Virus record (IMG/VR): IMGVR_UViG_3300040801_004246
Coordinates: 1-60,193 of that record
Length of the DNA stretch: 60,193 nt
Direction: 5' to 3' (one strand)
Source of the DNA: a virus
Positions 1 to 60,193 of the stretch are shown one piece after another. Numbering within the stretch: position 1 is the stretch's first letter; each line of letters starts with the position of its first letter. The notes beneath the pieces are model-generated. The model made no database searches. It was not told the origin of the DNA and saw nothing but the letters and a program-made list of their open reading frames with translations. Position numbers and translations under genes: made by a program.

Positions 1-543
1 ATGCCAAAAGTCGAAGAAAGAAGAGTATCTGATAAAAACCCTGTAGGGGCCATAGTTCAATCTATGCTGACAGAAAGCCAGTTTCAGGCTTTAAACGGCA
101 CAAGTTGGGTGATCGCTGATGGCCGCAGTGCTGTAGGAACTCGCTACGAAACGGAAACTGGAAACAGCAATATCCCTGATCTGAGGGGTATGGTTCTTCG
201 CGGTAAAAACAACGGCCGAGTCGATGGTAATCAGAATCCAGATGGAGAGCTAGGTCTTGGTACTTTTCAGTCTTTTGGGAATGAAAGCCATACTCACGGG
301 TCGGGAGGTCTCTCAGCTGGCGCAGGAGGTAACCACAACCACGGGGGCGCTCGTGTGGGGAGTACGTCCGCTCTCTTTGGTATGAATAACGGCAATAACT
401 TCCACAACTCAGGTGCATTCACATCTTTGGGCAATAGTGGTAATCACACCCACGGAGTCGTCGGTGCCACTGGTACCTCTGGTACAAACGAAACTAGGAT
501 GAGGAACATCACGGTAAATAATTTCATAAAGATAGACTTATGA
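1..543 (+). CDS. Tail collar/fibre tip protein with HxH motifs
   Basis: Probable receptor-binding tip or collar domain of a phage tail fibre. The protein is rich in Gly, Asn and His and shows three H-x-H motifs (H97/H99, H112/H114, H149/H151) in HTHG or HNHG contexts. This pattern is seen in tail-collar and T4 gp37-type fibre tips, where paired histidines coordinate metal along a trimer axis. An N-terminal stretch with PDLRG resembles the collar domain. The reading frame opens at the first base of the window, so the true start could lie upstream. Its stop overlaps the next start (ATGA), which implies translational coupling with the oxygenase gene. Confidence 0.75.
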   Translation: MPKVEERRVSDKNPVGAIVQSMLTESQFQALNGTSWVIADGRSAVGTRYETETGNSNIPDLRGMVLRGKNNGRVDGNQNPDGELGLGTFQSFGNESHTHGSGGLSAGAGGNHNHGGARVGSTSALFGMNNGNNFHNSGAFTSLGNSGNHTHGVVGATGTSGTNETRMRNITVNNFIKIDL

Positions 544-1109
544 TGAGAGAAGTGGGGCCATTTATTTATGAGATAGAAAATGCTTTATCTGCTGATTTTT
601 GCCAGCAGGCCATAGATCGTTTTGAGTCTGATGATAGAAAAGCCCCGGGGGTCACATGGACTGGTAAGATTGATCCTAAAAAAAAGTGTACCGACTTGAG
701 GATATCTGATCATAAAGAGTGGGCTGATATTGATAAAACCATTTTTGAGTCAACAGGCCAAGCACTTCAACATATGCACCACAAGAGCCCTATATTCATG
801 GAAAGTGTATCCGATACGGGCTATCAGATGCAGAAATACAAATCTGATGACTACTATGCCCCTCATATCGATGGTAGCATTTATGGTGGATTAGACCGTA
901 TACTCGCACTGATCTGGTACCTCAACGACGTTGAAAAAGGCGGAGAAACAGACTTCCCAGAGCTCGGTGTCCGTGTGAAAGCGCAAACCGGAAAGCTTTT
1001 AATGTTCGCTCCATATTGGACGCACGTCCATCAGGGCTTACCACCTATCAGTAACAGCAAATACATCATCACTACTTTTATCTTAACAAAACCTAGGTCC
1101 GAACGATGA
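540..1109 (+). CDS. 2-oxoglutarate/Fe(II)-dependent oxygenase, prolyl-4-hydroxylase-like
   Basis: Predicted non-haem iron dioxygenase of the P4H/PiuC type. The facial triad is visible as H109-x-D111 (APHIDG) and H164 (VHQGLPP), followed by K174 (SKYIITTF), which would bind the 2-oxoglutarate carboxylate. At 189 residues it is a single minimal double-stranded beta-helix domain. It is coupled by ATGA overlaps to the fibre-tip gene before it and the adhesin gene after it. By inference it modifies a fibre protein or host surface component, but the substrate cannot be read from sequence. Related phage enzymes are usually annotated only as 2OG oxygenases. Confidence 0.85.
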   Translation: MMREVGPFIYEIENALSADFCQQAIDRFESDDRKAPGVTWTGKIDPKKKCTDLRISDHKEWADIDKTIFESTGQALQHMHHKSPIFMESVSDTGYQMQKYKSDDYYAPHIDGSIYGGLDRILALIWYLNDVEKGGETDFPELGVRVKAQTGKLLMFAPYWTHVHQGLPPISNSKYIITTFILTKPRSER

Positions 1110-4100
1110 TAGATCTTAGGGGTCAGCAAAACATAAGGCACACATGGGAGATCTCAGAAGAAGATCAGAGTGTGCGTGTTGTCTTTTTTAATGACTCCGA
1201 AGAAGAGTTCGGGGACATCATTGTTAACGGTGTTCGGTGTGTTGATTTTTTTCAAAAGTTTTTTCGTCTAGCAAAAATTGTTGAAAGAGATCAGGACTTC
1301 GCTCAGGTCGTGGGCCACATCACAAATTGGGATGACCGGGATAACACCGGGAATACAGAATTCAGAGAGATTGTCGTTTCGTCCGCAGCGCAACCTCCAG
1401 CAACCATTGATCTAAGAGCTCTTGTGAATTACCAGCAAGCATGGTCAAGATCTAATGGGGATGTGATCGTTGAGTTTAGGGAGCCTGATGGGACTCCCGT
1501 TGAAAGCCTTATAATTGAAGAGGGGAAGCTCAGAGATCTAGCAGAAGTTTTAAGAGAGGTGTTTGAGGCTCTTTACTTCGACCAGGACCAAAGCAATCAA
1601 TTTTTCTCTAAAGCAAACTTTGATAACCGAAACGGTGTTGCCTCCTTTAATTACTTAGGACAGAGCTTTACACCTCCTGCTGAAGCCCCACCATTTGTTG
1701 TTGGTGTCGCTATATCTGGAGCGGCAGAACCAAATGAAACCCTCACAGGGAATTACCTTTACGGAGATGTGAACGGAGACCTTGAGGGGGCGACGACTTT
1801 TAAGTGGTACAGATCAGATGATGCGCTTGGGACTAACAAAACTGAGATTGCAGGGGAAACTTCTACCACTTATGCAATTTTGCCAATTGACCTTAATAAG
1901 TTCATTTCTTTTGAGGTTACACCAGTTGCGCTGACGGGTGATCCTGTGGGAGTGCCGGTGGAGAGTGACTTAGTTGAGGTCACCCCTCTAGAGGAAGTAC
2001 CCTTCGTTACAAATGTAAACATCACAGGAACGCCCCAAGAAGGGGAAGTCCTTACGGGCAATTATGATTATTTTGACAGTAATGGTGACCCAGAGGGCAG
2101 TAGCCAGTACGTTTGGTACAGGCTTGATGATATTTTCGGGACCAACAAGACTCAGATATTTGTGCCTGGCGCAGGACCTCTGCCTCAGCAACCTAATGAG
2201 AGCTTCAGGTCTGAGTTTGATAGTCAAAATGCAAACATATCTACGGGATCAAATACAGGAACCATAAGCGGTTCGGGCGGCTCCATATCAGGAGGTGCTT
2301 TTGTTACAGGGTCTTCCGGTGCAGCTTTAGACTTTGATAAGCAAGACAATTACAATTTAAATGTGGGTACAATCCGATTTAAGTTTGCGCCCAACTTCAA
2401 CGGGTTCCCCCCAAATGGATTCAATCTTCTCTATCACCAAACACTCTTGTCACCTAGCTTAGGCAACTCTATTTACATAGACTGGAAAAATACAGGTGGC
2501 GTTGTTGTATACATTTCAAATAATACCAACGGGGTCATAGTATTCGACTCCTTTGGGGGTACTGTCACTGGCGTGAGTGGTGTGTACCAAGAGTGGGAGC
2601 TGAACTATGATATCCCTGGTAACTTGGTAGAGCTCTACGTTGATGGCATAAAAGTTGGAAACTCGCTCACTGGTCCTTTTTCTGGGGCGCAAGTCGATAC
2701 AGCAGCAGCAGGGATCATAAGGCTGGGCTCTGGCTCAACAGGCTCACCTATTGACGGGTCTTTTGATGACTTGCAGCTCTTTTCGACCGTACAGCACACC
2801 TCAGACTTCTCTTCTGAAATCCCCAGAGCTCTTGTGCCGTTAGTTCCCGCAGATGAAGTTACCTATGAGGCGAGAGCCGAGGACGTAGGCAAATTCTTAA
2901 CCTTTGAAGTCACACCTGTTGCTCTAAGCGGCGACACTCCTGGTCTACCTGTAGAGAGCTCGACGACTCCCGAGATCCAAAGTGCCGTTGTAGTTGGGCC
3001 AGTAGCCAATAACCAGGCCATCTTTTTTGAGGGGAGTCCTGAATTTGTACGCGTTCCTTACAATGCAGCCTACTCTGCAGTCGCAGATATCTCTGTTTTT
3101 GGGTGGATAAGAACGGACCAAGCTGTGGCAACAAGGCTCTGGATTAACCACTTCGACTTTGGCCCGAATCAAAGAAAATGGGCCATTGGAATAGAGAACT
3201 CTGAGGCCCGGTTTATTGTCTCCGCAACAGGAGGGACTTCTGGGTTTAAAGACTACCAAAGCTCTGGCTTAGGTCTAAATGATAACAGGTGGCACTTCAT
3301 AGGGTTCACGTTTGCAGCCAATGACCTTAAGTGCTACGTCGATGGGGTTGAGGTCACGGGGCCTGCTCTAAATATCGTCCAGGACGACACCGTCAATACC
3401 ATGTTCAATACCAGCGTGGATTTGAGTTTTGGCACTTGCCTAAATAATGGCAACGGATCTAGTTTTAACCATGTTATCGGCTTTCTTGATGAAGTCAGCT
3501 ACCATAGCAAGGTCTTATCTCCAGCCGAAATCCTTGAGATGTACAATAATGGACTTCCATTAGATCTTCAAACCCTCCCTACAACTGCTGCGGGTGACCT
3601 AGTAAGCTGGTGGAGGATGAATGGCACCTTTCCCAATATTATTGATGAGCAGGGGCTTTCTGATGGGGCTATGGAGAACATGCTCATAGAGAACCTGGTG
3701 AACACACCTGTTGCGAATTTCTTAGCTGTTAACGACAGCACCACAAACGTGGGTGCAAGCATTGTACAAGACAATAACCCCAATTTCTTTGCCGCCATGG
3801 GCTTCATTCCAGATCAATCAGGAAATATTGGCTCCATGGATCTACAGATGTATAAAGACTCAGGCATCACTGGAGATGCGGTGATAGAAATCCAGGGAGA
3901 CTCCGGAGGGAACCCTGATGGTGTGGCGATCGGGACTTTCACTATCCCTGTGGCCCAAATTCCTAACTCTGTGCCAAATTTTCTCATAAGGTACCAAGCC
4001 GATGCTCCAATTCCTGTGACATCTGGCACTCAATATTGGTTTGTATGGAGGCCTACAGGATTTACAAGTGCCGGAGGATTCCAGCTCAGAACGAGAGGGA

Positions 4101-4210
4101 ACACCTCAAATCCCTATCCAGATGGAGATGGGAGGTTTACAACTAATGCGGGATCGTCTTGGAACAGTTACGGCCAGGACTTTCCTTTTGTCATAAACGA
4201 AGAAATCTGA
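1106..4210 (+). CDS. Large virion adhesin with Ig-like repeats and two LamG-like domains
   Basis: Probable extended tail or capsid-surface adhesin of 1034 residues. Residues about 195-295 form an Ig-like beta-sandwich (GTNKTEI, FEVTPVALTGD). A second copy begins near 298 but is interrupted at about residue 352 by a roughly 230-residue LamG/concanavalin-like domain, then resumes near 581 with FEVTPVALSGD. A second LamG-like domain spans about 640-800 (DISVFGWIRTD, WHFIGFTF, CYVDGVEV). The C-terminal 190 residues look like another beta-rich module. LamG folds commonly bind carbohydrate, so a role in host adsorption is inferred. The start overlaps the oxygenase stop by four bases. Confidence 0.7.
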   Translation: MIDLRGQQNIRHTWEISEEDQSVRVVFFNDSEEEFGDIIVNGVRCVDFFQKFFRLAKIVERDQDFAQVVGHITNWDDRDNTGNTEFREIVVSSAAQPPATIDLRALVNYQQAWSRSNGDVIVEFREPDGTPVESLIIEEGKLRDLAEVLREVFEALYFDQDQSNQFFSKANFDNRNGVASFNYLGQSFTPPAEAPPFVVGVAISGAAEPNETLTGNYLYGDVNGDLEGATTFKWYRSDDALGTNKTEIAGETSTTYAILPIDLNKFISFEVTPVALTGDPVGVPVESDLVEVTPLEEVPFVTNVNITGTPQEGEVLTGNYDYFDSNGDPEGSSQYVWYRLDDIFGTNKTQIFVPGAGPLPQQPNESFRSEFDSQNANISTGSNTGTISGSGGSISGGAFVTGSSGAALDFDKQDNYNLNVGTIRFKFAPNFNGFPPNGFNLLYHQTLLSPSLGNSIYIDWKNTGGVVVYISNNTNGVIVFDSFGGTVTGVSGVYQEWELNYDIPGNLVELYVDGIKVGNSLTGPFSGAQVDTAAAGIIRLGSGSTGSPIDGSFDDLQLFSTVQHTSDFSSEIPRALVPLVPADEVTYEARAEDVGKFLTFEVTPVALSGDTPGLPVESSTTPEIQSAVVVGPVANNQAIFFEGSPEFVRVPYNAAYSAVADISVFGWIRTDQAVATRLWINHFDFGPNQRKWAIGIENSEARFIVSATGGTSGFKDYQSSGLGLNDNRWHFIGFTFAANDLKCYVDGVEVTGPALNIVQDDTVNTMFNTSVDLSFGTCLNNGNGSSFNHVIGFLDEVSYHSKVLSPAEILEMYNNGLPLDLQTLPTTAAGDLVSWWRMNGTFPNIIDEQGLSDGAMENMLIENLVNTPVANFLAVNDSTTNVGASIVQDNNPNFFAAMGFIPDQSGNIGSMDLQMYKDSGITGDAVIEIQGDSGGNPDGVAIGTFTIPVAQIPNSVPNFLIRYQADAPIPVTSGTQYWFVWRPTGFTSAGGFQLRTRGNTSNPYPDGDGRFTTNAGSSWNSYGQDFPFVINEEI

Positions 4211-4234
4211 TGAAATAGGCTATCAGGAGGACAC

Positions 4235-5059
4235 ATGAAATTTGCCGCTATTCACATCCAAGATGCTGCCTACGGAAAGCGTGGGGAGATCAATAAAATT
4301 GGTGACTATGAAAACATAGAAGAGGCCTACCGAAGCAATCCGACTGATTTTGGAAATCGTCTCATAGTACTTTGGAAGGCTATTCCAGAGGGTATGGATG
4401 AGAGAGCTCTGGCGGCTCAAGAGCAAGAGGCTGTTGCCGCATCTGTTGTGGTCCCTGCGGGTGAAGGTTATGATGCGTTCACTCTCACAGCAAGCGAGGC
4501 TGATCAAGAGGGTAATCTCGCCCTTGTTGTCTTTGACGGGGTAAAAACTCTTGATGAGGCCGTTACCGAGTGGAATGGCACAAATCCCACAATCACAATC
4601 TCTCATGACGCTCCTGATGGCTCGATCGTACCAGAAGCTCAAAACGCAGACCTCAATGGTGGAGCCGATGATGGGTGGATTCTTGTTGTCGATGCTGAAA
4701 AGCAGGCGGCTGCCATAGCCCAAGACAAAGCTGCTGAAATCGCCGTTAAGTATCAAGAAATGGATGAAGACGTCTTTAACGAAATGAAGGTCGTGTTCGG
4801 CACATCAAGAGCTGACTCCGCTTTGACTGAGGAGCGCACTTGGGAGAAGTGGTTTGAAACCCCTGGGAACTTCTCAGACAAAGGTCTTGTAGTTAGAGTC
4901 CCACACGGGGATTTTAACAAAGGTGACGCTTTAGACACTGAAGAAAAAATTACGAATTACGCGACTGCAGCCCTTGCTGCGGTCGAAACCTTTGGAATTA
5001 ACCGCCAACTTCGCATCATGCAGTTTGAATCTGAAAGAGAAGCGATCTTAAACGGATAA
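4235..5059 (+). CDS. Uncharacterised protein downstream of adhesin
   Basis: I do not recognise this 274-residue protein. It has no signal peptide or membrane segment. The centre, about residues 140-175, is Ala/Glu-rich and helical, and the C-terminal third contains a compact region with EERTWEKWFETPG. A strong AGGAGG lies at 4225-4230, four bases before the ATG. The gene sits between the adhesin and a cluster of small membrane proteins, so a structural, chaperone or lysis-associated role are all possible. Acidic composition and lack of repeats argue against a fibre. Confidence 0.7.
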   Translation: MKFAAIHIQDAAYGKRGEINKIGDYENIEEAYRSNPTDFGNRLIVLWKAIPEGMDERALAAQEQEAVAASVVVPAGEGYDAFTLTASEADQEGNLALVVFDGVKTLDEAVTEWNGTNPTITISHDAPDGSIVPEAQNADLNGGADDGWILVVDAEKQAAAIAQDKAAEIAVKYQEMDEDVFNEMKVVFGTSRADSALTEERTWEKWFETPGNFSDKGLVVRVPHGDFNKGDALDTEEKITNYATAALAAVETFGINRQLRIMQFESEREAILNG

Positions 5060-5069
5060 GGAGTAAGGT

Positions 5070-5486
5070 ATGGATTGGGGACAAATAGGTACATGGCTTG
5101 GGATTTCAGGCGGGACTATGGCTGTCCTTGGTCCATTGGTGAAGTGGCTCCTAACTGACTGGTACAACAAGCAAAAAGAGCTTCAGGACATCAAGTACAA
5201 GCAGAATAAAAAAGCTATTGCTGACCTCAAAGACGTCGTCGACGACATGAAGACCACGGTCCGTGTACTCGAACGAGAGCTTCTTGAGTACAAGATTAAA
5301 CTCGAAAAGTCTGCCAACGACTATGGGAATATCTCTAGGAAGATTGACGAGTACCTCGATGAGCACAGAGACGAGATCAGGGAGCACAGAAAAGCCACTG
5401 AAAAAGATATCTCTGATCTCAGAGGGAGTATTGTAAAGCTTGGCAATGAACTTCTTATCATTAAAAATAGTAAATTAAAAAGCTAA
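5070..5486 (+). CDS. Small membrane-anchored coiled-coil protein, spanin-like candidate
   Basis: This 138-residue protein has an N-terminal hydrophobic segment (about residues 5-27) followed by a long charged coiled coil to the C terminus. That layout is typical of inner-membrane spanins (Rz) and also of some holin-associated or phage membrane scaffold proteins. It is the first of four consecutive membrane or envelope-type genes (5070-6687), the last of which is a predicted lipoprotein, so a lysis cassette is a reasonable inference. No endolysin was identified nearby, which weakens that assignment. GGAGTAAGG precedes the ATG. Confidence 0.65.
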   Translation: MDWGQIGTWLGISGGTMAVLGPLVKWLLTDWYNKQKELQDIKYKQNKKAIADLKDVVDDMKTTVRVLERELLEYKIKLEKSANDYGNISRKIDEYLDEHRDEIREHRKATEKDISDLRGSIVKLGNELLIIKNSKLKS

Positions 5487-5513
5487 GAACCAATCCAATT
5501 AAGGAGGAGAAGA

Positions 5514-5993
5514 ATGAAAGCTTTTATCGCGTCACTGATGATGGTGGCATTTATTGCTGTACCCCAAGTCCAAGCATCTTACTCGCTTATTCAACCCGCC
5601 TACGCCGAAGAGGTCGTAGAGGCCGAAGCGGCCCCAGCTGCCGTAGAAGCCCCTGCAGAAGAGGCATCAGAAGCGGAAGTGGTCATGCCACCTACTGCTG
5701 GTGAGTGGGCCAAGCTTGTTGAATCTCTTGGAGGCTTAAAAGGTGCTGGAACCCTAGCCATAGTTGCATTCCTAGTGCAACTTATTATGTTACTACTAAG
5801 AACTCAGCTCGGTGAATTTGCCGGACGTTGGAGGCTTCTAGCCGTCCTCGGCCTGACCATGGTCGGTGGTGTTCTGGGACTCAAGATGCAAGGTATGGAA
5901 TGGGTCGCAGCACTCATGCACTCGACCACGCTGGCCGCAGCACAAGTGTTCGGTCACCAGGCTTTTAAACAGTTTGCAAAGAAGAAAGCCTAA
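5514..5993 (+). CDS. Signal-peptide membrane protein, holin-like candidate
   Basis: The 159-residue product begins with a Sec-type signal sequence (MKAFIASLMMVAFIAVPQVQA). An Ala/Glu/Pro-rich linker (residues about 32-60) and at least two hydrophobic segments (about 80-97 and 107-135) follow, with a basic tail (KQFAKKKA). Small multi-pass proteins at this position in phages are often holins or regulators of lysis, and signal-anchor holins are known, but no family signature is visible. A strong AAGGAGGAG Shine-Dalgarno precedes the start. Confidence 0.65.
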   Translation: MKAFIASLMMVAFIAVPQVQASYSLIQPAYAEEVVEAEAAPAAVEAPAEEASEAEVVMPPTAGEWAKLVESLGGLKGAGTLAIVAFLVQLIMLLLRTQLGEFAGRWRLLAVLGLTMVGGVLGLKMQGMEWVAALMHSTTLAAAQVFGHQAFKQFAKKKA

Positions 5994-5994
5994 A

Positions 5995-6026
5995 AAGGAG
6001 TGGGGCCCAATCCGGCCCCTTTTTTT
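5995..6026 (+). terminator. Terminator-like hairpin between a Shine-Dalgarno and its ATG
   Basis: AAGGAG at 5995-6000 is followed by a hairpin with stem GGGGCC (6002-6007) and GGCCCC (6014-6019), loop CAATCC, and a seven-T run (6020-6026) ending directly at an ATG (6027). It has the form of an intrinsic terminator for the upstream gene. Folding would also bring the ribosome site close to the next ATG, so it may be an attenuator or translational enhancer. Confidence 0.6.
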
Positions 6027-6377
6027 ATGTCCTCAAGAGATGAGTACGTCGAGACCATAAAAAAAGCAGCACTCACAGCAGGAAAGCACTGGGTGATGGA
6101 GTACATCGTCAGGAAGGTGGCTTTCTTCTCCCTGTCTTTTCCAAATGCCATCATGGGTATCCTTGTTGGCAAAGTCCTCGAAATAGCTATAATGAAGACT
6201 GAGCTCGGAGCTTTTTTCCTGTTCATTGACCTTCGAACAAGTGCACAGGGCAGAGCCTTCTACAAGGCCGCTATCAAGAATAAACTCGCTCAGGAGAGTG
6301 GGAACAAGGAGGAGCAGAGACTTGCTGAACTTGAAGTTATTAATACAGCTCGCCCTCTTATTAAGTTTGCTTCCTAG
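6027..6377 (+). CDS. Small membrane protein in lysis-like cluster
   Basis: A 116-residue protein with a hydrophobic central region (about residues 28-66, containing AIMGILVGKVLEIAIM and AFFLFIDL), flanked by a charged N terminus and a helical, charged C terminus. I favour the ATG at 6027 over an in-frame GTG at 6000, because the GTG touches the AAGGAG with no spacing. The ATG directly follows a hairpin and T-run, so its initiation may depend on that structure. Its 3' end overlaps the start of the lipoprotein gene in another frame. The function is unknown, but it could act as a holin or antiholin. Confidence 0.6.
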   Translation: MSSRDEYVETIKKAALTAGKHWVMEYIVRKVAFFSLSFPNAIMGILVGKVLEIAIMKTELGAFFLFIDLRTSAQGRAFYKAAIKNKLAQESGNKEEQRLAELEVINTARPLIKFAS

Positions 6378-6687
6378 TTGTGCCACCATGCCGCCGGATG
6401 TCCCGGTGTGTGTCGAGATCAGCCCAACAAGAGGCTGGTGCACCTACACGATCTCAGATAGGGAGTTTTTCATCGATGATGAAAACCCCTGGAACATTGA
6501 GGGTGAAGAGCCCATGACCTGGTGGGACCTAAGACCAACATTACTGCTTGTCCCAGCCCCCTCTTACGCTAAAATGAAAGCCTATATTGTAAAGACCTGC
6601 AAAAAAGACAAGTGCGACAAGTTCATCGGCTCTTGGGAGCGCCGGTCCAAACGACTAGAAGAGAAAGCCAATATCTCCCTTCCCTGA
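6322..6687 (+). CDS. Predicted outer-membrane lipoprotein nested in the previous gene (o-spanin candidate)
   Basis: Starting at TTG 6322, the product begins with a basic residue, a Leu-rich core and a lipobox LLPSC, which is a classical signal peptidase II site. The choice of start rests on AAGGAGG at 6306-6312, nine bases upstream. A further upstream in-frame TTG at 6226 would bury the signal. The mature part (about 100 residues) has further cysteines and a basic C terminus. The first 56 bases lie inside the preceding gene in the +1 frame, reminiscent of Rz/Rz1 pairs. It is longer than typical Rz1 and not proline-rich, so another envelope role is possible. Confidence 0.65.
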   Translation: MLNLKLLIQLALLLSLLPSCATMPPDVPVCVEISPTRGWCTYTISDREFFIDDENPWNIEGEEPMTWWDLRPTLLLVPAPSYAKMKAYIVKTCKKDKCDKFIGSWERRSKRLEEKANISLP

Positions 6688-6750
6688 GGGTAATTGGCTA
6701 GACTGAAAATACAGATCAGGGTAAACTGCCGTAAAAGGGGATAAGTCACT

Positions 6751-7251
6751 ATGCCTATTCAAGCAAAAAGAGATAACAATGTTCCTTCCATAGGACCAAG
6801 ATCCTATTACAATGTCCTTGGGACTCAGCCTGCTTGGGTTGTTCAGACCATGGATACAGGGCTTCCTTTTGCAAAGCAGTCCCCTAAAGTTGCAGACGAC
6901 ACCAACCAACCAGCAGATCCTGATGGGGATCTCGATGTCGCAGATCCGGTAGTGACCGCCGGCAAAGCAGTCTACGGCCCCCTCCTTGAAGGCGGGTGGT
7001 TCAGTATGCTTTCTAGTAGAAAAACTGCTATTGAGGTGCAAGCTCTTGAGATCAGTGCAGGCTCTTTTGAGATCCATGACACTGAGGCTTTAAAAGAAGA
7101 GATCGACGGAGGAGATTCGTCTACCCCCGTAAGAGCGACCCCTACTGAGTTCCCTTTCGTTTTAGCTCCAAGTGAGAGCCTTGTGGCAATTGGGGGATCC
7201 GCCGCTACTGCGAGGGTCTTGTGTAAAATCGCGGGAGATAAAATTCTGTGA
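6751..7251 (+). CDS. Small virion structural protein, probable beta-sandwich
   Basis: A 166-residue protein with no catalytic motifs, rich in Gly, Ala, Pro and beta-forming residues. The C-terminal stretch (FVLAPSESLVAIGGS) is typical of small jelly-roll decoration or tail proteins. A 63-base gap separates it from the lysis-like cluster. Its stop overlaps the following GTG start (GTGA), placing it at the head of a run of structural genes through 20 kb. No specific family is recognised. Confidence 0.6.
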   Translation: MPIQAKRDNNVPSIGPRSYYNVLGTQPAWVVQTMDTGLPFAKQSPKVADDTNQPADPDGDLDVADPVVTAGKAVYGPLLEGGWFSMLSSRKTAIEVQALEISAGSFEIHDTEALKEEIDGGDSSTPVRATPTEFPFVLAPSESLVAIGGSAATARVLCKIAGDKIL

Positions 7252-7850
7252 TCGTTTACCAGAGCGCCCCGTCAGTTGAATTTCTTATTTACCTTGAGCT
7301 AGCAGCAAGCCCTGTTGTCGGCGCTCTGATCACCGACCTGACAGTTCAAAAGTGGGCACCAGGTGAAGCAGCTTTTTTGCCTATTATCGCAGCAAATATG
7401 ACTTTAACGGAGCTTAGTGGTGGCTACTATTCGCTACTGATCGAGGCTGAAGACATTTGGCAAGCCTTCGGGGAGCACGTACTTCAAATTCAAGGTGTTG
7501 CTTTTGACAATATCGAGCGCCGTATTGATGTCGTCGCCCCACCTCTTAACGCTTTTGTGGAGCCTGAGCTCTGCATTGTCAGTGGGAATATCGTCGACAT
7601 CGGTGGCAACCCCGGAATGAATCAAAACCTAAGGTTTAATCCGGTTGGTGTGCCAGCCCAGTCCGGCCAGTCCCTACTTACGTCGGATAAGATCCAGACG
7701 GTGCCGGATGCTTTGGGTAATTTTAGTGTGAAGCTTATTCGTGGGCAGACTGTAGTGGTCGAGCTTGAGAGAACTGGAATTAGGCATCAAATCGTTGTAC
7801 CTGACCAGGAGACAGCGCTTATACTTGATTTATTGCCGCCCATTCCATAA
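7248..7850 (+). CDS. Two-domain beta-sandwich fibre/baseplate protein
   Basis: A 200-residue protein starting at GTG 7248. Residues 1-95 resemble the beta-sandwich modules of the 2199-residue fibre downstream. Residues about 103-200 resemble carboxypeptidase-regulatory-like domains (CIVSGNIVDIGGNPG, GNFSVKLIRG, IVVPDQETA). The same second domain recurs at the C terminus of the gene at 19193, so the two proteins share a module, probably for attachment to a common baseplate or fibre partner. No enzymatic motif is seen. Confidence 0.65.
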   Translation: MIVYQSAPSVEFLIYLELAASPVVGALITDLTVQKWAPGEAAFLPIIAANMTLTELSGGYYSLLIEAEDIWQAFGEHVLQIQGVAFDNIERRIDVVAPPLNAFVEPELCIVSGNIVDIGGNPGMNQNLRFNPVGVPAQSGQSLLTSDKIQTVPDALGNFSVKLIRGQTVVVELERTGIRHQIVVPDQETALILDLLPPIP

Positions 7851-7891
7851 TCTTAAGGAGTCGTCCACATTAGAGGCAAAAGGAACTTTTT

Positions 7892-8986
7892 ATGTTTAAA
7901 ATCGCTAACCAAGTAATATGTCCCTACGACGACACCGCCCGTATGCACCTTGCAAAAATCGCGGCAATCAACCCACAAATCTATATGATGACCCCAGCAG
8001 AGCTCCAAACTCTTGCAGATGAGGATTTTGCCCTTTCAGTCATCACCAAGAAAGCCCACAAACTGAACAAATTTCCTATCAGCACACACGACAATGCTTG
8101 GCTTTCAAACCAGTACTTCGATGAAACCCACTACCGCTTACCAAAGGAAGCTCAAGCTGTTGCAGCGTATCATATAAAAGCGGCCTGTGACCGGTTTGGT
8201 TTAAAGCCAACGGATGCTGTGGTGAGATTCTCGAAAACGGGATCTGTAAACTCAAACCTTTATTATGAAAAAGATATCCCAAGATCTGCTGCTGTGGTGA
8301 AAACCGCGAATGTGGATCTTTCAAAGTTCGCAGAAGTTGAGAACATCTGCGACAACTACACTTGTGCTCAATATGCTTTCCCAACCCCAAATCACATCAA
8401 GCTAGCGTGCCAGTACTTTGATAAGTACCACCAGCAAATCCCATTGGACTACCGCCACAAATACGCAGCGGCCATCCAAAAACGAGCTAGCGAATTGGGA
8501 CTTGGACAGCAAAATGGTACAGTGGCAAAATACGCCTCTGACTATTACTCAGGCCATGTCGATGCTCACTTGCGCGCCAGGGCCTCTTTGCTTGAAGCTG
8601 CGGATCCTAAGTTCGCTTCTGCCCTTAAAAAATTAGGTGCCATGAAGAAACAACTCGAGCCAATGGATTTTGCCAAAGTCCTTCATGGATTTGATAAGCG
8701 CGCAGGGCTGTCCAAATACTATGGGGCCTCATTAACTGACCCCTATTTGGCGACATTTGCCCAGGAGCCTACACCTTATCAGAACTATACGGCTAAGCTG
8801 GCCTCTGGTGCCACCTTGACTGCTGATGAAATCCGCAAAGTTTCAAACGACAAGTACGGTAAAATAAAAGAGTATTTCGGAAAATCGGTTGCGGATGAAC
8901 TTAAGAAAGAGGGCGTGCCTATCTTTGAGTCTTTACCCACCGATGCAAAAGAGATCGTGGCGGGTATAGCAAATGGCAGTCTATGA
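7892..8986 (+). CDS. Virion protein with repeated helical modules and K-x-A motifs
   Basis: A 364-residue, mostly helical protein. Two related segments can be seen: residues about 60-110 and 155-210 share aromatic/Pro-containing patterns such as YFDETHYRLP and YFDKYHQQIP, followed by an A-A-x-I-K repeat. It contains many K-x-A triplets (HLAKIAAI, VVKTANV, TVAKYAS, TAKLASG), a motif common to many virion-type proteins of this window. Its last 14 bases overlap the next start. I do not recognise a family, and an internal or tail-associated structural role is inferred from context. Confidence 0.6.
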   Translation: MFKIANQVICPYDDTARMHLAKIAAINPQIYMMTPAELQTLADEDFALSVITKKAHKLNKFPISTHDNAWLSNQYFDETHYRLPKEAQAVAAYHIKAACDRFGLKPTDAVVRFSKTGSVNSNLYYEKDIPRSAAVVKTANVDLSKFAEVENICDNYTCAQYAFPTPNHIKLACQYFDKYHQQIPLDYRHKYAAAIQKRASELGLGQQNGTVAKYASDYYSGHVDAHLRARASLLEAADPKFASALKKLGAMKKQLEPMDFAKVLHGFDKRAGLSKYYGASLTDPYLATFAQEPTPYQNYTAKLASGATLTADEIRKVSNDKYGKIKEYFGKSVADELKKEGVPIFESLPTDAKEIVAGIANGSL

Positions 8987-9743
8987 TTCTCAAACTCAGG
9001 ATTTTATAAAAAAAGTCGTTGGCGATAATCCTGAAGATCAGGAAAGAGTCAAAAGGCAAGCTATTGGTGCGGCTAAGCAAGTCATGTCCCAGGGGGCTAA
9101 ACGAGGTCTTGCTGGGGTAGTTCTTGGCACCGCCGTGGGGAAAGCTGTTAGGTCGATCGACGAAGAAAAAACCGCAGCGGCTCAAATGGTCTCACCGATT
9201 GAGGTCTTAGAGATGCTCAATAATGAGCTTCCTGAGGGCTGGGATGACTTCGAGCCTGAAACTCTAAGGGTGGAGCTTTCTGAGACTCTAGGCCTTGATC
9301 CCAACCCAAGGCTTATGAACATGATCGGTGCTTTTCAGACAATCTATAACACGGACTACCCTTTTGAGCTCTGGCATGTGTTTGAGAATGTCTCTCACGC
9401 CATGAATGAAAACCCTGTGTCCTTTGCCATCGTTCAGCCAGCAGAGCTTGATGAGATCGCTTTGACTGTTGATATTTTAAAGAAAATTCGACCTCGTGCC
9501 GAGTTCCAAGATGACGTGTGCGCCTATATTGCAGCGAGTGCGAAGAACTCAGGGGTTGTTTACCTCCCGCCTGAACTCTTCCCTCCAAAAAGCCAGATGT
9601 TTCTCGACCAGATGAACAACAATATGGAGCTTAAAGATCAGGTTAAAATGATGTGGCCCAACTCACGTCCGGGCGAAAGTGCTATCGCCATCCAGACTCA
9701 GCGACTCGCTGAAGTCAGGGACTACGTGAAGGAGGCGTCATGA
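8973..9743 (+). CDS. Structural protein with Gly-rich helix and EEKTA motif
   Basis: A 256-residue protein. An N-terminal amphipathic region leads to a glycine/alanine-rich hydrophobic segment (GLAGVVLGTAVGKAV, about residues 45-60) and then an EEKTA motif near residue 67. The rest is acidic and helical with conserved-looking Trp/Pro positions. The same order of a glycine-rich segment and an EKxA motif recurs in several head-region proteins. Coupling to the following peptidase-like gene (ATGA overlap) suggests a shared complex. The function is unknown. Confidence 0.6.
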   Translation: MAVYDSQTQDFIKKVVGDNPEDQERVKRQAIGAAKQVMSQGAKRGLAGVVLGTAVGKAVRSIDEEKTAAAQMVSPIEVLEMLNNELPEGWDDFEPETLRVELSETLGLDPNPRLMNMIGAFQTIYNTDYPFELWHVFENVSHAMNENPVSFAIVQPAELDEIALTVDILKKIRPRAEFQDDVCAYIAASAKNSGVVYLPPELFPPKSQMFLDQMNNNMELKDQVKMMWPNSRPGESAIAIQTQRLAEVRDYVKEAS

Positions 9744-10291
9744 GTGAGCGTATAAAACACAACTTTGTTCATGGGTTCAGCCGTAATAATAAAATCGGCT
9801 CAAGGCTCATTCGCTGGGGCACTAAGCTAGAGGACCAGACTTCGGAGAGGACGCCTAGCCACTATTTTATTGTTTTCTTCAGAAGGGTCGTCATTGAATC
9901 CAGACTTCAATCTGGGGTCCGCATGACTTACTGGGAATCTTTTAAAAAAGAAAATGAGGTCCTGCATCTCTACGTACCTATCAATGAAAGAGAAGTACAA
10001 GAAAAAGCCTCCAATATGTTTGATAGGATCTTAGAGATTTCCTATGGGAAGTGTTACGATTACGCAGCTGTTATGTACTTTGCCTACAGAGTTTTAAGAA
10101 AAAAAGCTTTTGGGCATCCCATACCCGAGGAGAACTATTTCAATCACCCTGATAAGTACTTTTGCGACGAGATCTATTCGATCGTTTCTGGGGAAGATAT
10201 GGGAATGAAATCTCCAAACGATCTTTACATGTATATGAGGGGTAAAATAGGAAAATTCAAATCAGTTCCTGTTAGTGAGGTGGTAGTCTAA
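9740..10291 (+). CDS. Permuted NlpC/P60 (YiiX-like) papain-fold hydrolase candidate
   Basis: Predicted cysteine hydrolase of the circularly permuted NlpC/P60 class. The candidate catalytic His is H41 in SHYFIVF, early in the protein. The candidate nucleophile is C142 in YFCDEIYSIV, near the C terminus, matching the C-S/D-E-x-V helix motif of YiiX/LRAT-like enzymes. An order with His before Cys defines the permuted group. In a phage it could cleave peptidoglycan peptides or lipids during entry, or modify virion proteins. No signal peptide is present, which fits a virion-associated rather than exported enzyme. Confidence 0.6.
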   Translation: MSERIKHNFVHGFSRNNKIGSRLIRWGTKLEDQTSERTPSHYFIVFFRRVVIESRLQSGVRMTYWESFKKENEVLHLYVPINEREVQEKASNMFDRILEISYGKCYDYAAVMYFAYRVLRKKAFGHPIPEENYFNHPDKYFCDEIYSIVSGEDMGMKSPNDLYMYMRGKIGKFKSVPVSEVVV

Positions 10292-11169
10292 TGGATGCGC
10301 CACTAGTCTTACAGTTCACCCGAGGGGTAAGAAGAAATGCAGACGGAACGGTGGAGATTGACAACCCACTCGTGACTCAAAACGCCCACGGCTTCACCAT
10401 CTCAAATAATGTCCCAATTCCTGCTTACGTGAATGGAGCAGGGCTTGTCGTGGCGGCCCAGGCTAATGATGCCAATACGCTTTCGGCATTTTTTATTACA
10501 GAAATCGTAAACGTAAACCAGTTTCGGACCTTCCCTGGTGGTTTCTTCTTCAACGCTCCATCACACGGACTGACAGTCGGGCAGTATTATTTTTTAAGTG
10601 AGACTGTTGCCGGGGGAGTGACTGCAACCCCAAACCCAGGACAAATTCAAGACCCCGTGTTCTTCGTATTCGATGCTAATACTCTGATCCTTCTTGATAA
10701 CAGACCGTTTATAGAACAGCAGTTTTTACCTTATGCAGTGAAGGTCACGAACACAGACACGACAACCGACATCAACGAGACCCCGGCGGTTGAGGTCCCT
10801 TTGAATGGCTCTGTGGCATTTAACGAGGATTCATCAACATACAATCCGACAGGGAACGGCATTCAAGTTTTGAGAGCCGATGGGTACACGTTGCGAGCAA
10901 GCATTCACGTCAGCGGCATAGTGACAAGAGCAAACCAACTTATTCGGTTTGCAATCAACGGAGTCCCGACTGGCAACATTGCGGCTACTGGTTATATCAG
11001 AGACACGTCAGGTCACAACGAAGCATCATACACGTTGCTTGAAGACTTAAATCTAAACGCCAACGACATTGTTACAGTGGTAGCCGAGGAAGAGGCTGGC
11101 GGTGGTATAGTCACGTTGGCGCAGGTGGGCTCAAGCTCCCTTTTCATAAAGAGGAGGAGAGTGTCGTGA
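10291..11169 (+). CDS. Fibre/attachment protein with C1q/TNF-like C-terminal domain
   Basis: A 292-residue beta-rich protein. The C-terminal half (about residues 150-292) has the pattern of a trimeric jelly-roll head of the C1q/TNF type (SIHVSGIVTRANQLIRF, GYIRDTSGHNEAS, SSLFIKRRR), common at the tips or bases of phage fibres. The N-terminal half is Gly/Asn/Thr-rich with HGF and HGLTVG segments. TAATG overlaps with the upstream gene and GTGA with the downstream gene indicate a single transcription unit. Confidence 0.6.
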   Translation: MDAPLVLQFTRGVRRNADGTVEIDNPLVTQNAHGFTISNNVPIPAYVNGAGLVVAAQANDANTLSAFFITEIVNVNQFRTFPGGFFFNAPSHGLTVGQYYFLSETVAGGVTATPNPGQIQDPVFFVFDANTLILLDNRPFIEQQFLPYAVKVTNTDTTTDINETPAVEVPLNGSVAFNEDSSTYNPTGNGIQVLRADGYTLRASIHVSGIVTRANQLIRFAINGVPTGNIAATGYIRDTSGHNEASYTLLEDLNLNANDIVTVVAEEEAGGGIVTLAQVGSSSLFIKRRRVS

Positions 11170-11849
11170 GCCTAACTAGGATTGTTCAACGAAGAAATAT
11201 CAACCCCACTAATGTCGTCAAGGACCGTGCTTGGACCACAGGTAACAGCTTTCAGGTTCTTGCTGGCACCAAAAGATGCCTCGTTTTTGTTTATGGAAAA
11301 GAAACAACCGATGTTCCGGGGATTATCACAGCTGTTTCTTTAAATGGCGTCCCTGGTACTATTTTAAACCAAAGCTCAATTGACACAGGCTTTGCAGCGA
11401 GTGTCTCAATCGTTTACTGGCTTGAGTCGCAGTTGCAGACCATAGGTATAGGATCGTTTGTCGTGTCAGTGACCTCGAACGGTACACTGCAGGTTGCTGA
11501 CGGAGAGAAGTTTGCCTCAATTCAGTTCAGCGGGGTGGACCAAACAACCCCTTTCACTAATAGTGTCATTGGCTCGATTACTGGCGACGGGCTTTTTTCA
11601 TACCCAGATATTGTGAGGAACGAGGGATCTTGGATGATCGCTAGTAACTGCGGAGGGGATTCGGGGGCAACATCCCTGCCACTCACAAACTTCACCACTC
11701 AAGTCACGATCTCGGCGTCTTCATCGAATCTTCAAGTCCATGATGCTTTTGACCAGAGTCAGTATAACGAAGAGACTTTACAAGTAGTAACAGGCAATAA
11801 CCGGATGGCTTTTCTAATGGCTGCTTTAAATCGCAGCGAGGCAGCATAG
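11166..11849 (+). CDS. Beta-rich tail/fibre structural protein
   Basis: A 227-residue protein starting at GTG 11166 within the stop of the upstream gene. It is Ser/Thr/Gly-rich with alternating beta patterns and no cysteine-based or catalytic motif. Many phage tail regions carry such Concanavalin- or jelly-roll-like proteins. It belongs to the same coupled cluster as the C1q-like fibre. No family is identified. Confidence 0.6.
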   Translation: MSLTRIVQRRNINPTNVVKDRAWTTGNSFQVLAGTKRCLVFVYGKETTDVPGIITAVSLNGVPGTILNQSSIDTGFAASVSIVYWLESQLQTIGIGSFVVSVTSNGTLQVADGEKFASIQFSGVDQTTPFTNSVIGSITGDGLFSYPDIVRNEGSWMIASNCGGDSGATSLPLTNFTTQVTISASSSNLQVHDAFDQSQYNEETLQVVTGNNRMAFLMAALNRSEAA

Positions 11850-11859
11850 GAGGAATGAA

Positions 11860-12414
11860 ATGTACTTAGAATTTTCTGACCAAACAGTGGCAAACAACGT
11901 AGCCATCGAGGTGAATCAATTCACCCAACTACTAAAAAACGTGGCGACAATCCCAATTGAGGTTTTTGAGGATGGTGGTAAGTGGTACGTCAAAGCTGTT
12001 GAGCAGTATGACTACTCTTCGCACGCCGTGGATTCTGTAGTCCAAGAGCTCCCAAGCATTGCCTCTGTAAACTACGTCCAAAACTTCCTAAAAGGAGTGC
12101 AAGAATTTTCATATGAACTTATGGAGAGGTTTAAAGCCGAGAATATCGCCACAGGAATCAGCCAGACTCCTGGTGCTACGGCAGGGGTGCTGGAAGTGAT
12201 GAAGCGAAAGTTTCCTATCTCAGGAGCTCCTAATGAGGGCGTGAGTCTTTATGATGCGCTTACAACAGATAGTCTTACGACTGCTGACGATGTAATTGAT
12301 GCGATGATTGCTGATATTCAAGCCAACCCCTCAAAATACTCTGCGGTTTCCACTTGGATTAACGAGGCAAGGCTTACTGCTTACAAGAATGAAATTATCG
12401 CTTTCTTAGCGTAA
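11860..12414 (+). CDS. Uncharacterised protein preceding the giant repeat fibre
   Basis: A 184-residue, mainly helical acidic protein with no transmembrane segment. A strong TAGGAGG lies six bases upstream of the ATG at 11860; an ATG at 11855 is out of frame. It is directly upstream of the 2199-residue repeat protein, a position often held by an assembly chaperone or adaptor for long fibres, but this is only inference. Confidence 0.6.
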   Translation: MYLEFSDQTVANNVAIEVNQFTQLLKNVATIPIEVFEDGGKWYVKAVEQYDYSSHAVDSVVQELPSIASVNYVQNFLKGVQEFSYELMERFKAENIATGISQTPGATAGVLEVMKRKFPISGAPNEGVSLYDALTTDSLTTADDVIDAMIADIQANPSKYSAVSTWINEARLTAYKNEIIAFLA

Positions 12415-12426
12415 GAGAGGTTTTAA

Positions 12427-15400
12427 ATGGGATGTGTTCAACTAGAGGTGACTTTAACTGAGGCTGTTTTACTGCAGACCTCACACCCACTCAGAACGAC
12501 TGGCAAGTTTGTCAGAGCGGTCATCGAAGATGATACGGGCACACCTGTAGCTGGATCTCCTTTCGTTCTCGCCGACGAAGGCGGGGGTATTTACCGAAGC
12601 ACATCTTACGTTCCAGCGGCTATTGGAAATTACTTTGGCGAAATCTTATTTTATGATGATGCAGGCTTCACCACACTGAGTCCTGAGGTGGGCCCTGTCA
12701 CATTCCAGATCTTTGTAAATGAGAATGAAACTAAAATTAACACGCTCAATGATACGAAGCTCACTACCGCTCGTGCGAACAATCTTGATAACCTTGATGC
12801 GGCTATTTCTACAAGAGAGTCTGAAGCTGATGCAGCGACGCGCGCTTCGACAAATCAAACAGAGCACGATGCCACTCAAACTCAAATAAGTAATTTAAAT
12901 GATATTGACCAGGCGGGAGTTCAGGCTGCCCTCACAGCTCAAGGCTACACCACAGGTCGTGCACCAAATCTTGATAACCTTGATGATACTATTACAAGTA
13001 GGCAATCAGAAGTTGATGCCGCCTCTCGTGCTGCCACAAACCAATCAGAGCATGACACAACCCAGGTAGCGATTTCCAATCTCAATGATCCCACAGCGGC
13101 AGCCATTGCTGATGCTGTATGGGACGAGGCTTTAGCCGATCACACAGCTCCAGGGTCAATGGGTGCAAACCAAAACTTGATCGATGACATCGAGGCGGAC
13201 ACAAGCTCTTTAAATGATGTGAAGATTACTACGGTCAGAGCGAATAATCTCGACAACCTTGATGACACGATATCAAGTCGTGAATCAGAAGCCGACGCTG
13301 CGACAAGAGCATCAACGAATCAAACTGAGCATGACACCACCCAAAGCGCAATCTCTGCTCTTAACAATCCGAGTGCCGCACAGATTGCCGATGCAGTGTG
13401 GGATGAAGCACTTGCTGACCATACGACAGCTGGCTCGATGGGCGCCAACCAAAACTTAATCGACGATATTGAAGCTGACACAGCTTCTTTGAATGACACA
13501 AAAATTACTACGGCTCGCGCAAACAACCTCGATAATCTAGATACCACTGTTTCCAGTCGTGAGGCTGAGACCGATGCGGCCTCCCGTGCTTCTAACAATC
13601 AGACAGAACACGATGCCACCCAGAGTGCGATCTCAAATCTCAACGACCCAACGGCCGCAGCTATCGCGGATGCCGTATGGGATGAAGCCTTGGCTGATCA
13701 CGTGGCCCCAGGAAGTATGGGTGCCAACCAAAATTTGATAGATGATATCGAAGCTGACACAGCCTCTCTTAATGACACCAAAATTACTACGTCTCGCGCA
13801 AACGCCCTTGATAATCTCGATGCAACGATCTCTTCAAGGGAAGCTGAGACTGATGCGGCCTCAAGAGCTTCTACCAATCAGACAGAGCATGATGCTACTC
13901 AAACGGCTATCGGTAACCTTAACGATCTGTCTTCTCTTGATATTCAGTCTGCACTCACTGCGCAGGGCTACACACCACCAAGAGCTGCGGCCCTTGATCT
14001 TCTTGATGCTGCTGTTTCCACGAGAGCTACTCAAGCAAGTGTAAATGTCATTGACGGTATCGTTGACGATATCCTAGAAGACACCGGCACAACAATCCCA
14101 GCTCAAATTTCAGCTCTTAATGACCCCACGGCTTTAGAAATTGCTGACGCCGTATGGGATGAGCCAAGGACAGGCCACGCGATTATCGGAACATTTGGGG
14201 AGTTTATTGACGCTTCCATTTCAAGTCGTGCCTCACAAACAAGTGTCGATAACATCCAAAATAACACTAACTTCCAAGCCACTATTCCTGATCAAGTTGA
14301 GCGTCCAACCTCAGGCACAGTTACAATTACGATTTTTGCAAGGCTTTTTGACAACCTTGGTGTGCCAAAAGACCCAGATCTCAACACTATGAATATTACC
14401 ATTCAAGATCAAGGCGGTGGGGGTATCATACCCTTGACCGCAATGACAAGAACAGGTGTTGGCAGATTCGAGTATGATTATGTTGTCACAACTTCAAGCC
14501 CTCTAGGTCAGCAAGTTATCTTTTTTGACTATGATGAAAGTGCTGTAGGGGTCCAACAGATCAGAACCCTCACTATGGCTGAAACTGCAAACACACTAGA
14601 CCAGATTGCACTCGATGCTGCCGACATCAAAGCTCAAACGGATCAAATCCTCTTTGACGGTAATAGCTATGTTCGCTCTGTGGCTGAAATTGTGAACGAC
14701 AAGACAGACTACACCCTCACAGCAGCTGACAAACAAGCCATCGTAGACGGGGGCCTTAATGAAGTTATCTCTGACTACACTGTCCCAGGATCAGTCGGCT
14801 TTGGGTTCAACTACCAAGTCTACGCTGGAGCTGTGTGGGTCAACACCACTGCCGGGGCACCTGGTACAGACGTAGGGATTCATGGGATTCCCTCAAACCC
14901 CTCTAACAACTTCGCAGACGCTTTAGCGCTAGCAAACTCTCTTAATCTAAGAAAGTTTATTCTTCTTGAAGGGACTTTCACTCTGTCTGGAGCGCTACCA
15001 AACTACGAAATTGAGATTAGAGATGCTGGTATCGTCAACTTCGGTGGGCAAAACGTGGATGGTTCTTTGGTAAGAGGCGGTACAGTTACAGGGACTATGT
15101 CAGGGGAAATCACACTTGTAGAAACAGTCCTTGATGATGTGGTCGATTTCCTTGGTACTGCTGTAAGATGCGGTCTTGACGGCACAACGCAACTTGGGGC
15201 GGGTCAGTCTACAATGCAGTCTTGCTACTCAAAAGTTCCCGGCAACGGCAGACCTGTAATTGATTTTGTAGTCGCAGGGCGAACTTTAAATATGCGTGCT
15301 TATAGCGGCGGTCTGAGGGTCGTCAATATGACTGACGCCTCAAACTTAGCAACTGTTGAATTTATCGCAGGTAAAATTGATCTCCCAGCAAGCAACACAG

Positions 15401-18400
15401 ACGGGGAAATCTCCATACGAGGTACCGTGGTGATTGACGATCAGAGCGTTGGCCTTACTGTCGACCAAACTGCTGCGATCTGTGTCGCTAAAATAGTCGA
15501 TAATACTTGGGACGAACCAAGAGCGGACCACACTCTTGCAGGCTCTTTCGGTGAAGGGGCTCAGGGTGTCCTTTCTATAGCAAGGGCCGATAACCTTGAT
15601 AATCTCGATGACACAATATCTAGTCGTCAGTCAGAAGTAGATGCTGCCTCTAGAGCGTCTACTAACCAAACAGAGCATGATGCAACACAAGCTGCCATTG
15701 CAGCTCTCGAGAATGCTAGCCTTACGGATATCGCTGATGCCGTTTGGGATGAGGCTTTAGCTGATCATTTAGCGCCAGGCTCTATGGGAGCTAATCAAAA
15801 CCTTATTGATGATATTGAGTCTGACACTAGCACTCTCAATGATACTAAGATAACCACAGCTAGAGCTAACAATCTTGACTTCCTTGATGTAGCTGTCTCA
15901 AGTCGTGAAGCCGAAACAGACGCTGCAAACAGAGCAGCTACAGATCAGGCAGAGCATGATGCTACTCAACTTGCAATTTCCAACCTCAACGACCCCACAG
16001 CTGCAGCAATTGCGGACGCTGTATGGGATGAAGCGCTCGTTGACCACAACACACCGGGCTCCATGGGAGCTAATCAGAATTTGATCGATGATATTGAATC
16101 TGACACCAGCACGCTTAATGATACAAAAATTACGACTGCCAGAGCGAACAACCTGGACCGCCTTGATGCAACTATTTCGAGTCGTCAGTCAGAGCTTGAT
16201 GCCGCAAACAGGGCTGCTACTGATGTGGCAGAGCACAACGCAACTCAGTCAGCGATCGCTGCTCTTGAAAATGCAAGTCTGGGTGATATTGCTGATGCTG
16301 TATGGGATGAAGCTCTTGCAGGGCATACAATTGCAGGGTCTGCAGGTTTTGCTCAAAATCAAATTGATGACATCCTTGCCGATACTGCAAGCCTTGATAA
16401 CGTAAAGCTTACTACAGCACGTGCGAACGCCCTTGATAACTTAGACGTTGCAGTTTCAACGAGGGAATCTGAAGTGGACGCTGCAGCCAGAGCTTTTGCA
16501 GATCAAAATTCTCATTCTCAGACCCAAACTGATATCGCAAACCTCAATGATCCTACTGTTGACCAAATAGTAGACGGTGTTTGGGATGAGTCACTTCTTG
16601 CTCACCAGATTGCAGGATCTGCTGGAAGAGTCTTGTCAGACATTTCTGCAATTAACATCAACTCACTTGCCCAGGCCGTGTGGGATGAAGACGTTCTAGG
16701 GAACACAAACCCAGGAACTTTTGGCTCTTATGTAGATGTGATCCGGAATACTGTACTTTCAAGTGCTAACGACTTAAATGATGGTGCTACAGGTCTGGTG
16801 GCGATTTTTAATGAGATCGGTAATGAGCACGGCCTCACAAGAAGTGAGATCAACATTAACGAAGCAAAAATTGATAACCTCTCTTCTCAACTCTCAGGAA
16901 CTGAGTCTGATCTGACAGCTGAGATCCTGACGAACAGGTCTCAAATTGGTAACCTATCCACTCAACTCGGTACGGCAGAATCAAATATCATCTCTGAGGT
17001 TGACCAAAACGAGACTAAGATTGATACGGTCAACCAGAATATCCTGACCATTCAAAACAACACTACAACTAGGTTCGTTGTACCGACAAGGCTCATCAGA
17101 CCAACAGTTGGTACAAAGGATTATGAGTTCCACTTGCGCCTTTACAACACACAAGGGCAGGCGGAGGCTCCCGATGCAGCTCCAACTATTGAAATCTTAA
17201 GGCTTGATACCGGGGCAGTCCTTGATAGCGGAACTATGACTCAAATTGGGGCCGAAGTCGGGGCCTACAGATACCAGCTTACGCTCACACCGTCTTCTCC
17301 TGATGTCCCTGTGCTAGTGGAAGCAAGAGTAGTTGAAAACGGTGAGGCGAGGCTGGTTCCCGCAACAAGTGAGATCACGGACTTTGAGTCTGACCTCACT
17401 GCACTTGACGCAAAAGTTGATGCTGTTGACCTGAAGGTGACTGACAGCAACACCCTTTTAAATAGCGGTGTTTTTGGGCTTCAGGCTCTCAGAAACAACC
17501 ATGACGTGATCGTAAACGAGATCAACGCCAATGAAACGAAGATCGATGCGATCAAAGCAAAAACTGATAACCTACCAAATGATCCTGCAAGTGCTACCCA
17601 GGTGGCTGCTGTTAACGCCACGGTGCTGACAAGACCAACACTTGTCCAGATCCAAAACGCCCTTAATACTTTAGAAGATGCTTTGAGAGGCCCTGATAAT
17701 AGAAACCTCACCGAGGTTTATGATGTCTTTGATGTGTCAGGCTTGCTCACAGACACTGACCCAAGGCTTGATAACTTGGATGCAGCGATCAGTTCTCGAA
17801 GTACACTCACAGCAGCTCAAGTTTGGGCCCATGTGAATAGAACGCTTACAGCGCTGACAATTCCTGCCGCTGAAATTGATAAAATTTGGGATTACCTGAC
17901 AAGTCAGGCAACAACTCCAAACTCTATTGGAAAGCTCATCGTCGATTTCCTTGATGTCGCAGTCAGCTCAAGAGCCTCAACAACTGATGTTACAGGGCCG
18001 CTTGCTGGAGTCGCTCAAGAAGCCACACTCACAGCCTTTGCTGGAGCAACGGCCACAAGGTTTACTGATGTTGATAATGACAACGCTGCAATCAAAGCCG
18101 ACACAGCAGCGATCAAAGCAAAAACTGACAATCTTCCAAGTGATCCTGCTTCTCAAGGCGCTGTGAATGCTCGCTTCACTTCTGTGGATAACGACCTCAC
18201 AAATGCTCTTGCTGAGCTTGCTCTGATAAAAGCAAAGACTGATAACTTGCCAGCTGATCCTGCAAGCAACACGGAAGTAAACCAGATTCCTACGAATCCT
18301 TTGCTTACCACTGATCCAAGGCTCAATAACCTTGATGCTGCAGTCAGTTCAAGAGCAACCCCTGCGGATCTTGATGTCTCTGCTCTTGTGACCTCTGTTG

Positions 18401-19026
18401 AGTACCAGTCTGGTAAGACTCAAATCATTGATGAGATCAATGACAACGAGGCTAAGATCGACTCGATCCTTACCAATCTCCTGGCTGTTAAGGCGTCAAC
18501 TGATAACTTGCCAGCAAACCCTGCAAGTGAAGCAACTCTCACCCAAGGTATTACAGATATCAGAGATGACATCTCAAATATCCCTGGTGGTGGAGGCGGT
18601 GGCCTCACGGCGGCCGATGTTTGGAGCTTCGCGAATCGTGAGCTCACAACGAACCCAGATACCTTTAAAGCTGACGTTTCAAACTTGGCAACACAAACGG
18701 ATGTGCAGAACATCCCAGCCAACTATGACGTTAAAACCTCAACCACTCTTGATTCCGTATCCGACCAACAGCAGGTCATCGTGTGGCTTGAGAAAAATGG
18801 TGCCAGAGTACCTGGTGCAACAAACTGTACGATTACAATTAAGGACGCTGCCGGAGCAACGGTGTGGACCCAAACACAGGCCGCATCAAATGCCGAGGGA
18901 GTATTTACATTTACCGAGGGCAGTGTAACGACGCTTGTGAATAACCGAAATTACTACATCTCTGTTACAGTCGAAGACGGTGGCACGCCAGTAAGTTCGA
19001 ACACAGCTTTCTTTACAGTCCAGTAG
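12427..19026 (+). CDS. Giant repeat fibre protein (2199 residues)
   Basis: Probable long tail fibre. Residues 1-100 form a beta-sandwich. Block A (about 12.75-14.04 kb) and block B (about 15.58-16.7 kb) are built from 93-residue units containing ARANNLDNLD, SSREAETDAA, NQTEHDATQ and IADAVWDEALADH. Between them lie a second beta-sandwich (about residues 620-720) and a Gly-rich, beta-helix-like region (about 800-1020). A third beta-sandwich (about 1550-1660) precedes four copies of a KTDNLP-DPAS element. An Ig-like domain ends the chain. WDEALADH-type repeats occur in other phage fibres. The alternating rod and sandwich layout fits a trimeric shaft with docking domains. No tape-measure hydrophobic segments are seen. 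Confidence 0.75.
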   Translation: MGCVQLEVTLTEAVLLQTSHPLRTTGKFVRAVIEDDTGTPVAGSPFVLADEGGGIYRSTSYVPAAIGNYFGEILFYDDAGFTTLSPEVGPVTFQIFVNENETKINTLNDTKLTTARANNLDNLDAAISTRESEADAATRASTNQTEHDATQTQISNLNDIDQAGVQAALTAQGYTTGRAPNLDNLDDTITSRQSEVDAASRAATNQSEHDTTQVAISNLNDPTAAAIADAVWDEALADHTAPGSMGANQNLIDDIEADTSSLNDVKITTVRANNLDNLDDTISSRESEADAATRASTNQTEHDTTQSAISALNNPSAAQIADAVWDEALADHTTAGSMGANQNLIDDIEADTASLNDTKITTARANNLDNLDTTVSSREAETDAASRASNNQTEHDATQSAISNLNDPTAAAIADAVWDEALADHVAPGSMGANQNLIDDIEADTASLNDTKITTSRANALDNLDATISSREAETDAASRASTNQTEHDATQTAIGNLNDLSSLDIQSALTAQGYTPPRAAALDLLDAAVSTRATQASVNVIDGIVDDILEDTGTTIPAQISALNDPTALEIADAVWDEPRTGHAIIGTFGEFIDASISSRASQTSVDNIQNNTNFQATIPDQVERPTSGTVTITIFARLFDNLGVPKDPDLNTMNITIQDQGGGGIIPLTAMTRTGVGRFEYDYVVTTSSPLGQQVIFFDYDESAVGVQQIRTLTMAETANTLDQIALDAADIKAQTDQILFDGNSYVRSVAEIVNDKTDYTLTAADKQAIVDGGLNEVISDYTVPGSVGFGFNYQVYAGAVWVNTTAGAPGTDVGIHGIPSNPSNNFADALALANSLNLRKFILLEGTFTLSGALPNYEIEIRDAGIVNFGGQNVDGSLVRGGTVTGTMSGEITLVETVLDDVVDFLGTAVRCGLDGTTQLGAGQSTMQSCYSKVPGNGRPVIDFVVAGRTLNMRAYSGGLRVVNMTDASNLATVEFIAGKIDLPASNTDGEISIRGTVVIDDQSVGLTVDQTAAICVAKIVDNTWDEPRADHTLAGSFGEGAQGVLSIARADNLDNLDDTISSRQSEVDAASRASTNQTEHDATQAAIAALENASLTDIADAVWDEALADHLAPGSMGANQNLIDDIESDTSTLNDTKITTARANNLDFLDVAVSSREAETDAANRAATDQAEHDATQLAISNLNDPTAAAIADAVWDEALVDHNTPGSMGANQNLIDDIESDTSTLNDTKITTARANNLDRLDATISSRQSELDAANRAATDVAEHNATQSAIAALENASLGDIADAVWDEALAGHTIAGSAGFAQNQIDDILADTASLDNVKLTTARANALDNLDVAVSTRESEVDAAARAFADQNSHSQTQTDIANLNDPTVDQIVDGVWDESLLAHQIAGSAGRVLSDISAININSLAQAVWDEDVLGNTNPGTFGSYVDVIRNTVLSSANDLNDGATGLVAIFNEIGNEHGLTRSEININEAKIDNLSSQLSGTESDLTAEILTNRSQIGNLSTQLGTAESNIISEVDQNETKIDTVNQNILTIQNNTTTRFVVPTRLIRPTVGTKDYEFHLRLYNTQGQAEAPDAAPTIEILRLDTGAVLDSGTMTQIGAEVGAYRYQLTLTPSSPDVPVLVEARVVENGEARLVPATSEITDFESDLTALDAKVDAVDLKVTDSNTLLNSGVFGLQALRNNHDVIVNEINANETKIDAIKAKTDNLPNDPASATQVAAVNATVLTRPTLVQIQNALNTLEDALRGPDNRNLTEVYDVFDVSGLLTDTDPRLDNLDAAISSRSTLTAAQVWAHVNRTLTALTIPAAEIDKIWDYLTSQATTPNSIGKLIVDFLDVAVSSRASTTDVTGPLAGVAQEATLTAFAGATATRFTDVDNDNAAIKADTAAIKAKTDNLPSDPASQGAVNARFTSVDNDLTNALAELALIKAKTDNLPADPASNTEVNQIPTNPLLTTDPRLNNLDAAVSSRATPADLDVSALVTSVEYQSGKTQIIDEINDNEAKIDSILTNLLAVKASTDNLPANPASEATLTQGITDIRDDISNIPGGGGGGLTAADVWSFANRELTTNPDTFKADVSNLATQTDVQNIPANYDVKTSTTLDSVSDQQQVIVWLEKNGARVPGATNCTITIKDAAGATVWTQTQAASNAEGVFTFTEGSVTTLVNNRNYYISVTVEDGGTPVSSNTAFFTVQ
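12745..14040 (+). repeat. 279-base coding repeat, block A
   Basis: Tandem in-frame repeats in the giant fibre gene. The GCN-GAY-GCN-GTN-TGG (ADAVW) codon run occurs at 13108, 13387 and 13666, an exact 279-base (93-codon) spacing. Flanking shorter units (AALTAQGYT, near 12930 and 13950) bracket the block at both ends. Third codon positions differ widely between copies. Confidence 0.85.
15580..16740 (+). repeat. 279-base coding repeat, block B
   Basis: Second tandem array of the same 93-residue module. The equivalent (A/V)D-x-VW codon run occurs at 15733, 16012, 16291 and 16570, again exactly 279 bases apart. The last unit diverges (IVDGVWDESLLAHQ). Protein identity between copies is high while wobble bases vary. 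Confidence 0.85.
17540..18540 (+). repeat. KTDNLP-DPAS coding repeat
   Basis: Four irregularly spaced copies of a short element encoding K(A/S)-K/S-TDNLPxxPAS near 17551, 18112, 18226 and 18490, with two copies of a TDPRLxNLDAA(I/V)SSR element near 17755 and 18310. They form the distal shaft of the giant fibre. The spacing is not constant, unlike blocks A and B. Confidence 0.75.
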
Positions 19027-19034
19027 GAGGGACC

Positions 19035-19196
19035 ATGGTAATCATCGGAGGTAACAATCCAATCTTTGTGGGTGGTCTTGGGACCGGCGGCGAAGTCGGT
19101 GTTATCGCACCCCAAATCAAATTCTTTGATGTGTACTATGTCTGTGCCCCTGTTGTTGGCTTTCACGTAAGTGCCAATAAAGAGGAGTGCCCATGA
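19035..19196 (+). CDS. Short 53-residue protein between fibre and FN3 gene
   Basis: A small gene too short for common ORF cut-offs. The ATG at 19035 follows AGGAGGG at 19025-19031, and the TGA at 19194-19196 overlaps the next ATG (ATGA). The product (beginning MVIIGGNNPIFVGG) is Gly/Val-rich with a hydrophobic centre and two cysteines. It fills the 160-base space between two coupled structural genes exactly, which supports it being real. The function is unknown. Confidence 0.65.
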   Translation: MVIIGGNNPIFVGGLGTGGEVGVIAPQIKFFDVYYVCAPVVGFHVSANKEECP

Positions 19197-20047
19197 TAAG
19201 ACTTCGCTGGGCCCCCTTCCCTGAAGCAGACGTTGCTCAGTACAACGTGTACCGTAGCATCGTCGGCTTTTGCGTTGATGTCCCCGCGGATCTGACCGGT
19301 ATAGCTGGGCTGACACTAAGGACTGAGTTCAACGAGGAAGCCGATACTACAATCACCTTCAACGACACAGACCCTCTCATTGACCAAATCAACGCTGTAA
19401 TTGTGGGTGGTCACGCCTTCCTATCTGATAGTGGGGACCAAATTATTGTCCGATCAGACATAAGAGAAGCTCCAGGAAGGGTCGAGATTTTCGGTGACTC
19501 TACCTCTTTGGCCTTTTTAGGCATAACAGCCCGAGTTATAACCGAGAAATCTGAGGATAAAAAAATCGCCACTGTGGCAGCGCTTCCTGATCCATGCGCT
19601 CTAGTAGAGTTCGAAGATCCAGATGGAGCTCTGCAAGACTTTTATGCAATCACCTCAATCGACTCGCAAAACAATGAGTCGAAAAAAACCCAGTATCTCC
19701 AGCCCATAACCAATACAGGGCCTGTGTGCGTTCTCGAGGGTATTGTTTACGATCTCCAAGGTGCTAGAATCCCTGATGCTGAAGTTAAGGCCACAGTGCA
19801 AGTTCCGCCGGATCACGCAGGAAATCTCTCTGCTGGCAACATTTCCAAGGAGCCTGTGATAGTTTGCACCGGTCCCGATGGGCGTTTCAGCCTTGTCGTC
19901 TTACAGTGTGCTCTGATACATTTGGAAATACCGGAAGTGAAGTTCAGCCACATGATCACCGTGCCTGAGCAAAGCTTTGCTTTCGTGAATGATATTGTCG
20001 AAGACCTCGACTATAGATACCCCTTAGGTTACTCTGGGGTTAGGTAG
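19193..20047 (+). CDS. FN3-like baseplate/fibre protein with inserted domain
   Basis: A 284-residue protein. The N terminus (IRLRWAPFPEADVAQYNVYRS) is the first half of a fibronectin type III sandwich. Its second half (DFYAITSIDSQNNES) appears only after a roughly 100-residue insertion (about residues 30-125) with an alternating beta pattern (IIVRSDIREAPGRVEI). The C-terminal 100 residues resemble the carboxypeptidase-regulatory-like domain also found at 7248. The start was placed at ATG 19193, not the in-frame GTG at 19187, because AGAGGAG (19181-19187) is correctly spaced and the ATG overlaps the upstream stop. Confidence 0.65.
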   Translation: MIRLRWAPFPEADVAQYNVYRSIVGFCVDVPADLTGIAGLTLRTEFNEEADTTITFNDTDPLIDQINAVIVGGHAFLSDSGDQIIVRSDIREAPGRVEIFGDSTSLAFLGITARVITEKSEDKKIATVAALPDPCALVEFEDPDGALQDFYAITSIDSQNNESKKTQYLQPITNTGPVCVLEGIVYDLQGARIPDAEVKATVQVPPDHAGNLSAGNISKEPVIVCTGPDGRFSLVVLQCALIHLEIPEVKFSHMITVPEQSFAFVNDIVEDLDYRYPLGYSGVR

Positions 20048-20055
20048 GATGAAAC

Positions 20056-22164
20056 ATGGCTGGAAGTGACTTAAATTCTCAAGACGGATTCGTATCACCG
20101 AGTTTACAGCTCGGAGGTGGTCTTGACCGTGGTCGCTACCCAAACCAGTTCTTTGATCTCGCTCAGCAGTACATGCCGCCCACCATCAAGGAGCTCTTCC
20201 GGTGGTGCACATTCTACTACTACAATTCACCGCTCATTGGGGCTGCGATTACCAAGATTTCGCGGTATCCGATCACAGACCTCATATTTGATGACGACAA
20301 AGAAAGCATCCGTCGTATCTGGGATGATCTCTTTAATAAGCACTTGAAAATGAAAGAATTCTTGATGGAGGTCAATCTTGACTACCATGCCTACGGAAAC
20401 GCTTTCATTTCTATGCACTTACCCTTCACCCGGTTTCTTCGGTGCCAAACTTGTAACCACTCAGCTCCCATAAAGCAGTGGAACTGGAATTTCAACACAG
20501 GTGGTGGATACGAATTTTACGGCAAATGCTCAAACTGCCACACAGACGGCACCCTCAAAGTAAAAGACATCCCTTACAAAGATAAAAAGGGTGTGCGCTT
20601 TATCAGGTGGAACCCAGAGAATATCTCAGTCAAACATAACGAGTACACCGGTCGCCGGATCTACATGTACACCGTCCCCTATAAGCTCAAAAACCTCATC
20701 CAAAGGGGAGATAAGGACATACTCGAAGACATCCCAATGGTTGTCATCGAAGCTCTAAAAAAGCGCCGTATGATCCGAATGAATACCGACAACTTCAAGC
20801 ACCTCAAACGCCCCACACTTGCCGAGCAAGACCAGGGGTGGGGGAAACCTCTCATTATCCATGTCCTAAAAGACATGTACTACCTCTACACACTTCGTAG
20901 AGCCCAGGAAGCAATCGCTCATGAGCACATTGTACCTTTTGACATCATTTACCCTATGCCAAATGCTCAACAAGATCCTTACATCCACACGGATCTTGCC
21001 AACTGGCGCGTACAGATCGAGGGGATTATACGAAAACACCGGAGAGATCCTAACTTCAAAGGAGTTATTCCTGTGCCTGTTGGGTTTGGCCGTCTTGGTG
21101 GTGATGGCAAGGCGATGATGCTCACACCTGAGCTCAACTACCTCACACAAACAATTGTGGGTGGTATGGGTATCCCCCAAGAGTTCTTATTTGGTGGTTT
21201 AAATTTCACCGGGTCCAGCATTTCACTTCGTACCCTTGAGAACGACTTCATTCAAAATAGATCGCAGCTTCTTGATGTCGTTCACTGGGTCAAAGATAAG
21301 CTCCGAATCTGGCTTAACTTGCCTGACATAAAAGACATTGAATTCTCTGATTTCAGGATGGCTGATGATGTTCAAAGAAATCAGCAACTTATAGGCCTAA
21401 ACGCTCAAATGAAGGTTTCCGATCAAACCATGCTAACTGAACTGGGCTACGACTGGGAGCAAGAGCAGCAGAAAATGATTGAAGAGGCTCAGTTCCAGAA
21501 CTTCCTCAACGACATCAGAGCGAAAGCTGGGGCGAAAACTCAAGGTGAGGCCGGTATTATTCAGTACAACTACCAGCAAAAAATCCAAGAGCTCGCAACA
21601 AAGGCTCAAGAAGAAGCCCAGCAAAAAGCTGAAGAGACCCACCGAAAGATGCTTGCTGATAAGGCAAGGGGCGGGACGATGACCCAAGACATGATGGACG
21701 GGGCTCCCCCACCTCAAATGATGAGTCAGCAAGGCTGGGCTGGCCAAGTGGCAAGCCCTGTCCAAGCACCTCCAGCAGAGGGTGGTCAGCAGCCAATGGC
21801 GCCACAGCAAGGCACTCCAGGAGATATGGATCCTTCTCAAGCCGTTCAAGGCGGGGCCGAGATGGCAGCAGGTGCCCAGCAGCCACCAGCAGGTCAACCC
21901 GCCCCAATGATGGGCGGACCTCAGACTGAGGTCGAGGCCATGGTGGATCAAGACCTCAATTCAAGAGCCTCTCGCCTAGCCTCAAAGCTTACAATGTTCG
22001 CAAGCCATGAGGCAGCCAACGCCATCCAAACGATGAAGCAAAAAGCTCCAGACTTTGGTGCTATGGTAGAGCAGGCTTACAATGAAAGAATGCAGGGGTC
22101 AGCCCCCGTTCCTGGTAATATGGAAAAAGCTCCGGAGGGGCCGACAGCCGAAGGAATGAGCTGA
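20056..22164 (+). CDS. Portal protein
   Basis: Predicted dodecameric portal through which DNA is packaged and ejected. Residues 1-450 show portal features: an N-terminal helical crown or stem with SPLIGAAITKISRYP, a wing with MYYLYTLRRAQEAIAHEHIVPF, and GMGIPQEFLFGGLNFTGSSISLRTLENDF, a motif typical of this family. A four-cysteine zinc ribbon is inserted near residues 130-161 (CQTC and CSNC). The C-terminal 200 residues are Gln/Pro/Ala-rich and probably disordered. At 702 residues it is longer than many portals. It lies about 19 kb from the large terminase and over 35 kb from the capsid gene, an unusual separation. Confidence 0.85.
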   Translation: MAGSDLNSQDGFVSPSLQLGGGLDRGRYPNQFFDLAQQYMPPTIKELFRWCTFYYYNSPLIGAAITKISRYPITDLIFDDDKESIRRIWDDLFNKHLKMKEFLMEVNLDYHAYGNAFISMHLPFTRFLRCQTCNHSAPIKQWNWNFNTGGGYEFYGKCSNCHTDGTLKVKDIPYKDKKGVRFIRWNPENISVKHNEYTGRRIYMYTVPYKLKNLIQRGDKDILEDIPMVVIEALKKRRMIRMNTDNFKHLKRPTLAEQDQGWGKPLIIHVLKDMYYLYTLRRAQEAIAHEHIVPFDIIYPMPNAQQDPYIHTDLANWRVQIEGIIRKHRRDPNFKGVIPVPVGFGRLGGDGKAMMLTPELNYLTQTIVGGMGIPQEFLFGGLNFTGSSISLRTLENDFIQNRSQLLDVVHWVKDKLRIWLNLPDIKDIEFSDFRMADDVQRNQQLIGLNAQMKVSDQTMLTELGYDWEQEQQKMIEEAQFQNFLNDIRAKAGAKTQGEAGIIQYNYQQKIQELATKAQEEAQQKAEETHRKMLADKARGGTMTQDMMDGAPPPQMMSQQGWAGQVASPVQAPPAEGGQQPMAPQQGTPGDMDPSQAVQGGAEMAAGAQQPPAGQPAPMMGGPQTEVEAMVDQDLNSRASRLASKLTMFASHEAANAIQTMKQKAPDFGAMVEQAYNERMQGSAPVPGNMEKAPEGPTAEGMS

Positions 22165-22379
22165 TGTTTAAAAAAGAAGTCAAAACTGAGAAATTTGATA
22201 CTGACGATGCCAAGGATTTGGCCCGATATAATGACATTTGCTCAAATGAACTCTGCTCGATTATTTCCGAAAAACGTGAGAAGCTGACAACAAAGTACTT
22301 CGATGATGAGGGAAAGCTGACCTCTTCTGATGACCGGTTAATATTGGTGGTAACATGGATGGAAAAGACTACTTTATAG
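22164..22379 (+). CDS. Small acidic protein after portal
   Basis: A 71-residue charged protein with two cysteines (ICSNELCS), otherwise helical. The ATG overlaps the portal stop region (TGATG), which suggests coupled translation. The 3' end overlaps the next gene by 25 bases. No family is recognised. Confidence 0.55.
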   Translation: MFKKEVKTEKFDTDDAKDLARYNDICSNELCSIISEKREKLTTKYFDDEGKLTSSDDRLILVVTWMEKTTL

Positions 22380-22726
22380 AGGGCTTTGAAAAAGAGGCCA
22401 GTAAGATGAAAGCTGTGAAGCGGTTTTTCTTCAAGCCAAAGGGTAAAACCAAGGCCCGGCTTGATCGCATGAACAAGTTTAAAGCAGACAAAAAATGGTC
22501 TGAGAGTATGAAGCTTGATCCCATCCAGCGGCCAGCCCCGAAAAACCAGCTAGTCGATAAGACAAAGCAAACTTACGAGAATGTGAAGCAAAAAGCCAAC
22601 TCGCCTGGGATGCAGGTTAAAAAAAGGGTGGGCCAAGGCCTCCTTTTAGGAGGAGCTGGAGCTTACGGCCTCCACAAACTCGATCAACCTCAAAGAACTT
22701 ATTATCCTCAAAGGAGACAAGGATGA
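22355..22726 (+). CDS. Small basic virion-type protein with N-terminal GFEKEA motif
   Basis: A 123-residue, strongly basic protein. Near its N terminus it has GFEKEA (about residues 10-15), like the GFEKQA of the gene at 41575 and the MEKQA of the gene at 57764. Its C-terminal part contains a glycine-rich hydrophobic segment (VGQGLLLGGAGAYGL). This two-part layout recurs among the head-region proteins. The basic charge would suit DNA contact or an internal virion position, by inference. Confidence 0.6.
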   Translation: MDGKDYFIEGFEKEASKMKAVKRFFFKPKGKTKARLDRMNKFKADKKWSESMKLDPIQRPAPKNQLVDKTKQTYENVKQKANSPGMQVKKRVGQGLLLGGAGAYGLHKLDQPQRTYYPQRRQG

Positions 22727-23076
22727 GCACAGTAGCCAAATTTATGAAAGCAGCCTCTGGTGACATGATGGAAGAAAAAGCCAAGCAAAAAGCTGAAGAG
22801 ATCAAAGGTGAAAAGACCGTAAAAGAGGTCATGGAAGAAACACCTAAAGAAAAACGGGATGACGTCCTAAAGGCCCTTCGTGAAAAGAAAGCCGCTGAGG
22901 GTGATATGGGCGGATCTGATGCTCACAAAGAGCACCACAAAAAACTTGATAACAAGGTCGAGGATCTTGAAGATGACGTCGAGGATGTAAAAGAAGAGAA
23001 GAAAGAAGCTTCTCAGGCCATCGGTGGCGGTATCGGTATGAGTACCGATATTGGTGCTGGAATAGGAATGCCCTAA
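22723..23076 (+). CDS. Small Lys/Glu-rich coiled-coil protein
   Basis: A 117-residue protein made almost entirely of Lys, Glu, Asp and Ala with coiled-coil character (residues about 15-95), ending in a Gly/Ile/Met-rich tail. AAAGGAGACAAGG precedes the ATG, which overlaps the previous stop. A scaffold-like or internal role is possible. It is the last gene of the left structural block; a hairpin follows. Confidence 0.6.
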   Translation: MSTVAKFMKAASGDMMEEKAKQKAEEIKGEKTVKEVMEETPKEKRDDVLKALREKKAAEGDMGGSDAHKEHHKKLDNKVEDLEDDVEDVKEEKKEASQAIGGGIGMSTDIGAGIGMP

Positions 23077-23081
23077 CGCCT

Positions 23082-23114
23082 AAAAAAAGAAGGGGGAGCC
23101 ACGTGCCGTCCCCC
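23082..23114 (-). terminator. Intrinsic terminator for the 23125-23644 minus-strand genes
   Basis: Stem GGGGGA (23092-23097) pairs with TCCCCC (23109-23114). On the minus strand the stem is followed by a run of seven T (plus-strand A at 23082-23088). It sits between two convergent genes and may stop both directions, but the T-run favours the minus strand. Confidence 0.7.
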
Positions 23115-23124
23115 TACCACCTTC

Positions 23125-23550
23125 CTAGTGACCAAATCCTGGGAATCTGTTCCCTGGGCTGGTTTCCATATTATACCTATTAGGACGAAAGTCGTCATGA
23201 TATGTCGGCATCGGCGCAAATCCCTGTCCGGAAAATGCTTTCTGAGCCGCCTGATCTCCCCCCGTTCTCTGTGAGCCCATCTCTGGGTAGAAAGTCCTGT
23301 CCAAGGTTTTCTTGCCGTACTCTAGCAATACCCCGCCGAAAGCGTACAATGCTGACGCAAAGGCCTGCCGTGCCAGAGCTGAGAGCATCTCAAACCAGAA
23401 TCTCCTGGTCGTAAATGGCCCCAAAAACTCCGATAAGAAGCTCTTTTTCTTAGGCTCTATCTCATTTTCCTGTACTTTTTGTGATTCCACGACCACTTCC
23501 GGTTGGTCGTTGAGTTCCTGTTCCTCTATGAACGGTGCTGCTTCTGACAT
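23125..23550 (-). CDS. Uncharacterised minus-strand protein with hydrophobic helix
   Basis: A 141-residue protein with an acidic N terminus, a basic linker, an amphipathic or hydrophobic helix (about residues 55-78, LSALARQAFASALYAFGGVLLEY) and a Pro/Gly/Asn-rich tail. AGGGAGGA lies upstream of the ATG at 23550, which supports the start. It is oriented opposite to the structural genes and the RNA polymerase on either side. It could be a membrane-associated or virion protein; no family is recognised. Confidence 0.6.
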   Translation of the reverse strand: MSEAAPFIEEQELNDQPEVVVESQKVQENEIEPKKKSFLSEFLGPFTTRRFWFEMLSALARQAFASALYAFGGVLLEYGKKTLDRTFYPEMGSQRTGGDQAAQKAFSGQGFAPMPTYHDDFRPNRYNMETSPGNRFPGFGH

Positions 23551-23644
23551 TCAGGTTTCCTCCCTTGTTGTTGATTTTCATTGCTGGACTTGGAGTCTTC
23601 CCGACGGATATGATGTCGATTGAAGCCTCGAGTAGTGATAGCAC
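23462..23644 (-). CDS. Possible 60-residue leader protein overlapping the next gene
   Basis: An open frame from GTG 23644 preceded by a strong AAAGGAGGT (plus-strand 23648-23656), three bases away. A GGTATAAG promoter-like element lies 24 bases further upstream (23680-23687). It overlaps the 141-residue gene by 89 bases in another frame. The product is basic and Ser/Gly/Thr-rich without a recognisable fold. The ribosome site and promoter motif support expression, while the short spacing and low-complexity tail argue against. Confidence 0.4.
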   Translation of the reverse strand: MLSLLEASIDIISVGKTPSPAMKINNKGGNLNVRSSTVHRGTGTQRPTGSGRGITKSTGK

Positions 23645-26600
23645 TTGACCTCCTTTGATGTTAAATTGTTACCAATAGGCTTATACCAGGACGCTATGCG
23701 AAATTTTGGACTGAACCAGCAATTCGAAGAAATCAAAAAGGCGGCGGAAGAGTCCGTCCGATCCATATTCCCCGTGGAGGGGAAGACCCGTGTGCTGGAG
23801 CTCAATAGCATTTCGATAGAAGATAACCTTAGCCCAGACTCTTATACCACCCAAGCCAAGGCAAAATCTAAGAACTCCACCTTCGGGGTTCCCGTCTATG
23901 CAAGCCTGACTCTAAAGGATAAGAAAACCGGCAAAACCATCGATCAAAAAGATAAGGTCAAGCTATTCACTTTGCCAAAGATCACAGACCGCTTCTCATA
24001 CATTGTGAAGGGGAACGAGTATCAGGTCACAAATCAACTCCGTTTAAAACCTGGGGTGTACACACTTCGTAAACAAAACGGCGACCTCAAGACCCAGTTC
24101 AACTTAGCCCGAGGAAAGAACTTCGAGCTCCATTATAACGAAAGAAACGGCCGCCTTACCATCACCAAGATCGGTGGCGCTGGGCAAGCCAAGATCCCTC
24201 TTTACCCGGTGCTTACCCACTTAGGTATCAGCCCTGCGATGATCGCAAAAGAGCTTGGTAGTGATGTGGCAGATGCCAATAAGGAGTCTGAAACACCACA
24301 GCTCATAAATCGAATAAGATCAGCATTTAATATCCGAAAAGGGACTTTCAAGGATTATCTCAATGAGAAAACTGAACTCAGCCCTGAGACTACAGAAACG
24401 ACGCTTGGCAAAGGATTTTCTAAAGTTGATGGACAGGCTCTTCTCTCAGCCGCAAAAAAACTCGTATCGGTTTACAAGGGCCAAGAAAAGCCAGAAGACC
24501 GTGACTCATTAGAGTTTAAAGACCTCCTCTCAACTGAGGACTTTATCAAAGAGCGCCTTGGTGATGATCGCCAGCGCCGCACACTTGAGTATAAGATCAG
24601 AAGAACCATCGACTCCCCAAAAAGGACCACCATCCAGCAGATCGTAAATCCTGGATCGTTTAACAACATCGTTGAGTCCTTCTTCACACAAGACGACAAA
24701 TCATCTACCCCTGAGCAAACAAACCCACTTGAGATGCTCTCAGGCCAGTACAAAGCCACCATCATGGGTTCAGGTGGTGTGACATCAGACCACCAGGTCT
24801 CCGAAGAGATGCGTGAGATCCACCCCACCCACTTCGGCTTCATGGATCCAGTCCACACCCCGGAGTCAAACCGAATCGGGGCAAACCTTCACATTCCACT
24901 GGGAGCAGTTAAAGACGGAAAACAAATCAAAATGGTGGTCGAAGACAAGTCCGGGAAAAAGATCACAATCACTCCAAAGGAAGCGTTCAATAAAAAAGTA
25001 CAGCTTCCAGAGCCGGTCAAAGGTGGCAAGGTTCGCTACCTTCACAAAGGCGAGGTAAAAGAAGGTAAGCCTTCTGAGGTCGACTATAAGACCTTGGCTC
25101 CTCAGCAGCTCTTTTCATACTCAACAAACCTTGTCCCTTTCCTCTCATCAGATCAAGGAACTCGTGCCATGATGGCTGCTAAACAAATGGAGCAAGCCAT
25201 TTCCCTTAAGCACCGCGAGAAGCCTCTTGTTCAAGTCTCTGATGCCAGTGGTGGGAAAACCTTTGAGAAGCGAATTGGTGAAGTCGTAGCCAAAACAAGT
25301 CCATTTGACGGGACAGTAAAGAAGATCGCCCCTGACCACATGATCATCAAAACAAGTGAGGGGGATAAAAAAGTTGAGCTCTACAACAAATTCACCCTTA
25401 ACAGAAAGTCTTTCCTCAATCATGAGCCTACAGTTAAGGTCGGCGACAAAGTTAAAAAAGGAGATCTCCTTGCAGACTCCAACTTCACAAAAGATGGAAC
25501 ACTTGCGCTTGGAACTAATCTCCGTACAGCATATCTTCCATATAAGGGGCTTAACTTCGAAGACGGAATCGTCATTTCAGAGTCCGCTGCTGAGAAGCTT
25601 ACCAGTGTACACATCACCAAAAAGAACTTCGTTTCAGACGATAAAACAATTCAGAACAAGAACAAGTTTCAAGCCTACTACCCCAATGCCTTAACTGGAG
25701 CGAACCTCTCAAAGCTCGACCAAGACGGAGTCATCCGTAAAGGTCAAAAGGTCAATATGGGTGAGGTGGTGATCGCTGCCATGAGACGGAGAGATATGGC
25801 ATCAGCCAATATCGCTAAAGTTAAGAAAGCTCTTTCTGACAGGCCATCTGATGTGTCCGTGTACTGGAACTTTGAAGACCAGGGGACTGTCGTTGATGTC
25901 CAAAAGCAGGGAAAAGAAATCACTGTCTTTATTGAGACCGAGGAAAGAGCAAAGATTGGTGACAAGCTCACAGGCCGCCACGGAAACAAAGGGATCATCA
26001 CAAAGATCATCCCAGATAGTGCTGCACCAAGAAACAAAGACGGGGAGCCAGTACAGGTTCTCTTAAATCCCCACGGTGTGATCTCTCGGATCAATGTCGG
26101 CCAAATCTATGAGTCAGCTGCCGCTAAAGCATCAAAGAAGCTTGGCACAACAACTGAGGTCCCGAACTTCGCAGGGCTTGATAACAAAAAATTCACCAAG
26201 GGGCTTCTTGCAAAAGCAGGTATCTCAGATAAAGAAGAGCTCTTTGATCCAGAAACAGGTAAGTCCTTAGGACAAGTCCACGTCGGTGATCCTCACATAC
26301 TAAAACTTTTTAAACTTTCGACCTCAAACTTCTCCTACCGTCAAGGTGGGCCAGGAGCTCCTTATGACATGAACAAGCAGCCCCTTAAAGCAGGTGGTGA
26401 GGAAAGTGCTAAGAGGCTTGATCCTCTAATGCTCTACTCAATGCTTTCTCATGGAGCCAGAGCCAACCTTCGGGATATGGTGACTGTGAAGTCTGATCAG
26501 AATGATGAGTTTTGGAAGTCACTTAAATCAGGTCAATTCCTACCGCCTCCAAAGTCCCCATTTGTTTATGATAAGTTCATGGGCTACCTCAAAGGTGCTG

Positions 26601-29600
26601 GTATTGATGTCAAAAAAGATGGAAGCAAGATGACCCTTGCCCCGCTCATTGACAAAGAGATCGAAGCCTCTTCAAGTGGCGAGGTCAAAAAGACAAGTTT
26701 TTACCGAGCTAAAGACATGCAGCCTATTAAGGGCGGCTTCTTTGACGAAAAGAAAATGGGTGGGTTTAAAGGTGAGAAGTGGGGCCACATAAATCTTGCC
26801 GAGCCCATCGTAAACCCTGTCTTTGAAAAAGCTGTAAAGAAGCTCACAAACCTAGGTTCCAAATACAACAAGATTGTCGAGGGCACGATGTTCTACGACA
26901 ACGGCAAGTTCAACACAGAAGGTAAGGGGCTCACTGGTGGAAAAGCTATTAAGAAGATCCTCTCAGAAATCAACGTGGACGAAGAAATCAAAAAGCTCAC
27001 AAAGAAAGCTGAAACGGCTAAAGGCAAGAGCCTTGATGAAACTAACAAGAAACTGCGATACCTCAAAGTCCTTAAAGATAACAACCTCAAGCCACAAGAC
27101 GCTTATGTCCGAGAAAAGGTTCCAGTTGTCCCGCCTCAGTTCAGACCAATCTACCCCTTACCGGATGGGAACATTGCCTCGAGTGATATCAACTTTTTAT
27201 ACCGTGACTTATCACTCTTAAACGACATGGCTAAAAAGCCTGTCATGGATCTCTTACCTGATGAGGCAAAGGCTGAGCTAAGAAAAGACATGTACAAAAC
27301 TATGAAGGGTGTCACCGGAATGAATGACATCAACGTCATGGGTCGGGAGCGAAGCGGTTTCATCTCAGAGATCGGTGGTGGAAAAGGCGGTCAGCCAAAG
27401 ACAGGTCTTTTCCTTCGTAAGGTCATCTCTAAAAATCAAGACTTTGTGGGGCGAGGAACAATTATCCCAGAGCCTGAGCTTGATGTCGACTCAGTAGGAA
27501 TCCCTGAGACAATGGCATGGAAGCTCTTTGAGCCTTTCGTGGTCAGAGAACTTAAAAACTATGGAAAGACTCCGCTTGAGGCAAAAGAAGAGATCAAAAA
27601 CAAAACTCACCTTGCTAAAAAAGCCCTAGAGGTCGTGATGCGAGATAAGAAGGTGCTACTCAACCGAGCACCCTCTCTTCACAAGTTCTCAGTCATGTCC
27701 TTCAAACCACAGATCACAAGTGGTACGGCCATCAAGATCCCCCCTCTTGTCGTAAAAGGTTTTAACGCCGACTTTGACGGGGATGCGATGACCATACACG
27801 TTCCAGTCACCGAGGAAGCAACAAGGGAAGCTGATAAGCTACTTCCCTCAAACAACCTCTGGAAGCCTGGTACAAAAGACCTCATGCTCACCCCAAGCCA
27901 AGAAGCCCAGGTGGGTATCTTCTACCTATCTAAAACACCAAAGGGCCGAGTAGAGCTTAACAAGATCCTACCTAAAAAATACTCAGTCAGCACCACCCTT
28001 GATAAAGGAGCCACTAAGACGCTTCTTTCCCGTATGGCAAAAGAGCTCCCAAACCAAGAGTTCGGGAGCATCTTAGGAAAGCTCAAAATGGCAGGTGAGA
28101 AGCAAGCCTACGACCAAGGGTTCACCCTCGGCGTGGATGATCTCCCTGACTTCGGCGGCAAGCGAGATGCGTTTGTCACTCAGGCCAAAGCCTTTGCTAA
28201 AAAGAATCAAAACAATCCAGAGGCTCTTGCTAGACAGGCAGGAATCTACAATAAAGCTCAAGACAAAGCCATAGCCATGCGGCTACAAGGCAAGAACAAC
28301 CCTCTTTACGATATGGTTGAATCTGGTGCCAGAGGTGGGGGATCACAGCTTCGCTCTATCCTCACTACCCCACTATTTGTGGAAGACTCTAAAGGTCGTA
28401 CCATCCCTAACGCCATCTCAAAGTCCTACTCTGAAGGCCTTGATATCAGTGACTACTGGACAAGTCTTTATGGAGCAAGACGAGGGATTATGGATCGAGC
28501 CTTACAGACTGCCATTCCTGGTGGGTTCTCAAAAGAAATTATGGCAACAGTTATTGACTCAGTGATCTCAAAAGATGACTGCGGAACAACAGATGGGGTG
28601 TTTTTAGATGTCAAGTCTGATGATGTGGTTGGCAGGTACTTGGCTGGTAATCAGCTTGGGTTCTCTCATAATGCTCTTGTCGACTCCAGCTTGCAGTCAA
28701 AGCTTGCAAAGAAGAATATCAAGACAGTCAAAGTTCGTTCACCACTTAAATGCGAAGAACCAAAGGGTGTCTGCCAAAAGTGCTACGGTATTGACGAGAA
28801 CGGAAACGACCCAATCATCGGTGAAAACATTGGGGCGAAAGCCGGACAAACAATCTCTGAGCCTCTAGTTCAGATGGCAATGAACACGTTCCATTCAGGC
28901 GGTGTTGCGGGAGACTCTGGAAAAGCTGAAGGGTACGCTCGTATCAACCAGCTCCTAAAACTCCCTGAGGTTGTTCCCGGTAATGCCACTCTCGCTACAG
29001 TCAGTGGGCGAGTCACAAAGATCTCTAAAGGGCTTGCCGGAGGGCAAGACATCTTCATAGGTGCTGTTAAGCACTTCGTACCAGCTGGAAGGAAGCTTAA
29101 AGTTAAGGTCGGCTCAAATGTTGAAGAGGGTGATCCCTTATCAACAGGGGTGATCAAACCTCAAGACCTTGTTGAAAGAAAAGGGATGGGTGCCGCACAA
29201 GAGTACCTTGTTGATGAGCTCCAAGGAGCTTACAAAGGCCAACGTGTGCCAATTGAAAGAAAGATTTTTGAGACAGTGGTGAGATCCACCACCAACCAAA
29301 CACAAGTCCTCAACAACCCCATACACTCACCATTCAAACCCGGTGACGTGATCCCCTACACCACAGCTCTTAACCACAACAAAAATCTTGAAGGGGCAAT
29401 CCCTGTTGAGCAAGCCGTGGGGCTTAAACTTGCTGCAAGCTATGGACCCATGGGTAAAGGAATGATGGTCACTGAAAAAGACGTCAAACTTTTAAAAGCC
29501 CTTGGACACAAAACAGTTCGAGTGAAACGCGACCCTGTGGTTCACCAACCAATACTTAAAACAATCAACCGTCTGCCTATGATGAAGCAAGACTGGATGG

Positions 29601-29743
29601 GTGCTCTTGGATTCCAAAGACAAACTGAGGTCCTTCAAACAGGTGCGAGCGAAGGCTGGTCAACAGACCTTTCAGGCTACCACCCGATTCCCGCTCTTGC
29701 TTTCGGTAAAACCTTTGGTAAAGGTGAGGATGGAAAATACTAA
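23645..29743 (+). CDS. Fused beta-beta' subunit DNA-directed RNA polymerase
   Basis: One 2032-residue chain containing both large subunits of a multisubunit-type RNA polymerase. The beta part (about 1-1010) has HPTHFGFMDPVHTPESNRIG, GRHGNKG (777-783) and a C-terminal clamp resembling beta. The beta' part (about 1020-2032) opens with WGHINLAEPI and carries the catalytic NADFDGD (1374-1380), which binds two Mg ions. It also has a zinc-type cluster (C1703, C1710, C1713 in KCEEPKGVCQKCYG) and a trigger-loop-like TFHSGG (1748). No alpha, omega or sigma gene is seen in the window. Beta plus beta' of E. coli is about 2750 residues, so lineage inserts are missing. The start is uncertain: TTG 23645, TTG 23666 or ATG 23696, none with a good ribosome site. 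Confidence 0.93.
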   Translation: MTSFDVKLLPIGLYQDAMRNFGLNQQFEEIKKAAEESVRSIFPVEGKTRVLELNSISIEDNLSPDSYTTQAKAKSKNSTFGVPVYASLTLKDKKTGKTIDQKDKVKLFTLPKITDRFSYIVKGNEYQVTNQLRLKPGVYTLRKQNGDLKTQFNLARGKNFELHYNERNGRLTITKIGGAGQAKIPLYPVLTHLGISPAMIAKELGSDVADANKESETPQLINRIRSAFNIRKGTFKDYLNEKTELSPETTETTLGKGFSKVDGQALLSAAKKLVSVYKGQEKPEDRDSLEFKDLLSTEDFIKERLGDDRQRRTLEYKIRRTIDSPKRTTIQQIVNPGSFNNIVESFFTQDDKSSTPEQTNPLEMLSGQYKATIMGSGGVTSDHQVSEEMREIHPTHFGFMDPVHTPESNRIGANLHIPLGAVKDGKQIKMVVEDKSGKKITITPKEAFNKKVQLPEPVKGGKVRYLHKGEVKEGKPSEVDYKTLAPQQLFSYSTNLVPFLSSDQGTRAMMAAKQMEQAISLKHREKPLVQVSDASGGKTFEKRIGEVVAKTSPFDGTVKKIAPDHMIIKTSEGDKKVELYNKFTLNRKSFLNHEPTVKVGDKVKKGDLLADSNFTKDGTLALGTNLRTAYLPYKGLNFEDGIVISESAAEKLTSVHITKKNFVSDDKTIQNKNKFQAYYPNALTGANLSKLDQDGVIRKGQKVNMGEVVIAAMRRRDMASANIAKVKKALSDRPSDVSVYWNFEDQGTVVDVQKQGKEITVFIETEERAKIGDKLTGRHGNKGIITKIIPDSAAPRNKDGEPVQVLLNPHGVISRINVGQIYESAAAKASKKLGTTTEVPNFAGLDNKKFTKGLLAKAGISDKEELFDPETGKSLGQVHVGDPHILKLFKLSTSNFSYRQGGPGAPYDMNKQPLKAGGEESAKRLDPLMLYSMLSHGARANLRDMVTVKSDQNDEFWKSLKSGQFLPPPKSPFVYDKFMGYLKGAGIDVKKDGSKMTLAPLIDKEIEASSSGEVKKTSFYRAKDMQPIKGGFFDEKKMGGFKGEKWGHINLAEPIVNPVFEKAVKKLTNLGSKYNKIVEGTMFYDNGKFNTEGKGLTGGKAIKKILSEINVDEEIKKLTKKAETAKGKSLDETNKKLRYLKVLKDNNLKPQDAYVREKVPVVPPQFRPIYPLPDGNIASSDINFLYRDLSLLNDMAKKPVMDLLPDEAKAELRKDMYKTMKGVTGMNDINVMGRERSGFISEIGGGKGGQPKTGLFLRKVISKNQDFVGRGTIIPEPELDVDSVGIPETMAWKLFEPFVVRELKNYGKTPLEAKEEIKNKTHLAKKALEVVMRDKKVLLNRAPSLHKFSVMSFKPQITSGTAIKIPPLVVKGFNADFDGDAMTIHVPVTEEATREADKLLPSNNLWKPGTKDLMLTPSQEAQVGIFYLSKTPKGRVELNKILPKKYSVSTTLDKGATKTLLSRMAKELPNQEFGSILGKLKMAGEKQAYDQGFTLGVDDLPDFGGKRDAFVTQAKAFAKKNQNNPEALARQAGIYNKAQDKAIAMRLQGKNNPLYDMVESGARGGGSQLRSILTTPLFVEDSKGRTIPNAISKSYSEGLDISDYWTSLYGARRGIMDRALQTAIPGGFSKEIMATVIDSVISKDDCGTTDGVFLDVKSDDVVGRYLAGNQLGFSHNALVDSSLQSKLAKKNIKTVKVRSPLKCEEPKGVCQKCYGIDENGNDPIIGENIGAKAGQTISEPLVQMAMNTFHSGGVAGDSGKAEGYARINQLLKLPEVVPGNATLATVSGRVTKISKGLAGGQDIFIGAVKHFVPAGRKLKVKVGSNVEEGDPLSTGVIKPQDLVERKGMGAAQEYLVDELQGAYKGQRVPIERKIFETVVRSTTNQTQVLNNPIHSPFKPGDVIPYTTALNHNKNLEGAIPVEQAVGLKLAASYGPMGKGMMVTEKDVKLLKALGHKTVRVKRDPVVHQPILKTINRLPMMKQDWMGALGFQRQTEVLQTGASEGWSTDLSGYHPIPALAFGKTFGKGEDGKY
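23680..23687 (-). promoter_or_regulatory. GGTATAAG promoter-like element (minus strand)
   Basis: GGTATAAG on the minus strand, 24 bases before the AAAGGAGGT of the minus-strand cluster. It lies inside the most upstream possible coding frame of the divergent RNA polymerase gene, just before its in-frame ATG at 23696. Part of a recurrent set (see 34182, 45871, 47830). Confidence 0.4.
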
Positions 29744-29747
29744 TATT

Positions 29748-29796
29748 GGTATTTTCTACTAATCTACTACTGGCTTCTACCATTAGTAGTAATACC
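29748..29796. repeat. Inverted repeat directly after the polymerase stop
   Basis: GGTATT plus CTACTAAT (29748-29753, 29756-29763) pair with ATTAGTAG plus AATACC (29782-29789, 29791-29796), giving a 14-pair hairpin with a small asymmetric bulge and an 18-base loop. It begins four bases after the TAA. It has no T-run, so 3'-end protection or processing is more likely than termination. Confidence 0.6.
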
Positions 29797-29797
29797 T

Positions 29798-29818
29798 AAA
29801 AAAAGACCCGTAGGTCTT
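29798..29818 (-). terminator. Intrinsic terminator, minus strand
   Basis: AAGACC (29803-29808), loop CGTA, GGTCTT (29813-29818). On the minus strand it is followed by seven T (plus-strand A at 29798-29804). It would end transcripts arriving from the 30-34 kb minus-strand block. Confidence 0.7.
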
Positions 29819-29825
29819 GTGGGGT

Positions 29826-29846
29826 GCCCCACACTGGGGGCTTTTT
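29826..29846 (+). terminator. Intrinsic terminator for the RNA polymerase gene
   Basis: GCCCC (29826-29830) pairs with GGGGC (29837-29841), followed by five T (29842-29846). An alternative hairpin, GTGGGG with CCCCAC (29819-29832), would compete for the same bases, which is a possible attenuator arrangement. Confidence 0.65.
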
Positions 29847-30067
29847 GCTTATCGAAAATCCCGCAAAGCCCAGGGCGAGCGGGTGCGCCGATAAGAGAGC
29901 ATCTGATCCATGATGAACTTCACAAGCTATTCCGTGCTTGCTGCTGTTGTTACTCGATGAGTAAGTCATGGTGTTCCCCCCATGAATATACGTTTACGTG
30001 CTGAAAATTACATTCCTCTTTCACTCTTCTCAAAGCTGCAAAAAATATAACTCTCTTTATCAATAAT
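29847..30067. other. Intergenic region between convergent genes with a nested stem
   Basis: About 220 bases without a convincing gene. CTTATCG (29848-29854) pairs with CGATAAG (29889-29895), enclosing CCCGC (29860-29864) and GCGGG (29879-29883). The remainder is AT-rich. A 57-codon minus-strand frame (29796-29969) exists but has a poor start context. A minus-strand GGTATAAG lies at the right edge, so a short minus-strand RNA ending at 29798 is possible. Confidence 0.4.
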
Positions 30068-30075
30068 CTTATACC
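30068..30075 (-). promoter_or_regulatory. TAGGGTATAAG promoter-like element (minus strand)
   Basis: Minus-strand TAGGGTATAAG, identical over 11 bases to the element upstream of the DNA polymerase gene (47830). It overlaps the stop codon of the 30069-30506 gene and points into the non-coding region to the left. Confidence 0.35.
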
Positions 30076-30506
30076 CTATTCTGCTCAATTTTTGGACTTC
30101 TCACAAAAAGGTCGTAACTCCCATACTCCCCCTCTCTATGGGCATCGTGGTAATGAACGAACTCATCAAGAAGCCCCTCTTTATAGGTGGCAAACCAGCG
30201 ATCAAGGCCAAGCATATCTTGCGTGAAGACAACAAGCATTGCCTCACTCGGGAACCCCAAGGCCACACAATGCATAAGCCCTTTCATCACGATTTGCCTG
30301 AACTCGTTATGAGGCTCTTGGTGAAAGGGGGTGCCTGGTTCACAATGGTTATCGATGTTATGGATGCTCATAACTCCGTAAGGGTCGATCCCAAAAAACA
30401 ACCTAGGCGATCTACCCCTAGCAAACTCAGCCTCATAGCCTTTCATCACAAAATGAGCCAGATCCGTTTTGCTCGTGATCCAGGTTTTCATTTCCATGCA
30501 ACTCAT
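30069..30506 (-). CDS. Uncharacterised early-region protein
   Basis: A 145-residue protein if started at ATG 30506, which has GGAGGGGAG just upstream. A longer frame to 30566 lacks a good ribosome site. It contains regularly spaced Trp, His and Met residues (SIHNIDNHCEPGTPFHQEPH) and a compact alpha/beta pattern, suggesting a globular protein, but no family is recognised. It overlaps the upstream gene by 74 bases and is the last gene of the minus-strand block starting at SSB. Confidence 0.55.
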   Translation of the reverse strand: MSCMEMKTWITSKTDLAHFVMKGYEAEFARGRSPRLFFGIDPYGVMSIHNIDNHCEPGTPFHQEPHNEFRQIVMKGLMHCVALGFPSEAMLVVFTQDMLGLDRWFATYKEGLLDEFVHYHDAHREGEYGSYDLFVRSPKIEQNRV

Positions 30507-30732
30507 CTTCTCCCCTCCAGTAAACTCGTTGATGCTCCCAATGATGCCTAATCTTCGCTGTCCCATCCCAGTACCGGACGCACTCCCCTCTGAGCTTGCC
30601 TTTCCTAGAGCCTGAGCGAAATCTTCTCACAGAGCCCTCGATCTCATCTTTTGATAAGCCTGAAATTTGGCAGGCTTTTTCAAGAGCCCCTTCGGCACTT
30701 AAATAAAACTTCTCTCTGACCTCAGTCCACAT
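30433..30732 (-). CDS. Small basic protein, possible DNA-binding
   Basis: A 99-residue protein from ATG 30732, which overlaps the exonuclease stop by 11 bases. It contains a helix-turn-helix-like stretch (AEGALEKACQISGLSKDEIEGSVRRF) followed by Arg/Lys-rich and Trp-rich segments, so nucleic-acid binding is plausible. The C-terminal 24 residues overlap the next gene in another frame. No family is assigned. Confidence 0.5.
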   Translation of the reverse strand: MWTEVREKFYLSAEGALEKACQISGLSKDEIEGSVRRFRSGSRKGKLRGECVRYWDGTAKIRHHWEHQRVYWRGEDELHGNENLDHEQNGSGSFCDERL

Positions 30733-31396
30733 GGAGTATCCCGTTGAGTGTGGCCGTTTGGTTATAGCAGTCAAAGACTCCGTCGTGTGAGCCTCTCCCT
30801 GCAGAGATTTCATCTTTATTGATACCAAAAGCTGTGAACATCATAGCCCAGCCATTTTTGTCAGCCTCATTAAGCATTTCTTTTCGATCGACCTCATAGG
30901 AAGTTTTGTTCTCTAAATATTGAATCGCTCCACCGAGCTCGTAGATTCTGTAGTGGTGATCACCCACCAGTTGATCTGTTTCGTTGTCAGTGTAGGGTGC
31001 ATAAAGAAACCTGTCTCTGTGAAGTAAAGGCACATCAAAACTCGAGGCGTTCCAACCACAGAGTTTCCTATCCCATACCTCTTTTGCTCCGCAGTCAGAC
31101 ATAAAGTTCACCATTTTAATTCGCACGTCACTTGGCGTTTGGATCATACGGGACTCAGAGCACCTCTTAAATAACTCTTTCTGATGCTCTTCCTGAAAGG
31201 GGTTAAGTTTTTTTGGCATCTCATGATAAGCAAGCCACTCAAAGAGATTGCCTGGTCGCCAAAGCCTCGCCTCATTTGACCAGTTCAGCTCAAGCATTGC
31301 GATCTGAAGGATCTTGCTTGGCGGCTCGCTATTTAACGGGTGGGGATGGATCACAGTCCCCGTCGTTTCAAGATCCACCATAAACATCTTGCTCAT
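30722..31396 (-). CDS. DnaQ-like 3'-5' exonuclease (DEDD family)
   Basis: Predicted 3'-5' exonuclease acting on DNA or RNA ends. Exo I is VDLETTG (D8, E10), Exo II-like is GWNASSFDVPLL (near 113-124), and Exo III-like is SHDGVFDCYN near the C terminus, giving a DEDDh arrangement. At 224 residues it is a stand-alone exonuclease domain. The start (ATG 31396) overlaps the helicase stop by four bases, so the two are co-translated, consistent with a joint role in replication, recombination or host DNA degradation. The phage also has an exonuclease domain inside its DNA polymerase, so this enzyme is additional. Confidence 0.85.
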   Translation of the reverse strand: MSKMFMVDLETTGTVIHPHPLNSEPPSKILQIAMLELNWSNEARLWRPGNLFEWLAYHEMPKKLNPFQEEHQKELFKRCSESRMIQTPSDVRIKMVNFMSDCGAKEVWDRKLCGWNASSFDVPLLHRDRFLYAPYTDNETDQLVGDHHYRIYELGGAIQYLENKTSYEVDRKEMLNEADKNGWAMMFTAFGINKDEISAGRGSHDGVFDCYNQTATLNGILHVD

Positions 31397-32637
31397 TTCT
31401 CTTCTCCTTTTTTTGCATAAAAATTGTAAGCATCCCTATCACACCAAACCTTCCGTCTCCGCCAGTTCAGAGCCGAAAGCCCTTCAAGGCTCCTCACTCT
31501 TGAAAGAGCAACATAAGACTGCCCTGGTGAAAAGACTCTCCCGAAGTCCACTTGGCAATAATCCAAAGTCATCCCCTGGCTCTTATGAACCGTCACAGCG
31601 TAGGCAAGCTTCAAAGGCACTTGGCTAAACTTAGCGATCTCCTCATCCGTACTATCAAGTTTCGTCCAGTCATCTTTTTCAAATCGGATGAACTCGCCAT
31701 TTGTGGTGAGCACTTCAGCCCCAAACTTATCAAGCTTAATGACTTTCCCCATGGTCCCGTTGCAATAGTTGTCACCATTTTTTAGGGCCATGACCTGAGC
31801 GCCCACTTTAAGGGTGAGCTTCTCTGGGGCGATCATGTCCTTTACGAGATTGTCGTAGTGGAACTTGTACTGCTTATCAGTCATGTGCTCCCAGTTGCGA
31901 ATTTCAACAGAAGCCCCAAAGGTCTGTGTTTTGGTATCGAGCTTTGCAAGCTCAGCTTGGTTGATTTTGTCAGCCTCTTTGTTCGTGGCGACAAGTTTGA
32001 CGGGGAGAACATCCTTAAAGGTTGCCCCCTCGCGAGAAGCGATCATCTCGTTTTCAACCTGAGTGCAGATTCCTTTCCTGATATTAAGAAGGGCCTCGCC
32101 AAACTCTTTGTTGTCTTGCCTCCAAATCTTAGTAAGCTCGATCACCTCTGGGTTGATCTCTTTCCAAAGCTTTGAGTGAAAGATCCATGGGCTTGTCGTC
32201 TCTCTTTTATTCACTGGTGGGAGCTGAAGAAAGTCCCCACTTAAAAGAACCTTCTTTCCACCAAAGGGTTCTTTGTAGTTGCCAGTGGCTTCCTTAAAGA
32301 TCTCACCCAAAAGCTCAAACTGCTTCCTATGAAGCATCGACACTTCATCAATCACGATGAGATTTGCAAGATTGATTCTTTCTTCAACCTCATCAAAAAA
32401 TGGGCTCTGCACTATTCTGTAGATTGAGTTTGGCTCAGAAAAAACCCCCATGCTCGAAAAGCGGTGAATCGTTTCACCGCTCAAGTGAGTGGCAGCAATT
32501 CCTGTGGTGGCAGTCCTTGCAACGTTGGATACGTTCTCACAAATCCTGTTGATGTTGTAAGTCTTTCCCGTTCCTCCTGGTCCGGTCAGAAGGGCAATCT
32601 TTTTCTCCTCAAGTGCGTCTAATATTTTTTCATACAT
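31393..32637 (-). CDS. PIF1/RecD-type superfamily 1B DNA helicase
   Basis: Predicted 5'-3' ATP-dependent DNA helicase. Walker A is GPGGTGKT (19-26), Walker B is VIDEVSML, motif III is SGDFLQLPP, and the C-terminal helicase motifs are YAVTVHKSQGMTLD and YVALSRVRSLEGL, the signature that separates PIF1/RecD2/Dda helicases from UvrD. It is 414 residues, similar to T4 Dda (439). In phages such helicases load at origins or clear bound proteins. Upstream is AAGGAGGGCAG and a large hairpin terminator for the previous gene, so it may have its own promoter. Confidence 0.9.
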   Translation of the reverse strand: MYEKILDALEEKKIALLTGPGGTGKTYNINRICENVSNVARTATTGIAATHLSGETIHRFSSMGVFSEPNSIYRIVQSPFFDEVEERINLANLIVIDEVSMLHRKQFELLGEIFKEATGNYKEPFGGKKVLLSGDFLQLPPVNKRETTSPWIFHSKLWKEINPEVIELTKIWRQDNKEFGEALLNIRKGICTQVENEMIASREGATFKDVLPVKLVATNKEADKINQAELAKLDTKTQTFGASVEIRNWEHMTDKQYKFHYDNLVKDMIAPEKLTLKVGAQVMALKNGDNYCNGTMGKVIKLDKFGAEVLTTNGEFIRFEKDDWTKLDSTDEEIAKFSQVPLKLAYAVTVHKSQGMTLDYCQVDFGRVFSPGQSYVALSRVRSLEGLSALNWRRRKVWCDRDAYNFYAKKGEEK

Positions 32638-32659
32638 TCTGCCCTCCTTTCTTAATCAA

Positions 32660-32737
32660 TAAAAAAGGACTGGCTCCCCGTGGTTCTCGCTCTTTTTGTC
32701 AAAGAGGCCCTTGTCTCGTGCGGTTCGTACCAGTCCT
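32660..32737 (-). terminator. Large branched hairpin with T-run, tRNA-like size
   Basis: AGGACTGG (32666-32673) pairs with CCAGTCCT (32730-32737), enclosing a second hairpin CTCTTT/AAAGAG (near 32691-32707). On the minus strand the outer stem is followed by six T. It lies downstream of the 68-residue gene and upstream of the helicase. The 7-pair closing stem, 5-pair inner arm and 70-base span recall a tRNA, but the conserved D and T arms are absent. Most simply it is an elaborate terminator. Confidence 0.55.
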
Positions 32738-32765
32738 AGTTTTTGTATTACAAAATGTATTACAG

Positions 32766-32972
32766 TTATTTTCCTGCTCTACCCTGAACACTCCTGATCG
32801 CCAGTTGGTGCTCAAGTTTTGCAGTCACGATCTTTATATCCCGAATGCCGTTTCTGAGAGTCTTCTCATCAAGAGCTTTCAGGTCATTGACCGTTGTCGT
32901 ATTTCTTAGATAGTTGCAAGCTTTATTGAATTCGTCGTCTGCCATAATGGCGTTTGGTTTTTTCTTTGCCAT
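32766..32972 (-). CDS. Small Lys-rich protein preceded by a structured leader
   Basis: A 68-residue protein (MAKKKPNAIMADDEF start) from ATG 32972, chosen because AAGGGGGGAG lies just upstream. An in-frame extension to 33080 would run through structured non-coding DNA. The protein is helical and charged, with NDLKALDEKTLRNGIRDIK as its most regular part. The unusually long, hairpin-rich upstream region suggests post-transcriptional control. The function is unknown. Confidence 0.6.
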   Translation of the reverse strand: MAKKKPNAIMADDEFNKACNYLRNTTTVNDLKALDEKTLRNGIRDIKIVTAKLEHQLAIRSVQGRAGK

Positions 32973-33169
32973 ACTCCCCCCTTGGAAATGGAGTAGGATC
33001 AGGGGAGCGGCGTGAGGCCTCAGCTCTTGCCAGAGTTCTTTACGCTCCCGGAACGCCTCATCGCGACGGTGACTGTGCAACTGGGTATGGCTTGCCTGCC
33101 CTTGGCCTCCGTCTGGCTGTTTATCTAGCGATTGCCGCTTTGATCCCCCAACCCTACATAGATGATAAT
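32973..33169 (-). other. Structured upstream region of the 68-residue gene
   Basis: No credible gene. A 7-pair stem (33003-33009 with 33043-33049, GGGAGCG/CGCTCCC) encloses a palindrome TGAGGCCTCA (33013-33022) and a CTCT-AGAG hairpin (33024-33035). This lies about 30-75 bases before the start codon at 32972 and could be a leader regulatory element. The rest (33050-33169) shows no clear feature. Confidence 0.45.
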
Positions 33170-33360
33170 AAAAAAGGCGGCTCCCCCGGATCTTAAGCTC
33201 CGTGCCTACCGCCCTACAGCGGGCTATCTTCTGCCATGGGGTTCGGAGCCGACAAAGCTCCTACGCGACTGGCAGAATATTCCTTGTTGTCTTTGAGGGA
33301 TAGGGGTCCACGAACTTTGCGCTTCCCAGCCACACCCTCACAAGGAAATACCCCTCGTCC
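33170..33360 (-). ncRNA. Candidate structured non-coding RNA with terminator
   Basis: About 190 bases on the minus strand between HU and the 68-residue gene, with four helices and a 3' T-run. TATTCCTTGT (33278-33287) pairs with ACAAGGAAATA (33340-33350, one bulge), extended by GAGGG/CCCTC (33295-33299, 33335-33339). TTCTGCCA (33229-33236) pairs with TGGCAGAA (33270-33277), enclosing GGAGC/GCTCC (33245-33249, 33257-33261). The end is GGCGG/CCGCC (33176-33180, 33209-33213) plus CGGA/TCCG, followed by T. No known family is recognised by eye. It may be a stable RNA, a riboregulator, or an elaborate HU terminator. Confidence 0.5.
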
Positions 33361-33373
33361 TCTTGGTTCTTAC

Positions 33374-33646
33374 TTATTTTACAATAGTCTTAAAGTCCTG
33401 ACCAGGTCGGAACTTTGGGTACTTTGTAGCTTTAATTTTGATCGCTTCACCAGTTTGTGGGTTGCGACCTTTACGAGCTTTGCGCTTACCGCGCTCAAAA
33501 GTACCGAAGCCAACGATTCGAACAGCACGGCCTTTTTTGACCTCACCCTTGATGGTGTCCACGACTGAGCTGAAAACTCGCTGAGCTTGAGCCTTAGTCA
33601 TGTTGTTCTTCTTCGCAATAGTTTCAACTAACTGTCCTGTATTCAT
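33374..33646 (-). CDS. HU/IHF-family DNA-bending protein
   Basis: A 90-residue histone-like protein, the normal length for HU. The family signature GFGTFERGKRKARKGRNP is intact (residues about 46-63). The beta-arm (NPQTGEAIKIKATKYPKFRPG) carries the proline that intercalates DNA, and the N-terminal helices (QLVETIAKK, TKAQAQRVF) form the dimer body. CAGGAGG precedes the ATG. It probably shapes phage DNA for replication or packaging, and lies next to SSB in the same operon. Confidence 0.95.
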   Translation of the reverse strand: MNTGQLVETIAKKNNMTKAQAQRVFSSVVDTIKGEVKKGRAVRIVGFGTFERGKRKARKGRNPQTGEAIKIKATKYPKFRPGQDFKTIVK

Positions 33647-33723
33647 GGGTGTTTCCTCCTGTTATGTGTTCATCCCATTGTGAGAGTTGATTGAAACAAG
33701 ACCTTGGTCTGAAAGCAAGCATT

Positions 33724-34140
33724 TTAGAAGGGTATCTCTTCATTGGAGTCAAAACTCGGTTCTGGGCCGAATTCTGGAGCCGGAGGTCTATTGCCCCCAC
33801 CAGCACTTGCTTTTGAGCCCCCCGTAAAGCTGAAATTATTAGCAACAATCTCTGTGGTGTATTTCTTCTGGCCTTGCTGGTCCTCCCACGATCTTGTCTG
33901 GAGCTTCCCTTGAAGGAAAATCTCAGAGCCTTTACTAAAGTGCTCGCCAATCACCTCAGCCAATTTTCCCCAAACCACAACTCGGTGCCACTCAGTACGC
34001 TCCTGCTGGTTTCCGTCGCGATCCTTCCATCGCTCCGAGGTCGCAACACTCAGCTGAGCCACAGTTTGGCCGCTAGTGATCGTTTTGACCTCTGGGTCTG
34101 CGCCCAATCGTCCTAGAATTGTCACTTGATTCACACTCAT
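33724..34140 (-). CDS. ssb: Single-stranded DNA-binding protein
   Basis: Bacterial-type SSB of 138 residues. The OB-fold (residues about 1-112) has VNQVTILGRLGADPEV, WHRVVVWGKLAEV and SEIFLQGKLQTRSW. A short Gly/Pro linker leads to an acidic tip NEEIPF, the conserved peptide that recruits replication and repair proteins. AGGAGGT lies upstream of ATG 34140. A GGTATAAG element 42 bases upstream is a likely promoter, since the gene is divergent from the spike gene. It should coat single-stranded DNA during phage replication with the polymerase and helicase encoded nearby. Confidence 0.95.
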   Translation of the reverse strand: MSVNQVTILGRLGADPEVKTITSGQTVAQLSVATSERWKDRDGNQQERTEWHRVVVWGKLAEVIGEHFSKGSEIFLQGKLQTRSWEDQQGQKKYTTEIVANNFSFTGGSKASAGGGNRPPAPEFGPEPSFDSNEEIPF

Positions 34141-34181
34141 TTGTACCTCCTATATAGGTGTTATTACGGTTCCGTATTGCT

Positions 34182-34189
34182 CTTATACC
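34182..34189 (-). promoter_or_regulatory. GGTATAAG promoter-like element upstream of ssb
   Basis: Minus-strand GGTATAAG in the divergent intergenic region, 41 bases before the SSB start codon. No TTGACA-like -35 element is visible at normal spacing, so an extended -10 or phage-specific promoter is possible. Confidence 0.5.
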
Positions 34190-34225
34190 TTGTGACTGAT
34201 AATCTTTTCTTGGAGAATACGCCAT

Positions 34226-35371
34226 ATGGATCAGTCGATTTATGAAGCCCAAAATGAGGACAGGCAGTCCATTTCAAATGCCATCGCCTTTGGGAGGATC
34301 ACAAGAGTCTTCCCGGAAAGACGTGCCTGTGAGGTGAAGACCTTCTTTGGAAAAGGGGCTGCCGACGATAACCATATCCCTAATTGCCAATGGATTAATC
34401 TTGATGGTCACCCCGATGGTGATGAGTCAGCAGTCATCCCTCGAGTGGGCTCCTTTGGCTTCGTATTCTATATTGACGGCGAACCGTTTTTCTTCGGGTT
34501 CATGAGGCCCCTTGCCGCCAACGGAAGTGCTGAAACTGGTGAGATTTTAGAGCCCCTCAACGAAGGGGACCGAGTACTTAAAACCATCGGTAAAAACCGA
34601 ATCATCATGAGGGCCCACGGTGAAATCCAAATTGAAAGCACACGGACGTGTCGTACTATCTATTTTCCAGACTTTAATCTCATCAATACCTTATGTCGTA
34701 ATTACGAGTTCCGTACTGATGGCGGTACTGTCGACTGGAAGAACGACGGTAATAACAATACATTATCCAGGCAAGAGTGGCGTGACACGCTCGAAAGAGC
34801 CAACATCATTGTCGAAGAAAAGGGACGAGTTTCCGGTGAGATACTGTGGCGTGAACAGATCGGCCTTGGAGGAACAAATCTCGCTCCTTCTTCGGTAGTC
34901 TACACAAGGACAGTTAAAAACACCGGAGAAACAGAGCTTTTCATCAGGGCACCTGACGCCCCAAGTGGGCACAACTTAAAAATCCTCCCCGATGGGCAGA
35001 CAGATCTCAACATCGCCGATAAGACCTCCGTACAAATCAAACCCACCGGAGAGGTGACTTTAGATGTTGGCCCTGGGAATGCCGTCCTCAACATTAAACC
35101 CGACGGATCTGTCAGTCTCACCACAAAATCCACCATCGACGCAACCGCAGACAAAGACATTTCCATGACCACTAAAGCCAACATGAGCGCCACTGTGGGG
35201 GGTAATTTGGACGCCAATGTTACAGGAAACTTATCGGCACAATGCGCAAAAGCTACAATAAAAGCCAACTCTAATGTCTTCACCGGTGGAGCCGTCACGG
35301 ACAACACGATCAACAATGACCCGATCACGGGTATTCCGCTCAACGGGGTTGGCGGCGTGGACCTTGTATAA
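34226..35371 (+). CDS. Baseplate central spike protein (gpV/gp5-like)
   Basis: A 381-residue protein with spike architecture. Residues about 15-110 form an OB-fold-like domain (GRITRVFPERRACEVKTFFG, FGFVFYIDGEPFFFGF) and a middle region links to the shaft. From about residue 250 come short repeated strands (NLKILPDGQTDLNI, SVQIKPTGEVTLDV, NIKPDGSVSLT, then alternating small residues), typical of the intertwined trimeric beta-helix of phage spikes. Such spikes puncture the host envelope. TTGGAG precedes the ATG. It is coupled to the next gene (TAATG). Confidence 0.8.
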   Translation: MDQSIYEAQNEDRQSISNAIAFGRITRVFPERRACEVKTFFGKGAADDNHIPNCQWINLDGHPDGDESAVIPRVGSFGFVFYIDGEPFFFGFMRPLAANGSAETGEILEPLNEGDRVLKTIGKNRIIMRAHGEIQIESTRTCRTIYFPDFNLINTLCRNYEFRTDGGTVDWKNDGNNNTLSRQEWRDTLERANIIVEEKGRVSGEILWREQIGLGGTNLAPSSVVYTRTVKNTGETELFIRAPDAPSGHNLKILPDGQTDLNIADKTSVQIKPTGEVTLDVGPGNAVLNIKPDGSVSLTTKSTIDATADKDISMTTKANMSATVGGNLDANVTGNLSAQCAKATIKANSNVFTGGAVTDNTINNDPITGIPLNGVGGVDLV

Positions 35372-36000
35372 TGCCTATCGTTGGTCCAGATCTATCTCAA
35401 AAAATTGAGGAAGGCCTTGCACCTTGGAACGGGGTTGAACTCACCCCTTTTTGTGAAGCCATCGGAAATGGTCTGGCTCTTGCCACCATAGGCCAACTCG
35501 GATTTGCAACCGATGATGTCGGAGCGCAACCAGGCGCTGGGGTGGGCCAGGGCACGGGAATTGTGGGGATGGATCCTACCAGCATGGCGGATGTGATCTT
35601 CCAAGTCGGCCAAGGGTTCTGGTCAGGCTCCCAAAACAACGGCCCAGGAGTTGAGTGGCGAGGATTTTGCGACAAGATCAGTGCGGTGATTGTTTCATAT
35701 CTCGCAGCTGAAGCAGATCTGCTCTCACAGCACACACCGATATTTGTGGGGAATGGTTCGGTGAACTCCTACTTTGGCCTTGTTCCGCAGACCGTGGCCC
35801 AACAAATCGTAGCTCAAGGACCTCCGGCGTGGGCCGCTTGGAGGTTTCCGGAGCTGGCTTTAGCTGTCGCCACAGGTTATGTGACAGAGATTACTACCCA
35901 CAGCCCAGGAAGCTCGGTTACGATCGGGGGAGCTTTTGCCGGTCCCGTTCCACCGGGGCCTGTGCCTGGAAATGGCTCAGGTGTGGGGATCGTATTATAA
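35371..36000 (+). CDS. Baseplate-associated protein after the spike
   Basis: A 209-residue Gly/Ala/Pro-rich protein. Two halves have related starts (GVELTPFCEAIGNGL and GVEWRGFCDKISAVI), suggesting an internal duplication. The C terminus is a Pro/Gly tail (GPVPPGPVPGNGSG). Coupling to the spike by TAATG suggests a baseplate hub or spike-associated protein. No family is named with confidence. Confidence 0.6.
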   Translation: MPIVGPDLSQKIEEGLAPWNGVELTPFCEAIGNGLALATIGQLGFATDDVGAQPGAGVGQGTGIVGMDPTSMADVIFQVGQGFWSGSQNNGPGVEWRGFCDKISAVIVSYLAAEADLLSQHTPIFVGNGSVNSYFGLVPQTVAQQIVAQGPPAWAAWRFPELALAVATGYVTEITTHSPGSSVTIGGAFAGPVPPGPVPGNGSGVGIVL

Positions 36001-36073
36001 TTGAGCAGTAGGATATATTGAGCTACAGTGATAAAGTAAGCTTGTCAGACCAAGGTTTTCAAGGAAGGTAGAT

Positions 36074-38065
36074 ATGTCATTTCCACAGGGGTTATTTGTC
36101 GAAGATCCGCAGATGCAGGATGTCTCTTTACACTCAATTTCTCAAGATCCAGATGAGTGGTCCGAAGAGGTCATACAGCGATTCAAAGAGCGGATCCCAC
36201 GATCGGCAAGCATGAATGCCTTTGTGAAGTTCATGAAAAAGGACGAGGAAAACGGCACAGCCACGGGATCTATCATGGTCGCCGACTCCAAAAAACAAGT
36301 CGTGGTTCCTGTGATCATCAAGGAATTCATGATGTTTCCACTTGATGTGATGATCGCTGATAAAAGACTCCTTCCCCTGACCCCTGACCACTTCGACAAG
36401 ATCTTCAACTCAAATGACGTATTCGATGGGATCGAAGAGTATCCTGTCTTCGGTGGCCTTGGTCGGTTCGAAGACGCCAACCTCTGGAATGCGACCTACC
36501 CACCATCTCTTGGTCGTTATGCCTACGCTTCAGGCCAAAACTTTGAAATGCTCAACGAGATCTCGGAAACCATCGACGGCTCAGAGCTTAAAACTTTCCT
36601 TATAGAAAACCCTGGAGTGGCTGCCAACTTCCATAAAAATGGTCACGCTGAAGTGATCAAAAAGGTGGCAAACCTTGGAAACGTGAACATGAATGAGTTC
36701 TCTCAAGGATCTGAGAAGTTAATCGACAGACCGATCACTATGCTCAGACGCCAAGGACCAAACCATTACTCAATCCTTGCCAACTCAGACAAGGTTTTCT
36801 CTCCAGTAATCACAGACCACCCAAGACCTGAGCTCCACAAGACTCTCGTCACAGTTTCAGATTGCGCTCAGGATGACATCAACGATGTCGATCAAAATGG
36901 TGAGAAGTGGCTCTCTGTTCCGGTTGAAGATCCTGCCAATCCTTACGTCTATATCGAAGGCTCTGAGAAAAAAGACATCGAGATGGCTGAAGAGTTTGAT
37001 CACTACGTGGTGAAATCAAACCGCGGGGTTGAGCACAAAGGTGTGGTGATCCCCAAGGTCATCAACTTTGATATGGAGCCTGCAAACCTCAAAATTTTCA
37101 TCGGAAAAACCATGTCGACTATCCAACCGGATATCGCAGGCATCCGAATCCAGAACCCTGATCGCTTCAATAAACTTGAGGGCGAAAAGATCAAGGTGGG
37201 GCAAACAGGAACGTTTGTCTATATGATCAATAAATCAAAAGGCCTTGCCACGATCCCTGTGACTGTGAAGTCTATGGAAGTTGATGGCAGCTGCTTAAAA
37301 GTTAAAGTCATGGATAACATGGGTGGGGGCTACAAGCTCAAGTTCGATCCTTGCAATAAACTGCAGCGAATCGCCAAGATCGGTGACTGCTACTGTATGC
37401 CAGGGGAGTTCCGTTGGGTTCCAATGGAAGGCTTTGAGCAAATCTCAAACTCGACAGCTGACTACCTCTCAAAGACCGCAGCACAGCGAAAAACAGCCAA
37501 TCCTTGGAAGCTTATCCCCACGGGATTTGGCCAGTACTCTCTTAAAGGTTCTCAAAAATATGCTTCTGCCTGCGGGTGGGATCACAGCAATCTTCAAGAG
37601 TACCAAGCAAAGTTTATCCTTGGATCGTTAGGGATGAGCGAGGCCGGCCAAGATCTAGCGATGAAGGTTGCCGCCAGACGCGGTCACGCCGAAATCCACG
37701 GAATTAAGAATCTCCCTCTTACTTCCGAAAAGGTGGCTGAGGCCAGACCGTTGGCGAGAAGAATTGTGAAGATCGCAGAAGGGTTGAGAGTGAACTTGAT
37801 CAAAGAGGCAAGCTACATGCAAGAGTCGCAAACTGTGGACACTCTGCTCTCTTTGAACTTTGTGAATCCAGAGAACCTTTCAAGGTTCGTCAACAAACTG
37901 CCCTCACTTAAAAGCACAGTATCTCACCTAGCCAGTCTTCTGATTGCAAGCCGCTTAGGGTTTCAAGAGATCCCCGAACAGGCCACATCGACTGCGATGT
38001 ACCGCCTTTTGGACGTGATCGAAGGGCTTGAGGCACTAAAAGCTCAATCAGAGTCGTCAAACTAG
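36074..38065 (+). CDS. Large virion structural protein (663 residues)
   Basis: A 663-residue protein of mixed alpha/beta composition without catalytic motifs. The N-terminal 480 residues are globular. The C-terminal 180 are helical with several K-x-A motifs (LSKTAAQRKTANP, RRIVKIAEGL, NLIKEAS). AAGGAAGG precedes the ATG. It lies between spike and packaging genes, so it is probably a virion or tail-completion protein. I do not recognise a family. Confidence 0.6.
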   Translation: MSFPQGLFVEDPQMQDVSLHSISQDPDEWSEEVIQRFKERIPRSASMNAFVKFMKKDEENGTATGSIMVADSKKQVVVPVIIKEFMMFPLDVMIADKRLLPLTPDHFDKIFNSNDVFDGIEEYPVFGGLGRFEDANLWNATYPPSLGRYAYASGQNFEMLNEISETIDGSELKTFLIENPGVAANFHKNGHAEVIKKVANLGNVNMNEFSQGSEKLIDRPITMLRRQGPNHYSILANSDKVFSPVITDHPRPELHKTLVTVSDCAQDDINDVDQNGEKWLSVPVEDPANPYVYIEGSEKKDIEMAEEFDHYVVKSNRGVEHKGVVIPKVINFDMEPANLKIFIGKTMSTIQPDIAGIRIQNPDRFNKLEGEKIKVGQTGTFVYMINKSKGLATIPVTVKSMEVDGSCLKVKVMDNMGGGYKLKFDPCNKLQRIAKIGDCYCMPGEFRWVPMEGFEQISNSTADYLSKTAAQRKTANPWKLIPTGFGQYSLKGSQKYASACGWDHSNLQEYQAKFILGSLGMSEAGQDLAMKVAARRGHAEIHGIKNLPLTSEKVAEARPLARRIVKIAEGLRVNLIKEASYMQESQTVDTLLSLNFVNPENLSRFVNKLPSLKSTVSHLASLLIASRLGFQEIPEQATSTAMYRLLDVIEGLEALKAQSESSN

Positions 38066-38092
38066 GGCTTTATGGGATAGAATTGAAGATGT

Positions 38093-38998
38093 ATGGGCGT
38101 TACACCTTATTCGTTATACGTCCGCTTCCTCATTACTCGGGGTGTGGACACACTAGAAGACGTTAACGAGCAACTCAAAGAGCTCGACTTAGGCCCGTGT
38201 CCGAAAGCCGCTTTCGAAAAGCAATACAAAGTAATTCAGGATAATTTGCCAACCCCCACTTTGAATGAGATGGAGGCAAAAAGCTATACTCCTGAATTTA
38301 TCAGATGGATGAAAATTCTTGAAGTCGAGGAGTTCTGGAGGCTTGAAAAACCCTTCCGAGATCGAGAAAAGCTGCATCTAAAACTAGCAAAAGACGTTAA
38401 TTTCGACTCTGAGATGAGGCTCGTTCTTAACGCATTGCTTATGAAATCAAAGGACTTCAACGAGATCCACCAGGAGCTTTCGGCCAAATACTCAAGCCTT
38501 ATGAAGCCACTTCACATTGAGGTCTACCGGAAGTATTTCTTCAATGTTGAGATCATGACAAAGCAGGCTTGGCGAGACTACCTCAGGTGGCTTGGGCCAA
38601 AAGAGAAGTCTGTGATGTTTCTGGCGATGACTGAAGACCGGATGAGCCTTAAGGCTTTTCTAGAGCTCCCGGCCAATGTCGACATCGCTAAGAGTCTTCA
38701 GTATCTACTCGTGAGAGCTTACAACAAGGCAAAGACCTACCTTGAGTTCGACAGCCCTGAGTCGAATGCCCAGGCCTTAAAATGGATCGATGCGACCTTA
38801 AAACTTGCTGAAAAATATGACAAGCACGCCACCGGTGATGTGGCCGACTTTGGTAAGACCTTGCAGATGGAATTCGAATTCATCAGTGAGGATTTCCAAA
38901 CTCCGGACCAAGCCACTCTGGAAGCATTGCAGCAAGAGGCAAAAGACCGGAAGGATCAAGAGGCCAAAGAGAAGCGAGAAAATAAGGAAGTTGAATAA
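38093..38998 (+). CDS. Helical protein preceding large terminase; small-terminase candidate
   Basis: A 301-residue, strongly helical, charged protein with a coiled-coil, Lys/Glu-rich C-terminal tail. It is the gene immediately upstream of an iteron-like gap and the large terminase. That is the usual place of the small terminase (DNA-recognition) subunit, although it is longer than most and no helix-turn-helix is obvious to me. Its ribosome site is weak. The hexamer array directly downstream would be a natural binding site if it is TerS; this is inference. Confidence 0.5.
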   Translation: MGVTPYSLYVRFLITRGVDTLEDVNEQLKELDLGPCPKAAFEKQYKVIQDNLPTPTLNEMEAKSYTPEFIRWMKILEVEEFWRLEKPFRDREKLHLKLAKDVNFDSEMRLVLNALLMKSKDFNEIHQELSAKYSSLMKPLHIEVYRKYFFNVEIMTKQAWRDYLRWLGPKEKSVMFLAMTEDRMSLKAFLELPANVDIAKSLQYLLVRAYNKAKTYLEFDSPESNAQALKWIDATLKLAEKYDKHATGDVADFGKTLQMEFEFISEDFQTPDQATLEALQQEAKDRKDQEAKEKRENKEVE

Positions 38999-39393
38999 AA
39001 ATCGGGCAGTGTTACAGAAAACCCCCGATTTGTTACAAGATGTTACAGCAGGTTTGTAACGCTTTAGGGGAAAAATAGGGCAGTTTGAGAAAATGGGAAA
39101 GGGAGCTAAAGTGTTGAAATGTATATATAATAATAAGAATATGTGTTTTACACTTACTATAATATATATATACCGTTACAGAATTACAGCTTTTTGTGGG
39201 TACAACCCCATACGTAGTTTTTTTTCATTTTTTTCACTTTTCACAAAAATATTTTTTTTCATATACCTACCGTTGGATTTAGGGCGTAAATCTGTAACAT
39301 TTCTCCAAACTACTAGAATCACTAGACTTCTCAATTTTCTATCTGTAACGCTTTTCTGTAACGCCTCTTTTCTAGGCAATAGGGGGTATTTGC
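38999..39393. repeat. AT-rich gap with eight TGTAAC/GTTACA hexamers
   Basis: A gene-free, AT-rich stretch. GTTACA occurs at 39011, 39032, 39042 and 39175; TGTAAC at 39055, 39293, 39344 and 39357. The order (three inverted, one direct, one inverted, three direct) is rotationally symmetric. Two TCTGTAACGC copies (39342-39351, 39355-39364) are directly repeated. The centre holds a TATA-rich tract. Candidate packaging, origin or operator site. Confidence 0.6.
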
Positions 39394-41169
39394 ATGGATG
39401 ATAAGCACCTTGAGCCTATAATTGAGGCAGAAGAACTCGACGAGTACGAGCAGGAGGAAAGGGACTACCAGAACATTCAGATCGAGCGGCCGGACGTTAC
39501 CAAGGTCGCCAAGATCCAAGAGATGATCGGTGCTGGTGGCCTGATGAAGAAAAAGATCACAGCCAGAAAGTCGGCTTTTGTTCACAACCTCATTTACCTC
39601 GACGGGCATAAGTTTGATTTCACCGGCCGAGACTACCTCCTTCCGATCTACGACAGGAAAGACCAACAGATCCTACTTAAAACAGCTCGGCAGGTTGAAA
39701 AGACCACATTTTTAGGCAACAACCTTGTGATCACCTCAGCTTGTGTGCCTTATAATAAGTCACTCTACGTTTCGCCCTCACACACCCAGACCAGGCAGTT
39801 CTCAAACGAGAAGCTCAGGCCTGCAATTGAGAAGTCACCTATCATCAAAAAGTACCTCCAGGACACCAAGGTTAGCCACCAGGTGTTTGAGAAGGGGTTT
39901 ACCAACGGATCATATGTCTTTCTTCGATCGGCCTTCAGATCGGCAGATAGAGCGCGGGGGATTTCAGCCAGGAATCTATGCCTCGACGAGATCCAAGATA
40001 TGTACATCTCAGAGATCCCGGTCATCATGGAGTGCACCTCTCACTTTCCTGACTACTCGACCATGATGGCAGGCACGCCAAAGTCCTACGACAACCCGAT
40101 TGAGGTCTACTGGCAAAATACCACCCAAAACGAGTGGCTTGTGAAATGCCGAGCGTGCAATCACTACAACTTCCTTGATGACTCAAACATCGCTCCCACG
40201 GAAAAATACATCAATAAAGACCTACCACCAGGACCCGTCTGCAAAAAGTGCGACAAGCCTATAAATGTAGCAAAAGATGGCCGATGGATGAGCCTCTCAA
40301 CTGGGAAGCAGATCTCCGGCTACCGCATTCCACAGCTCATGGTTCCATGGATCATTGGCCTACATGACCAGTGGCTTAAGCTTTTATGGAAGAGGGACAA
40401 CTATCCTTTAGGCCAGTTCTATAATGAGGTGCTGGGAATTTCTTATGACTCGAGCTCAAAACCGATCACTCGTGCTGAACTGATCGACTGTTGTGATCCC
40501 ACCTACGTGATGTGGCGAGAGCCCTTCACTCCTGAGCGAATGGCAAAAGCCAAAAGGATGATATTAACAGCCGGGATCGATTGGGGTGAGGGAAATGATG
40601 GCTCTGAGAAATCTCCTTCTGGAAAAATCAGGACAGCCTCCTACACGGTTTTCACCGTTGGGACTTATGTGAACCAGAACCAATACAAGGTGCTCTTCAC
40701 CAAAAAATACACAGGAAAAGAAGTCGACCCTGACTACATCGTCAAAGACGTCGTTCGGATGGTAAAGGCTCTTGGGATTAGGCTTGTTGGGGTGGATTGG
40801 GGCCACGGATGGGGAGTCAATAACCAGCTCGTAAGACTTCTTGGGGCTGAGCGGGTGGTCCAGTTTCAGTACCTCCCGAAGCAAAAGCAAAGAATGAAGT
40901 GGGATCCGATTGGCTTTAAATATCAGCTTTTAAGAAACCTCGTGATATCTGAGGCTTTTGTGGCTCTAAAAAATGGTGGGATTGTTTTCCCCAGGTGGCA
41001 GGACATTGAACCTTTTGCCAAGGACATCTTGGGTGTCTACACTGAATACGATGAGTACCGGCGAGATATGAGATATGACCACAAACAGAGCGATCCGGAT
41101 GATTTCCTTCATTCCATGATCTACTCAAAACTTGCGGCTGACATCACTTTGGGGAGGAGATCGAGATGA
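39394..41169 (+). CDS. terL: Terminase large subunit
   Basis: DNA-packaging motor ATPase and nuclease, 591 residues. The ATPase domain has a Walker A-like TARQVEKTT (97-105) with Glu in place of the usual Gly before Lys, and Walker B LCLDEIQD (D198/E199). A four-cysteine ribbon (CRAC near 250 and CKKC near 285) separates it from the RNase H-fold nuclease, which has AGIDWGEG (D396), VGVDWGHG (D468) and SDPDDFLHS near the C terminus. AGGGGGT precedes the ATG. It should dock on the portal encoded at 20 kb and cut concatemeric DNA. Confidence 0.92.
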   Translation: MDDKHLEPIIEAEELDEYEQEERDYQNIQIERPDVTKVAKIQEMIGAGGLMKKKITARKSAFVHNLIYLDGHKFDFTGRDYLLPIYDRKDQQILLKTARQVEKTTFLGNNLVITSACVPYNKSLYVSPSHTQTRQFSNEKLRPAIEKSPIIKKYLQDTKVSHQVFEKGFTNGSYVFLRSAFRSADRARGISARNLCLDEIQDMYISEIPVIMECTSHFPDYSTMMAGTPKSYDNPIEVYWQNTTQNEWLVKCRACNHYNFLDDSNIAPTEKYINKDLPPGPVCKKCDKPINVAKDGRWMSLSTGKQISGYRIPQLMVPWIIGLHDQWLKLLWKRDNYPLGQFYNEVLGISYDSSSKPITRAELIDCCDPTYVMWREPFTPERMAKAKRMILTAGIDWGEGNDGSEKSPSGKIRTASYTVFTVGTYVNQNQYKVLFTKKYTGKEVDPDYIVKDVVRMVKALGIRLVGVDWGHGWGVNNQLVRLLGAERVVQFQYLPKQKQRMKWDPIGFKYQLLRNLVISEAFVALKNGGIVFPRWQDIEPFAKDILGVYTEYDEYRRDMRYDHKQSDPDDFLHSMIYSKLAADITLGRRSR

Positions 41170-41465
41170 CAAAATTTGGTGTCATGGGCCTGTTTAGTAT
41201 TTTAGGGTTCGGCCTTATTTTATTCTATTTGATTAATATGGAATACCGAGTGAAAAGCATGGAGCCAAAAGAGATCGCAGGGGGATCTCAGATGAAAAAG
41301 GTGGGGTTTATCAAGACCCAATCAGGTCTTTCGATTGAGATTTTTGAGCTTACCACCCAAGAGGTAAGGTGCTTTATTCCTGTGCAAACTCAAAATAAAG
41401 TGTATGGCCAAAAGCTTGTCGACAGGGTTTCTTTTGCCCCCACCCTCTCATGCACCCATAGGTAA
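41166..41465 (+). CDS. Small single-pass membrane protein
   Basis: A 99-residue protein with one N-terminal hydrophobic helix (about residues 5-24, GLFSILGFGLILFYLI) followed by a soluble beta-rich domain with two cysteines. The start overlaps the terminase stop (ATGA). It could be membrane-anchored or a virion component. No family is recognised. A strong hairpin follows. Confidence 0.6.
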   Translation: MTKFGVMGLFSILGFGLILFYLINMEYRVKSMEPKEIAGGSQMKKVGFIKTQSGLSIEIFELTTQEVRCFIPVQTQNKVYGQKLVDRVSFAPTLSCTHR

Positions 41466-41504
41466 AAAAAAGGAGTAGCGCCCCTTAAAAAGGCGCACCA
41501 CTCC
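41464..41504. terminator. Bidirectional-type terminator hairpin
   Basis: GGAGT and GCGCC (41472-41476, 41478-41482) pair with GGCGC and ACTCC (41492-41496, 41500-41504). On the minus strand eight T follow (plus-strand A 41464-41471). It lies between convergent genes and serves the minus-strand block most clearly. Confidence 0.75.
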
Positions 41505-41574
41505 AACAGCTGACTTAAACCTTATTAAAAAAGTCTGCTGGATCTTCCTTCCTCTGGGCCGCGGAAAGAATTAT

Positions 41575-41787
41575 TTACCTGATATCGACGTATTTCATCC
41601 GGCCGGGGTTTGCCCGGGGGACTTCTTTTAGACCCTGCTGGGTCACTGGATCAAGACCTTTGGTCTTTTTTGAGGCTTGAAGCATTCGGCTTGCAGCTGA
41701 TGGCTTCTTTTTGAAGGCCCCAATGCTTTTGAGATATTTCATGTGACCTGCACTCATTGCTTGTTTTTCAAAACCTGTCCAGAACAT
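41575..41787 (-). CDS. Small basic protein with N-terminal GFEKQA motif
   Basis: A 70-residue basic protein starting MFWTGFEKQA, from ATG 41787. This start has AAGGAG eight bases upstream and shares one base with the previous stop (TGATG); an ATG two codons earlier is too close to the ribosome site. The EKQA motif near the N terminus matches those in virion-type proteins at 22355 and 57764, although this gene lies in an early-type block. The C terminus is basic and Pro/Gly-containing. The function is unknown. Confidence 0.6.
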   Translation of the reverse strand: MFWTGFEKQAMSAGHMKYLKSIGAFKKKPSAASRMLQASKKTKGLDPVTQQGLKEVPRANPGRMKYVDIR

Positions 41788-41978
41788 CACCATTTCTCCT
41801 TAGGGCAAGACGCCATCTGTAGTGCAGTCTTCAACTTTATTATGCACTTACATATATTGCAAATATGAAGGCTAAGATTATAGTGCTCACAACCACGGCA
41901 AATCTTAAGACGGTGCTGAACGTCTTTTCGCTCGGCCAAGATCCTGAGGGTTCTTTTCTCACAAGCCCTACAGCTCAT
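41787..41978 (-). CDS. Zinc-ribbon small protein
   Basis: A 63-residue cysteine-rich protein with CRAC, CRGC and CNICKC groups and a terminal CPKEKW. This C-x2-C pattern ending in CP-x-KW is familiar from small phage zinc-ribbon proteins of unknown role. The ATG overlaps the upstream stop and its own stop overlaps the next start, so three small genes are translated as a chain. Zinc binding is inferred from the paired cysteines. Confidence 0.65.
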   Translation of the reverse strand: MSCRACEKRTLRILAERKDVQHRLKICRGCEHYNLSLHICNICKCIIKLKTALQMASCPKEKW

Positions 41979-42171
41979 CTTTTTTCTTAGATGTACATGG
42001 TCTGAGGTAATCGAAATAGGTCATGACACAGTTCACATCCCACTTCACCTTAGCTCCACAGAGGTAGTCCGTTTCCTTGATCTTGCTTCTATTGGAGAAC
42101 CTAAGAGTTTTCTCGGAAACGAAGGGCGCTCTGCAATTTGGGCATTTTCTGCGCTCGTCTTCGTTTTTCAT
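41968..42171 (-). CDS. Small zinc-ribbon protein, Lar-like candidate
   Basis: A 67-residue protein from ATG 42171 (AAGGAAG just upstream); a TTG extension to 42252 is less likely. It has KCPNC near the N terminus and later cysteines (DYLCGAK, DVNCVM, RPCTSK), giving one probable zinc site. The layout recalls restriction-alleviation Lar-type proteins (C-P-x-C followed by a second pair), but the match is weak. Confidence 0.5.
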   Translation of the reverse strand: MKNEDERRKCPNCRAPFVSEKTLRFSNRSKIKETDYLCGAKVKWDVNCVMTYFDYLRPCTSKKKDEL

Positions 42172-42302
42172 CTTCCTTGTGCCCCTTTCGGCAGCTTGAG
42201 GGCTGTTGCTCCATTTTAGCAAGTTTTGGTCAGAACTCTTACAACTCTGCAAGCAAATTTAATCATTCTAGACGTTTAGCCTAGCAGATTTTTTGCTATT
42301 TA

Positions 42303-42527
42303 TTAGCAATTTTTCCAGGGGTCTTCGACCACTTCAGAGCCGAGCTCTTTTTTCAGAGCTTCTCTGATCTTGTTTGAGATCTCCTCACCAGCATCAACGT
42401 AGTTATTCTGCTGGATGGCCTCGAGGACATCGAACCACTCAGTTTTTGTCAGAGCGATTGCGATCTCTTCTTCCTCCAAAGGAGGGTTATCGACAATGGG
42501 CGCTTGCCCTGATGTTTCTGCTCTCAT
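42303..42527 (-). CDS. Small acidic helical protein
   Basis: A 74-residue acidic protein with a helical core (ALTKTEWFDVLEAIQQNNYVD). GAGGAGGAG lies upstream and the ATG overlaps the previous stop (ATGA). Small acidic early phage proteins often inhibit host enzymes, but nothing in the sequence specifies a target. Confidence 0.6.
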   Translation of the reverse strand: MRAETSGQAPIVDNPPLEEEEIAIALTKTEWFDVLEAIQQNNYVDAGEEISNKIREALKKELGSEVVEDPWKNC

Positions 42528-42958
42528 TTCTCCTCCTCGCTTTTGAACCTGTTGGCACTTTGAATGTGATCGGGCTCAATTTCTATTTCAGTGGGGTCTT
42601 CAGCTTGGTAGTACTCTCGAAAGACTTCAGGGTTTTCCTCGTGGAACTCATCCCAGGCTTTGTTAAGTTTTGCCATGAGCTTATTCCGGATCTCCATGCT
42701 GGCTGTGGGATACATTGGATCTTCGATAGCAAAATTATCAGAAAGGTAATCATCAGCGTTTTCAAAGAGAGTGTCTGTGTCATTAAAGTTCTCAAATTTT
42801 GGGTGCTTAACTCTTTCCATTTTAGAGACAAAAACTTTATCTCCATGCTCAAGGTCATTTTCCCTTACGGCATCAACAATGCAGTCGAACTGGTTATCGC
42901 ACTCTTCGCCTTCTGAGTAATTCATTTCATCTAAAGACCACATCCATTTCTCACTCAT
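42524..42958 (-). CDS. Acidic uncharacterised protein
   Basis: A 144-residue, very acidic protein rich in Asp, Glu, Asn and aromatic residues, without signal peptide or cysteine motif. GGAGGAGG precedes the ATG at 42958. It overlaps the previous gene by eight bases and the next by four. The charge could mimic DNA, as in some anti-restriction proteins, but that is speculation. Confidence 0.6.
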   Translation of the reverse strand: MSEKWMWSLDEMNYSEGEECDNQFDCIVDAVRENDLEHGDKVFVSKMERVKHPKFENFNDTDTLFENADDYLSDNFAIEDPMYPTASMEIRNKLMAKLNKAWDEFHEENPEVFREYYQAEDPTEIEIEPDHIQSANRFKSEEEK

Positions 42959-43238
42959 GGCCTCCTCCTTTCATACTCGCTTCCATCTCAGCAAGCGTTT
43001 TAAACTCAACCTTTTTACCAGTGGGCATCCTCACATAAAAAGGAGACTCACCCTTCCCGCCTTTTTCCTTATCAAGCACTTCAGCAAGAGTTTGGTGCAT
43101 CAAGAAGAGACGGTGCTGGCTTGTTTCTCTTTCGACTGTGTGCTTTGCTTTGAGGACAAGGGCTTTTGTTTCACCCTTTCCTGAGTCGAATTTTTCGAGC
43201 TCTTCGAGTGTTCGTAAGATCGATTTTTTATAGTCCAT
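42951..43238 (-). CDS. Small helical protein overlapping RNase HII
   Basis: A 95-residue protein from ATG 43238 with AAAGGGGGA just upstream. The N-terminal half is helical and Lys/Glu-rich; the second half contains RMPTGKKVEFKTLAEME. Its first 139 bases overlap the 3' end of the RNase HII gene in another frame, a long overlap. Both frames have good coding character here. The function is unknown. Confidence 0.55.
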   Translation of the reverse strand: MDYKKSILRTLEELEKFDSGKGETKALVLKAKHTVERETSQHRLFLMHQTLAEVLDKEKGGKGESPFYVRMPTGKKVEFKTLAEMEASMKGGGHE

Positions 43239-44005
43239 ACATCCCCCTTTAGTTTATCAATGAGACCTTCTTCGGTTTTCCTCTTCCAGAGCTTTCGGCG
43301 TCTCTGCCAGAACTGCTCTTTTGACGGCGTAACCTTGTTGTTTCGGCTGACACTCAGCCTGTTGTGACCTTTGTTAACAAAGGGGTAAGCCCTAAACCTG
43401 TGAACCCCTGGAACAGCCCCATACTCATCAAGCCCTTTAAATTGCTGTTCACAAGGAAACCCTTTATTGGAATCCCATCCGTAGTAGGGGTGCTTTCTGT
43501 GGAGGTTGATCATTTCTTGGTCTCTGTAGACTTTGGCAACAACTGAGGCTGCGGCAATGCAAAGGGACTTCTCATCACCCTTTTCAATATTCTCTTGCTC
43601 AATCTCCGTGTGGACCAACCCGCTGCCATCGACCATCAAAAAGTCAGGCATGGTGTGATCTTGAGTCCCTGTCTTTTTGCAAGCAGCTACAGCCCTAGTT
43701 TGAGCTAAGGCAATCGCCCTATGCAGTCCCAAGTAGTCCATCTCCCTTGGGGTGACTTCTCCAATACCTATAGCAATGGCATTTTCCCAAACGACTTCAG
43801 CGTGCTGAACTCTGTATTTTTCAGGGATTTTCTTGGAGTCATTGACCTCAAAGATCCTAAGGTCAGCCGAGGAGAGGTCCTCGATTTTAGGCAAAATTAC
43901 GCAAGCAGCAATGAGGGGGCCAGCAATATCTGTAACCCCGGCTTCATCCACTCCTGCGATAAGCTCTCCACGATCGTAGTAGAGCCGATCAAAAGTGTTA
44001 TCCAT
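43100..44005 (-). CDS. Ribonuclease HII-like protein
   Basis: Predicted type 2 RNase H that cuts RNA in RNA-DNA hybrids, useful for primer removal. Catalytic residues are visible: D20/E21 in GVDEAG, D126 in FLMVDGSG, and D162 in CIAAASVVAKVYRD. Unlike standard enzymes, the DEAGRGP loop reads DEAGVTDIAGP, so the GRG motif that senses the ribonucleotide 2'-OH is changed and junction specificity may differ. At 301 residues it is about 100 longer than E. coli RNase HII (198). The extra C-terminal part is Lys/Ser/Gln-rich and overlaps the next gene. Confidence 0.85.
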   Translation of the reverse strand: MDNTFDRLYYDRGELIAGVDEAGVTDIAGPLIAACVILPKIEDLSSADLRIFEVNDSKKIPEKYRVQHAEVVWENAIAIGIGEVTPREMDYLGLHRAIALAQTRAVAACKKTGTQDHTMPDFLMVDGSGLVHTEIEQENIEKGDEKSLCIAAASVVAKVYRDQEMINLHRKHPYYGWDSNKGFPCEQQFKGLDEYGAVPGVHRFRAYPFVNKGHNRLSVSRNNKVTPSKEQFWQRRRKLWKRKTEEGLIDKLKGDVWTIKNRSYEHSKSSKNSTQERVKQKPLSSKQSTQSKEKQASTVSS

Positions 44006-44012
44006 ATGATCC

Positions 44013-44822
44013 TCATCTTTTAATTGGGGCTATGACAAACATATTTCCCCGGTCTAATTCAAAAACCAACGGCTTCTCGTTGTAATCTTTCTTACCCTTT
44101 GCCGTTTCATCTCTAATCAAGCCTACCACGCTGTATCTGCTCATTTCAATAAGTCCAATCTCCATGAAGCTAGGATTCAGGTAAATAGGCTCTTTTAAGC
44201 CGAAGTCATGGTAGAGCGTACCTCTTTGACATTCCTGGCGAATTCGGGCCTCCTTGTTGTCATCAATCTTCCAGAGGTCATCGAGTGAAATAGCACCCTG
44301 CAGCGAGTTATGATCAATTTTGATCTGCAAGTCTTCCCCACAAGAGTTTGCTAGGTTTTTGACGTAAGAGACAGCTCCGATCATTTTCACTATGATCTCG
44401 TTAGGGATAACACTCTTAAGGAGCCTGTGAACCTCTAAGTCCTTTCTATTAAAATCATACCAGCCACCGCAGATATTGTATCTGACGAGAAGATCCACAT
44501 CCGGGTAGCCTTCAACGTAGTGCTCAGGCTTTATTGACTCAAGCCAGCCATTCTGGTCGATGTTGTAAAGACCATTTGGGGCCTCAACAGCACGACGGAT
44601 CAGGCAGGCTCCGTTCATCACATTGGCAACTTTGTCTTTGACCATCACAAACTGCATGGCTTTTTTTCTTTTCGCTTTCTCTGAGTCCATGTACCAGTTG
44701 TGTTGGTAGTCTTCATCGAAAACGATGAGCTTTGCTACGTTTTTAAAAGTGGAACGCCTTGGGGCGTTCGCACTTCTTTTATTTTGGATAGCGACATCAT
44801 TTTTAATTTGTTGGATAGGCAT
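44013..44822 (-). CDS. Uncharacterised early-region protein (269 residues)
   Basis: A globular alpha/beta protein with a basic N terminus and no recognised motif. It contains Trp and Cys residues in ICGGWYDFNRKD and a mid-region with LANSCGEDLQIKIDH. GGAGGAATAA precedes the ATG. It lies between a DUF932-like gene and RNase HII in an early-type operon, so a nucleic-acid or host-takeover role is possible. Confidence 0.6.
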   Translation of the reverse strand: MPIQQIKNDVAIQNKRSANAPRRSTFKNVAKLIVFDEDYQHNWYMDSEKAKRKKAMQFVMVKDKVANVMNGACLIRRAVEAPNGLYNIDQNGWLESIKPEHYVEGYPDVDLLVRYNICGGWYDFNRKDLEVHRLLKSVIPNEIIVKMIGAVSYVKNLANSCGEDLQIKIDHNSLQGAISLDDLWKIDDNKEARIRQECQRGTLYHDFGLKEPIYLNPSFMEIGLIEMSRYSVVGLIRDETAKGKKDYNEKPLVFELDRGNMFVIAPIKR

Positions 44823-44837
44823 AGTTTATTCCTCCAA

Positions 44838-45650
44838 TCACTGAATTACTTCTTCAACAGGCTCTGGAGCTCTATTGAATGTATCGTTAAACCATTGGTC
44901 GATTCGACCGAGCTTTCTTACTTTCCCCACCTCCTGGGCTTTTGATTTATGTGTCACGTAATGGGTCATGGCATTGTATAGCCCCCAAGCGCTCTGCTCT
45001 CCTTCATTGCTTTGCATGTAGTAATTATCCTCATACCAGCTTGCTGGAACCAATCCGTCTTGGACCCCTTTTTGGGCAAGCCTTGTGTAATCACTTGATT
45101 CAAGATCGAGTTTTGCGTAATCAGCCCAGCCTTTAACCGCAAAAGAAAACGCATGATCGATCTGATCTTTTTCTGGGAACACAACATTTGTGCCTTTAGC
45201 GTGGCGAAATCGCATTGAGAAGATATCCTCACACCCAACCATTCCGTTTAGGCAGACAAGTCTTAAAGCTCCTACTTTGTAGGAAATGCTTTTTGAAGCG
45301 TTGTAGGAGTTCTCGATAATAACCCGAAGCCCTACGACGTCTCCCTTTTTTACTTCTTTGGTGACTTCCTTGTAGTCATAGGTGCCGACAAGGACTGCGC
45401 CATCTTTTCCCATGTGGAACCTGGCTGTAGGCTCCCCGAAAAGGGAAACGAACTTCCTTGCCTCGTTGACCACAGTTTTGTGCTCCATTAAGTGGTAGCG
45501 GTCTGACACTGTGGCGATGGGCTTTTTCATATCTTCTCTAAAGACTGCCCTGACTTTTGGAACCTCAATGCCCTCTTCTGTGAAGACGGGCTTAAGGCTT
45601 ACCGGAAAGTCGTACCGGTTTGCCTGAACTCTTTGCTCTTCTGTAAGCAT
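44838..45650 (-). CDS. DUF932-like phage/plasmid protein
   Basis: A 270-residue protein resembling the DUF932 family found widely on phages and plasmids. Recognisable parts are ATVSDRYHLMEHKTVV, NSYNASKSISYKVGALRLVCLNGMV (with the family's N-G motif), and the helical C terminus with WGLYNAMTHYVTHKS. The biochemical role of the family is unclear, but members often accompany recombination or replication genes. TAGGAGGTATC precedes the ATG. Confidence 0.75.
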   Translation of the reverse strand: MLTEEQRVQANRYDFPVSLKPVFTEEGIEVPKVRAVFREDMKKPIATVSDRYHLMEHKTVVNEARKFVSLFGEPTARFHMGKDGAVLVGTYDYKEVTKEVKKGDVVGLRVIIENSYNASKSISYKVGALRLVCLNGMVGCEDIFSMRFRHAKGTNVVFPEKDQIDHAFSFAVKGWADYAKLDLESSDYTRLAQKGVQDGLVPASWYEDNYYMQSNEGEQSAWGLYNAMTHYVTHKSKAQEVGKVRKLGRIDQWFNDTFNRAPEPVEEVIQ

Positions 45651-45658
45651 GATACCTC

Positions 45659-45838
45659 CTAAAATGATATCCAGTTGAAGTGACGTGCGATGACGTGCAA
45701 GATGAAACTAATTACCCCTAGTGCTGAAGCTGTTGAGAGCTGCATCGTGCCGGACTTTCGATGAATGATCGTCATGAAAGCAGCGAAGATGAACCAACCA
45801 AAACAGTGGAACAGCAACAGGAGAGCGGTGTCGAGCAT
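45659..45838 (-). CDS. Short 59-residue two-helix membrane protein
   Basis: A small gene in an otherwise empty gap. ATG 45838 follows GGGGAGGT with normal spacing. The product has two hydrophobic helices (about residues 4-25 and 38-52) separated by a short basic turn (IIHRKSG). A GGTATAAG element lies 33 bases upstream, and its stop falls within the ribosome site of the DUF932-like gene, as expected for an operon. Small early membrane proteins can act in superinfection exclusion or host-membrane changes, but no target is known. Confidence 0.6.
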   Translation of the reverse strand: MLDTALLLLFHCFGWFIFAAFMTIIHRKSGTMQLSTASALGVISFILHVIARHFNWISF

Positions 45839-45870
45839 AGATACCTCCCCTATGGTTTAACTCTGTTTTC

Positions 45871-45878
45871 CTTATACC
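45871..45878 (-). promoter_or_regulatory. GGTATAAG promoter-like element after DNA polymerase
   Basis: Minus-strand ATAGGTATAAGG located between the polymerase stop (45891) and the 59-residue membrane protein start, 33 bases from that start. It would drive the segment from 45.8 to 41.5 kb. Confidence 0.5.
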
Positions 45879-45890
45879 TATTTAGTTTAA

Positions 45891-47798
45891 TTATTTTGTC
45901 CAGCTAGGACCGACGTCACCCTCGACCACAACAGGGACCTTCTTGATCCAGCGCTCACCTGCTTCTCTCATAAGTCTCTGTTTGATGGGGTGCCATTCTT
46001 TAGTGTGCTTCTCTGAGGTTTCTGTGACCACCTCGTCATACACTTGGTTAATAAACTCGACATCGTAGCCGAGCTTCTTTTTCTCATGACGGATTAAAGT
46101 CATTGAGAGTTTTGTCAAATCTGCATTTACAGATTGGATTTTAAAATTACCTCCTTCTCGTTCAATAGCAGCAATGTGCGCTTTGTACTTAGGGTTTGTG
46201 AAGTGATCCCCTTCAGGGAGTTTCCAGTACCTGCGCCGACCATTGAGGTTGGCAAGCCAGCCCTGTCTTGAGGCAAGAGACCCTGAGCCACGAAGAAAGC
46301 CAACTGCGGGTTTGAACTTCTCGCAGTAGTCTTTATAAAGTTGAGTGGCTTCATTACGAGTGACCTTAAACCCAAGTGAGTTAAGATCCGCGTAGAGCTT
46401 TGCTGGGCCCATACCGTAGGCAATGCCAAAGTTTAGGTTTTTTGCTGGCGTCCTGAGATGTTTGTTCTCATTGGTCTTTGTGACCTCAATCCCATATAAC
46501 TCAGAGGCAACCACACAGTGCAAGTCCTCATCATTAAGAAAGGCCTCAATGAACTTTGGGTCTTCAGAGCACTCTGCTAGGATTCGGAGTTCGCATCCGG
46601 CGTAGTCATCGGTCTCAATGACATATCCCGGTCTTGCGGTGAAGCCGTGCCGATATCTAATATCTCTCGGGAGGTTAAGTAGATTAACGGGACAGTCCGA
46701 CCCTTTGGAAAGCCTGCCGGTCTCTGTGCCGAGCTGGTTGTAGCTTGTTTGGATTCGTCCGGTAGTAGGGTGGATTGCGTCGATGTAGGGCTGTCCGAAG
46801 GTGTTGATGAGTACGTTGTAGCTTCTCCACTTTTTGAGCTGCTTGATGATGGGGATATCTTCCTTAATGGACTTGAGTGCTTCATCGGCGGAGGACATGA
46901 TGTACTTGGCTTGGTTTTCTGGCTTTTTGCGCTCTTTTGTTGGGAAGTACTTAAATTGCTTAGTAACTTCCTTCTTTTGCTCGCGATCCCAGACAACGCC
47001 AGATATCCCAAGTCGTTCCAAAAGCTTAACCACTTGGTCAGGGCTCCCATAATTAATGTCAGGCTTGCCAAATAAATCGATGTTAAAAAAGTGCTTACTG
47101 ATGTCATCAAGGCTTTCCTCAACTTGCTTTTGAGCCTCCATATTGTCGTGCTCAATTTGCTTCCAAGCCTCTTTGTCGATGTGAGCTCCATGGAACTGCA
47201 TATCGCCAAGAGGGGCTACAAAGTCACACTCTAGTACGAAAGTCGCTCCCAGACTATCTTTTTGTAGATCCTTGATTTGATCCTGCAGGAGAGGAATCAT
47301 GTACCTGATATCTTTAGCACCATACTCGATCTGCTCCTTTGTAAAAGGCGCGTCAGGAGCCATTTCTATGAAGCTCTTCCTAATAGATTTGTCCATATCA
47401 CTGATGCCGAGCCTGTCGTAGAGGATGGCATCAAGGCCAAAGCCTGAGAACTTGCGTCCCATGTTCATGACCTTCTCAGCAATCCAGGTGCAGCGCATGG
47501 CCTCCATCTCAATCCCAAAAGAGCCTTTCATCATCATGTAATCAAAGATTGCAAAGTGCAGAACCTTCTTAATCTCCATGTCCTCAAAGAAGGGCCTAAG
47601 GGGCTCAGGGTTTACCCGTCTTGTGTCCATGACGTATTGGACATCAGGTCGACCAATTTGAAGCATTGTCACGCGGTCAGTGTGGGCGTCTTTTCCAGTG
47701 GTCTCTGTATCAACCCCCCACGCCTTATGCTCCATAAGTTTTGGGAGGAGAGCATCCACTTTTGATTGTTCGGTGATGAACTCGTAGTTCAGTTCCAT
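45891..47798 (-). CDS. Family A DNA polymerase with 3'-5' exonuclease domain
   Basis: Replicative phage DNA polymerase, 635 residues from ATG 47798 (GGAGG five bases upstream; a longer frame to 47825 has no ribosome site). The exonuclease domain has DTETTG (D30, E32). Polymerase motif A reads DDYAGCELR (around residue 397), motif B is KNLNFGIAYG (around 455-463), and motif C is QVYDEVV (around 585). Motif A differs from the common DYSQIELR, and motif C has Tyr instead of His before Asp-Glu. No 5' nuclease domain is present. Confidence 0.92.
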   Translation of the reverse strand: MELNYEFITEQSKVDALLPKLMEHKAWGVDTETTGKDAHTDRVTMLQIGRPDVQYVMDTRRVNPEPLRPFFEDMEIKKVLHFAIFDYMMMKGSFGIEMEAMRCTWIAEKVMNMGRKFSGFGLDAILYDRLGISDMDKSIRKSFIEMAPDAPFTKEQIEYGAKDIRYMIPLLQDQIKDLQKDSLGATFVLECDFVAPLGDMQFHGAHIDKEAWKQIEHDNMEAQKQVEESLDDISKHFFNIDLFGKPDINYGSPDQVVKLLERLGISGVVWDREQKKEVTKQFKYFPTKERKKPENQAKYIMSSADEALKSIKEDIPIIKQLKKWRSYNVLINTFGQPYIDAIHPTTGRIQTSYNQLGTETGRLSKGSDCPVNLLNLPRDIRYRHGFTARPGYVIETDDYAGCELRILAECSEDPKFIEAFLNDEDLHCVVASELYGIEVTKTNENKHLRTPAKNLNFGIAYGMGPAKLYADLNSLGFKVTRNEATQLYKDYCEKFKPAVGFLRGSGSLASRQGWLANLNGRRRYWKLPEGDHFTNPKYKAHIAAIEREGGNFKIQSVNADLTKLSMTLIRHEKKKLGYDVEFINQVYDEVVTETSEKHTKEWHPIKQRLMREAGERWIKKVPVVVEGDVGPSWTK

Positions 47799-47829
47799 AG
47801 CATCCTCCAAGTTAAATTGTCTCAAGGAT

Positions 47830-47837
47830 CTTATACC
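47830..47837 (-). promoter_or_regulatory. TAGGGTATAAG promoter-like element upstream of DNA polymerase
   Basis: Minus-strand TAGGGTATAAGAT, 32 bases before the polymerase start codon. A second, looser copy (GAGTATAAAG) lies about 20 bases further upstream near 47856, and a plus-strand GGTATAAAAG at 47872. This is the best-placed member of the recurrent GGTATAAG set. Confidence 0.5.
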
Positions 47838-47883
47838 CTAAAGCGTATCAATTGGGCTTTATACTCTGTGGGGTATAAAAGGC

Positions 47884-47921
47884 AAAAAAAAGCCCCGTAC
47901 CATAGGAAGGTTGCGGGGCTT
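47884..47921 (-). terminator. Intrinsic terminator for the 47950-48567 gene
   Basis: AAGCCCCG (47890-47897) pairs with CGGGGCTT (47914-47921), an 8-pair stem. On the minus strand it is followed by a run of T (plus-strand A 47884-47890). It separates this gene from the DNA polymerase promoter region. Confidence 0.8.
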
Positions 47922-47949
47922 AAAAACGGGTGAACGTTTTTATTTGGAC

Positions 47950-48567
47950 TTACTCCTTATCGGAGTCAGTTTCGCTTTCTTTTTTAGGTTTCGCAGTCAT
48001 CTGCTTGTGGATCTCATCAGCGATGTCGTTCATGACCTGAGCTTTACTCTGATCATCATCGTGAAGCCCCATACCCATGGCTGCAAGAGCCATAGCGCCG
48101 ATGACGTTTTTACTTGGGTTGATCCAAGTCCACTTGTTCTTTTTCAAAGGATCAAGAGTTTTCCAGGCACCTTTTTTGCTGGCAACGTAGGCTGAAAGGC
48201 TTTCGAACTTCTCAATTTTTGGAAGCTCAGCAACCTTAAGGTCTTGCTTGCCTTCGCCAACCTTCACTTCTTTTTTGGCATCGGTGCGCTCAACGGCAGC
48301 AGCAGCTTTTTTGCCCTCTTGGACCTGCTTTAAAGGATTCTCGCTGTCGACTTTTTTAGCTTTCTTTTTAGAAGCCTTTTTCTTGGTCACTTTTTTATCG
48401 TCACCAGACTCTTCGTCAGCGGCCTGATCGGCGTCAGTGTTTTCTTCAGGAGCTTTGTCCTGGTCGTTATCACCACCACCGAACATGTTACCGAAAACGC
48501 CTCCGGACTTCTTGTTCTCTTCAGCAGGTGCACCTGCTCCTTCTTCAACCTTATTCTCGTCGCTCAT
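47950..48567 (-). CDS. Charged low-complexity protein with C-terminal globular part
   Basis: A 205-residue protein from ATG 48567 (AAAGGAGGA upstream). The first 90 residues are acidic then Lys-rich low complexity (KKVTKKKASKKKAKK). The C-terminal half is more ordered, with SAYVASKKGAWKTLDPLKKN and an Ala/Met-rich hydrophobic helix (VIGAMALAAMGMGL). It has its own terminator and so may be a separate, strongly expressed gene. A DNA-associated role is possible from charge alone. Confidence 0.6.
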   Translation of the reverse strand: MSDENKVEEGAGAPAEENKKSGGVFGNMFGGGDNDQDKAPEENTDADQAADEESGDDKKVTKKKASKKKAKKVDSENPLKQVQEGKKAAAAVERTDAKKEVKVGEGKQDLKVAELPKIEKFESLSAYVASKKGAWKTLDPLKKNKWTWINPSKNVIGAMALAAMGMGLHDDDQSKAQVMNDIADEIHKQMTAKPKKESETDSDKE

Positions 48568-48640
48568 GAAATCCTCCTTTGAGCTCAATATTTTGTGTGA
48601 TCACATAACCTGGGTTCTGTAACGATAAAAATTTGTGTAG

Positions 48641-49117
48641 CTACGTTTTATCGCCCACATAGATCAGGTCTAAAAGCTTATCTTCGTACTTTATCCATAG
48701 TTCTGGCAAGTCTTGTGAGAAAATGCTGATCTTGTTTCGCTCATCATTTTGAAGGGAAATAAACCCAAGGTTCTCCAGCTGCTTGATCCCTACAAGGCTA
48801 CATCCTGGCGGGATGCCAGATTGCTCAAAGCCCCAGACCATGTCTTTGACCTTCCCCTCCTGCACTCCAAGCTCTCTTTGCTTATCAAAGCAGGAGAACA
48901 GGGCATGTAGAACAATCTTTGCTTCAGCTGGCACAAAGGCTGGAATGTCTTTTGTTGCTTTAAAAAAAGGCTTTAACTCCCTACGAAGTTTTTGCGGTGT
49001 GGCATCAACTGTAGCCTCGATCTGCATGACTGAGGCATCAGCAGCTCCCTGTGGGGTGGCGGCCTTGATTTTATCAGTCTGCTCTTTGGTTTTTTTAATG
49101 ATGTCTTCTGAACTCAT
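48641..49117 (-). CDS. Possible winged-helix DNA-binding protein
   Basis: A 158-residue protein with a helical N terminus. The C-terminal segment GIPPGCSLVGIKQLENLGFISLQ is shaped like the recognition helix and wing of a winged helix-turn-helix. It lies between two terminators and so is probably separately transcribed. A phage transcription regulator is a reasonable but unproven guess. Confidence 0.5.
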   Translation of the reverse strand: MSSEDIIKKTKEQTDKIKAATPQGAADASVMQIEATVDATPQKLRRELKPFFKATKDIPAFVPAEAKIVLHALFSCFDKQRELGVQEGKVKDMVWGFEQSGIPPGCSLVGIKQLENLGFISLQNDERNKISIFSQDLPELWIKYEDKLLDLIYVGDKT

Positions 49118-49157
49118 TCACCCGTCCTTGTTTCATCCAAGGTCTAGTGTAATGGCT

Positions 49158-49186
49158 AAAAAAAAGGGAGTCCACCATGAACTCCC
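49158..49186 (-). terminator. Intrinsic terminator for the exoribonuclease gene
   Basis: GGGAGT (49166-49171) pairs with ACTCCC (49181-49186). On the minus strand this is followed by eight T (plus-strand A 49158-49165). It lies about 50 bases past the stop at 49239. Confidence 0.8.
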
Positions 49187-49238
49187 CCTATTGGCACTAG
49201 AAGTTTAAACAACAAAGCCATCGTTATTGAAGGCTTCC

Positions 49239-50243
49239 TTATTTATACTGATAAATGTGAGATCCGGCAAAGAACGACCGGTTTGAGAACTGCTTAACTG
49301 GACCAGGGGCGTCCTTAATCATATCAATTGCGTGCATGGCCGAGGCATCAAGGTTATCGATGTGGTGAACAAGGATTGCCTCAAGGCTTGCTGGCTTCAC
49401 CGGAGATCCCCACTCAAGTTGCCCGTGGTGTGCTGCCAAAATATGCATCAGGTGCGCTCGCTCCAACTTAAATTTTTCAGCACTCATGGGCCCACCCCCA
49501 TACTGAGCATCATCGGAGTCCCTGTGCTGTGAGTACCACTGGTTTGCTTTCTCGTAAGTCCAGGCAGGGCCAAGGACGATATGGTTGGTAAAAACACCAA
49601 CTGGCGAGAAATTAAAAGCCGGATCATTAATGTCATACTCCACGATCTTCCCAGCATCGTGCATGATGAGTCCAAAAAGAACCTTATCTCTTGAGAGCTC
49701 TGGGACGTATTGGGTTTGGTAGTGAAGGATGATGGGGTCAGCCATCTGGACCATGTGCCAAACGTGCTCTAAAAGACCTCCGTACCAAGCATTGTGCACG
49801 GTTTTAGCCGCAGGAGCCTTTTGGAACTTGTCAGCGATCTGCAGGAGGATCTCTTCAGTCACATATTTGGTCATGGGTTCAGCGAAGGTATCCACAGCCT
49901 TCAACAGGTTTTCCCACATTTCGGGGACAGAGAACTCCGTGTTTTTGGCAAAGATCATGGGGTCTTCGAGTGTCGACTCGATTTCTTTGATGTTGAGCTG
50001 CATTTTGCCGTTCCACTCATCAACGGTGGCCCAGACAGCGCAGACCTCTCCTGTCTTTATCTGGCTGTGCTTGGTCTCATCGAAATCCCATAGCTTGGCT
50101 TCTAAGGATGTGCTTTTGTCTCTGACGGTCAGCTTTAGATAGTCCTTGCCTTTTTTTGTTTTTGCCATTGATAGGCTTTCTATGAGTACGTTCTTTTCTT
50201 CGAGCACGTCTTTTGGCGTCAAGCTGGATAGGCTCTTTTGCAT
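49239..50243 (-). CDS. YhaM-type 3'-5' exoribonuclease (OB-fold plus HD domain)
   Basis: Predicted nuclease of the YhaM/CBF1 family, 334 residues (Bacillus YhaM is 314). The N-terminal OB-fold (residues about 15-100, YLKLTVRDKSTSLEAKLWDF) binds nucleic acid. The HD domain carries GGLLEHVWHMVQM, LIMHDAGKI (H-D near 195) and HILAAHHGQLEWGSPVKP with VHHIDNLDA, the family signature. It should degrade RNA, and perhaps DNA, from 3' ends. GGAGGAACCCC precedes the ATG. Its first 167 bases overlap the upstream gene. Confidence 0.85.
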   Translation of the reverse strand: MQKSLSSLTPKDVLEEKNVLIESLSMAKTKKGKDYLKLTVRDKSTSLEAKLWDFDETKHSQIKTGEVCAVWATVDEWNGKMQLNIKEIESTLEDPMIFAKNTEFSVPEMWENLLKAVDTFAEPMTKYVTEEILLQIADKFQKAPAAKTVHNAWYGGLLEHVWHMVQMADPIILHYQTQYVPELSRDKVLFGLIMHDAGKIVEYDINDPAFNFSPVGVFTNHIVLGPAWTYEKANQWYSQHRDSDDAQYGGGPMSAEKFKLERAHLMHILAAHHGQLEWGSPVKPASLEAILVHHIDNLDASAMHAIDMIKDAPGPVKQFSNRSFFAGSHIYQYK

Positions 50244-50547
50244 GGGGTTCCTCCTGAGTTTCAGCCTCTATAGGCTTTTCTTCTTCAGGAGGCTTATACC
50301 ACCATGCTCCATGTTCTGGGCAACCAAGGTTAGCTTTAGGGACAATGAGCCCCTTCCAATCGCAATGTGGACACTGTTCGACCCGGGAGTGGCCAACACT
50401 CAATTCTGCCTCCTTTTCAGGACATCTTTCTTGTATCGTAATAAAAAGCTCGCCAGAGGGGCGAAATTTAGAATCAAGCTCAAACCTACCACAGAAACAA
50501 AATCCCGGTTCATCAACAACGTCCATGCATATTAAACACTGATGCAT
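50077..50547 (-). CDS. Zinc-ribbon protein with basic tail, overlapping YhaM gene
   Basis: A 156-residue protein from ATG 50547. Cysteine groups CLIC and CFC near the N terminus, and CPHC with GCPEHG in the middle, form one or two zinc sites. The C-terminal 60 residues are extremely Arg/Lys-rich (AKRRARRKERTHRKP). The tail is encoded in the region shared with the YhaM gene, so the overlap may shape its composition. Nucleic-acid binding is likely by charge. The ribosome site is weak. Confidence 0.5.
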   Translation of the reverse strand: MHQCLICMDVVDEPGFCFCGRFELDSKFRPSGELFITIQERCPEKEAELSVGHSRVEQCPHCDWKGLIVPKANLGCPEHGAWWYKPPEEEKPIEAETQEEPHAKEPIQLDAKRRARRKERTHRKPINGKNKKRQGLSKADRQRQKHILRSQAMGFR

Positions 50548-50637
50548 AGGACCGCCTCGATTCAAAGTGTAGCATTGACAGGGGTCTTGTCGTGTGAGTA
50601 TCGTCGGAACTGGACTTACTCAAAACGGAGGTACAGA

Positions 50638-50895
50638 ATGGACAAAAATTCTGGACAGGCAACAATTCATGATATTTCAAAGCAAACGGGATATCCCATC
50701 TTTAACCCCCACATGCGCAAAACCCTTGAGCACTCAGTACAAGAGTTTACTGAGAAGCCCTCGGAAGCAGTGGATGCAATCGAGTCAGCGATCTGCCGAA
50801 CGGTGGTGGCCTCAGTTCGTCGCCATGCGGCAAAATGGGGAGAGGCCTTGGGCCGAAAGCTAACGTCATCTTTGGATAACGTCATAAATGGATAG
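50638..50895 (+). CDS. Small protein opening the head operon
   Basis: An 85-residue protein from ATG 50638, chosen because CGGAGG lies six bases upstream. It is helical, with DISKQTGYPIFNPHMRKTL as its most distinctive segment. It overlaps the next gene by eight bases. As the first plus-strand gene after a strand switch it marks the start of the head block. No family is recognised. Confidence 0.55.
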   Translation: MDKNSGQATIHDISKQTGYPIFNPHMRKTLEHSVQEFTEKPSEAVDAIESAICRTVVASVRRHAAKWGEALGRKLTSSLDNVING

Positions 50896-51253
50896 CACGA
50901 TTCGCAATGCAGAGGGCAAGGAGTTTCGCAGGATCCCCGTTATCGAGTACGGGGACCTTAAACTTCCAATTCTTGAGATGGACAGAGAGGCTGTAAAGCA
51001 GCTCGACCCCAACCGAACCAATCCTTTAGCCTTGGTCGTAGCTCTTCTCGATCAGATGGGGACCCAGAACAATGTGATTTGGTGTGCGATGCACGCACTT
51101 GCCAAAGACATTTATGAAAGAGACCCGGATACCCCGAACGGAATTCTGCCACCAAAGCGGCACTTCCAAGACTTCGCCAAAGAAGTTGGCTTGGTGCTTC
51201 GGGACCAGCAAGGCAATGTTCTGGATGTTGGGCAGGACCTTGAAAAGGTATAG
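50888..51253 (+). CDS. Uncharacterised head-operon protein
   Basis: A 121-residue alpha/beta protein with VIEYGDLKLPILEMDREAVK and a helical centre (ALVVALLDQMGTQNNVIW). Proteins of this size just upstream of head genes may be tail-assembly or chaperone-type products, but nothing specific is visible. The start overlaps the previous stop region by eight bases. Confidence 0.55.
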   Translation: MDSTIRNAEGKEFRRIPVIEYGDLKLPILEMDREAVKQLDPNRTNPLALVVALLDQMGTQNNVIWCAMHALAKDIYERDPDTPNGILPPKRHFQDFAKEVGLVLRDQQGNVLDVGQDLEKV

Positions 51254-51334
51254 ATTTAGAGCTTGGCGTTGACAGTTTTCTCACGTTATACTCGTGGCAG
51301 GTACCGACTTTAAATAGCCTCGAGGTTACAATCT

Positions 51335-52252
51335 ATGTTCGATCTTGATTTTACAAGTGCAAGTGCGCCCTCAGTTTCGATGGACCACTATCGGGAGTGG
51401 GCTGGTGAAATCGCCAACTCCTATTTTAACGCAAACGCCGAGCCGACTTCAACCCTAAAGAAGATCGCTCAGGTCGAAGAGCTAACCCCACATCAGATTG
51501 AAGTCTTGGCGGCTGAGGCCAATAAGCTCATTCACCAACAAAAGTTTGCTTCCGCTGATGAGAAATACTTCGCTGCAAACTTCCCGCTGGCTGATGCCGG
51601 TGAGGTGGTCAAAGGGTGTCAGGTGGATGGTGGGGAAACCAAGGTAGCAGCTGATTTCAGTGCCCCCCAAGTTTCTGATCAGGGGCCGGATGCCTTCGAC
51701 ATGTTCGGTGTTGAAGATGTACCGATGAGCAAAACAGCAAGTATTAAACACAACCTGAAAACAGCTCACATTAAACTCAAGCATCTTCAGCAAAAGACTC
51801 AAGACCAGCTGATCATGCAAAAGCACGCCAACATCATCAATGAAAAGAAATTCATCAAAGAAGCCCGTCAGGCTATGATCGAGGAGCCAAACAGCGCTGC
51901 TCGTGTTGAGGTTTTTAAGCAATTCGACCAATTCGTCAAATCAGCAGGATTTGAGCAGGGCCGGGTGCTTTTAGCCAAGACTGCCTACGTTCTTGCTCGT
52001 GAAGGTAAACTTGAGCCAAGCTTTGCCAAAAAAGCCATGGACTATTACATGAGCAAAACTGCTGACCAAAAAGCTCCTGAGGAGTTGATCAGCGAGAACT
52101 TGCCTGCAAGAATCATCAACGGTAATCATCCTTTATATGTGACCCTGAAAACTATTGCCGATGGCGAGGCTGAGGCCTTACGCTACGAAAACAGCTGCTC
52201 TTTGATTGACGACAAGCTCAGAGTGGTGGAACAAAAGATCAGGGCTCTGTAA
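51335..52252 (+). CDS. Virion-type helical protein rich in K-x-A motifs
   Basis: A 305-residue, mostly helical protein. It has many K-x-A triplets (LKKIAQ, MSKTAS, LAKTAY, FAKKAMD, MSKTAD), the motif shared with capsid-region proteins. GAGG is a few bases upstream of the ATG. An internal core or scaffold function would fit its helical, charged composition and position before the protease gene; this is inference. Confidence 0.6.
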   Translation: MFDLDFTSASAPSVSMDHYREWAGEIANSYFNANAEPTSTLKKIAQVEELTPHQIEVLAAEANKLIHQQKFASADEKYFAANFPLADAGEVVKGCQVDGGETKVAADFSAPQVSDQGPDAFDMFGVEDVPMSKTASIKHNLKTAHIKLKHLQQKTQDQLIMQKHANIINEKKFIKEARQAMIEEPNSAARVEVFKQFDQFVKSAGFEQGRVLLAKTAYVLAREGKLEPSFAKKAMDYYMSKTADQKAPEELISENLPARIINGNHPLYVTLKTIADGEAEALRYENSCSLIDDKLRVVEQKIRAL

Positions 52253-52510
52253 ATGAGAATGCACGAGATGGCCTGGAAAAAGCACGAACCTATCCAAAAA
52301 CAAGCTATGCTTAGCGCTGTTTTTAAAGGAGTTCGGGCTCTAGGAAGCTGGGCTTCTCGGAATAAAGGTAAGGCACTTGGGGCCGGGGCAACTGCTGCTT
52401 TCGCACCGATGGATATTGCTGATGCCGCCAAACGGGTGAACACGGCCAAACAAGTCGGTAAGGCCCAGGGCAACTTGAGCAAGACCTTTAAGGTCGGGCC
52501 GACTTATTAG
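52253..52510 (+). CDS. Small basic protein with IQKQA motif and Gly/Ala helix
   Basis: An 85-residue basic protein starting right after the previous stop. It has PIQKQA near the N terminus and an Ala/Gly-rich hydrophobic stretch (GKALGAGATAAFAP), the same order seen in the proteins at 22355, 57185 and 57764. ATG 52259 is an alternative start. The function is unknown; an internal virion protein is plausible. Confidence 0.55.
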   Translation: MRMHEMAWKKHEPIQKQAMLSAVFKGVRALGSWASRNKGKALGAGATAAFAPMDIADAAKRVNTAKQVGKAQGNLSKTFKVGPTY

Positions 52511-52522
52511 GGGAGAGATTTT

Positions 52523-53665
52523 ATGATTTTTGAGTGGCTTGAGGATATGGTGGATGAGGGTCAAATCAGCGAAAAGACAGCTGAGGCCATATATAGTGAC
52601 TGTGACTTCATGATCAAAAATGCCAACGCTGCAAGCCTAGTCGATGATGCCGCTCAAGTGGCTGCTAAAGCGGAGCCTGGAAAACTTCAGCAGATGTTTG
52701 GTCCTGGTACAGCGGGTGCCGCTGTGGTCGGAGCTCTTGCCGGAGGGCTTGTTTCTTATCTGGGCAAGATCATCGATGCCAAGAAAAACACCCAACAAAT
52801 CAAAAAGAACGAAGAAGCCATCGGAATGACGTTCGCTCCCAATACTGAAAAAGCCAAAGCACGGTTTCGTGAGATGGCTGTGATTGCGCCGAACGTGGCC
52901 TCTGACCTTGAGCTTTCTCAAAGGCTCATGAAAAACAAGGTGAACTCAGGATTTACCGACCGGGACTTCCAGTCTTTGGCCCAAATCCAAACTCAGTACA
53001 ATATCTTGAATCCGGCTGTGAAAGCCGACGCTCAAAAAGCTCTTCAGCACAATGGCCTTAATAAGAGTGCAGGTGTTGAAGATCACATTTCTTCGCACAA
53101 AATGGGTGAAATCGCTGCAGATTGCTACCTTATGACCTCAGAGTCTGGGATCTTTAAAGAGGCTGCCGGGATGTTCCCAAATAAAGGGGACTTCCTTAAA
53201 TATGTAGGGGCTTTGACCTTTGCTACCTCTGTGCCGGCTCTTTTGAGTGCAGCCAGTGGGGCTGTAAAGCATATGCATGGCAAAAAAATGCAGGCCAAAA
53301 TGGAAGAGGACTTAAAGGATTCTTTCAGCGAAGCGTACAAACGCTCTAAGGACACCGACCCCATGAAGATGCATGGGAAGGCTGAGTCCGAAAAAGCGTT
53401 TAAAACTCTCACCCACTTCGCCCCAAATGTGGCGGTGGATCCGGAAGCAACTCGTGGCTATTTAAATAGAGTGCTTGAAATGGATCGAGGATTGATGTCT
53501 TCTGATCTGAAGGATCTTACTCAAATTGAAAGTAATATTCGAAATGCGACTGGACCATCTGATTTCGCAACTGGTTTTGGCGCGGCTTCAAAAGCTCTGG
53601 GTGTTGCACCTATTGCTCAAGAAGCAGTCAAACAGACGATGAAGGATATCCAGACAGGGGCGTAA
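52523..53665 (+). CDS. Helical virion-type protein with duplicated segments
   Basis: A 380-residue helical protein. Two related halves can be seen: MTFAPNTEKAKARFREMAVIAPNVASD and FKTLTHFAPNVAVDPEATR each precede similar helical segments (SQRLMKNKVNSGF and RGYLNRVLEMDRG). Gly/Ala hydrophobic helices (AAVVGALAGGLVSYLG, near 70-85) and ISEKTA/LNKSAG motifs are present. TAATG couples it to the protease gene. Possible core or ejection protein. Confidence 0.6.
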   Translation: MIFEWLEDMVDEGQISEKTAEAIYSDCDFMIKNANAASLVDDAAQVAAKAEPGKLQQMFGPGTAGAAVVGALAGGLVSYLGKIIDAKKNTQQIKKNEEAIGMTFAPNTEKAKARFREMAVIAPNVASDLELSQRLMKNKVNSGFTDRDFQSLAQIQTQYNILNPAVKADAQKALQHNGLNKSAGVEDHISSHKMGEIAADCYLMTSESGIFKEAAGMFPNKGDFLKYVGALTFATSVPALLSAASGAVKHMHGKKMQAKMEEDLKDSFSEAYKRSKDTDPMKMHGKAESEKAFKTLTHFAPNVAVDPEATRGYLNRVLEMDRGLMSSDLKDLTQIESNIRNATGPSDFATGFGAASKALGVAPIAQEAVKQTMKDIQTGA

Positions 53666-55704
53666 TGGACAAACTATTATTATTTCCAGGTAAAAATGAG
53701 CGCGGGATCTTCACTTATGTGATCGATCACGAACACGATCATTTGACCAAAACCGCCTCGGAATACCACCCGGAAATTGCCGCCTACATCGCAGGAGCTA
53801 AAAAAATACCTGGGTTCACCCAGCTTCTTTTGACAGCACTTGGTGCCGGTGAGTACTGGGGCTGCAACGTCAACGGGGACTACTTCCCCGAAAAAGCGCT
53901 TGCCTATCCTGGACCTGAGTATGGGTTTAAAACTTTTGAAAACAACGCCCATGTGTTCAAGCACCACATCAATAAAGACCCAGCCGCGAGCTACGGGGAT
54001 GTGGCCTTGGCTGTTTACAACCCAAAGTACCGTAGGGTCGAGTTGATCGTAAGGATCGACAATAAAAAGGCTCCGGACATCGTGGAAAAAATAGATGCTG
54101 GTGAGTACCCGGATTGGTCCATGGGATGTCGAGTGCCTTATGATGTGTGCTCGGTTTGCGGGAACAGAGCCAGGAATCGGACCGAGTACTGCTCTCATTT
54201 GAAGTATTACATGGGTAAAGTGGAGCCGGAATCTGGAAAGCAAGCCTATGCCATCAACCTCACACCTAAGTTTTTTGATATTTCGATGGTCCTAATCGGA
54301 GCGGATCGGATTGCCAAAAGCCTTAAAAAGGTTGCGTCTGCACCGGGAAGGCCTACTATTTCGAGTGCCTTTTTAGCCGACAAGATGGCCGGCGACAAAA
54401 ACGCTGAGATGGAAAAACAAGTCCCAGCTCAATCTGAGGGGGAAGTGACCCCTCCGGCGAGCATGGATCAAGTGAAAACCATCGTAAAGGCAATCCCCGA
54501 AGTAAAGGCCACAGAGAAGTCTCTGCCGAGAGAAGTTTTAAATGACCTTGGCCGCAGGGATCTCTCAAAAGTGATGAGCACCCTTGCAATGCTCGGGGTG
54601 CTACCAAAGCCCCAAGAGTTTCAAAGGATTATCCTGGTCAATATAGGTAAGGAAAACATCGCCGATCAGCTTGATGCCAAAAACATCGCATTTGATCCAA
54701 TGATGTGCCCCACACCAAAGCCTGCTCATTTGAAGCTTATGAGGGTTTCGCACCGAAACTTCGACCCCTCAATCATGGGGATGATGAATCCTTTTATGGG
54801 CGAGCGCAGCTATGCAGCTCCCCACCTCGGGAAAAGGCTTGTTGTCATGCTCAAGCAGGGTAGTGACAATACTGAAAAAATACCTAATTATGTAAAATTC
54901 GCCAGCAAAGAAGAAAATGATCAAAGCGGTTTTGGGATTATTCCCACGATGATGTTAGCCGCTGGGCTGTATTCAGCCTTTGGCGAAAAAGCTTCTCGTG
55001 AAGCCCCAGCGTTCATTGATGACGCCATCAGGACTCATCCTGGTCTGCTTGCTGCCCTGGGCATCGGCGGGACCATGATTTTTAACTCCATGTTTGGAGA
55101 AAAGACGAAAGGACAGTACGACCCTCAAATGGGTATGCATCCTCCAATCGATCCTGATGTGAACAATATGCTCGCTCGAAGCGAAGCCATGAAAGAGAAA
55201 CCTCTCCTAAAAATAGGTAAGGCCGCCCTAGGACCTGCCGGGAAAAGGTTGTTTTTGGGTATACCAGCTGTCTATATGGCATCTGGGGTGTTGCAGAAAC
55301 GAAAAAATGCGAACCCTTACGCCGAAGAGGCCGCGACGGAGTCTTTGATCAGACGACGTCCAGATCTTGTTGGTATGGGGCTTGCGATCGACGCAATGGC
55401 TGGCAAAAAGGGGACTCAGAGGATTTTCAGCAAACTGGCACCGTTCGCCCAAAATATTGGGCAGAAAGCGCAGAAGGCTGTTAAGGACTTTGGGCTCGCT
55501 CAAGCGGGGCTACCGAAAATGGGGTCAGCAGAGGAGTATCTCTCCAATGCGGTAACATGGCCTTTGGCAATCTCAAAGCGCACTCTTCCAGGAAGAATCC
55601 TGGGCGGAGCCTTTGATGCGGCTGTTTTCGATGCCTCTGGAAAGATTTTGTCAAATGCGGAGAAGAAGTCTAAAATGCAAACGAATGATGATCGGAGGAA
55701 TTAA
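53665..55704 (+). CDS. Capsid maturation protease with embedded zinc finger and long extension
   Basis: Predicted prohead serine protease (herpesvirus-assemblin/HK97 S78-like fold) in the first 230 residues. Its features are YWGCNVNGDYFPE, FENNAHVFKHHINKDP (candidate His among H96, H100 and H101) and YPDWSMGCRV (candidate Ser S152). A zinc finger (C162, C165, C176, H178 in DVCSVCG and YCSHLK) follows the serine directly. Residues 230-679 form a long extension with Gly-rich hydrophobic helices, perhaps a scaffold. It contains K-x-A motifs itself (LTKTAS, LKKVAS, VKFAS), possible self-cleavage sites. Confidence 0.75.
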   Translation: MDKLLLFPGKNERGIFTYVIDHEHDHLTKTASEYHPEIAAYIAGAKKIPGFTQLLLTALGAGEYWGCNVNGDYFPEKALAYPGPEYGFKTFENNAHVFKHHINKDPAASYGDVALAVYNPKYRRVELIVRIDNKKAPDIVEKIDAGEYPDWSMGCRVPYDVCSVCGNRARNRTEYCSHLKYYMGKVEPESGKQAYAINLTPKFFDISMVLIGADRIAKSLKKVASAPGRPTISSAFLADKMAGDKNAEMEKQVPAQSEGEVTPPASMDQVKTIVKAIPEVKATEKSLPREVLNDLGRRDLSKVMSTLAMLGVLPKPQEFQRIILVNIGKENIADQLDAKNIAFDPMMCPTPKPAHLKLMRVSHRNFDPSIMGMMNPFMGERSYAAPHLGKRLVVMLKQGSDNTEKIPNYVKFASKEENDQSGFGIIPTMMLAAGLYSAFGEKASREAPAFIDDAIRTHPGLLAALGIGGTMIFNSMFGEKTKGQYDPQMGMHPPIDPDVNNMLARSEAMKEKPLLKIGKAALGPAGKRLFLGIPAVYMASGVLQKRKNANPYAEEAATESLIRRRPDLVGMGLAIDAMAGKKGTQRIFSKLAPFAQNIGQKAQKAVKDFGLAQAGLPKMGSAEEYLSNAVTWPLAISKRTLPGRILGGAFDAAVFDASGKILSNAEKKSKMQTNDDRRN

Positions 55705-55706
55705 CT

Positions 55707-56378
55707 ATGCCATCGTTGCAAGAAATACTTGAAAGCGATCTCGGCCTGGGTGCCCAAGAATCAGTGAAAACTGCTTCTGAGCACGAGTCTGAAGCCTCAG
55801 ACAATGCCCAGATCGAAAAATTAGCGATGGAATTAGGTCTTGCTGACGATGACAGCACAGGCGCTGATTCCACATCTCAAACCCAAAACCAAAATGTATC
55901 AGGACATTCAAAGGAGGCAAGTATGTCATTAGATTCACTCTATGCAGATATGTTTCCTGGAGATTCTGATGTTATCGGCGGCTTGAATGAAAAGACAGCT
56001 TCCGAAAACGGAGGAATGTCTAAGGAAGCAGCTGCTCGAGAAGAGAGAATTGGTCGAGCTGCGTTCGACTCTTTCTCATCCTGTGTTGATGCTCATCTCG
56101 ACAAAATCGCAGAAGAGCTAGCAGGAAGTGCAACCATTGATATGGATGCGGACCCCGAAGAGGAGCCCGACCAAACAATGGCTTCAAACAAACCCGGTGA
56201 CAGTGACGAGCCAATCGACACAACACCAATGGTAACCGATATGGTGACTGCGAAAAACGACGCATCAACCAGCGGTGCCTACGCGCAAAAAGCTCCTGCC
56301 GGCATGGGCGAGCAGAAGTCTGAAGTTAAACAAGCGGCTGTAAGAAAGCATTTGCTTCTTCTAGCCATGGGCCAATAA
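55707..56378 (+). CDS. Acidic scaffold-like protein with repeated EKxA motifs
   Basis: A 223-residue acidic, helical protein with SVKTASEHE, IEKLAMELG, NEKTASENG, LDKIAEEL and VKQAAV. Length, acidity and position between protease and capsid gene are typical of scaffolding or core proteins. CGGAGGA precedes the ATG. If K-x-A is a protease site, this protein would be cut into several peptides during maturation; this is inference. Confidence 0.6.
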   Translation: MPSLQEILESDLGLGAQESVKTASEHESEASDNAQIEKLAMELGLADDDSTGADSTSQTQNQNVSGHSKEASMSLDSLYADMFPGDSDVIGGLNEKTASENGGMSKEAAAREERIGRAAFDSFSSCVDAHLDKIAEELAGSATIDMDADPEEEPDQTMASNKPGDSDEPIDTTPMVTDMVTAKNDASTSGAYAQKAPAGMGEQKSEVKQAAVRKHLLLLAMGQ

Positions 56379-56392
56379 GGGAGGGATAAGTC

Positions 56393-57139
56393 ATGAAATT
56401 AGCTGATTTGTCACAAAACGACCAAATGCTCGTACAAACTGAGTTCCCTGCACAGCTTGAAAAAGAAGCTGCTGCCGAAGCCCAGCTTGTTAACGAGCTT
56501 TATTCAACCGGGTTTTCCAAACTCGCCTCTGAAACAATCGAAATGATTGAGAAGGGCGCCGAAGAAGCTGAAGCCGAAGGCGACAGCGACGACGACGATG
56601 ATGACGACAAGGAAGACTACAAAGAGAAAATGGATGAAGGTGAGAAGAAAGAAGCTGCCGCTCGCGGTGCTTTTATCGCTCGAGGCTACATCGATGGACT
56701 CATGAAGGAAGGTCAGGCGAAAGCCAACGATCCTTACCACTATGTGTATGATCTTCTTGCTGAGAAGGTTGCTCACGATCCTAACATGAGCGAGCAAGAG
56801 AAAATCGCCGCCGCGGAATTTCTTGGTCACCTCAAAGTTGGTAACGTTAAGCTGAAAATGCTTGGCGGAGCTATTCGTGATGCTGCCCAAACTATGGGTA
56901 ACAAAGCTGTCGCTGCAGGCAAGGACGTAGGTTCTAAAGCCATGAAGCGCTACAAGGACATCGGTCGCGATGCCCAGATCGCTGCAACTGGATCTGCCAA
57001 AAGCCGATTCGGTGGCAAGATGGTACCTCAAGGTAAGAAAACCCGTGCGAAAGCCGGACTTCGTGCCCTTGGAAAAATGACTCCTGAGTTGGCTGCCGCA
57101 GGTGGCGCTGGCTACATGATGTCAGGTAAAAAGAAGTAA
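56393..57139 (+). CDS. Head-region protein with acidic N-half and Gly-rich basic C-half
   Basis: A 248-residue protein. The N-terminal half has LEKEAAAE, FSKLASE, IEKGAEE and a run of Asp (residues about 62-72). The C-terminal 100 residues are basic, Ala/Gly-rich and helical, ending GGAGYMMSGKKK. GGGAGGG precedes the ATG. A hairpin with a UUCG-type loop follows. It is probably an internal or scaffold protein. Confidence 0.6.
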   Translation: MKLADLSQNDQMLVQTEFPAQLEKEAAAEAQLVNELYSTGFSKLASETIEMIEKGAEEAEAEGDSDDDDDDDKEDYKEKMDEGEKKEAAARGAFIARGYIDGLMKEGQAKANDPYHYVYDLLAEKVAHDPNMSEQEKIAAAEFLGHLKVGNVKLKMLGGAIRDAAQTMGNKAVAAGKDVGSKAMKRYKDIGRDAQIAATGSAKSRFGGKMVPQGKKTRAKAGLRALGKMTPELAAAGGAGYMMSGKKK

Positions 57140-57149
57140 GCAATTATCG

Positions 57150-57167
57150 GGGGCTCTTCGGGGCCCC
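57150..57167 (+). terminator. Hairpin with UUCG tetraloop
   Basis: GGGGCTC (57150-57156), loop TTCG, GGGCCCC (57161-57167), a very stable hairpin with a C(UUCG)G loop but only a weak T-run after it (TGCTTT). It may partially terminate or set the ratio of genes in the head operon. Confidence 0.6.
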
Positions 57168-57184
57168 TGCTTTAAGGAGGATCT

Positions 57185-57760
57185 ATGAGCTTAACTATCG
57201 ACCAACTTTTGGCAGAAGCAGACGCTGAGATCAAAGGTATCACAAAACAAGCCGAAAAGACTGAAGAAGCTCCTTCCCACGGAAGTGATGAAGAGCCAGT
57301 TAAACTCGCGCATTTTCTAGAAGACTTCGCTGACAACGCTCCTACAAAACAGGAAGCTCCTCAGCAGAAGACTGCAAGCCCCGAGCCTGCAAAGCCTGAG
57401 ATCGAAGATACTCCTATCGCAAAACTCGCTCATGCTGCCGCTATCTTAGAGACAGCCGCTCGCATTGAGGAATTTAAAAAGTCAGCTGCCTTTATCAAAA
57501 AAGCTCGCGAAGCCGGCCATTCTGAAGATCAGATTGCTGAGTTTCTTGAGAAGCAAGCAGCCATGGGTAACAAAACCCGCATGGCCCTAAAAGGTCTTGC
57601 CGGTGCTGGCCTCATTGGTGGTGCTGGGGTTGCTGGTCACGAAGTGGGTGAAGAGAAAGGTAAGAAAAAAGGACGTCAAATGGGTTACGTCGAAGGTGCT
57701 CGTGATTATAGAGATGCTCTTCGCCGAAGAATCCAGATGGCTTACGGAAGACAGGGGTAA
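57185..57760 (+). CDS. Head-region protein with K-x-A series and glycine-zipper helix
   Basis: A 191-residue protein. It contains ITKQAEKTEE, VKLAHF, QQKTAS, IAKLAHA, FKKSAAF and LEKQAAMG, then a glycine-rich hydrophobic helix (GLAGAGLIGGAGVAGHEVG, about residues 138-156) and a basic tail. TAAGGAGGA precedes the ATG. The glycine-zipper pattern resembles membrane-inserting peptides, raising the idea of an ejection protein; this is inference. Confidence 0.6.
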   Translation: MSLTIDQLLAEADAEIKGITKQAEKTEEAPSHGSDEEPVKLAHFLEDFADNAPTKQEAPQQKTASPEPAKPEIEDTPIAKLAHAAAILETAARIEEFKKSAAFIKKAREAGHSEDQIAEFLEKQAAMGNKTRMALKGLAGAGLIGGAGVAGHEVGEEKGKKKGRQMGYVEGARDYRDALRRRIQMAYGRQG

Positions 57761-57763
57761 ACC

Positions 57764-58294
57764 TTGGGCCAGATTTCGCCTTTTTATGGAGGATTTTTTG
57801 GGGAGATGGAAAAGCAGGCGAAAGCCGGCAAGGTCCTCAAAAAACTATTTCATGGAGGGTTTGAAAGTCTGCCAAAGCAAGTGCAAAGAGGTTTGGAGGC
57901 AGAGGCCAAGTCAGGTGCCGGCGGGCCAACATCTCTTTTCATGATGCCGATTGAGTACGTAGCTGGAAAGGCTGTTGGTAAGGACAAGGTGAGGGATGCT
58001 GTGTTTAAGTATGTCCAAAAACCTGGTCAGTCAGTAGATATTTCTGCTGGCAAACTTTTAAGGAAAATCCCTGGTGGGAAGAGACTTTTCACCGAAAAAA
58101 GGAAGCTTCCTTACAAGACCAAAAGCGGGAAAAACGTCTTTAAAGAGATGAGCTTTCCGGCTGCCACCGCCCCAGCGACAAAGGGTATGGCTGTTGCAAC
58201 TCCCATAGTAATGGGGCTAGCATTAGACAAGGGCGTAAAGAAACTTCGGGGGAAAGACGATGGTAAATCGAAGCCTCCCAAGAGTTTGAGGTAA
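57764..58294 (+). CDS. Basic head-region protein with N-terminal MEKQA motif
   Basis: A 176-residue basic protein read from TTG 57764. I kept this start because the resulting N terminus (PFYGGFFGEMEKQA) parallels GFEKEA and GFEKQA in two other genes. An internal ATG at MEKQA is the alternative. The C-terminal part has a hydrophobic helix (GMAVATPIVMGLALDKG) and a Lys-rich end. It may be a DNA-associated internal virion protein. Confidence 0.55.
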   Translation: MGQISPFYGGFFGEMEKQAKAGKVLKKLFHGGFESLPKQVQRGLEAEAKSGAGGPTSLFMMPIEYVAGKAVGKDKVRDAVFKYVQKPGQSVDISAGKLLRKIPGGKRLFTEKRKLPYKTKSGKNVFKEMSFPAATAPATKGMAVATPIVMGLALDKGVKKLRGKDDGKSKPPKSLR

Positions 58295-58297
58295 GGT

Positions 58298-58627
58298 TTG
58301 GACAAAGAGCAGAGGGAACTTATTAAGAAAGCCGCTCACAAAATGCGACAGCTCCATGAGCAAAACAAGTCGCATGAGAAGCGTGCCCATGCTCTCCGTT
58401 TGATCTATAAGCAAGCGGAATTGGGTCATGAGGAACTTCCTCAGACGCACAAGGATATGGAAGAAAAAATCGCATCCTTGCTAAACCAAGACCTTAAAGT
58501 GATAGAGAAAGCTCTTGATATGTTCGGAAGCAATGTAAAGCTCGGAGAGCTCGGTAACACCGATTTTTCCATAGCTCGAAATGCTGAAGAGACATTTCAA
58601 GCAAGTGTTCTCGGAGAAACGTACTAA
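58298..58627 (+). CDS. Small helical head-region protein
   Basis: A 109-residue helical protein from TTG 58298, with LIKKAAH, HEKRAHA, YKQAEL and EEKIAS, the K-x-A motif again. The ribosome site (GAGGTAAGG) is modest. It sits directly before the decoration-protein candidate. It is possibly a small scaffold or head-completion protein. Confidence 0.55.
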   Translation: MDKEQRELIKKAAHKMRQLHEQNKSHEKRAHALRLIYKQAELGHEELPQTHKDMEEKIASLLNQDLKVIEKALDMFGSNVKLGELGNTDFSIARNAEETFQASVLGETY

Positions 58628-58645
58628 CGGCTAAGGAGGCCATAG

Positions 58646-59119
58646 ATGTCAAATCTAAAGTCAATCTCCTCAGAGCGTACGGTTCCCGTCACGGAGGATT
58701 TGACAACTGAAGATCTGAAGTTGTCGATCATTCGTGGTCTCGAAAACATGTACCGAGTCGACAAAAAAGTCGCCGACGGTGAAATTTTCGAGAAAGGTGA
58801 ATGGGCCGTTCTTGGAGATGATAATACAGTAAGCCGCCCTACGGCGAGCCCTGTAGCAAACACGTTCCTGGTTTTCGCAGGAACAGATCGTTTCGATGCT
58901 GAAGCGACTGGTCAGGTAACACTGGTTGGTGGCGGAGCACCGTGGGTAAAAACTACGCAGTTCGATGCTGGCGGATCTTACAATGTGGGAACTCTTCTCA
59001 CAGTGAAAGACCTAGGTGGCGGCGAAGCTGTTGTAACCCCTGCAGCTGGAGCTGAAGCAGTTCTTGCTGAGGTAATCGAGGTCGGCGATGGCTACCTTGT
59101 TTATCAGGTGAAGCGATAA
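58646..59119 (+). CDS. Capsid decoration/head-stabilisation protein candidate
   Basis: A 157-residue beta-rich protein directly upstream of the capsid gene, with AAGGAGG before its ATG. The centre and C terminus (FLVFAGTDRFDAEATGQVTLVGG, LAEVIEVGDGYLVYQVKR) resemble the beta-barrel of phage head decoration or stabilising proteins, such as those in the position of lambda gpD. No K-x-A motif is prominent, unlike its upstream neighbours. Confidence 0.65.
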   Translation: MSNLKSISSERTVPVTEDLTTEDLKLSIIRGLENMYRVDKKVADGEIFEKGEWAVLGDDNTVSRPTASPVANTFLVFAGTDRFDAEATGQVTLVGGGAPWVKTTQFDAGGSYNVGTLLTVKDLGGGEAVVTPAAGAEAVLAEVIEVGDGYLVYQVKR

Positions 59120-59132
59120 GGAGGATCTGAGC

Positions 59133-60056
59133 ATGTATAACAATGAATTAGATGCACAGACATTCAATAACCTCTTTATTGAGCGTCTTGACACAACTGA
59201 CGGTCTTCAAAAGACCGCGGCAGCTGGTGCTGCCTTCGTTCGCGCTAAGATTCGTGAGATTGGTTTCGCCCGTCGAATCCTTCCTCCTGAGTCTGTGACC
59301 CGTGCTGATTGCACACGATCCACTGATCACGACACGTTGATCAAAATCGTGGACATCGAGCATGAGTCCAAAGCGATGGCTGTAAACTTCGCTGCTGAGG
59401 CTGACGAGCGTTATGTCTCTGGTAAGCGATATGCTCTTCCGTTCTTCAAAATCGAAAGTGAGAAGTTCGTAAAGAGTGAAGGTGAATTGTTGGCTTACGA
59501 CTACCCCATCACGAAAGTGATCGAGGAGAACAGTGTAAAAGATATCCAACGTGTGGAAGACGAGAAATTCGTCGAGTACGCCGAAGCGGCTATCTCTATC
59601 ACTGGTAAGCGTATCGTTTCAACGGCTACGGCCGCTGATCGTAAAGAATTGACGTCGCTATTCAAAATGATCGACTTCGACGAGCTCGCTGTTGGTACCG
59701 TTTTGATGAACACCGTTGATTACGACGATTACCTGATCCAACCAGCCACTGAAATCGGTTCGCCTTTGGCTTCCGAAATCACAGTGAATGGCTACAAGTA
59801 TCCTACTATCCTCAAGCGCAAGCTTGTGGTGACAAACAAGCATGACATCGTCTTGCCTGGGGAAATTTGGGCTTTCACCGATCCTGCTTACCTTGGGAAC
59901 TTTTTCATCCTCAACGATGTGAAGTTCTGGATCAAGAAAGAAGCTGATCTTGTGGTTTGGAAGACTTGGGAGTACATCGCCGAAGGTTTCGGTAACATCA
60001 AGTCAATCGCCAAGATTGAGTTGGATGTGCCTAACCCAATTCCGGTTGCACCCTAA
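59133..60056 (+). CDS. Major capsid protein (HK97-fold candidate)
   Basis: A 307-residue protein with a strong AAGGAGGA ribosome site and very regular codon use. The N-terminal 27 residues end with GLQKTAAAGAAF, a K-x-A site that may be cut. The body shows features of HK97-type capsids: RILPPESVTRADCTR, an E-loop-like region with LPFFKIESEKF, a long helix with AEAAISITGKRIVSTA, and DPAYLGNFFIL late in the chain. Position after protease and decoration genes and before a terminator supports the assignment. Confidence 0.8.
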   Translation: MYNNELDAQTFNNLFIERLDTTDGLQKTAAAGAAFVRAKIREIGFARRILPPESVTRADCTRSTDHDTLIKIVDIEHESKAMAVNFAAEADERYVSGKRYALPFFKIESEKFVKSEGELLAYDYPITKVIEENSVKDIQRVEDEKFVEYAEAAISITGKRIVSTATAADRKELTSLFKMIDFDELAVGTVLMNTVDYDDYLIQPATEIGSPLASEITVNGYKYPTILKRKLVVTNKHDIVLPGEIWAFTDPAYLGNFFILNDVKFWIKKEADLVVWKTWEYIAEGFGNIKSIAKIELDVPNPIPVAP

Positions 60057-60073
60057 TTAAGAATTGAATGACG

Positions 60074-60099
60074 GAGGGTCTTACCAAGGGCCCTCTGTT
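60074..60099 (+). terminator. Terminator-like hairpin after capsid gene
   Basis: GAGGGTC (60074-60080) pairs with GGCCCTC (60089-60095, one G-U), followed by TGTTTTA. The short T-rich tail suggests partial termination, common after highly expressed capsid genes. Confidence 0.6.
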
Positions 60100-60136
60100 T
60101 TATGGAGAGACACAAAAGTTTAGACAGGAGAACACA

Positions 60137-60193
60137 ATGTCAGAAAAAAGGTACAAAGTCGTCAATACGACGGTGAAAAAGCCAAGAATGGAG
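60137..60193 (+). CDS. Partial gene at window end
   Basis: An ATG at 60137 preceded by CAGGAGAACACA opens a frame (starting MSEKRYKVVNTTVKK) that runs off the window after 19 codons. It is probably the next head or tail gene. Nothing further can be said. Confidence 0.6.
   Translation, partial: MSEKRYKVVNTTVKKPRME

Follow-up and report, generated by a model that had tools for sequence, protein, structure and literature searches.

The window analysed here is an IMG/VR record of 60,193 bases, and it encodes an RNA polymerase that, judged from its sequence, is a complete bacterial-type chain, beta followed by beta', with all catalytic residues. The one-chain reading of the initial annotation is borne out, the enzyme being a single beta-beta' chain unlike the split polymerases of the phiKZ type. 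We favour, with moderate confidence, the view that this chain is a virion-carried core enzyme that is free of alpha and omega and works with a phage sigma-like factor. The record is classed as linear, a class that usually denotes a fragment. Longer related contigs and the cultured relatives are mostly about 108-194 kb, and relatives suggest a genome of about 110-195 kb for the phage from which the window comes.

On the + strand, positions 23645-29743 hold 2032 codons with zero stops, and the chance of an open frame of this length at its own base composition is about 2e-48. The span first annotated thus stands as an open frame, while the TTG at 23645 gives way as start to the ATG at 23696, which is probably where the protein begins. 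AGGA precedes this ATG, and the relatives L005 and L006 start at the same position. In an attempted dN/dS comparison of the polymerase gene with its nearest relative, synonymous sites were saturated. The features in the window, with the basis of each in brackets, are:

20056..22164, + strand: portal-like gene, conserved upstream neighbour of the polymerase (PHROG portal, E 1.2e-6; synteny)
23696..29743, + strand: single-chain beta-beta' RNA polymerase gene, 2015 aa (frame opens at TTG 23645, ATG 23696 preferred)
23696..26608, + strand: beta half, aa 18-988, with protrusion, lobe, fork, hybrid-binding double-psi barrel and shortened flap (Pfam Rpb2_3, Rpb2_6; E. coli beta alignment)
24821..24841, + strand: HPTHFGF motif, beta fork region (motif position)
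25973..25993, + strand: GRHGNKG motif; its Lys 782 corresponds to E. coli beta K1073 (motif, alignment)
26609..29740, + strand: beta' half, aa 989-2032 (Pfam Rpb1_1/2/4/5; alignment)
26756..26764, + strand: site of the lost beta' zinc-binding domain (E. coli C70-C88), about aa 1039 (alignment)
27764..27784, + strand: NADFDGD catalytic triad, Asp 1376, 1378 and 1380 (motif, alignment)
28580..28792, + strand: second zinc site, Cys 1646, 1703, 1710 and 1713, including CQKCYG, conserved (alignment)
28886..28903, + strand: TFHSGG in the trigger loop; its His 1750 corresponds to E. coli beta' H936 (motif, alignment)
53665-55704: head-protease-like gene

The motifs that had been noted for the two subunits do lie in order, beta then beta', in one frame (HPTHFGF, GRHGNKG, NADFDGD, CQKCYG and TFHSGG at aa 393, 777, 1374, 1710 and 1748). 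The profile search that had been proposed as a check recovers Pfam domains of beta and beta' in the same order in one protein, Rpb2_3 and Rpb2_6 followed by Rpb1_1, Rpb1_2, Rpb1_4 and Rpb1_5. The catalytic Pfam domains have E values of 1e-55 to 1e-24; Rpb1_1 (37.1 bits, cut-off 39.7) and Rpb1_4 (17.7 bits, cut-off 24.8) fall below their cut-offs in hmmscan. A phmmer search of solved structures matches bacterial beta' at 1e-104 to 1e-89. AlphaFold2 models of residues 330-1480 and 1300-2032 have a mean pLDDT of 75 each, with modest pTM values of 0.48 and 0.53, respectively, and the 50 solved matches listed by Foldseek are beta or beta' chains of the bacterial type, including one from a plastid.

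In addition to the residues listed above, Lys 774 aligns with E. coli beta K1065, and Arg 1341, the R425 equivalent, is intact. DxDGD and the equivalents of K1065, K1073, R425 and H936 are kept. The main rifampicin positions carry D516E, H526G and S531T, substitutions that suggest the window chain is resistant to the drug. Relative to E. coli, the junction lacks ~6 residues from the end of beta and ~15 from the start of beta'. Since these ~21 terminal residues are missing, the fusion is direct and has no long linker, and the junction is well conserved.

The description of the enzyme as near-complete passes over the loss of one cellular module, the beta' zinc-binding domain, and the shortening of the flap tip. 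The zinc-binding domain is absent in all 72 aligned clade members (41 one-chain, 12 two-piece and 19 three-piece). The flap-tip segment has 29 residues, compared to 41 in bacteria without insertions there, as measured in seven members from all three architecture classes. Large E. coli lineage-specific insertions are also missing from the chain (parts of beta 220-358 and 934-1045, and beta' 943-1128).

A tblastn search of phage records identified the Vibrio phages D69, D148 and D181 and Salmonella phage Arash as relatives. Both Arash and D69 encode the first ~1430 residues as one protein, comprising beta and a beta'N part with the catalytic triad, and carry beta'C in a gene of its own. Scans of IMG/VR yielded hundreds of candidate stretches, and collapsing loci that share identical 100-mers gave 157 non-redundant loci from IMG/VR and cultured phages. 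The one-chain gene is found at 77 of these. Another 34 are split near residue 1430 into a beta+beta'N fusion and a separate beta'C, 22 are three-piece forms with splits near 1100 and 1430, inside beta', and the remainder run off the contig (4) or are partial (20). At none of the 157 loci does a beta gene end at the canonical beta/beta' border. Each related record has one polymerase locus. The split near residue 1430 is similar to the one that jumbo-phage and cyanobacterial enzymes share after the beta' barrel (PMC7598289).

Trees built with FastTree (86 sequences) and IQ-TREE (33 sequences, LG+F+G4, 1000 ultrafast bootstraps) agree that the phage clade is monophyletic (100). Within it, a one-chain clade (98-100) is sister to a cut clade (98-100) that includes Arash and the Vibrio phages D69 and D181, and the three-piece forms nest inside the two-piece forms. 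Outside the phage clade lie single-chain genes on metagenome-assembled contigs of Desulfobacterota-type and Thermotogota genomes. On these trees, whose deep branches are long, parsimony tentatively points to a fused ancestor that later underwent fissions, including one inside beta'; if so, the three-piece forms probably do not represent the original subunits. A Helicobacter-like origin is not indicated by the tree, which holds no Helicobacter sequence and places the phage enzymes as a deep clade outside the sampled bacteria.

The initial annotation saw no alpha, omega or sigma, and the first two absences have held up. Searches for alpha and omega (PF01000, PF01193 and PF01192) gave no above-threshold match in any record searched, the complete Arash and D69 among them, with positive controls, and the absence holds across 22 large records. 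The third has not, as a gp10-like sigma protein is present in 20 of 30 related records; the earlier negative reflects the reading of a 60-kb fragment of what relatives suggest is a larger genome. Within the 60-kb window, profile searches find no sigma, alpha or omega and no gp10 homologue, a null result that is uninformative for all three subunits because the window is a fragment.

A search with Sigma70_r2 finds canonical sigma factors in the cut clade and on one one-chain contig, and a weak second match leads to Arash Gp10 and a homologue in the L006 contig. These two proteins are 39% identical over 135 aa, both pass the Pfam Sigma70_r3 cut-off, and they are the two founders of the profile used to search for gp10-like proteins. 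Such a protein is found in 11 of 19 one-chain records and 9 of 11 cut-clade records. Among one-chain contigs of 130 kb or more, seven of eight encode it, and the eighth has a different Sigma70_r2 protein. No T7-type polymerase was matched in the same records, though the controls were equally silent, so that this blank carries no weight. In 24 upstream regions of the window the best candidate for a conserved promoter motif barely exceeds shuffles, and sigma-70-like sites near the polymerase gene are at chance level.

Mass spectrometry of the Arash virion ranks Gp206 (beta+beta'N) first among all proteins with 3516 spectra, above the major capsid protein, and also detects Gp216 (beta'C, 1210 spectra) and the sigma Gp10 (467 spectra) (PMC10585845). 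The second Arash sigma, gp196, has no mention in the main text or listed table of that paper (PMC10585845). A portal homologue lies near the polymerase at 74 of 81 related loci, and among the 40 loci listed it is on the same strand, 1.4-7.0 kb upstream.

In cellular polymerases alpha (and omega) is required to unite beta and beta'. In the reading we favour, the fusion would supply this pairing in cis, taking over the role of the alpha dimer and omega in cells, so that neither would be needed. The chain is very likely active and alpha/omega-free, and would work without host subunits. By analogy with Arash, it is probably carried in the virion with a sigma-like partner. The core would be packaged beside a gp10-family protein, enter with the DNA and transcribe phage genes from phage promoters; for the window phage we infer both the packaging and the promoter use. 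Without the flap tip and the beta' zinc-binding domain, it would be a poor client for host sigma-70, termination and antitermination factors. A more specific version is held only tentatively: a two-polypeptide injected holoenzyme, composed of a ~2000-aa core and a ~235-aa virion sigma-like protein, which would initiate phage transcription with no host subunit, and in which the one chain is ancestral in the clade and the beta' fissions came later.

Of the alternatives, the one that survives best, though we consider it unlikely, is that the enzyme is synthesised once infection has begun, to transcribe middle and late genes, with the host polymerase reading the early genes and the Arash detection reflecting carry-over. 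The Arash authors themselves allow for a carry-over of abundant enzymes into particles (PMC10585845), and a second, more canonical sigma in B/C-clade relatives could serve another stage. However, carry-over fits poorly with a Gp206 signal exceeding that of the major capsid protein and with the presence of the sigma-like Gp10 (PMC10585845). The polymerase gene also adjoins the portal gene across the clade, and the single polymerase locus per record argues against the post-infection enzyme as well.

The initial annotation had offered two possibilities, a one-chain version or the borrowing of host partners. The first is confirmed; the second, although possible, is less likely, given that the flap tip, which holds sigma region 4, is cut back clade-wide. 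A hybrid enzyme, in which the fused phage core needs host alpha, omega and sigma, would be consistent with the phage records in which alpha and omega go undetected and with the conservation of E813/D814-type and other core residues. It is nevertheless quite improbable in view of the 29-residue flap tip, the loss of the zinc-binding domain from every aligned member and the existence of a phage sigma-like protein, and split jumbo-phage polymerases function without alpha (PMC7598289).

It is still less probable that the chain is a precursor, cut after synthesis, for example by a prohead protease, into beta-like and beta'-like pieces. The head-protease-like gene could provide such an activity, and cutting seems tolerated, since this enzyme comes as two or three separate gene products in related clades, but the conserved junction without a long linker speaks against processing. 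Finally, an assembly or gene-prediction artefact that fused two genes has a negligible probability, as the codon-position composition is continuous over the junction (~26.6 kb), where a join near 26.7 kb had been proposed as the refuting outcome, and nothing in its favour was found. The same fusion recurs in 77 non-redundant loci from many metagenomes, with no canonical beta end among the 157 relatives, and beta+beta'N is also fused in the cultured Arash and Vibrio phages.

If the favoured virion-carried core is indeed alpha/omega-free, it would be a simple experimental model for the function of alpha and omega, and a single chain with its own sigma would be a compact tool enzyme. One clade with one-, two- and three-piece forms, cut away from the ancestral border, offers a test of polymerase fusion and fission. 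The cultured phages Arash and D69 bring the virion and sigma predictions within reach of testing.

The closest described kind of enzyme is that of the mReC and Arash polymerases. The mReC are multi-subunit RNAP-encoding Caudovirales (Weinheimer and Aylward 2020, PMC7481178), and that paper describes, as here, tailed phages from metagenomes that carry cell-like beta and beta' with NADxDGD and form a deep clade apart from cells. The one-chain relative L204 comes from metagenome 3300017989, given there as the source of mReC1 and mReC3 (PMC7481178). Compared by description and by this shared metagenome, the window's phage clade probably overlaps mReC. The window's capsid protein matches PHROG 2522 and no Pfam family, where PF07068 is the major capsid criterion for mReC. 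In the text examined, beta and beta' are 'subunits', 'fused' is kept for crAss-like phages, and one chain, a beta' fission series and a sigma partner are absent (PMC7481178).

Arash Gp206 and Gp216 show homology along the full length of the chain, at 34% and 27% identity, and share the portal neighbourhood, but beta'C is split off. The Arash polymerase is found in the virion with sigma Gp10 (PMC10585845). Gp206 is labelled 'beta' in that paper (PMC10585845), yet it also holds beta'N with the catalytic triad.

The crAss-like phi14:2 gp66, P23-45 gp64 and gp96, YonO and QDE-1 have both barrels in one polypeptide, like the window chain, and the crAss and P23-45 gp96 enzymes are virion-carried (PMC10770324). 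In the crAss/YonO type only the DxDxD region is alignable with cellular enzymes (PMC10770324), whereas the window chain keeps most bacterial domains, with strong Pfam matches. The phiKZ/AR9-type polymerases are also two-barrel enzymes encoded by phages, lack alpha and omega and are in some cases virion-carried, but they consist of four to five polypeptides with two enzymes per phage and have no recognisable sigma (PMC7598289), in contrast to one chain, one locus per record and the gp10-like protein of the window's relatives. Alignments to this type are short, AR9 covering 14% of the query.

Helicobacter and its relatives have a natural RpoB-RpoC fusion, with beta joined head-to-tail to beta'. 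Unlike the phage chain, it is a cellular housekeeping enzyme with alpha and omega. A full-text literature search, with subscription papers outside its reach, turned up no account of a cell-like polymerase made as one chain by a phage. The kind of enzyme is already known, and against the literature examined it is the one-chain architecture and the sigma partner that are new.

Relatives of the window's one-chain beta-beta' RNA polymerase carry in-frame inserts at positions corresponding to its residues ~407, ~776, ~1245, ~1380 and ~1750. The most conserved polymerase motifs house these inserts: HTPE/S, GDK(L)/xGRHGNKG, NADFDGD/ (slash, insertion point) and the trigger loop. Most of the inserts scanned, namely those at 407, 1380 and 1750, match LAGLIDADG or intein-splicing profiles.

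In alleles with an intein at DxDGD, the catalytic motif, a catalytic Asp is frequently replaced by Asn, in the form NADFNGD/S... or NADFDGN/C.... This pattern, near window-protein residue 1380, concerns the related loci L005 (14069), L028 (12694), L030 (13072) and L061 (8590) as well as L035/L036, L037/L038 and L249. Asn is present in six of the 135 non-redundant motifs, and an intein adjoins the motif in all six. Three loci (L006, L191 and L207) keep the Asp despite an intein at DxDGD. After splicing, a polymerase with Asn at a catalytic Asp is expected to be inactive if that Asn is not converted.

In Vibrio phage D181 (L004, 6001-11494), the beta region is broken by a homing-endonuclease gene at residue ~502-507, whereas the same region is intact in Vibrio phage D69 (L003). 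Another member of the cut clade, L091, is a beta+beta'N fusion on a 64-kb contig (NZ_NFJC01000017.1) of the Desulfovibrio sp. An276 assembly, which hints at a host.

Other genes of the window are as follows.

1106-4210, protein of 1034 aa in which AIR9 Ig-like and laminin-G lectin domains are found
12427-19026, 2199-aa gene with weak spectrin/CFAP91-like matches; perhaps a tape measure
31393-32637 (-), Pif1/Dda-like helicase, downstream of the RNA polymerase gene
43100-47825 (-), DNA polymerase of family A that includes an exonuclease domain, close to a ribonuclease HII-like gene

Further single-frame beta-beta' genes (1270-1801 aa) fall outside the phage clade, on Deltaproteobacteria/Desulfobacteraceae (L093/L116, L096, L115) and Thermotogota (L097, L098) MAG contigs. 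Their flanking genes are weakly phage- or plasmid-like, and the genomes of both groups also have a normal rpoC.
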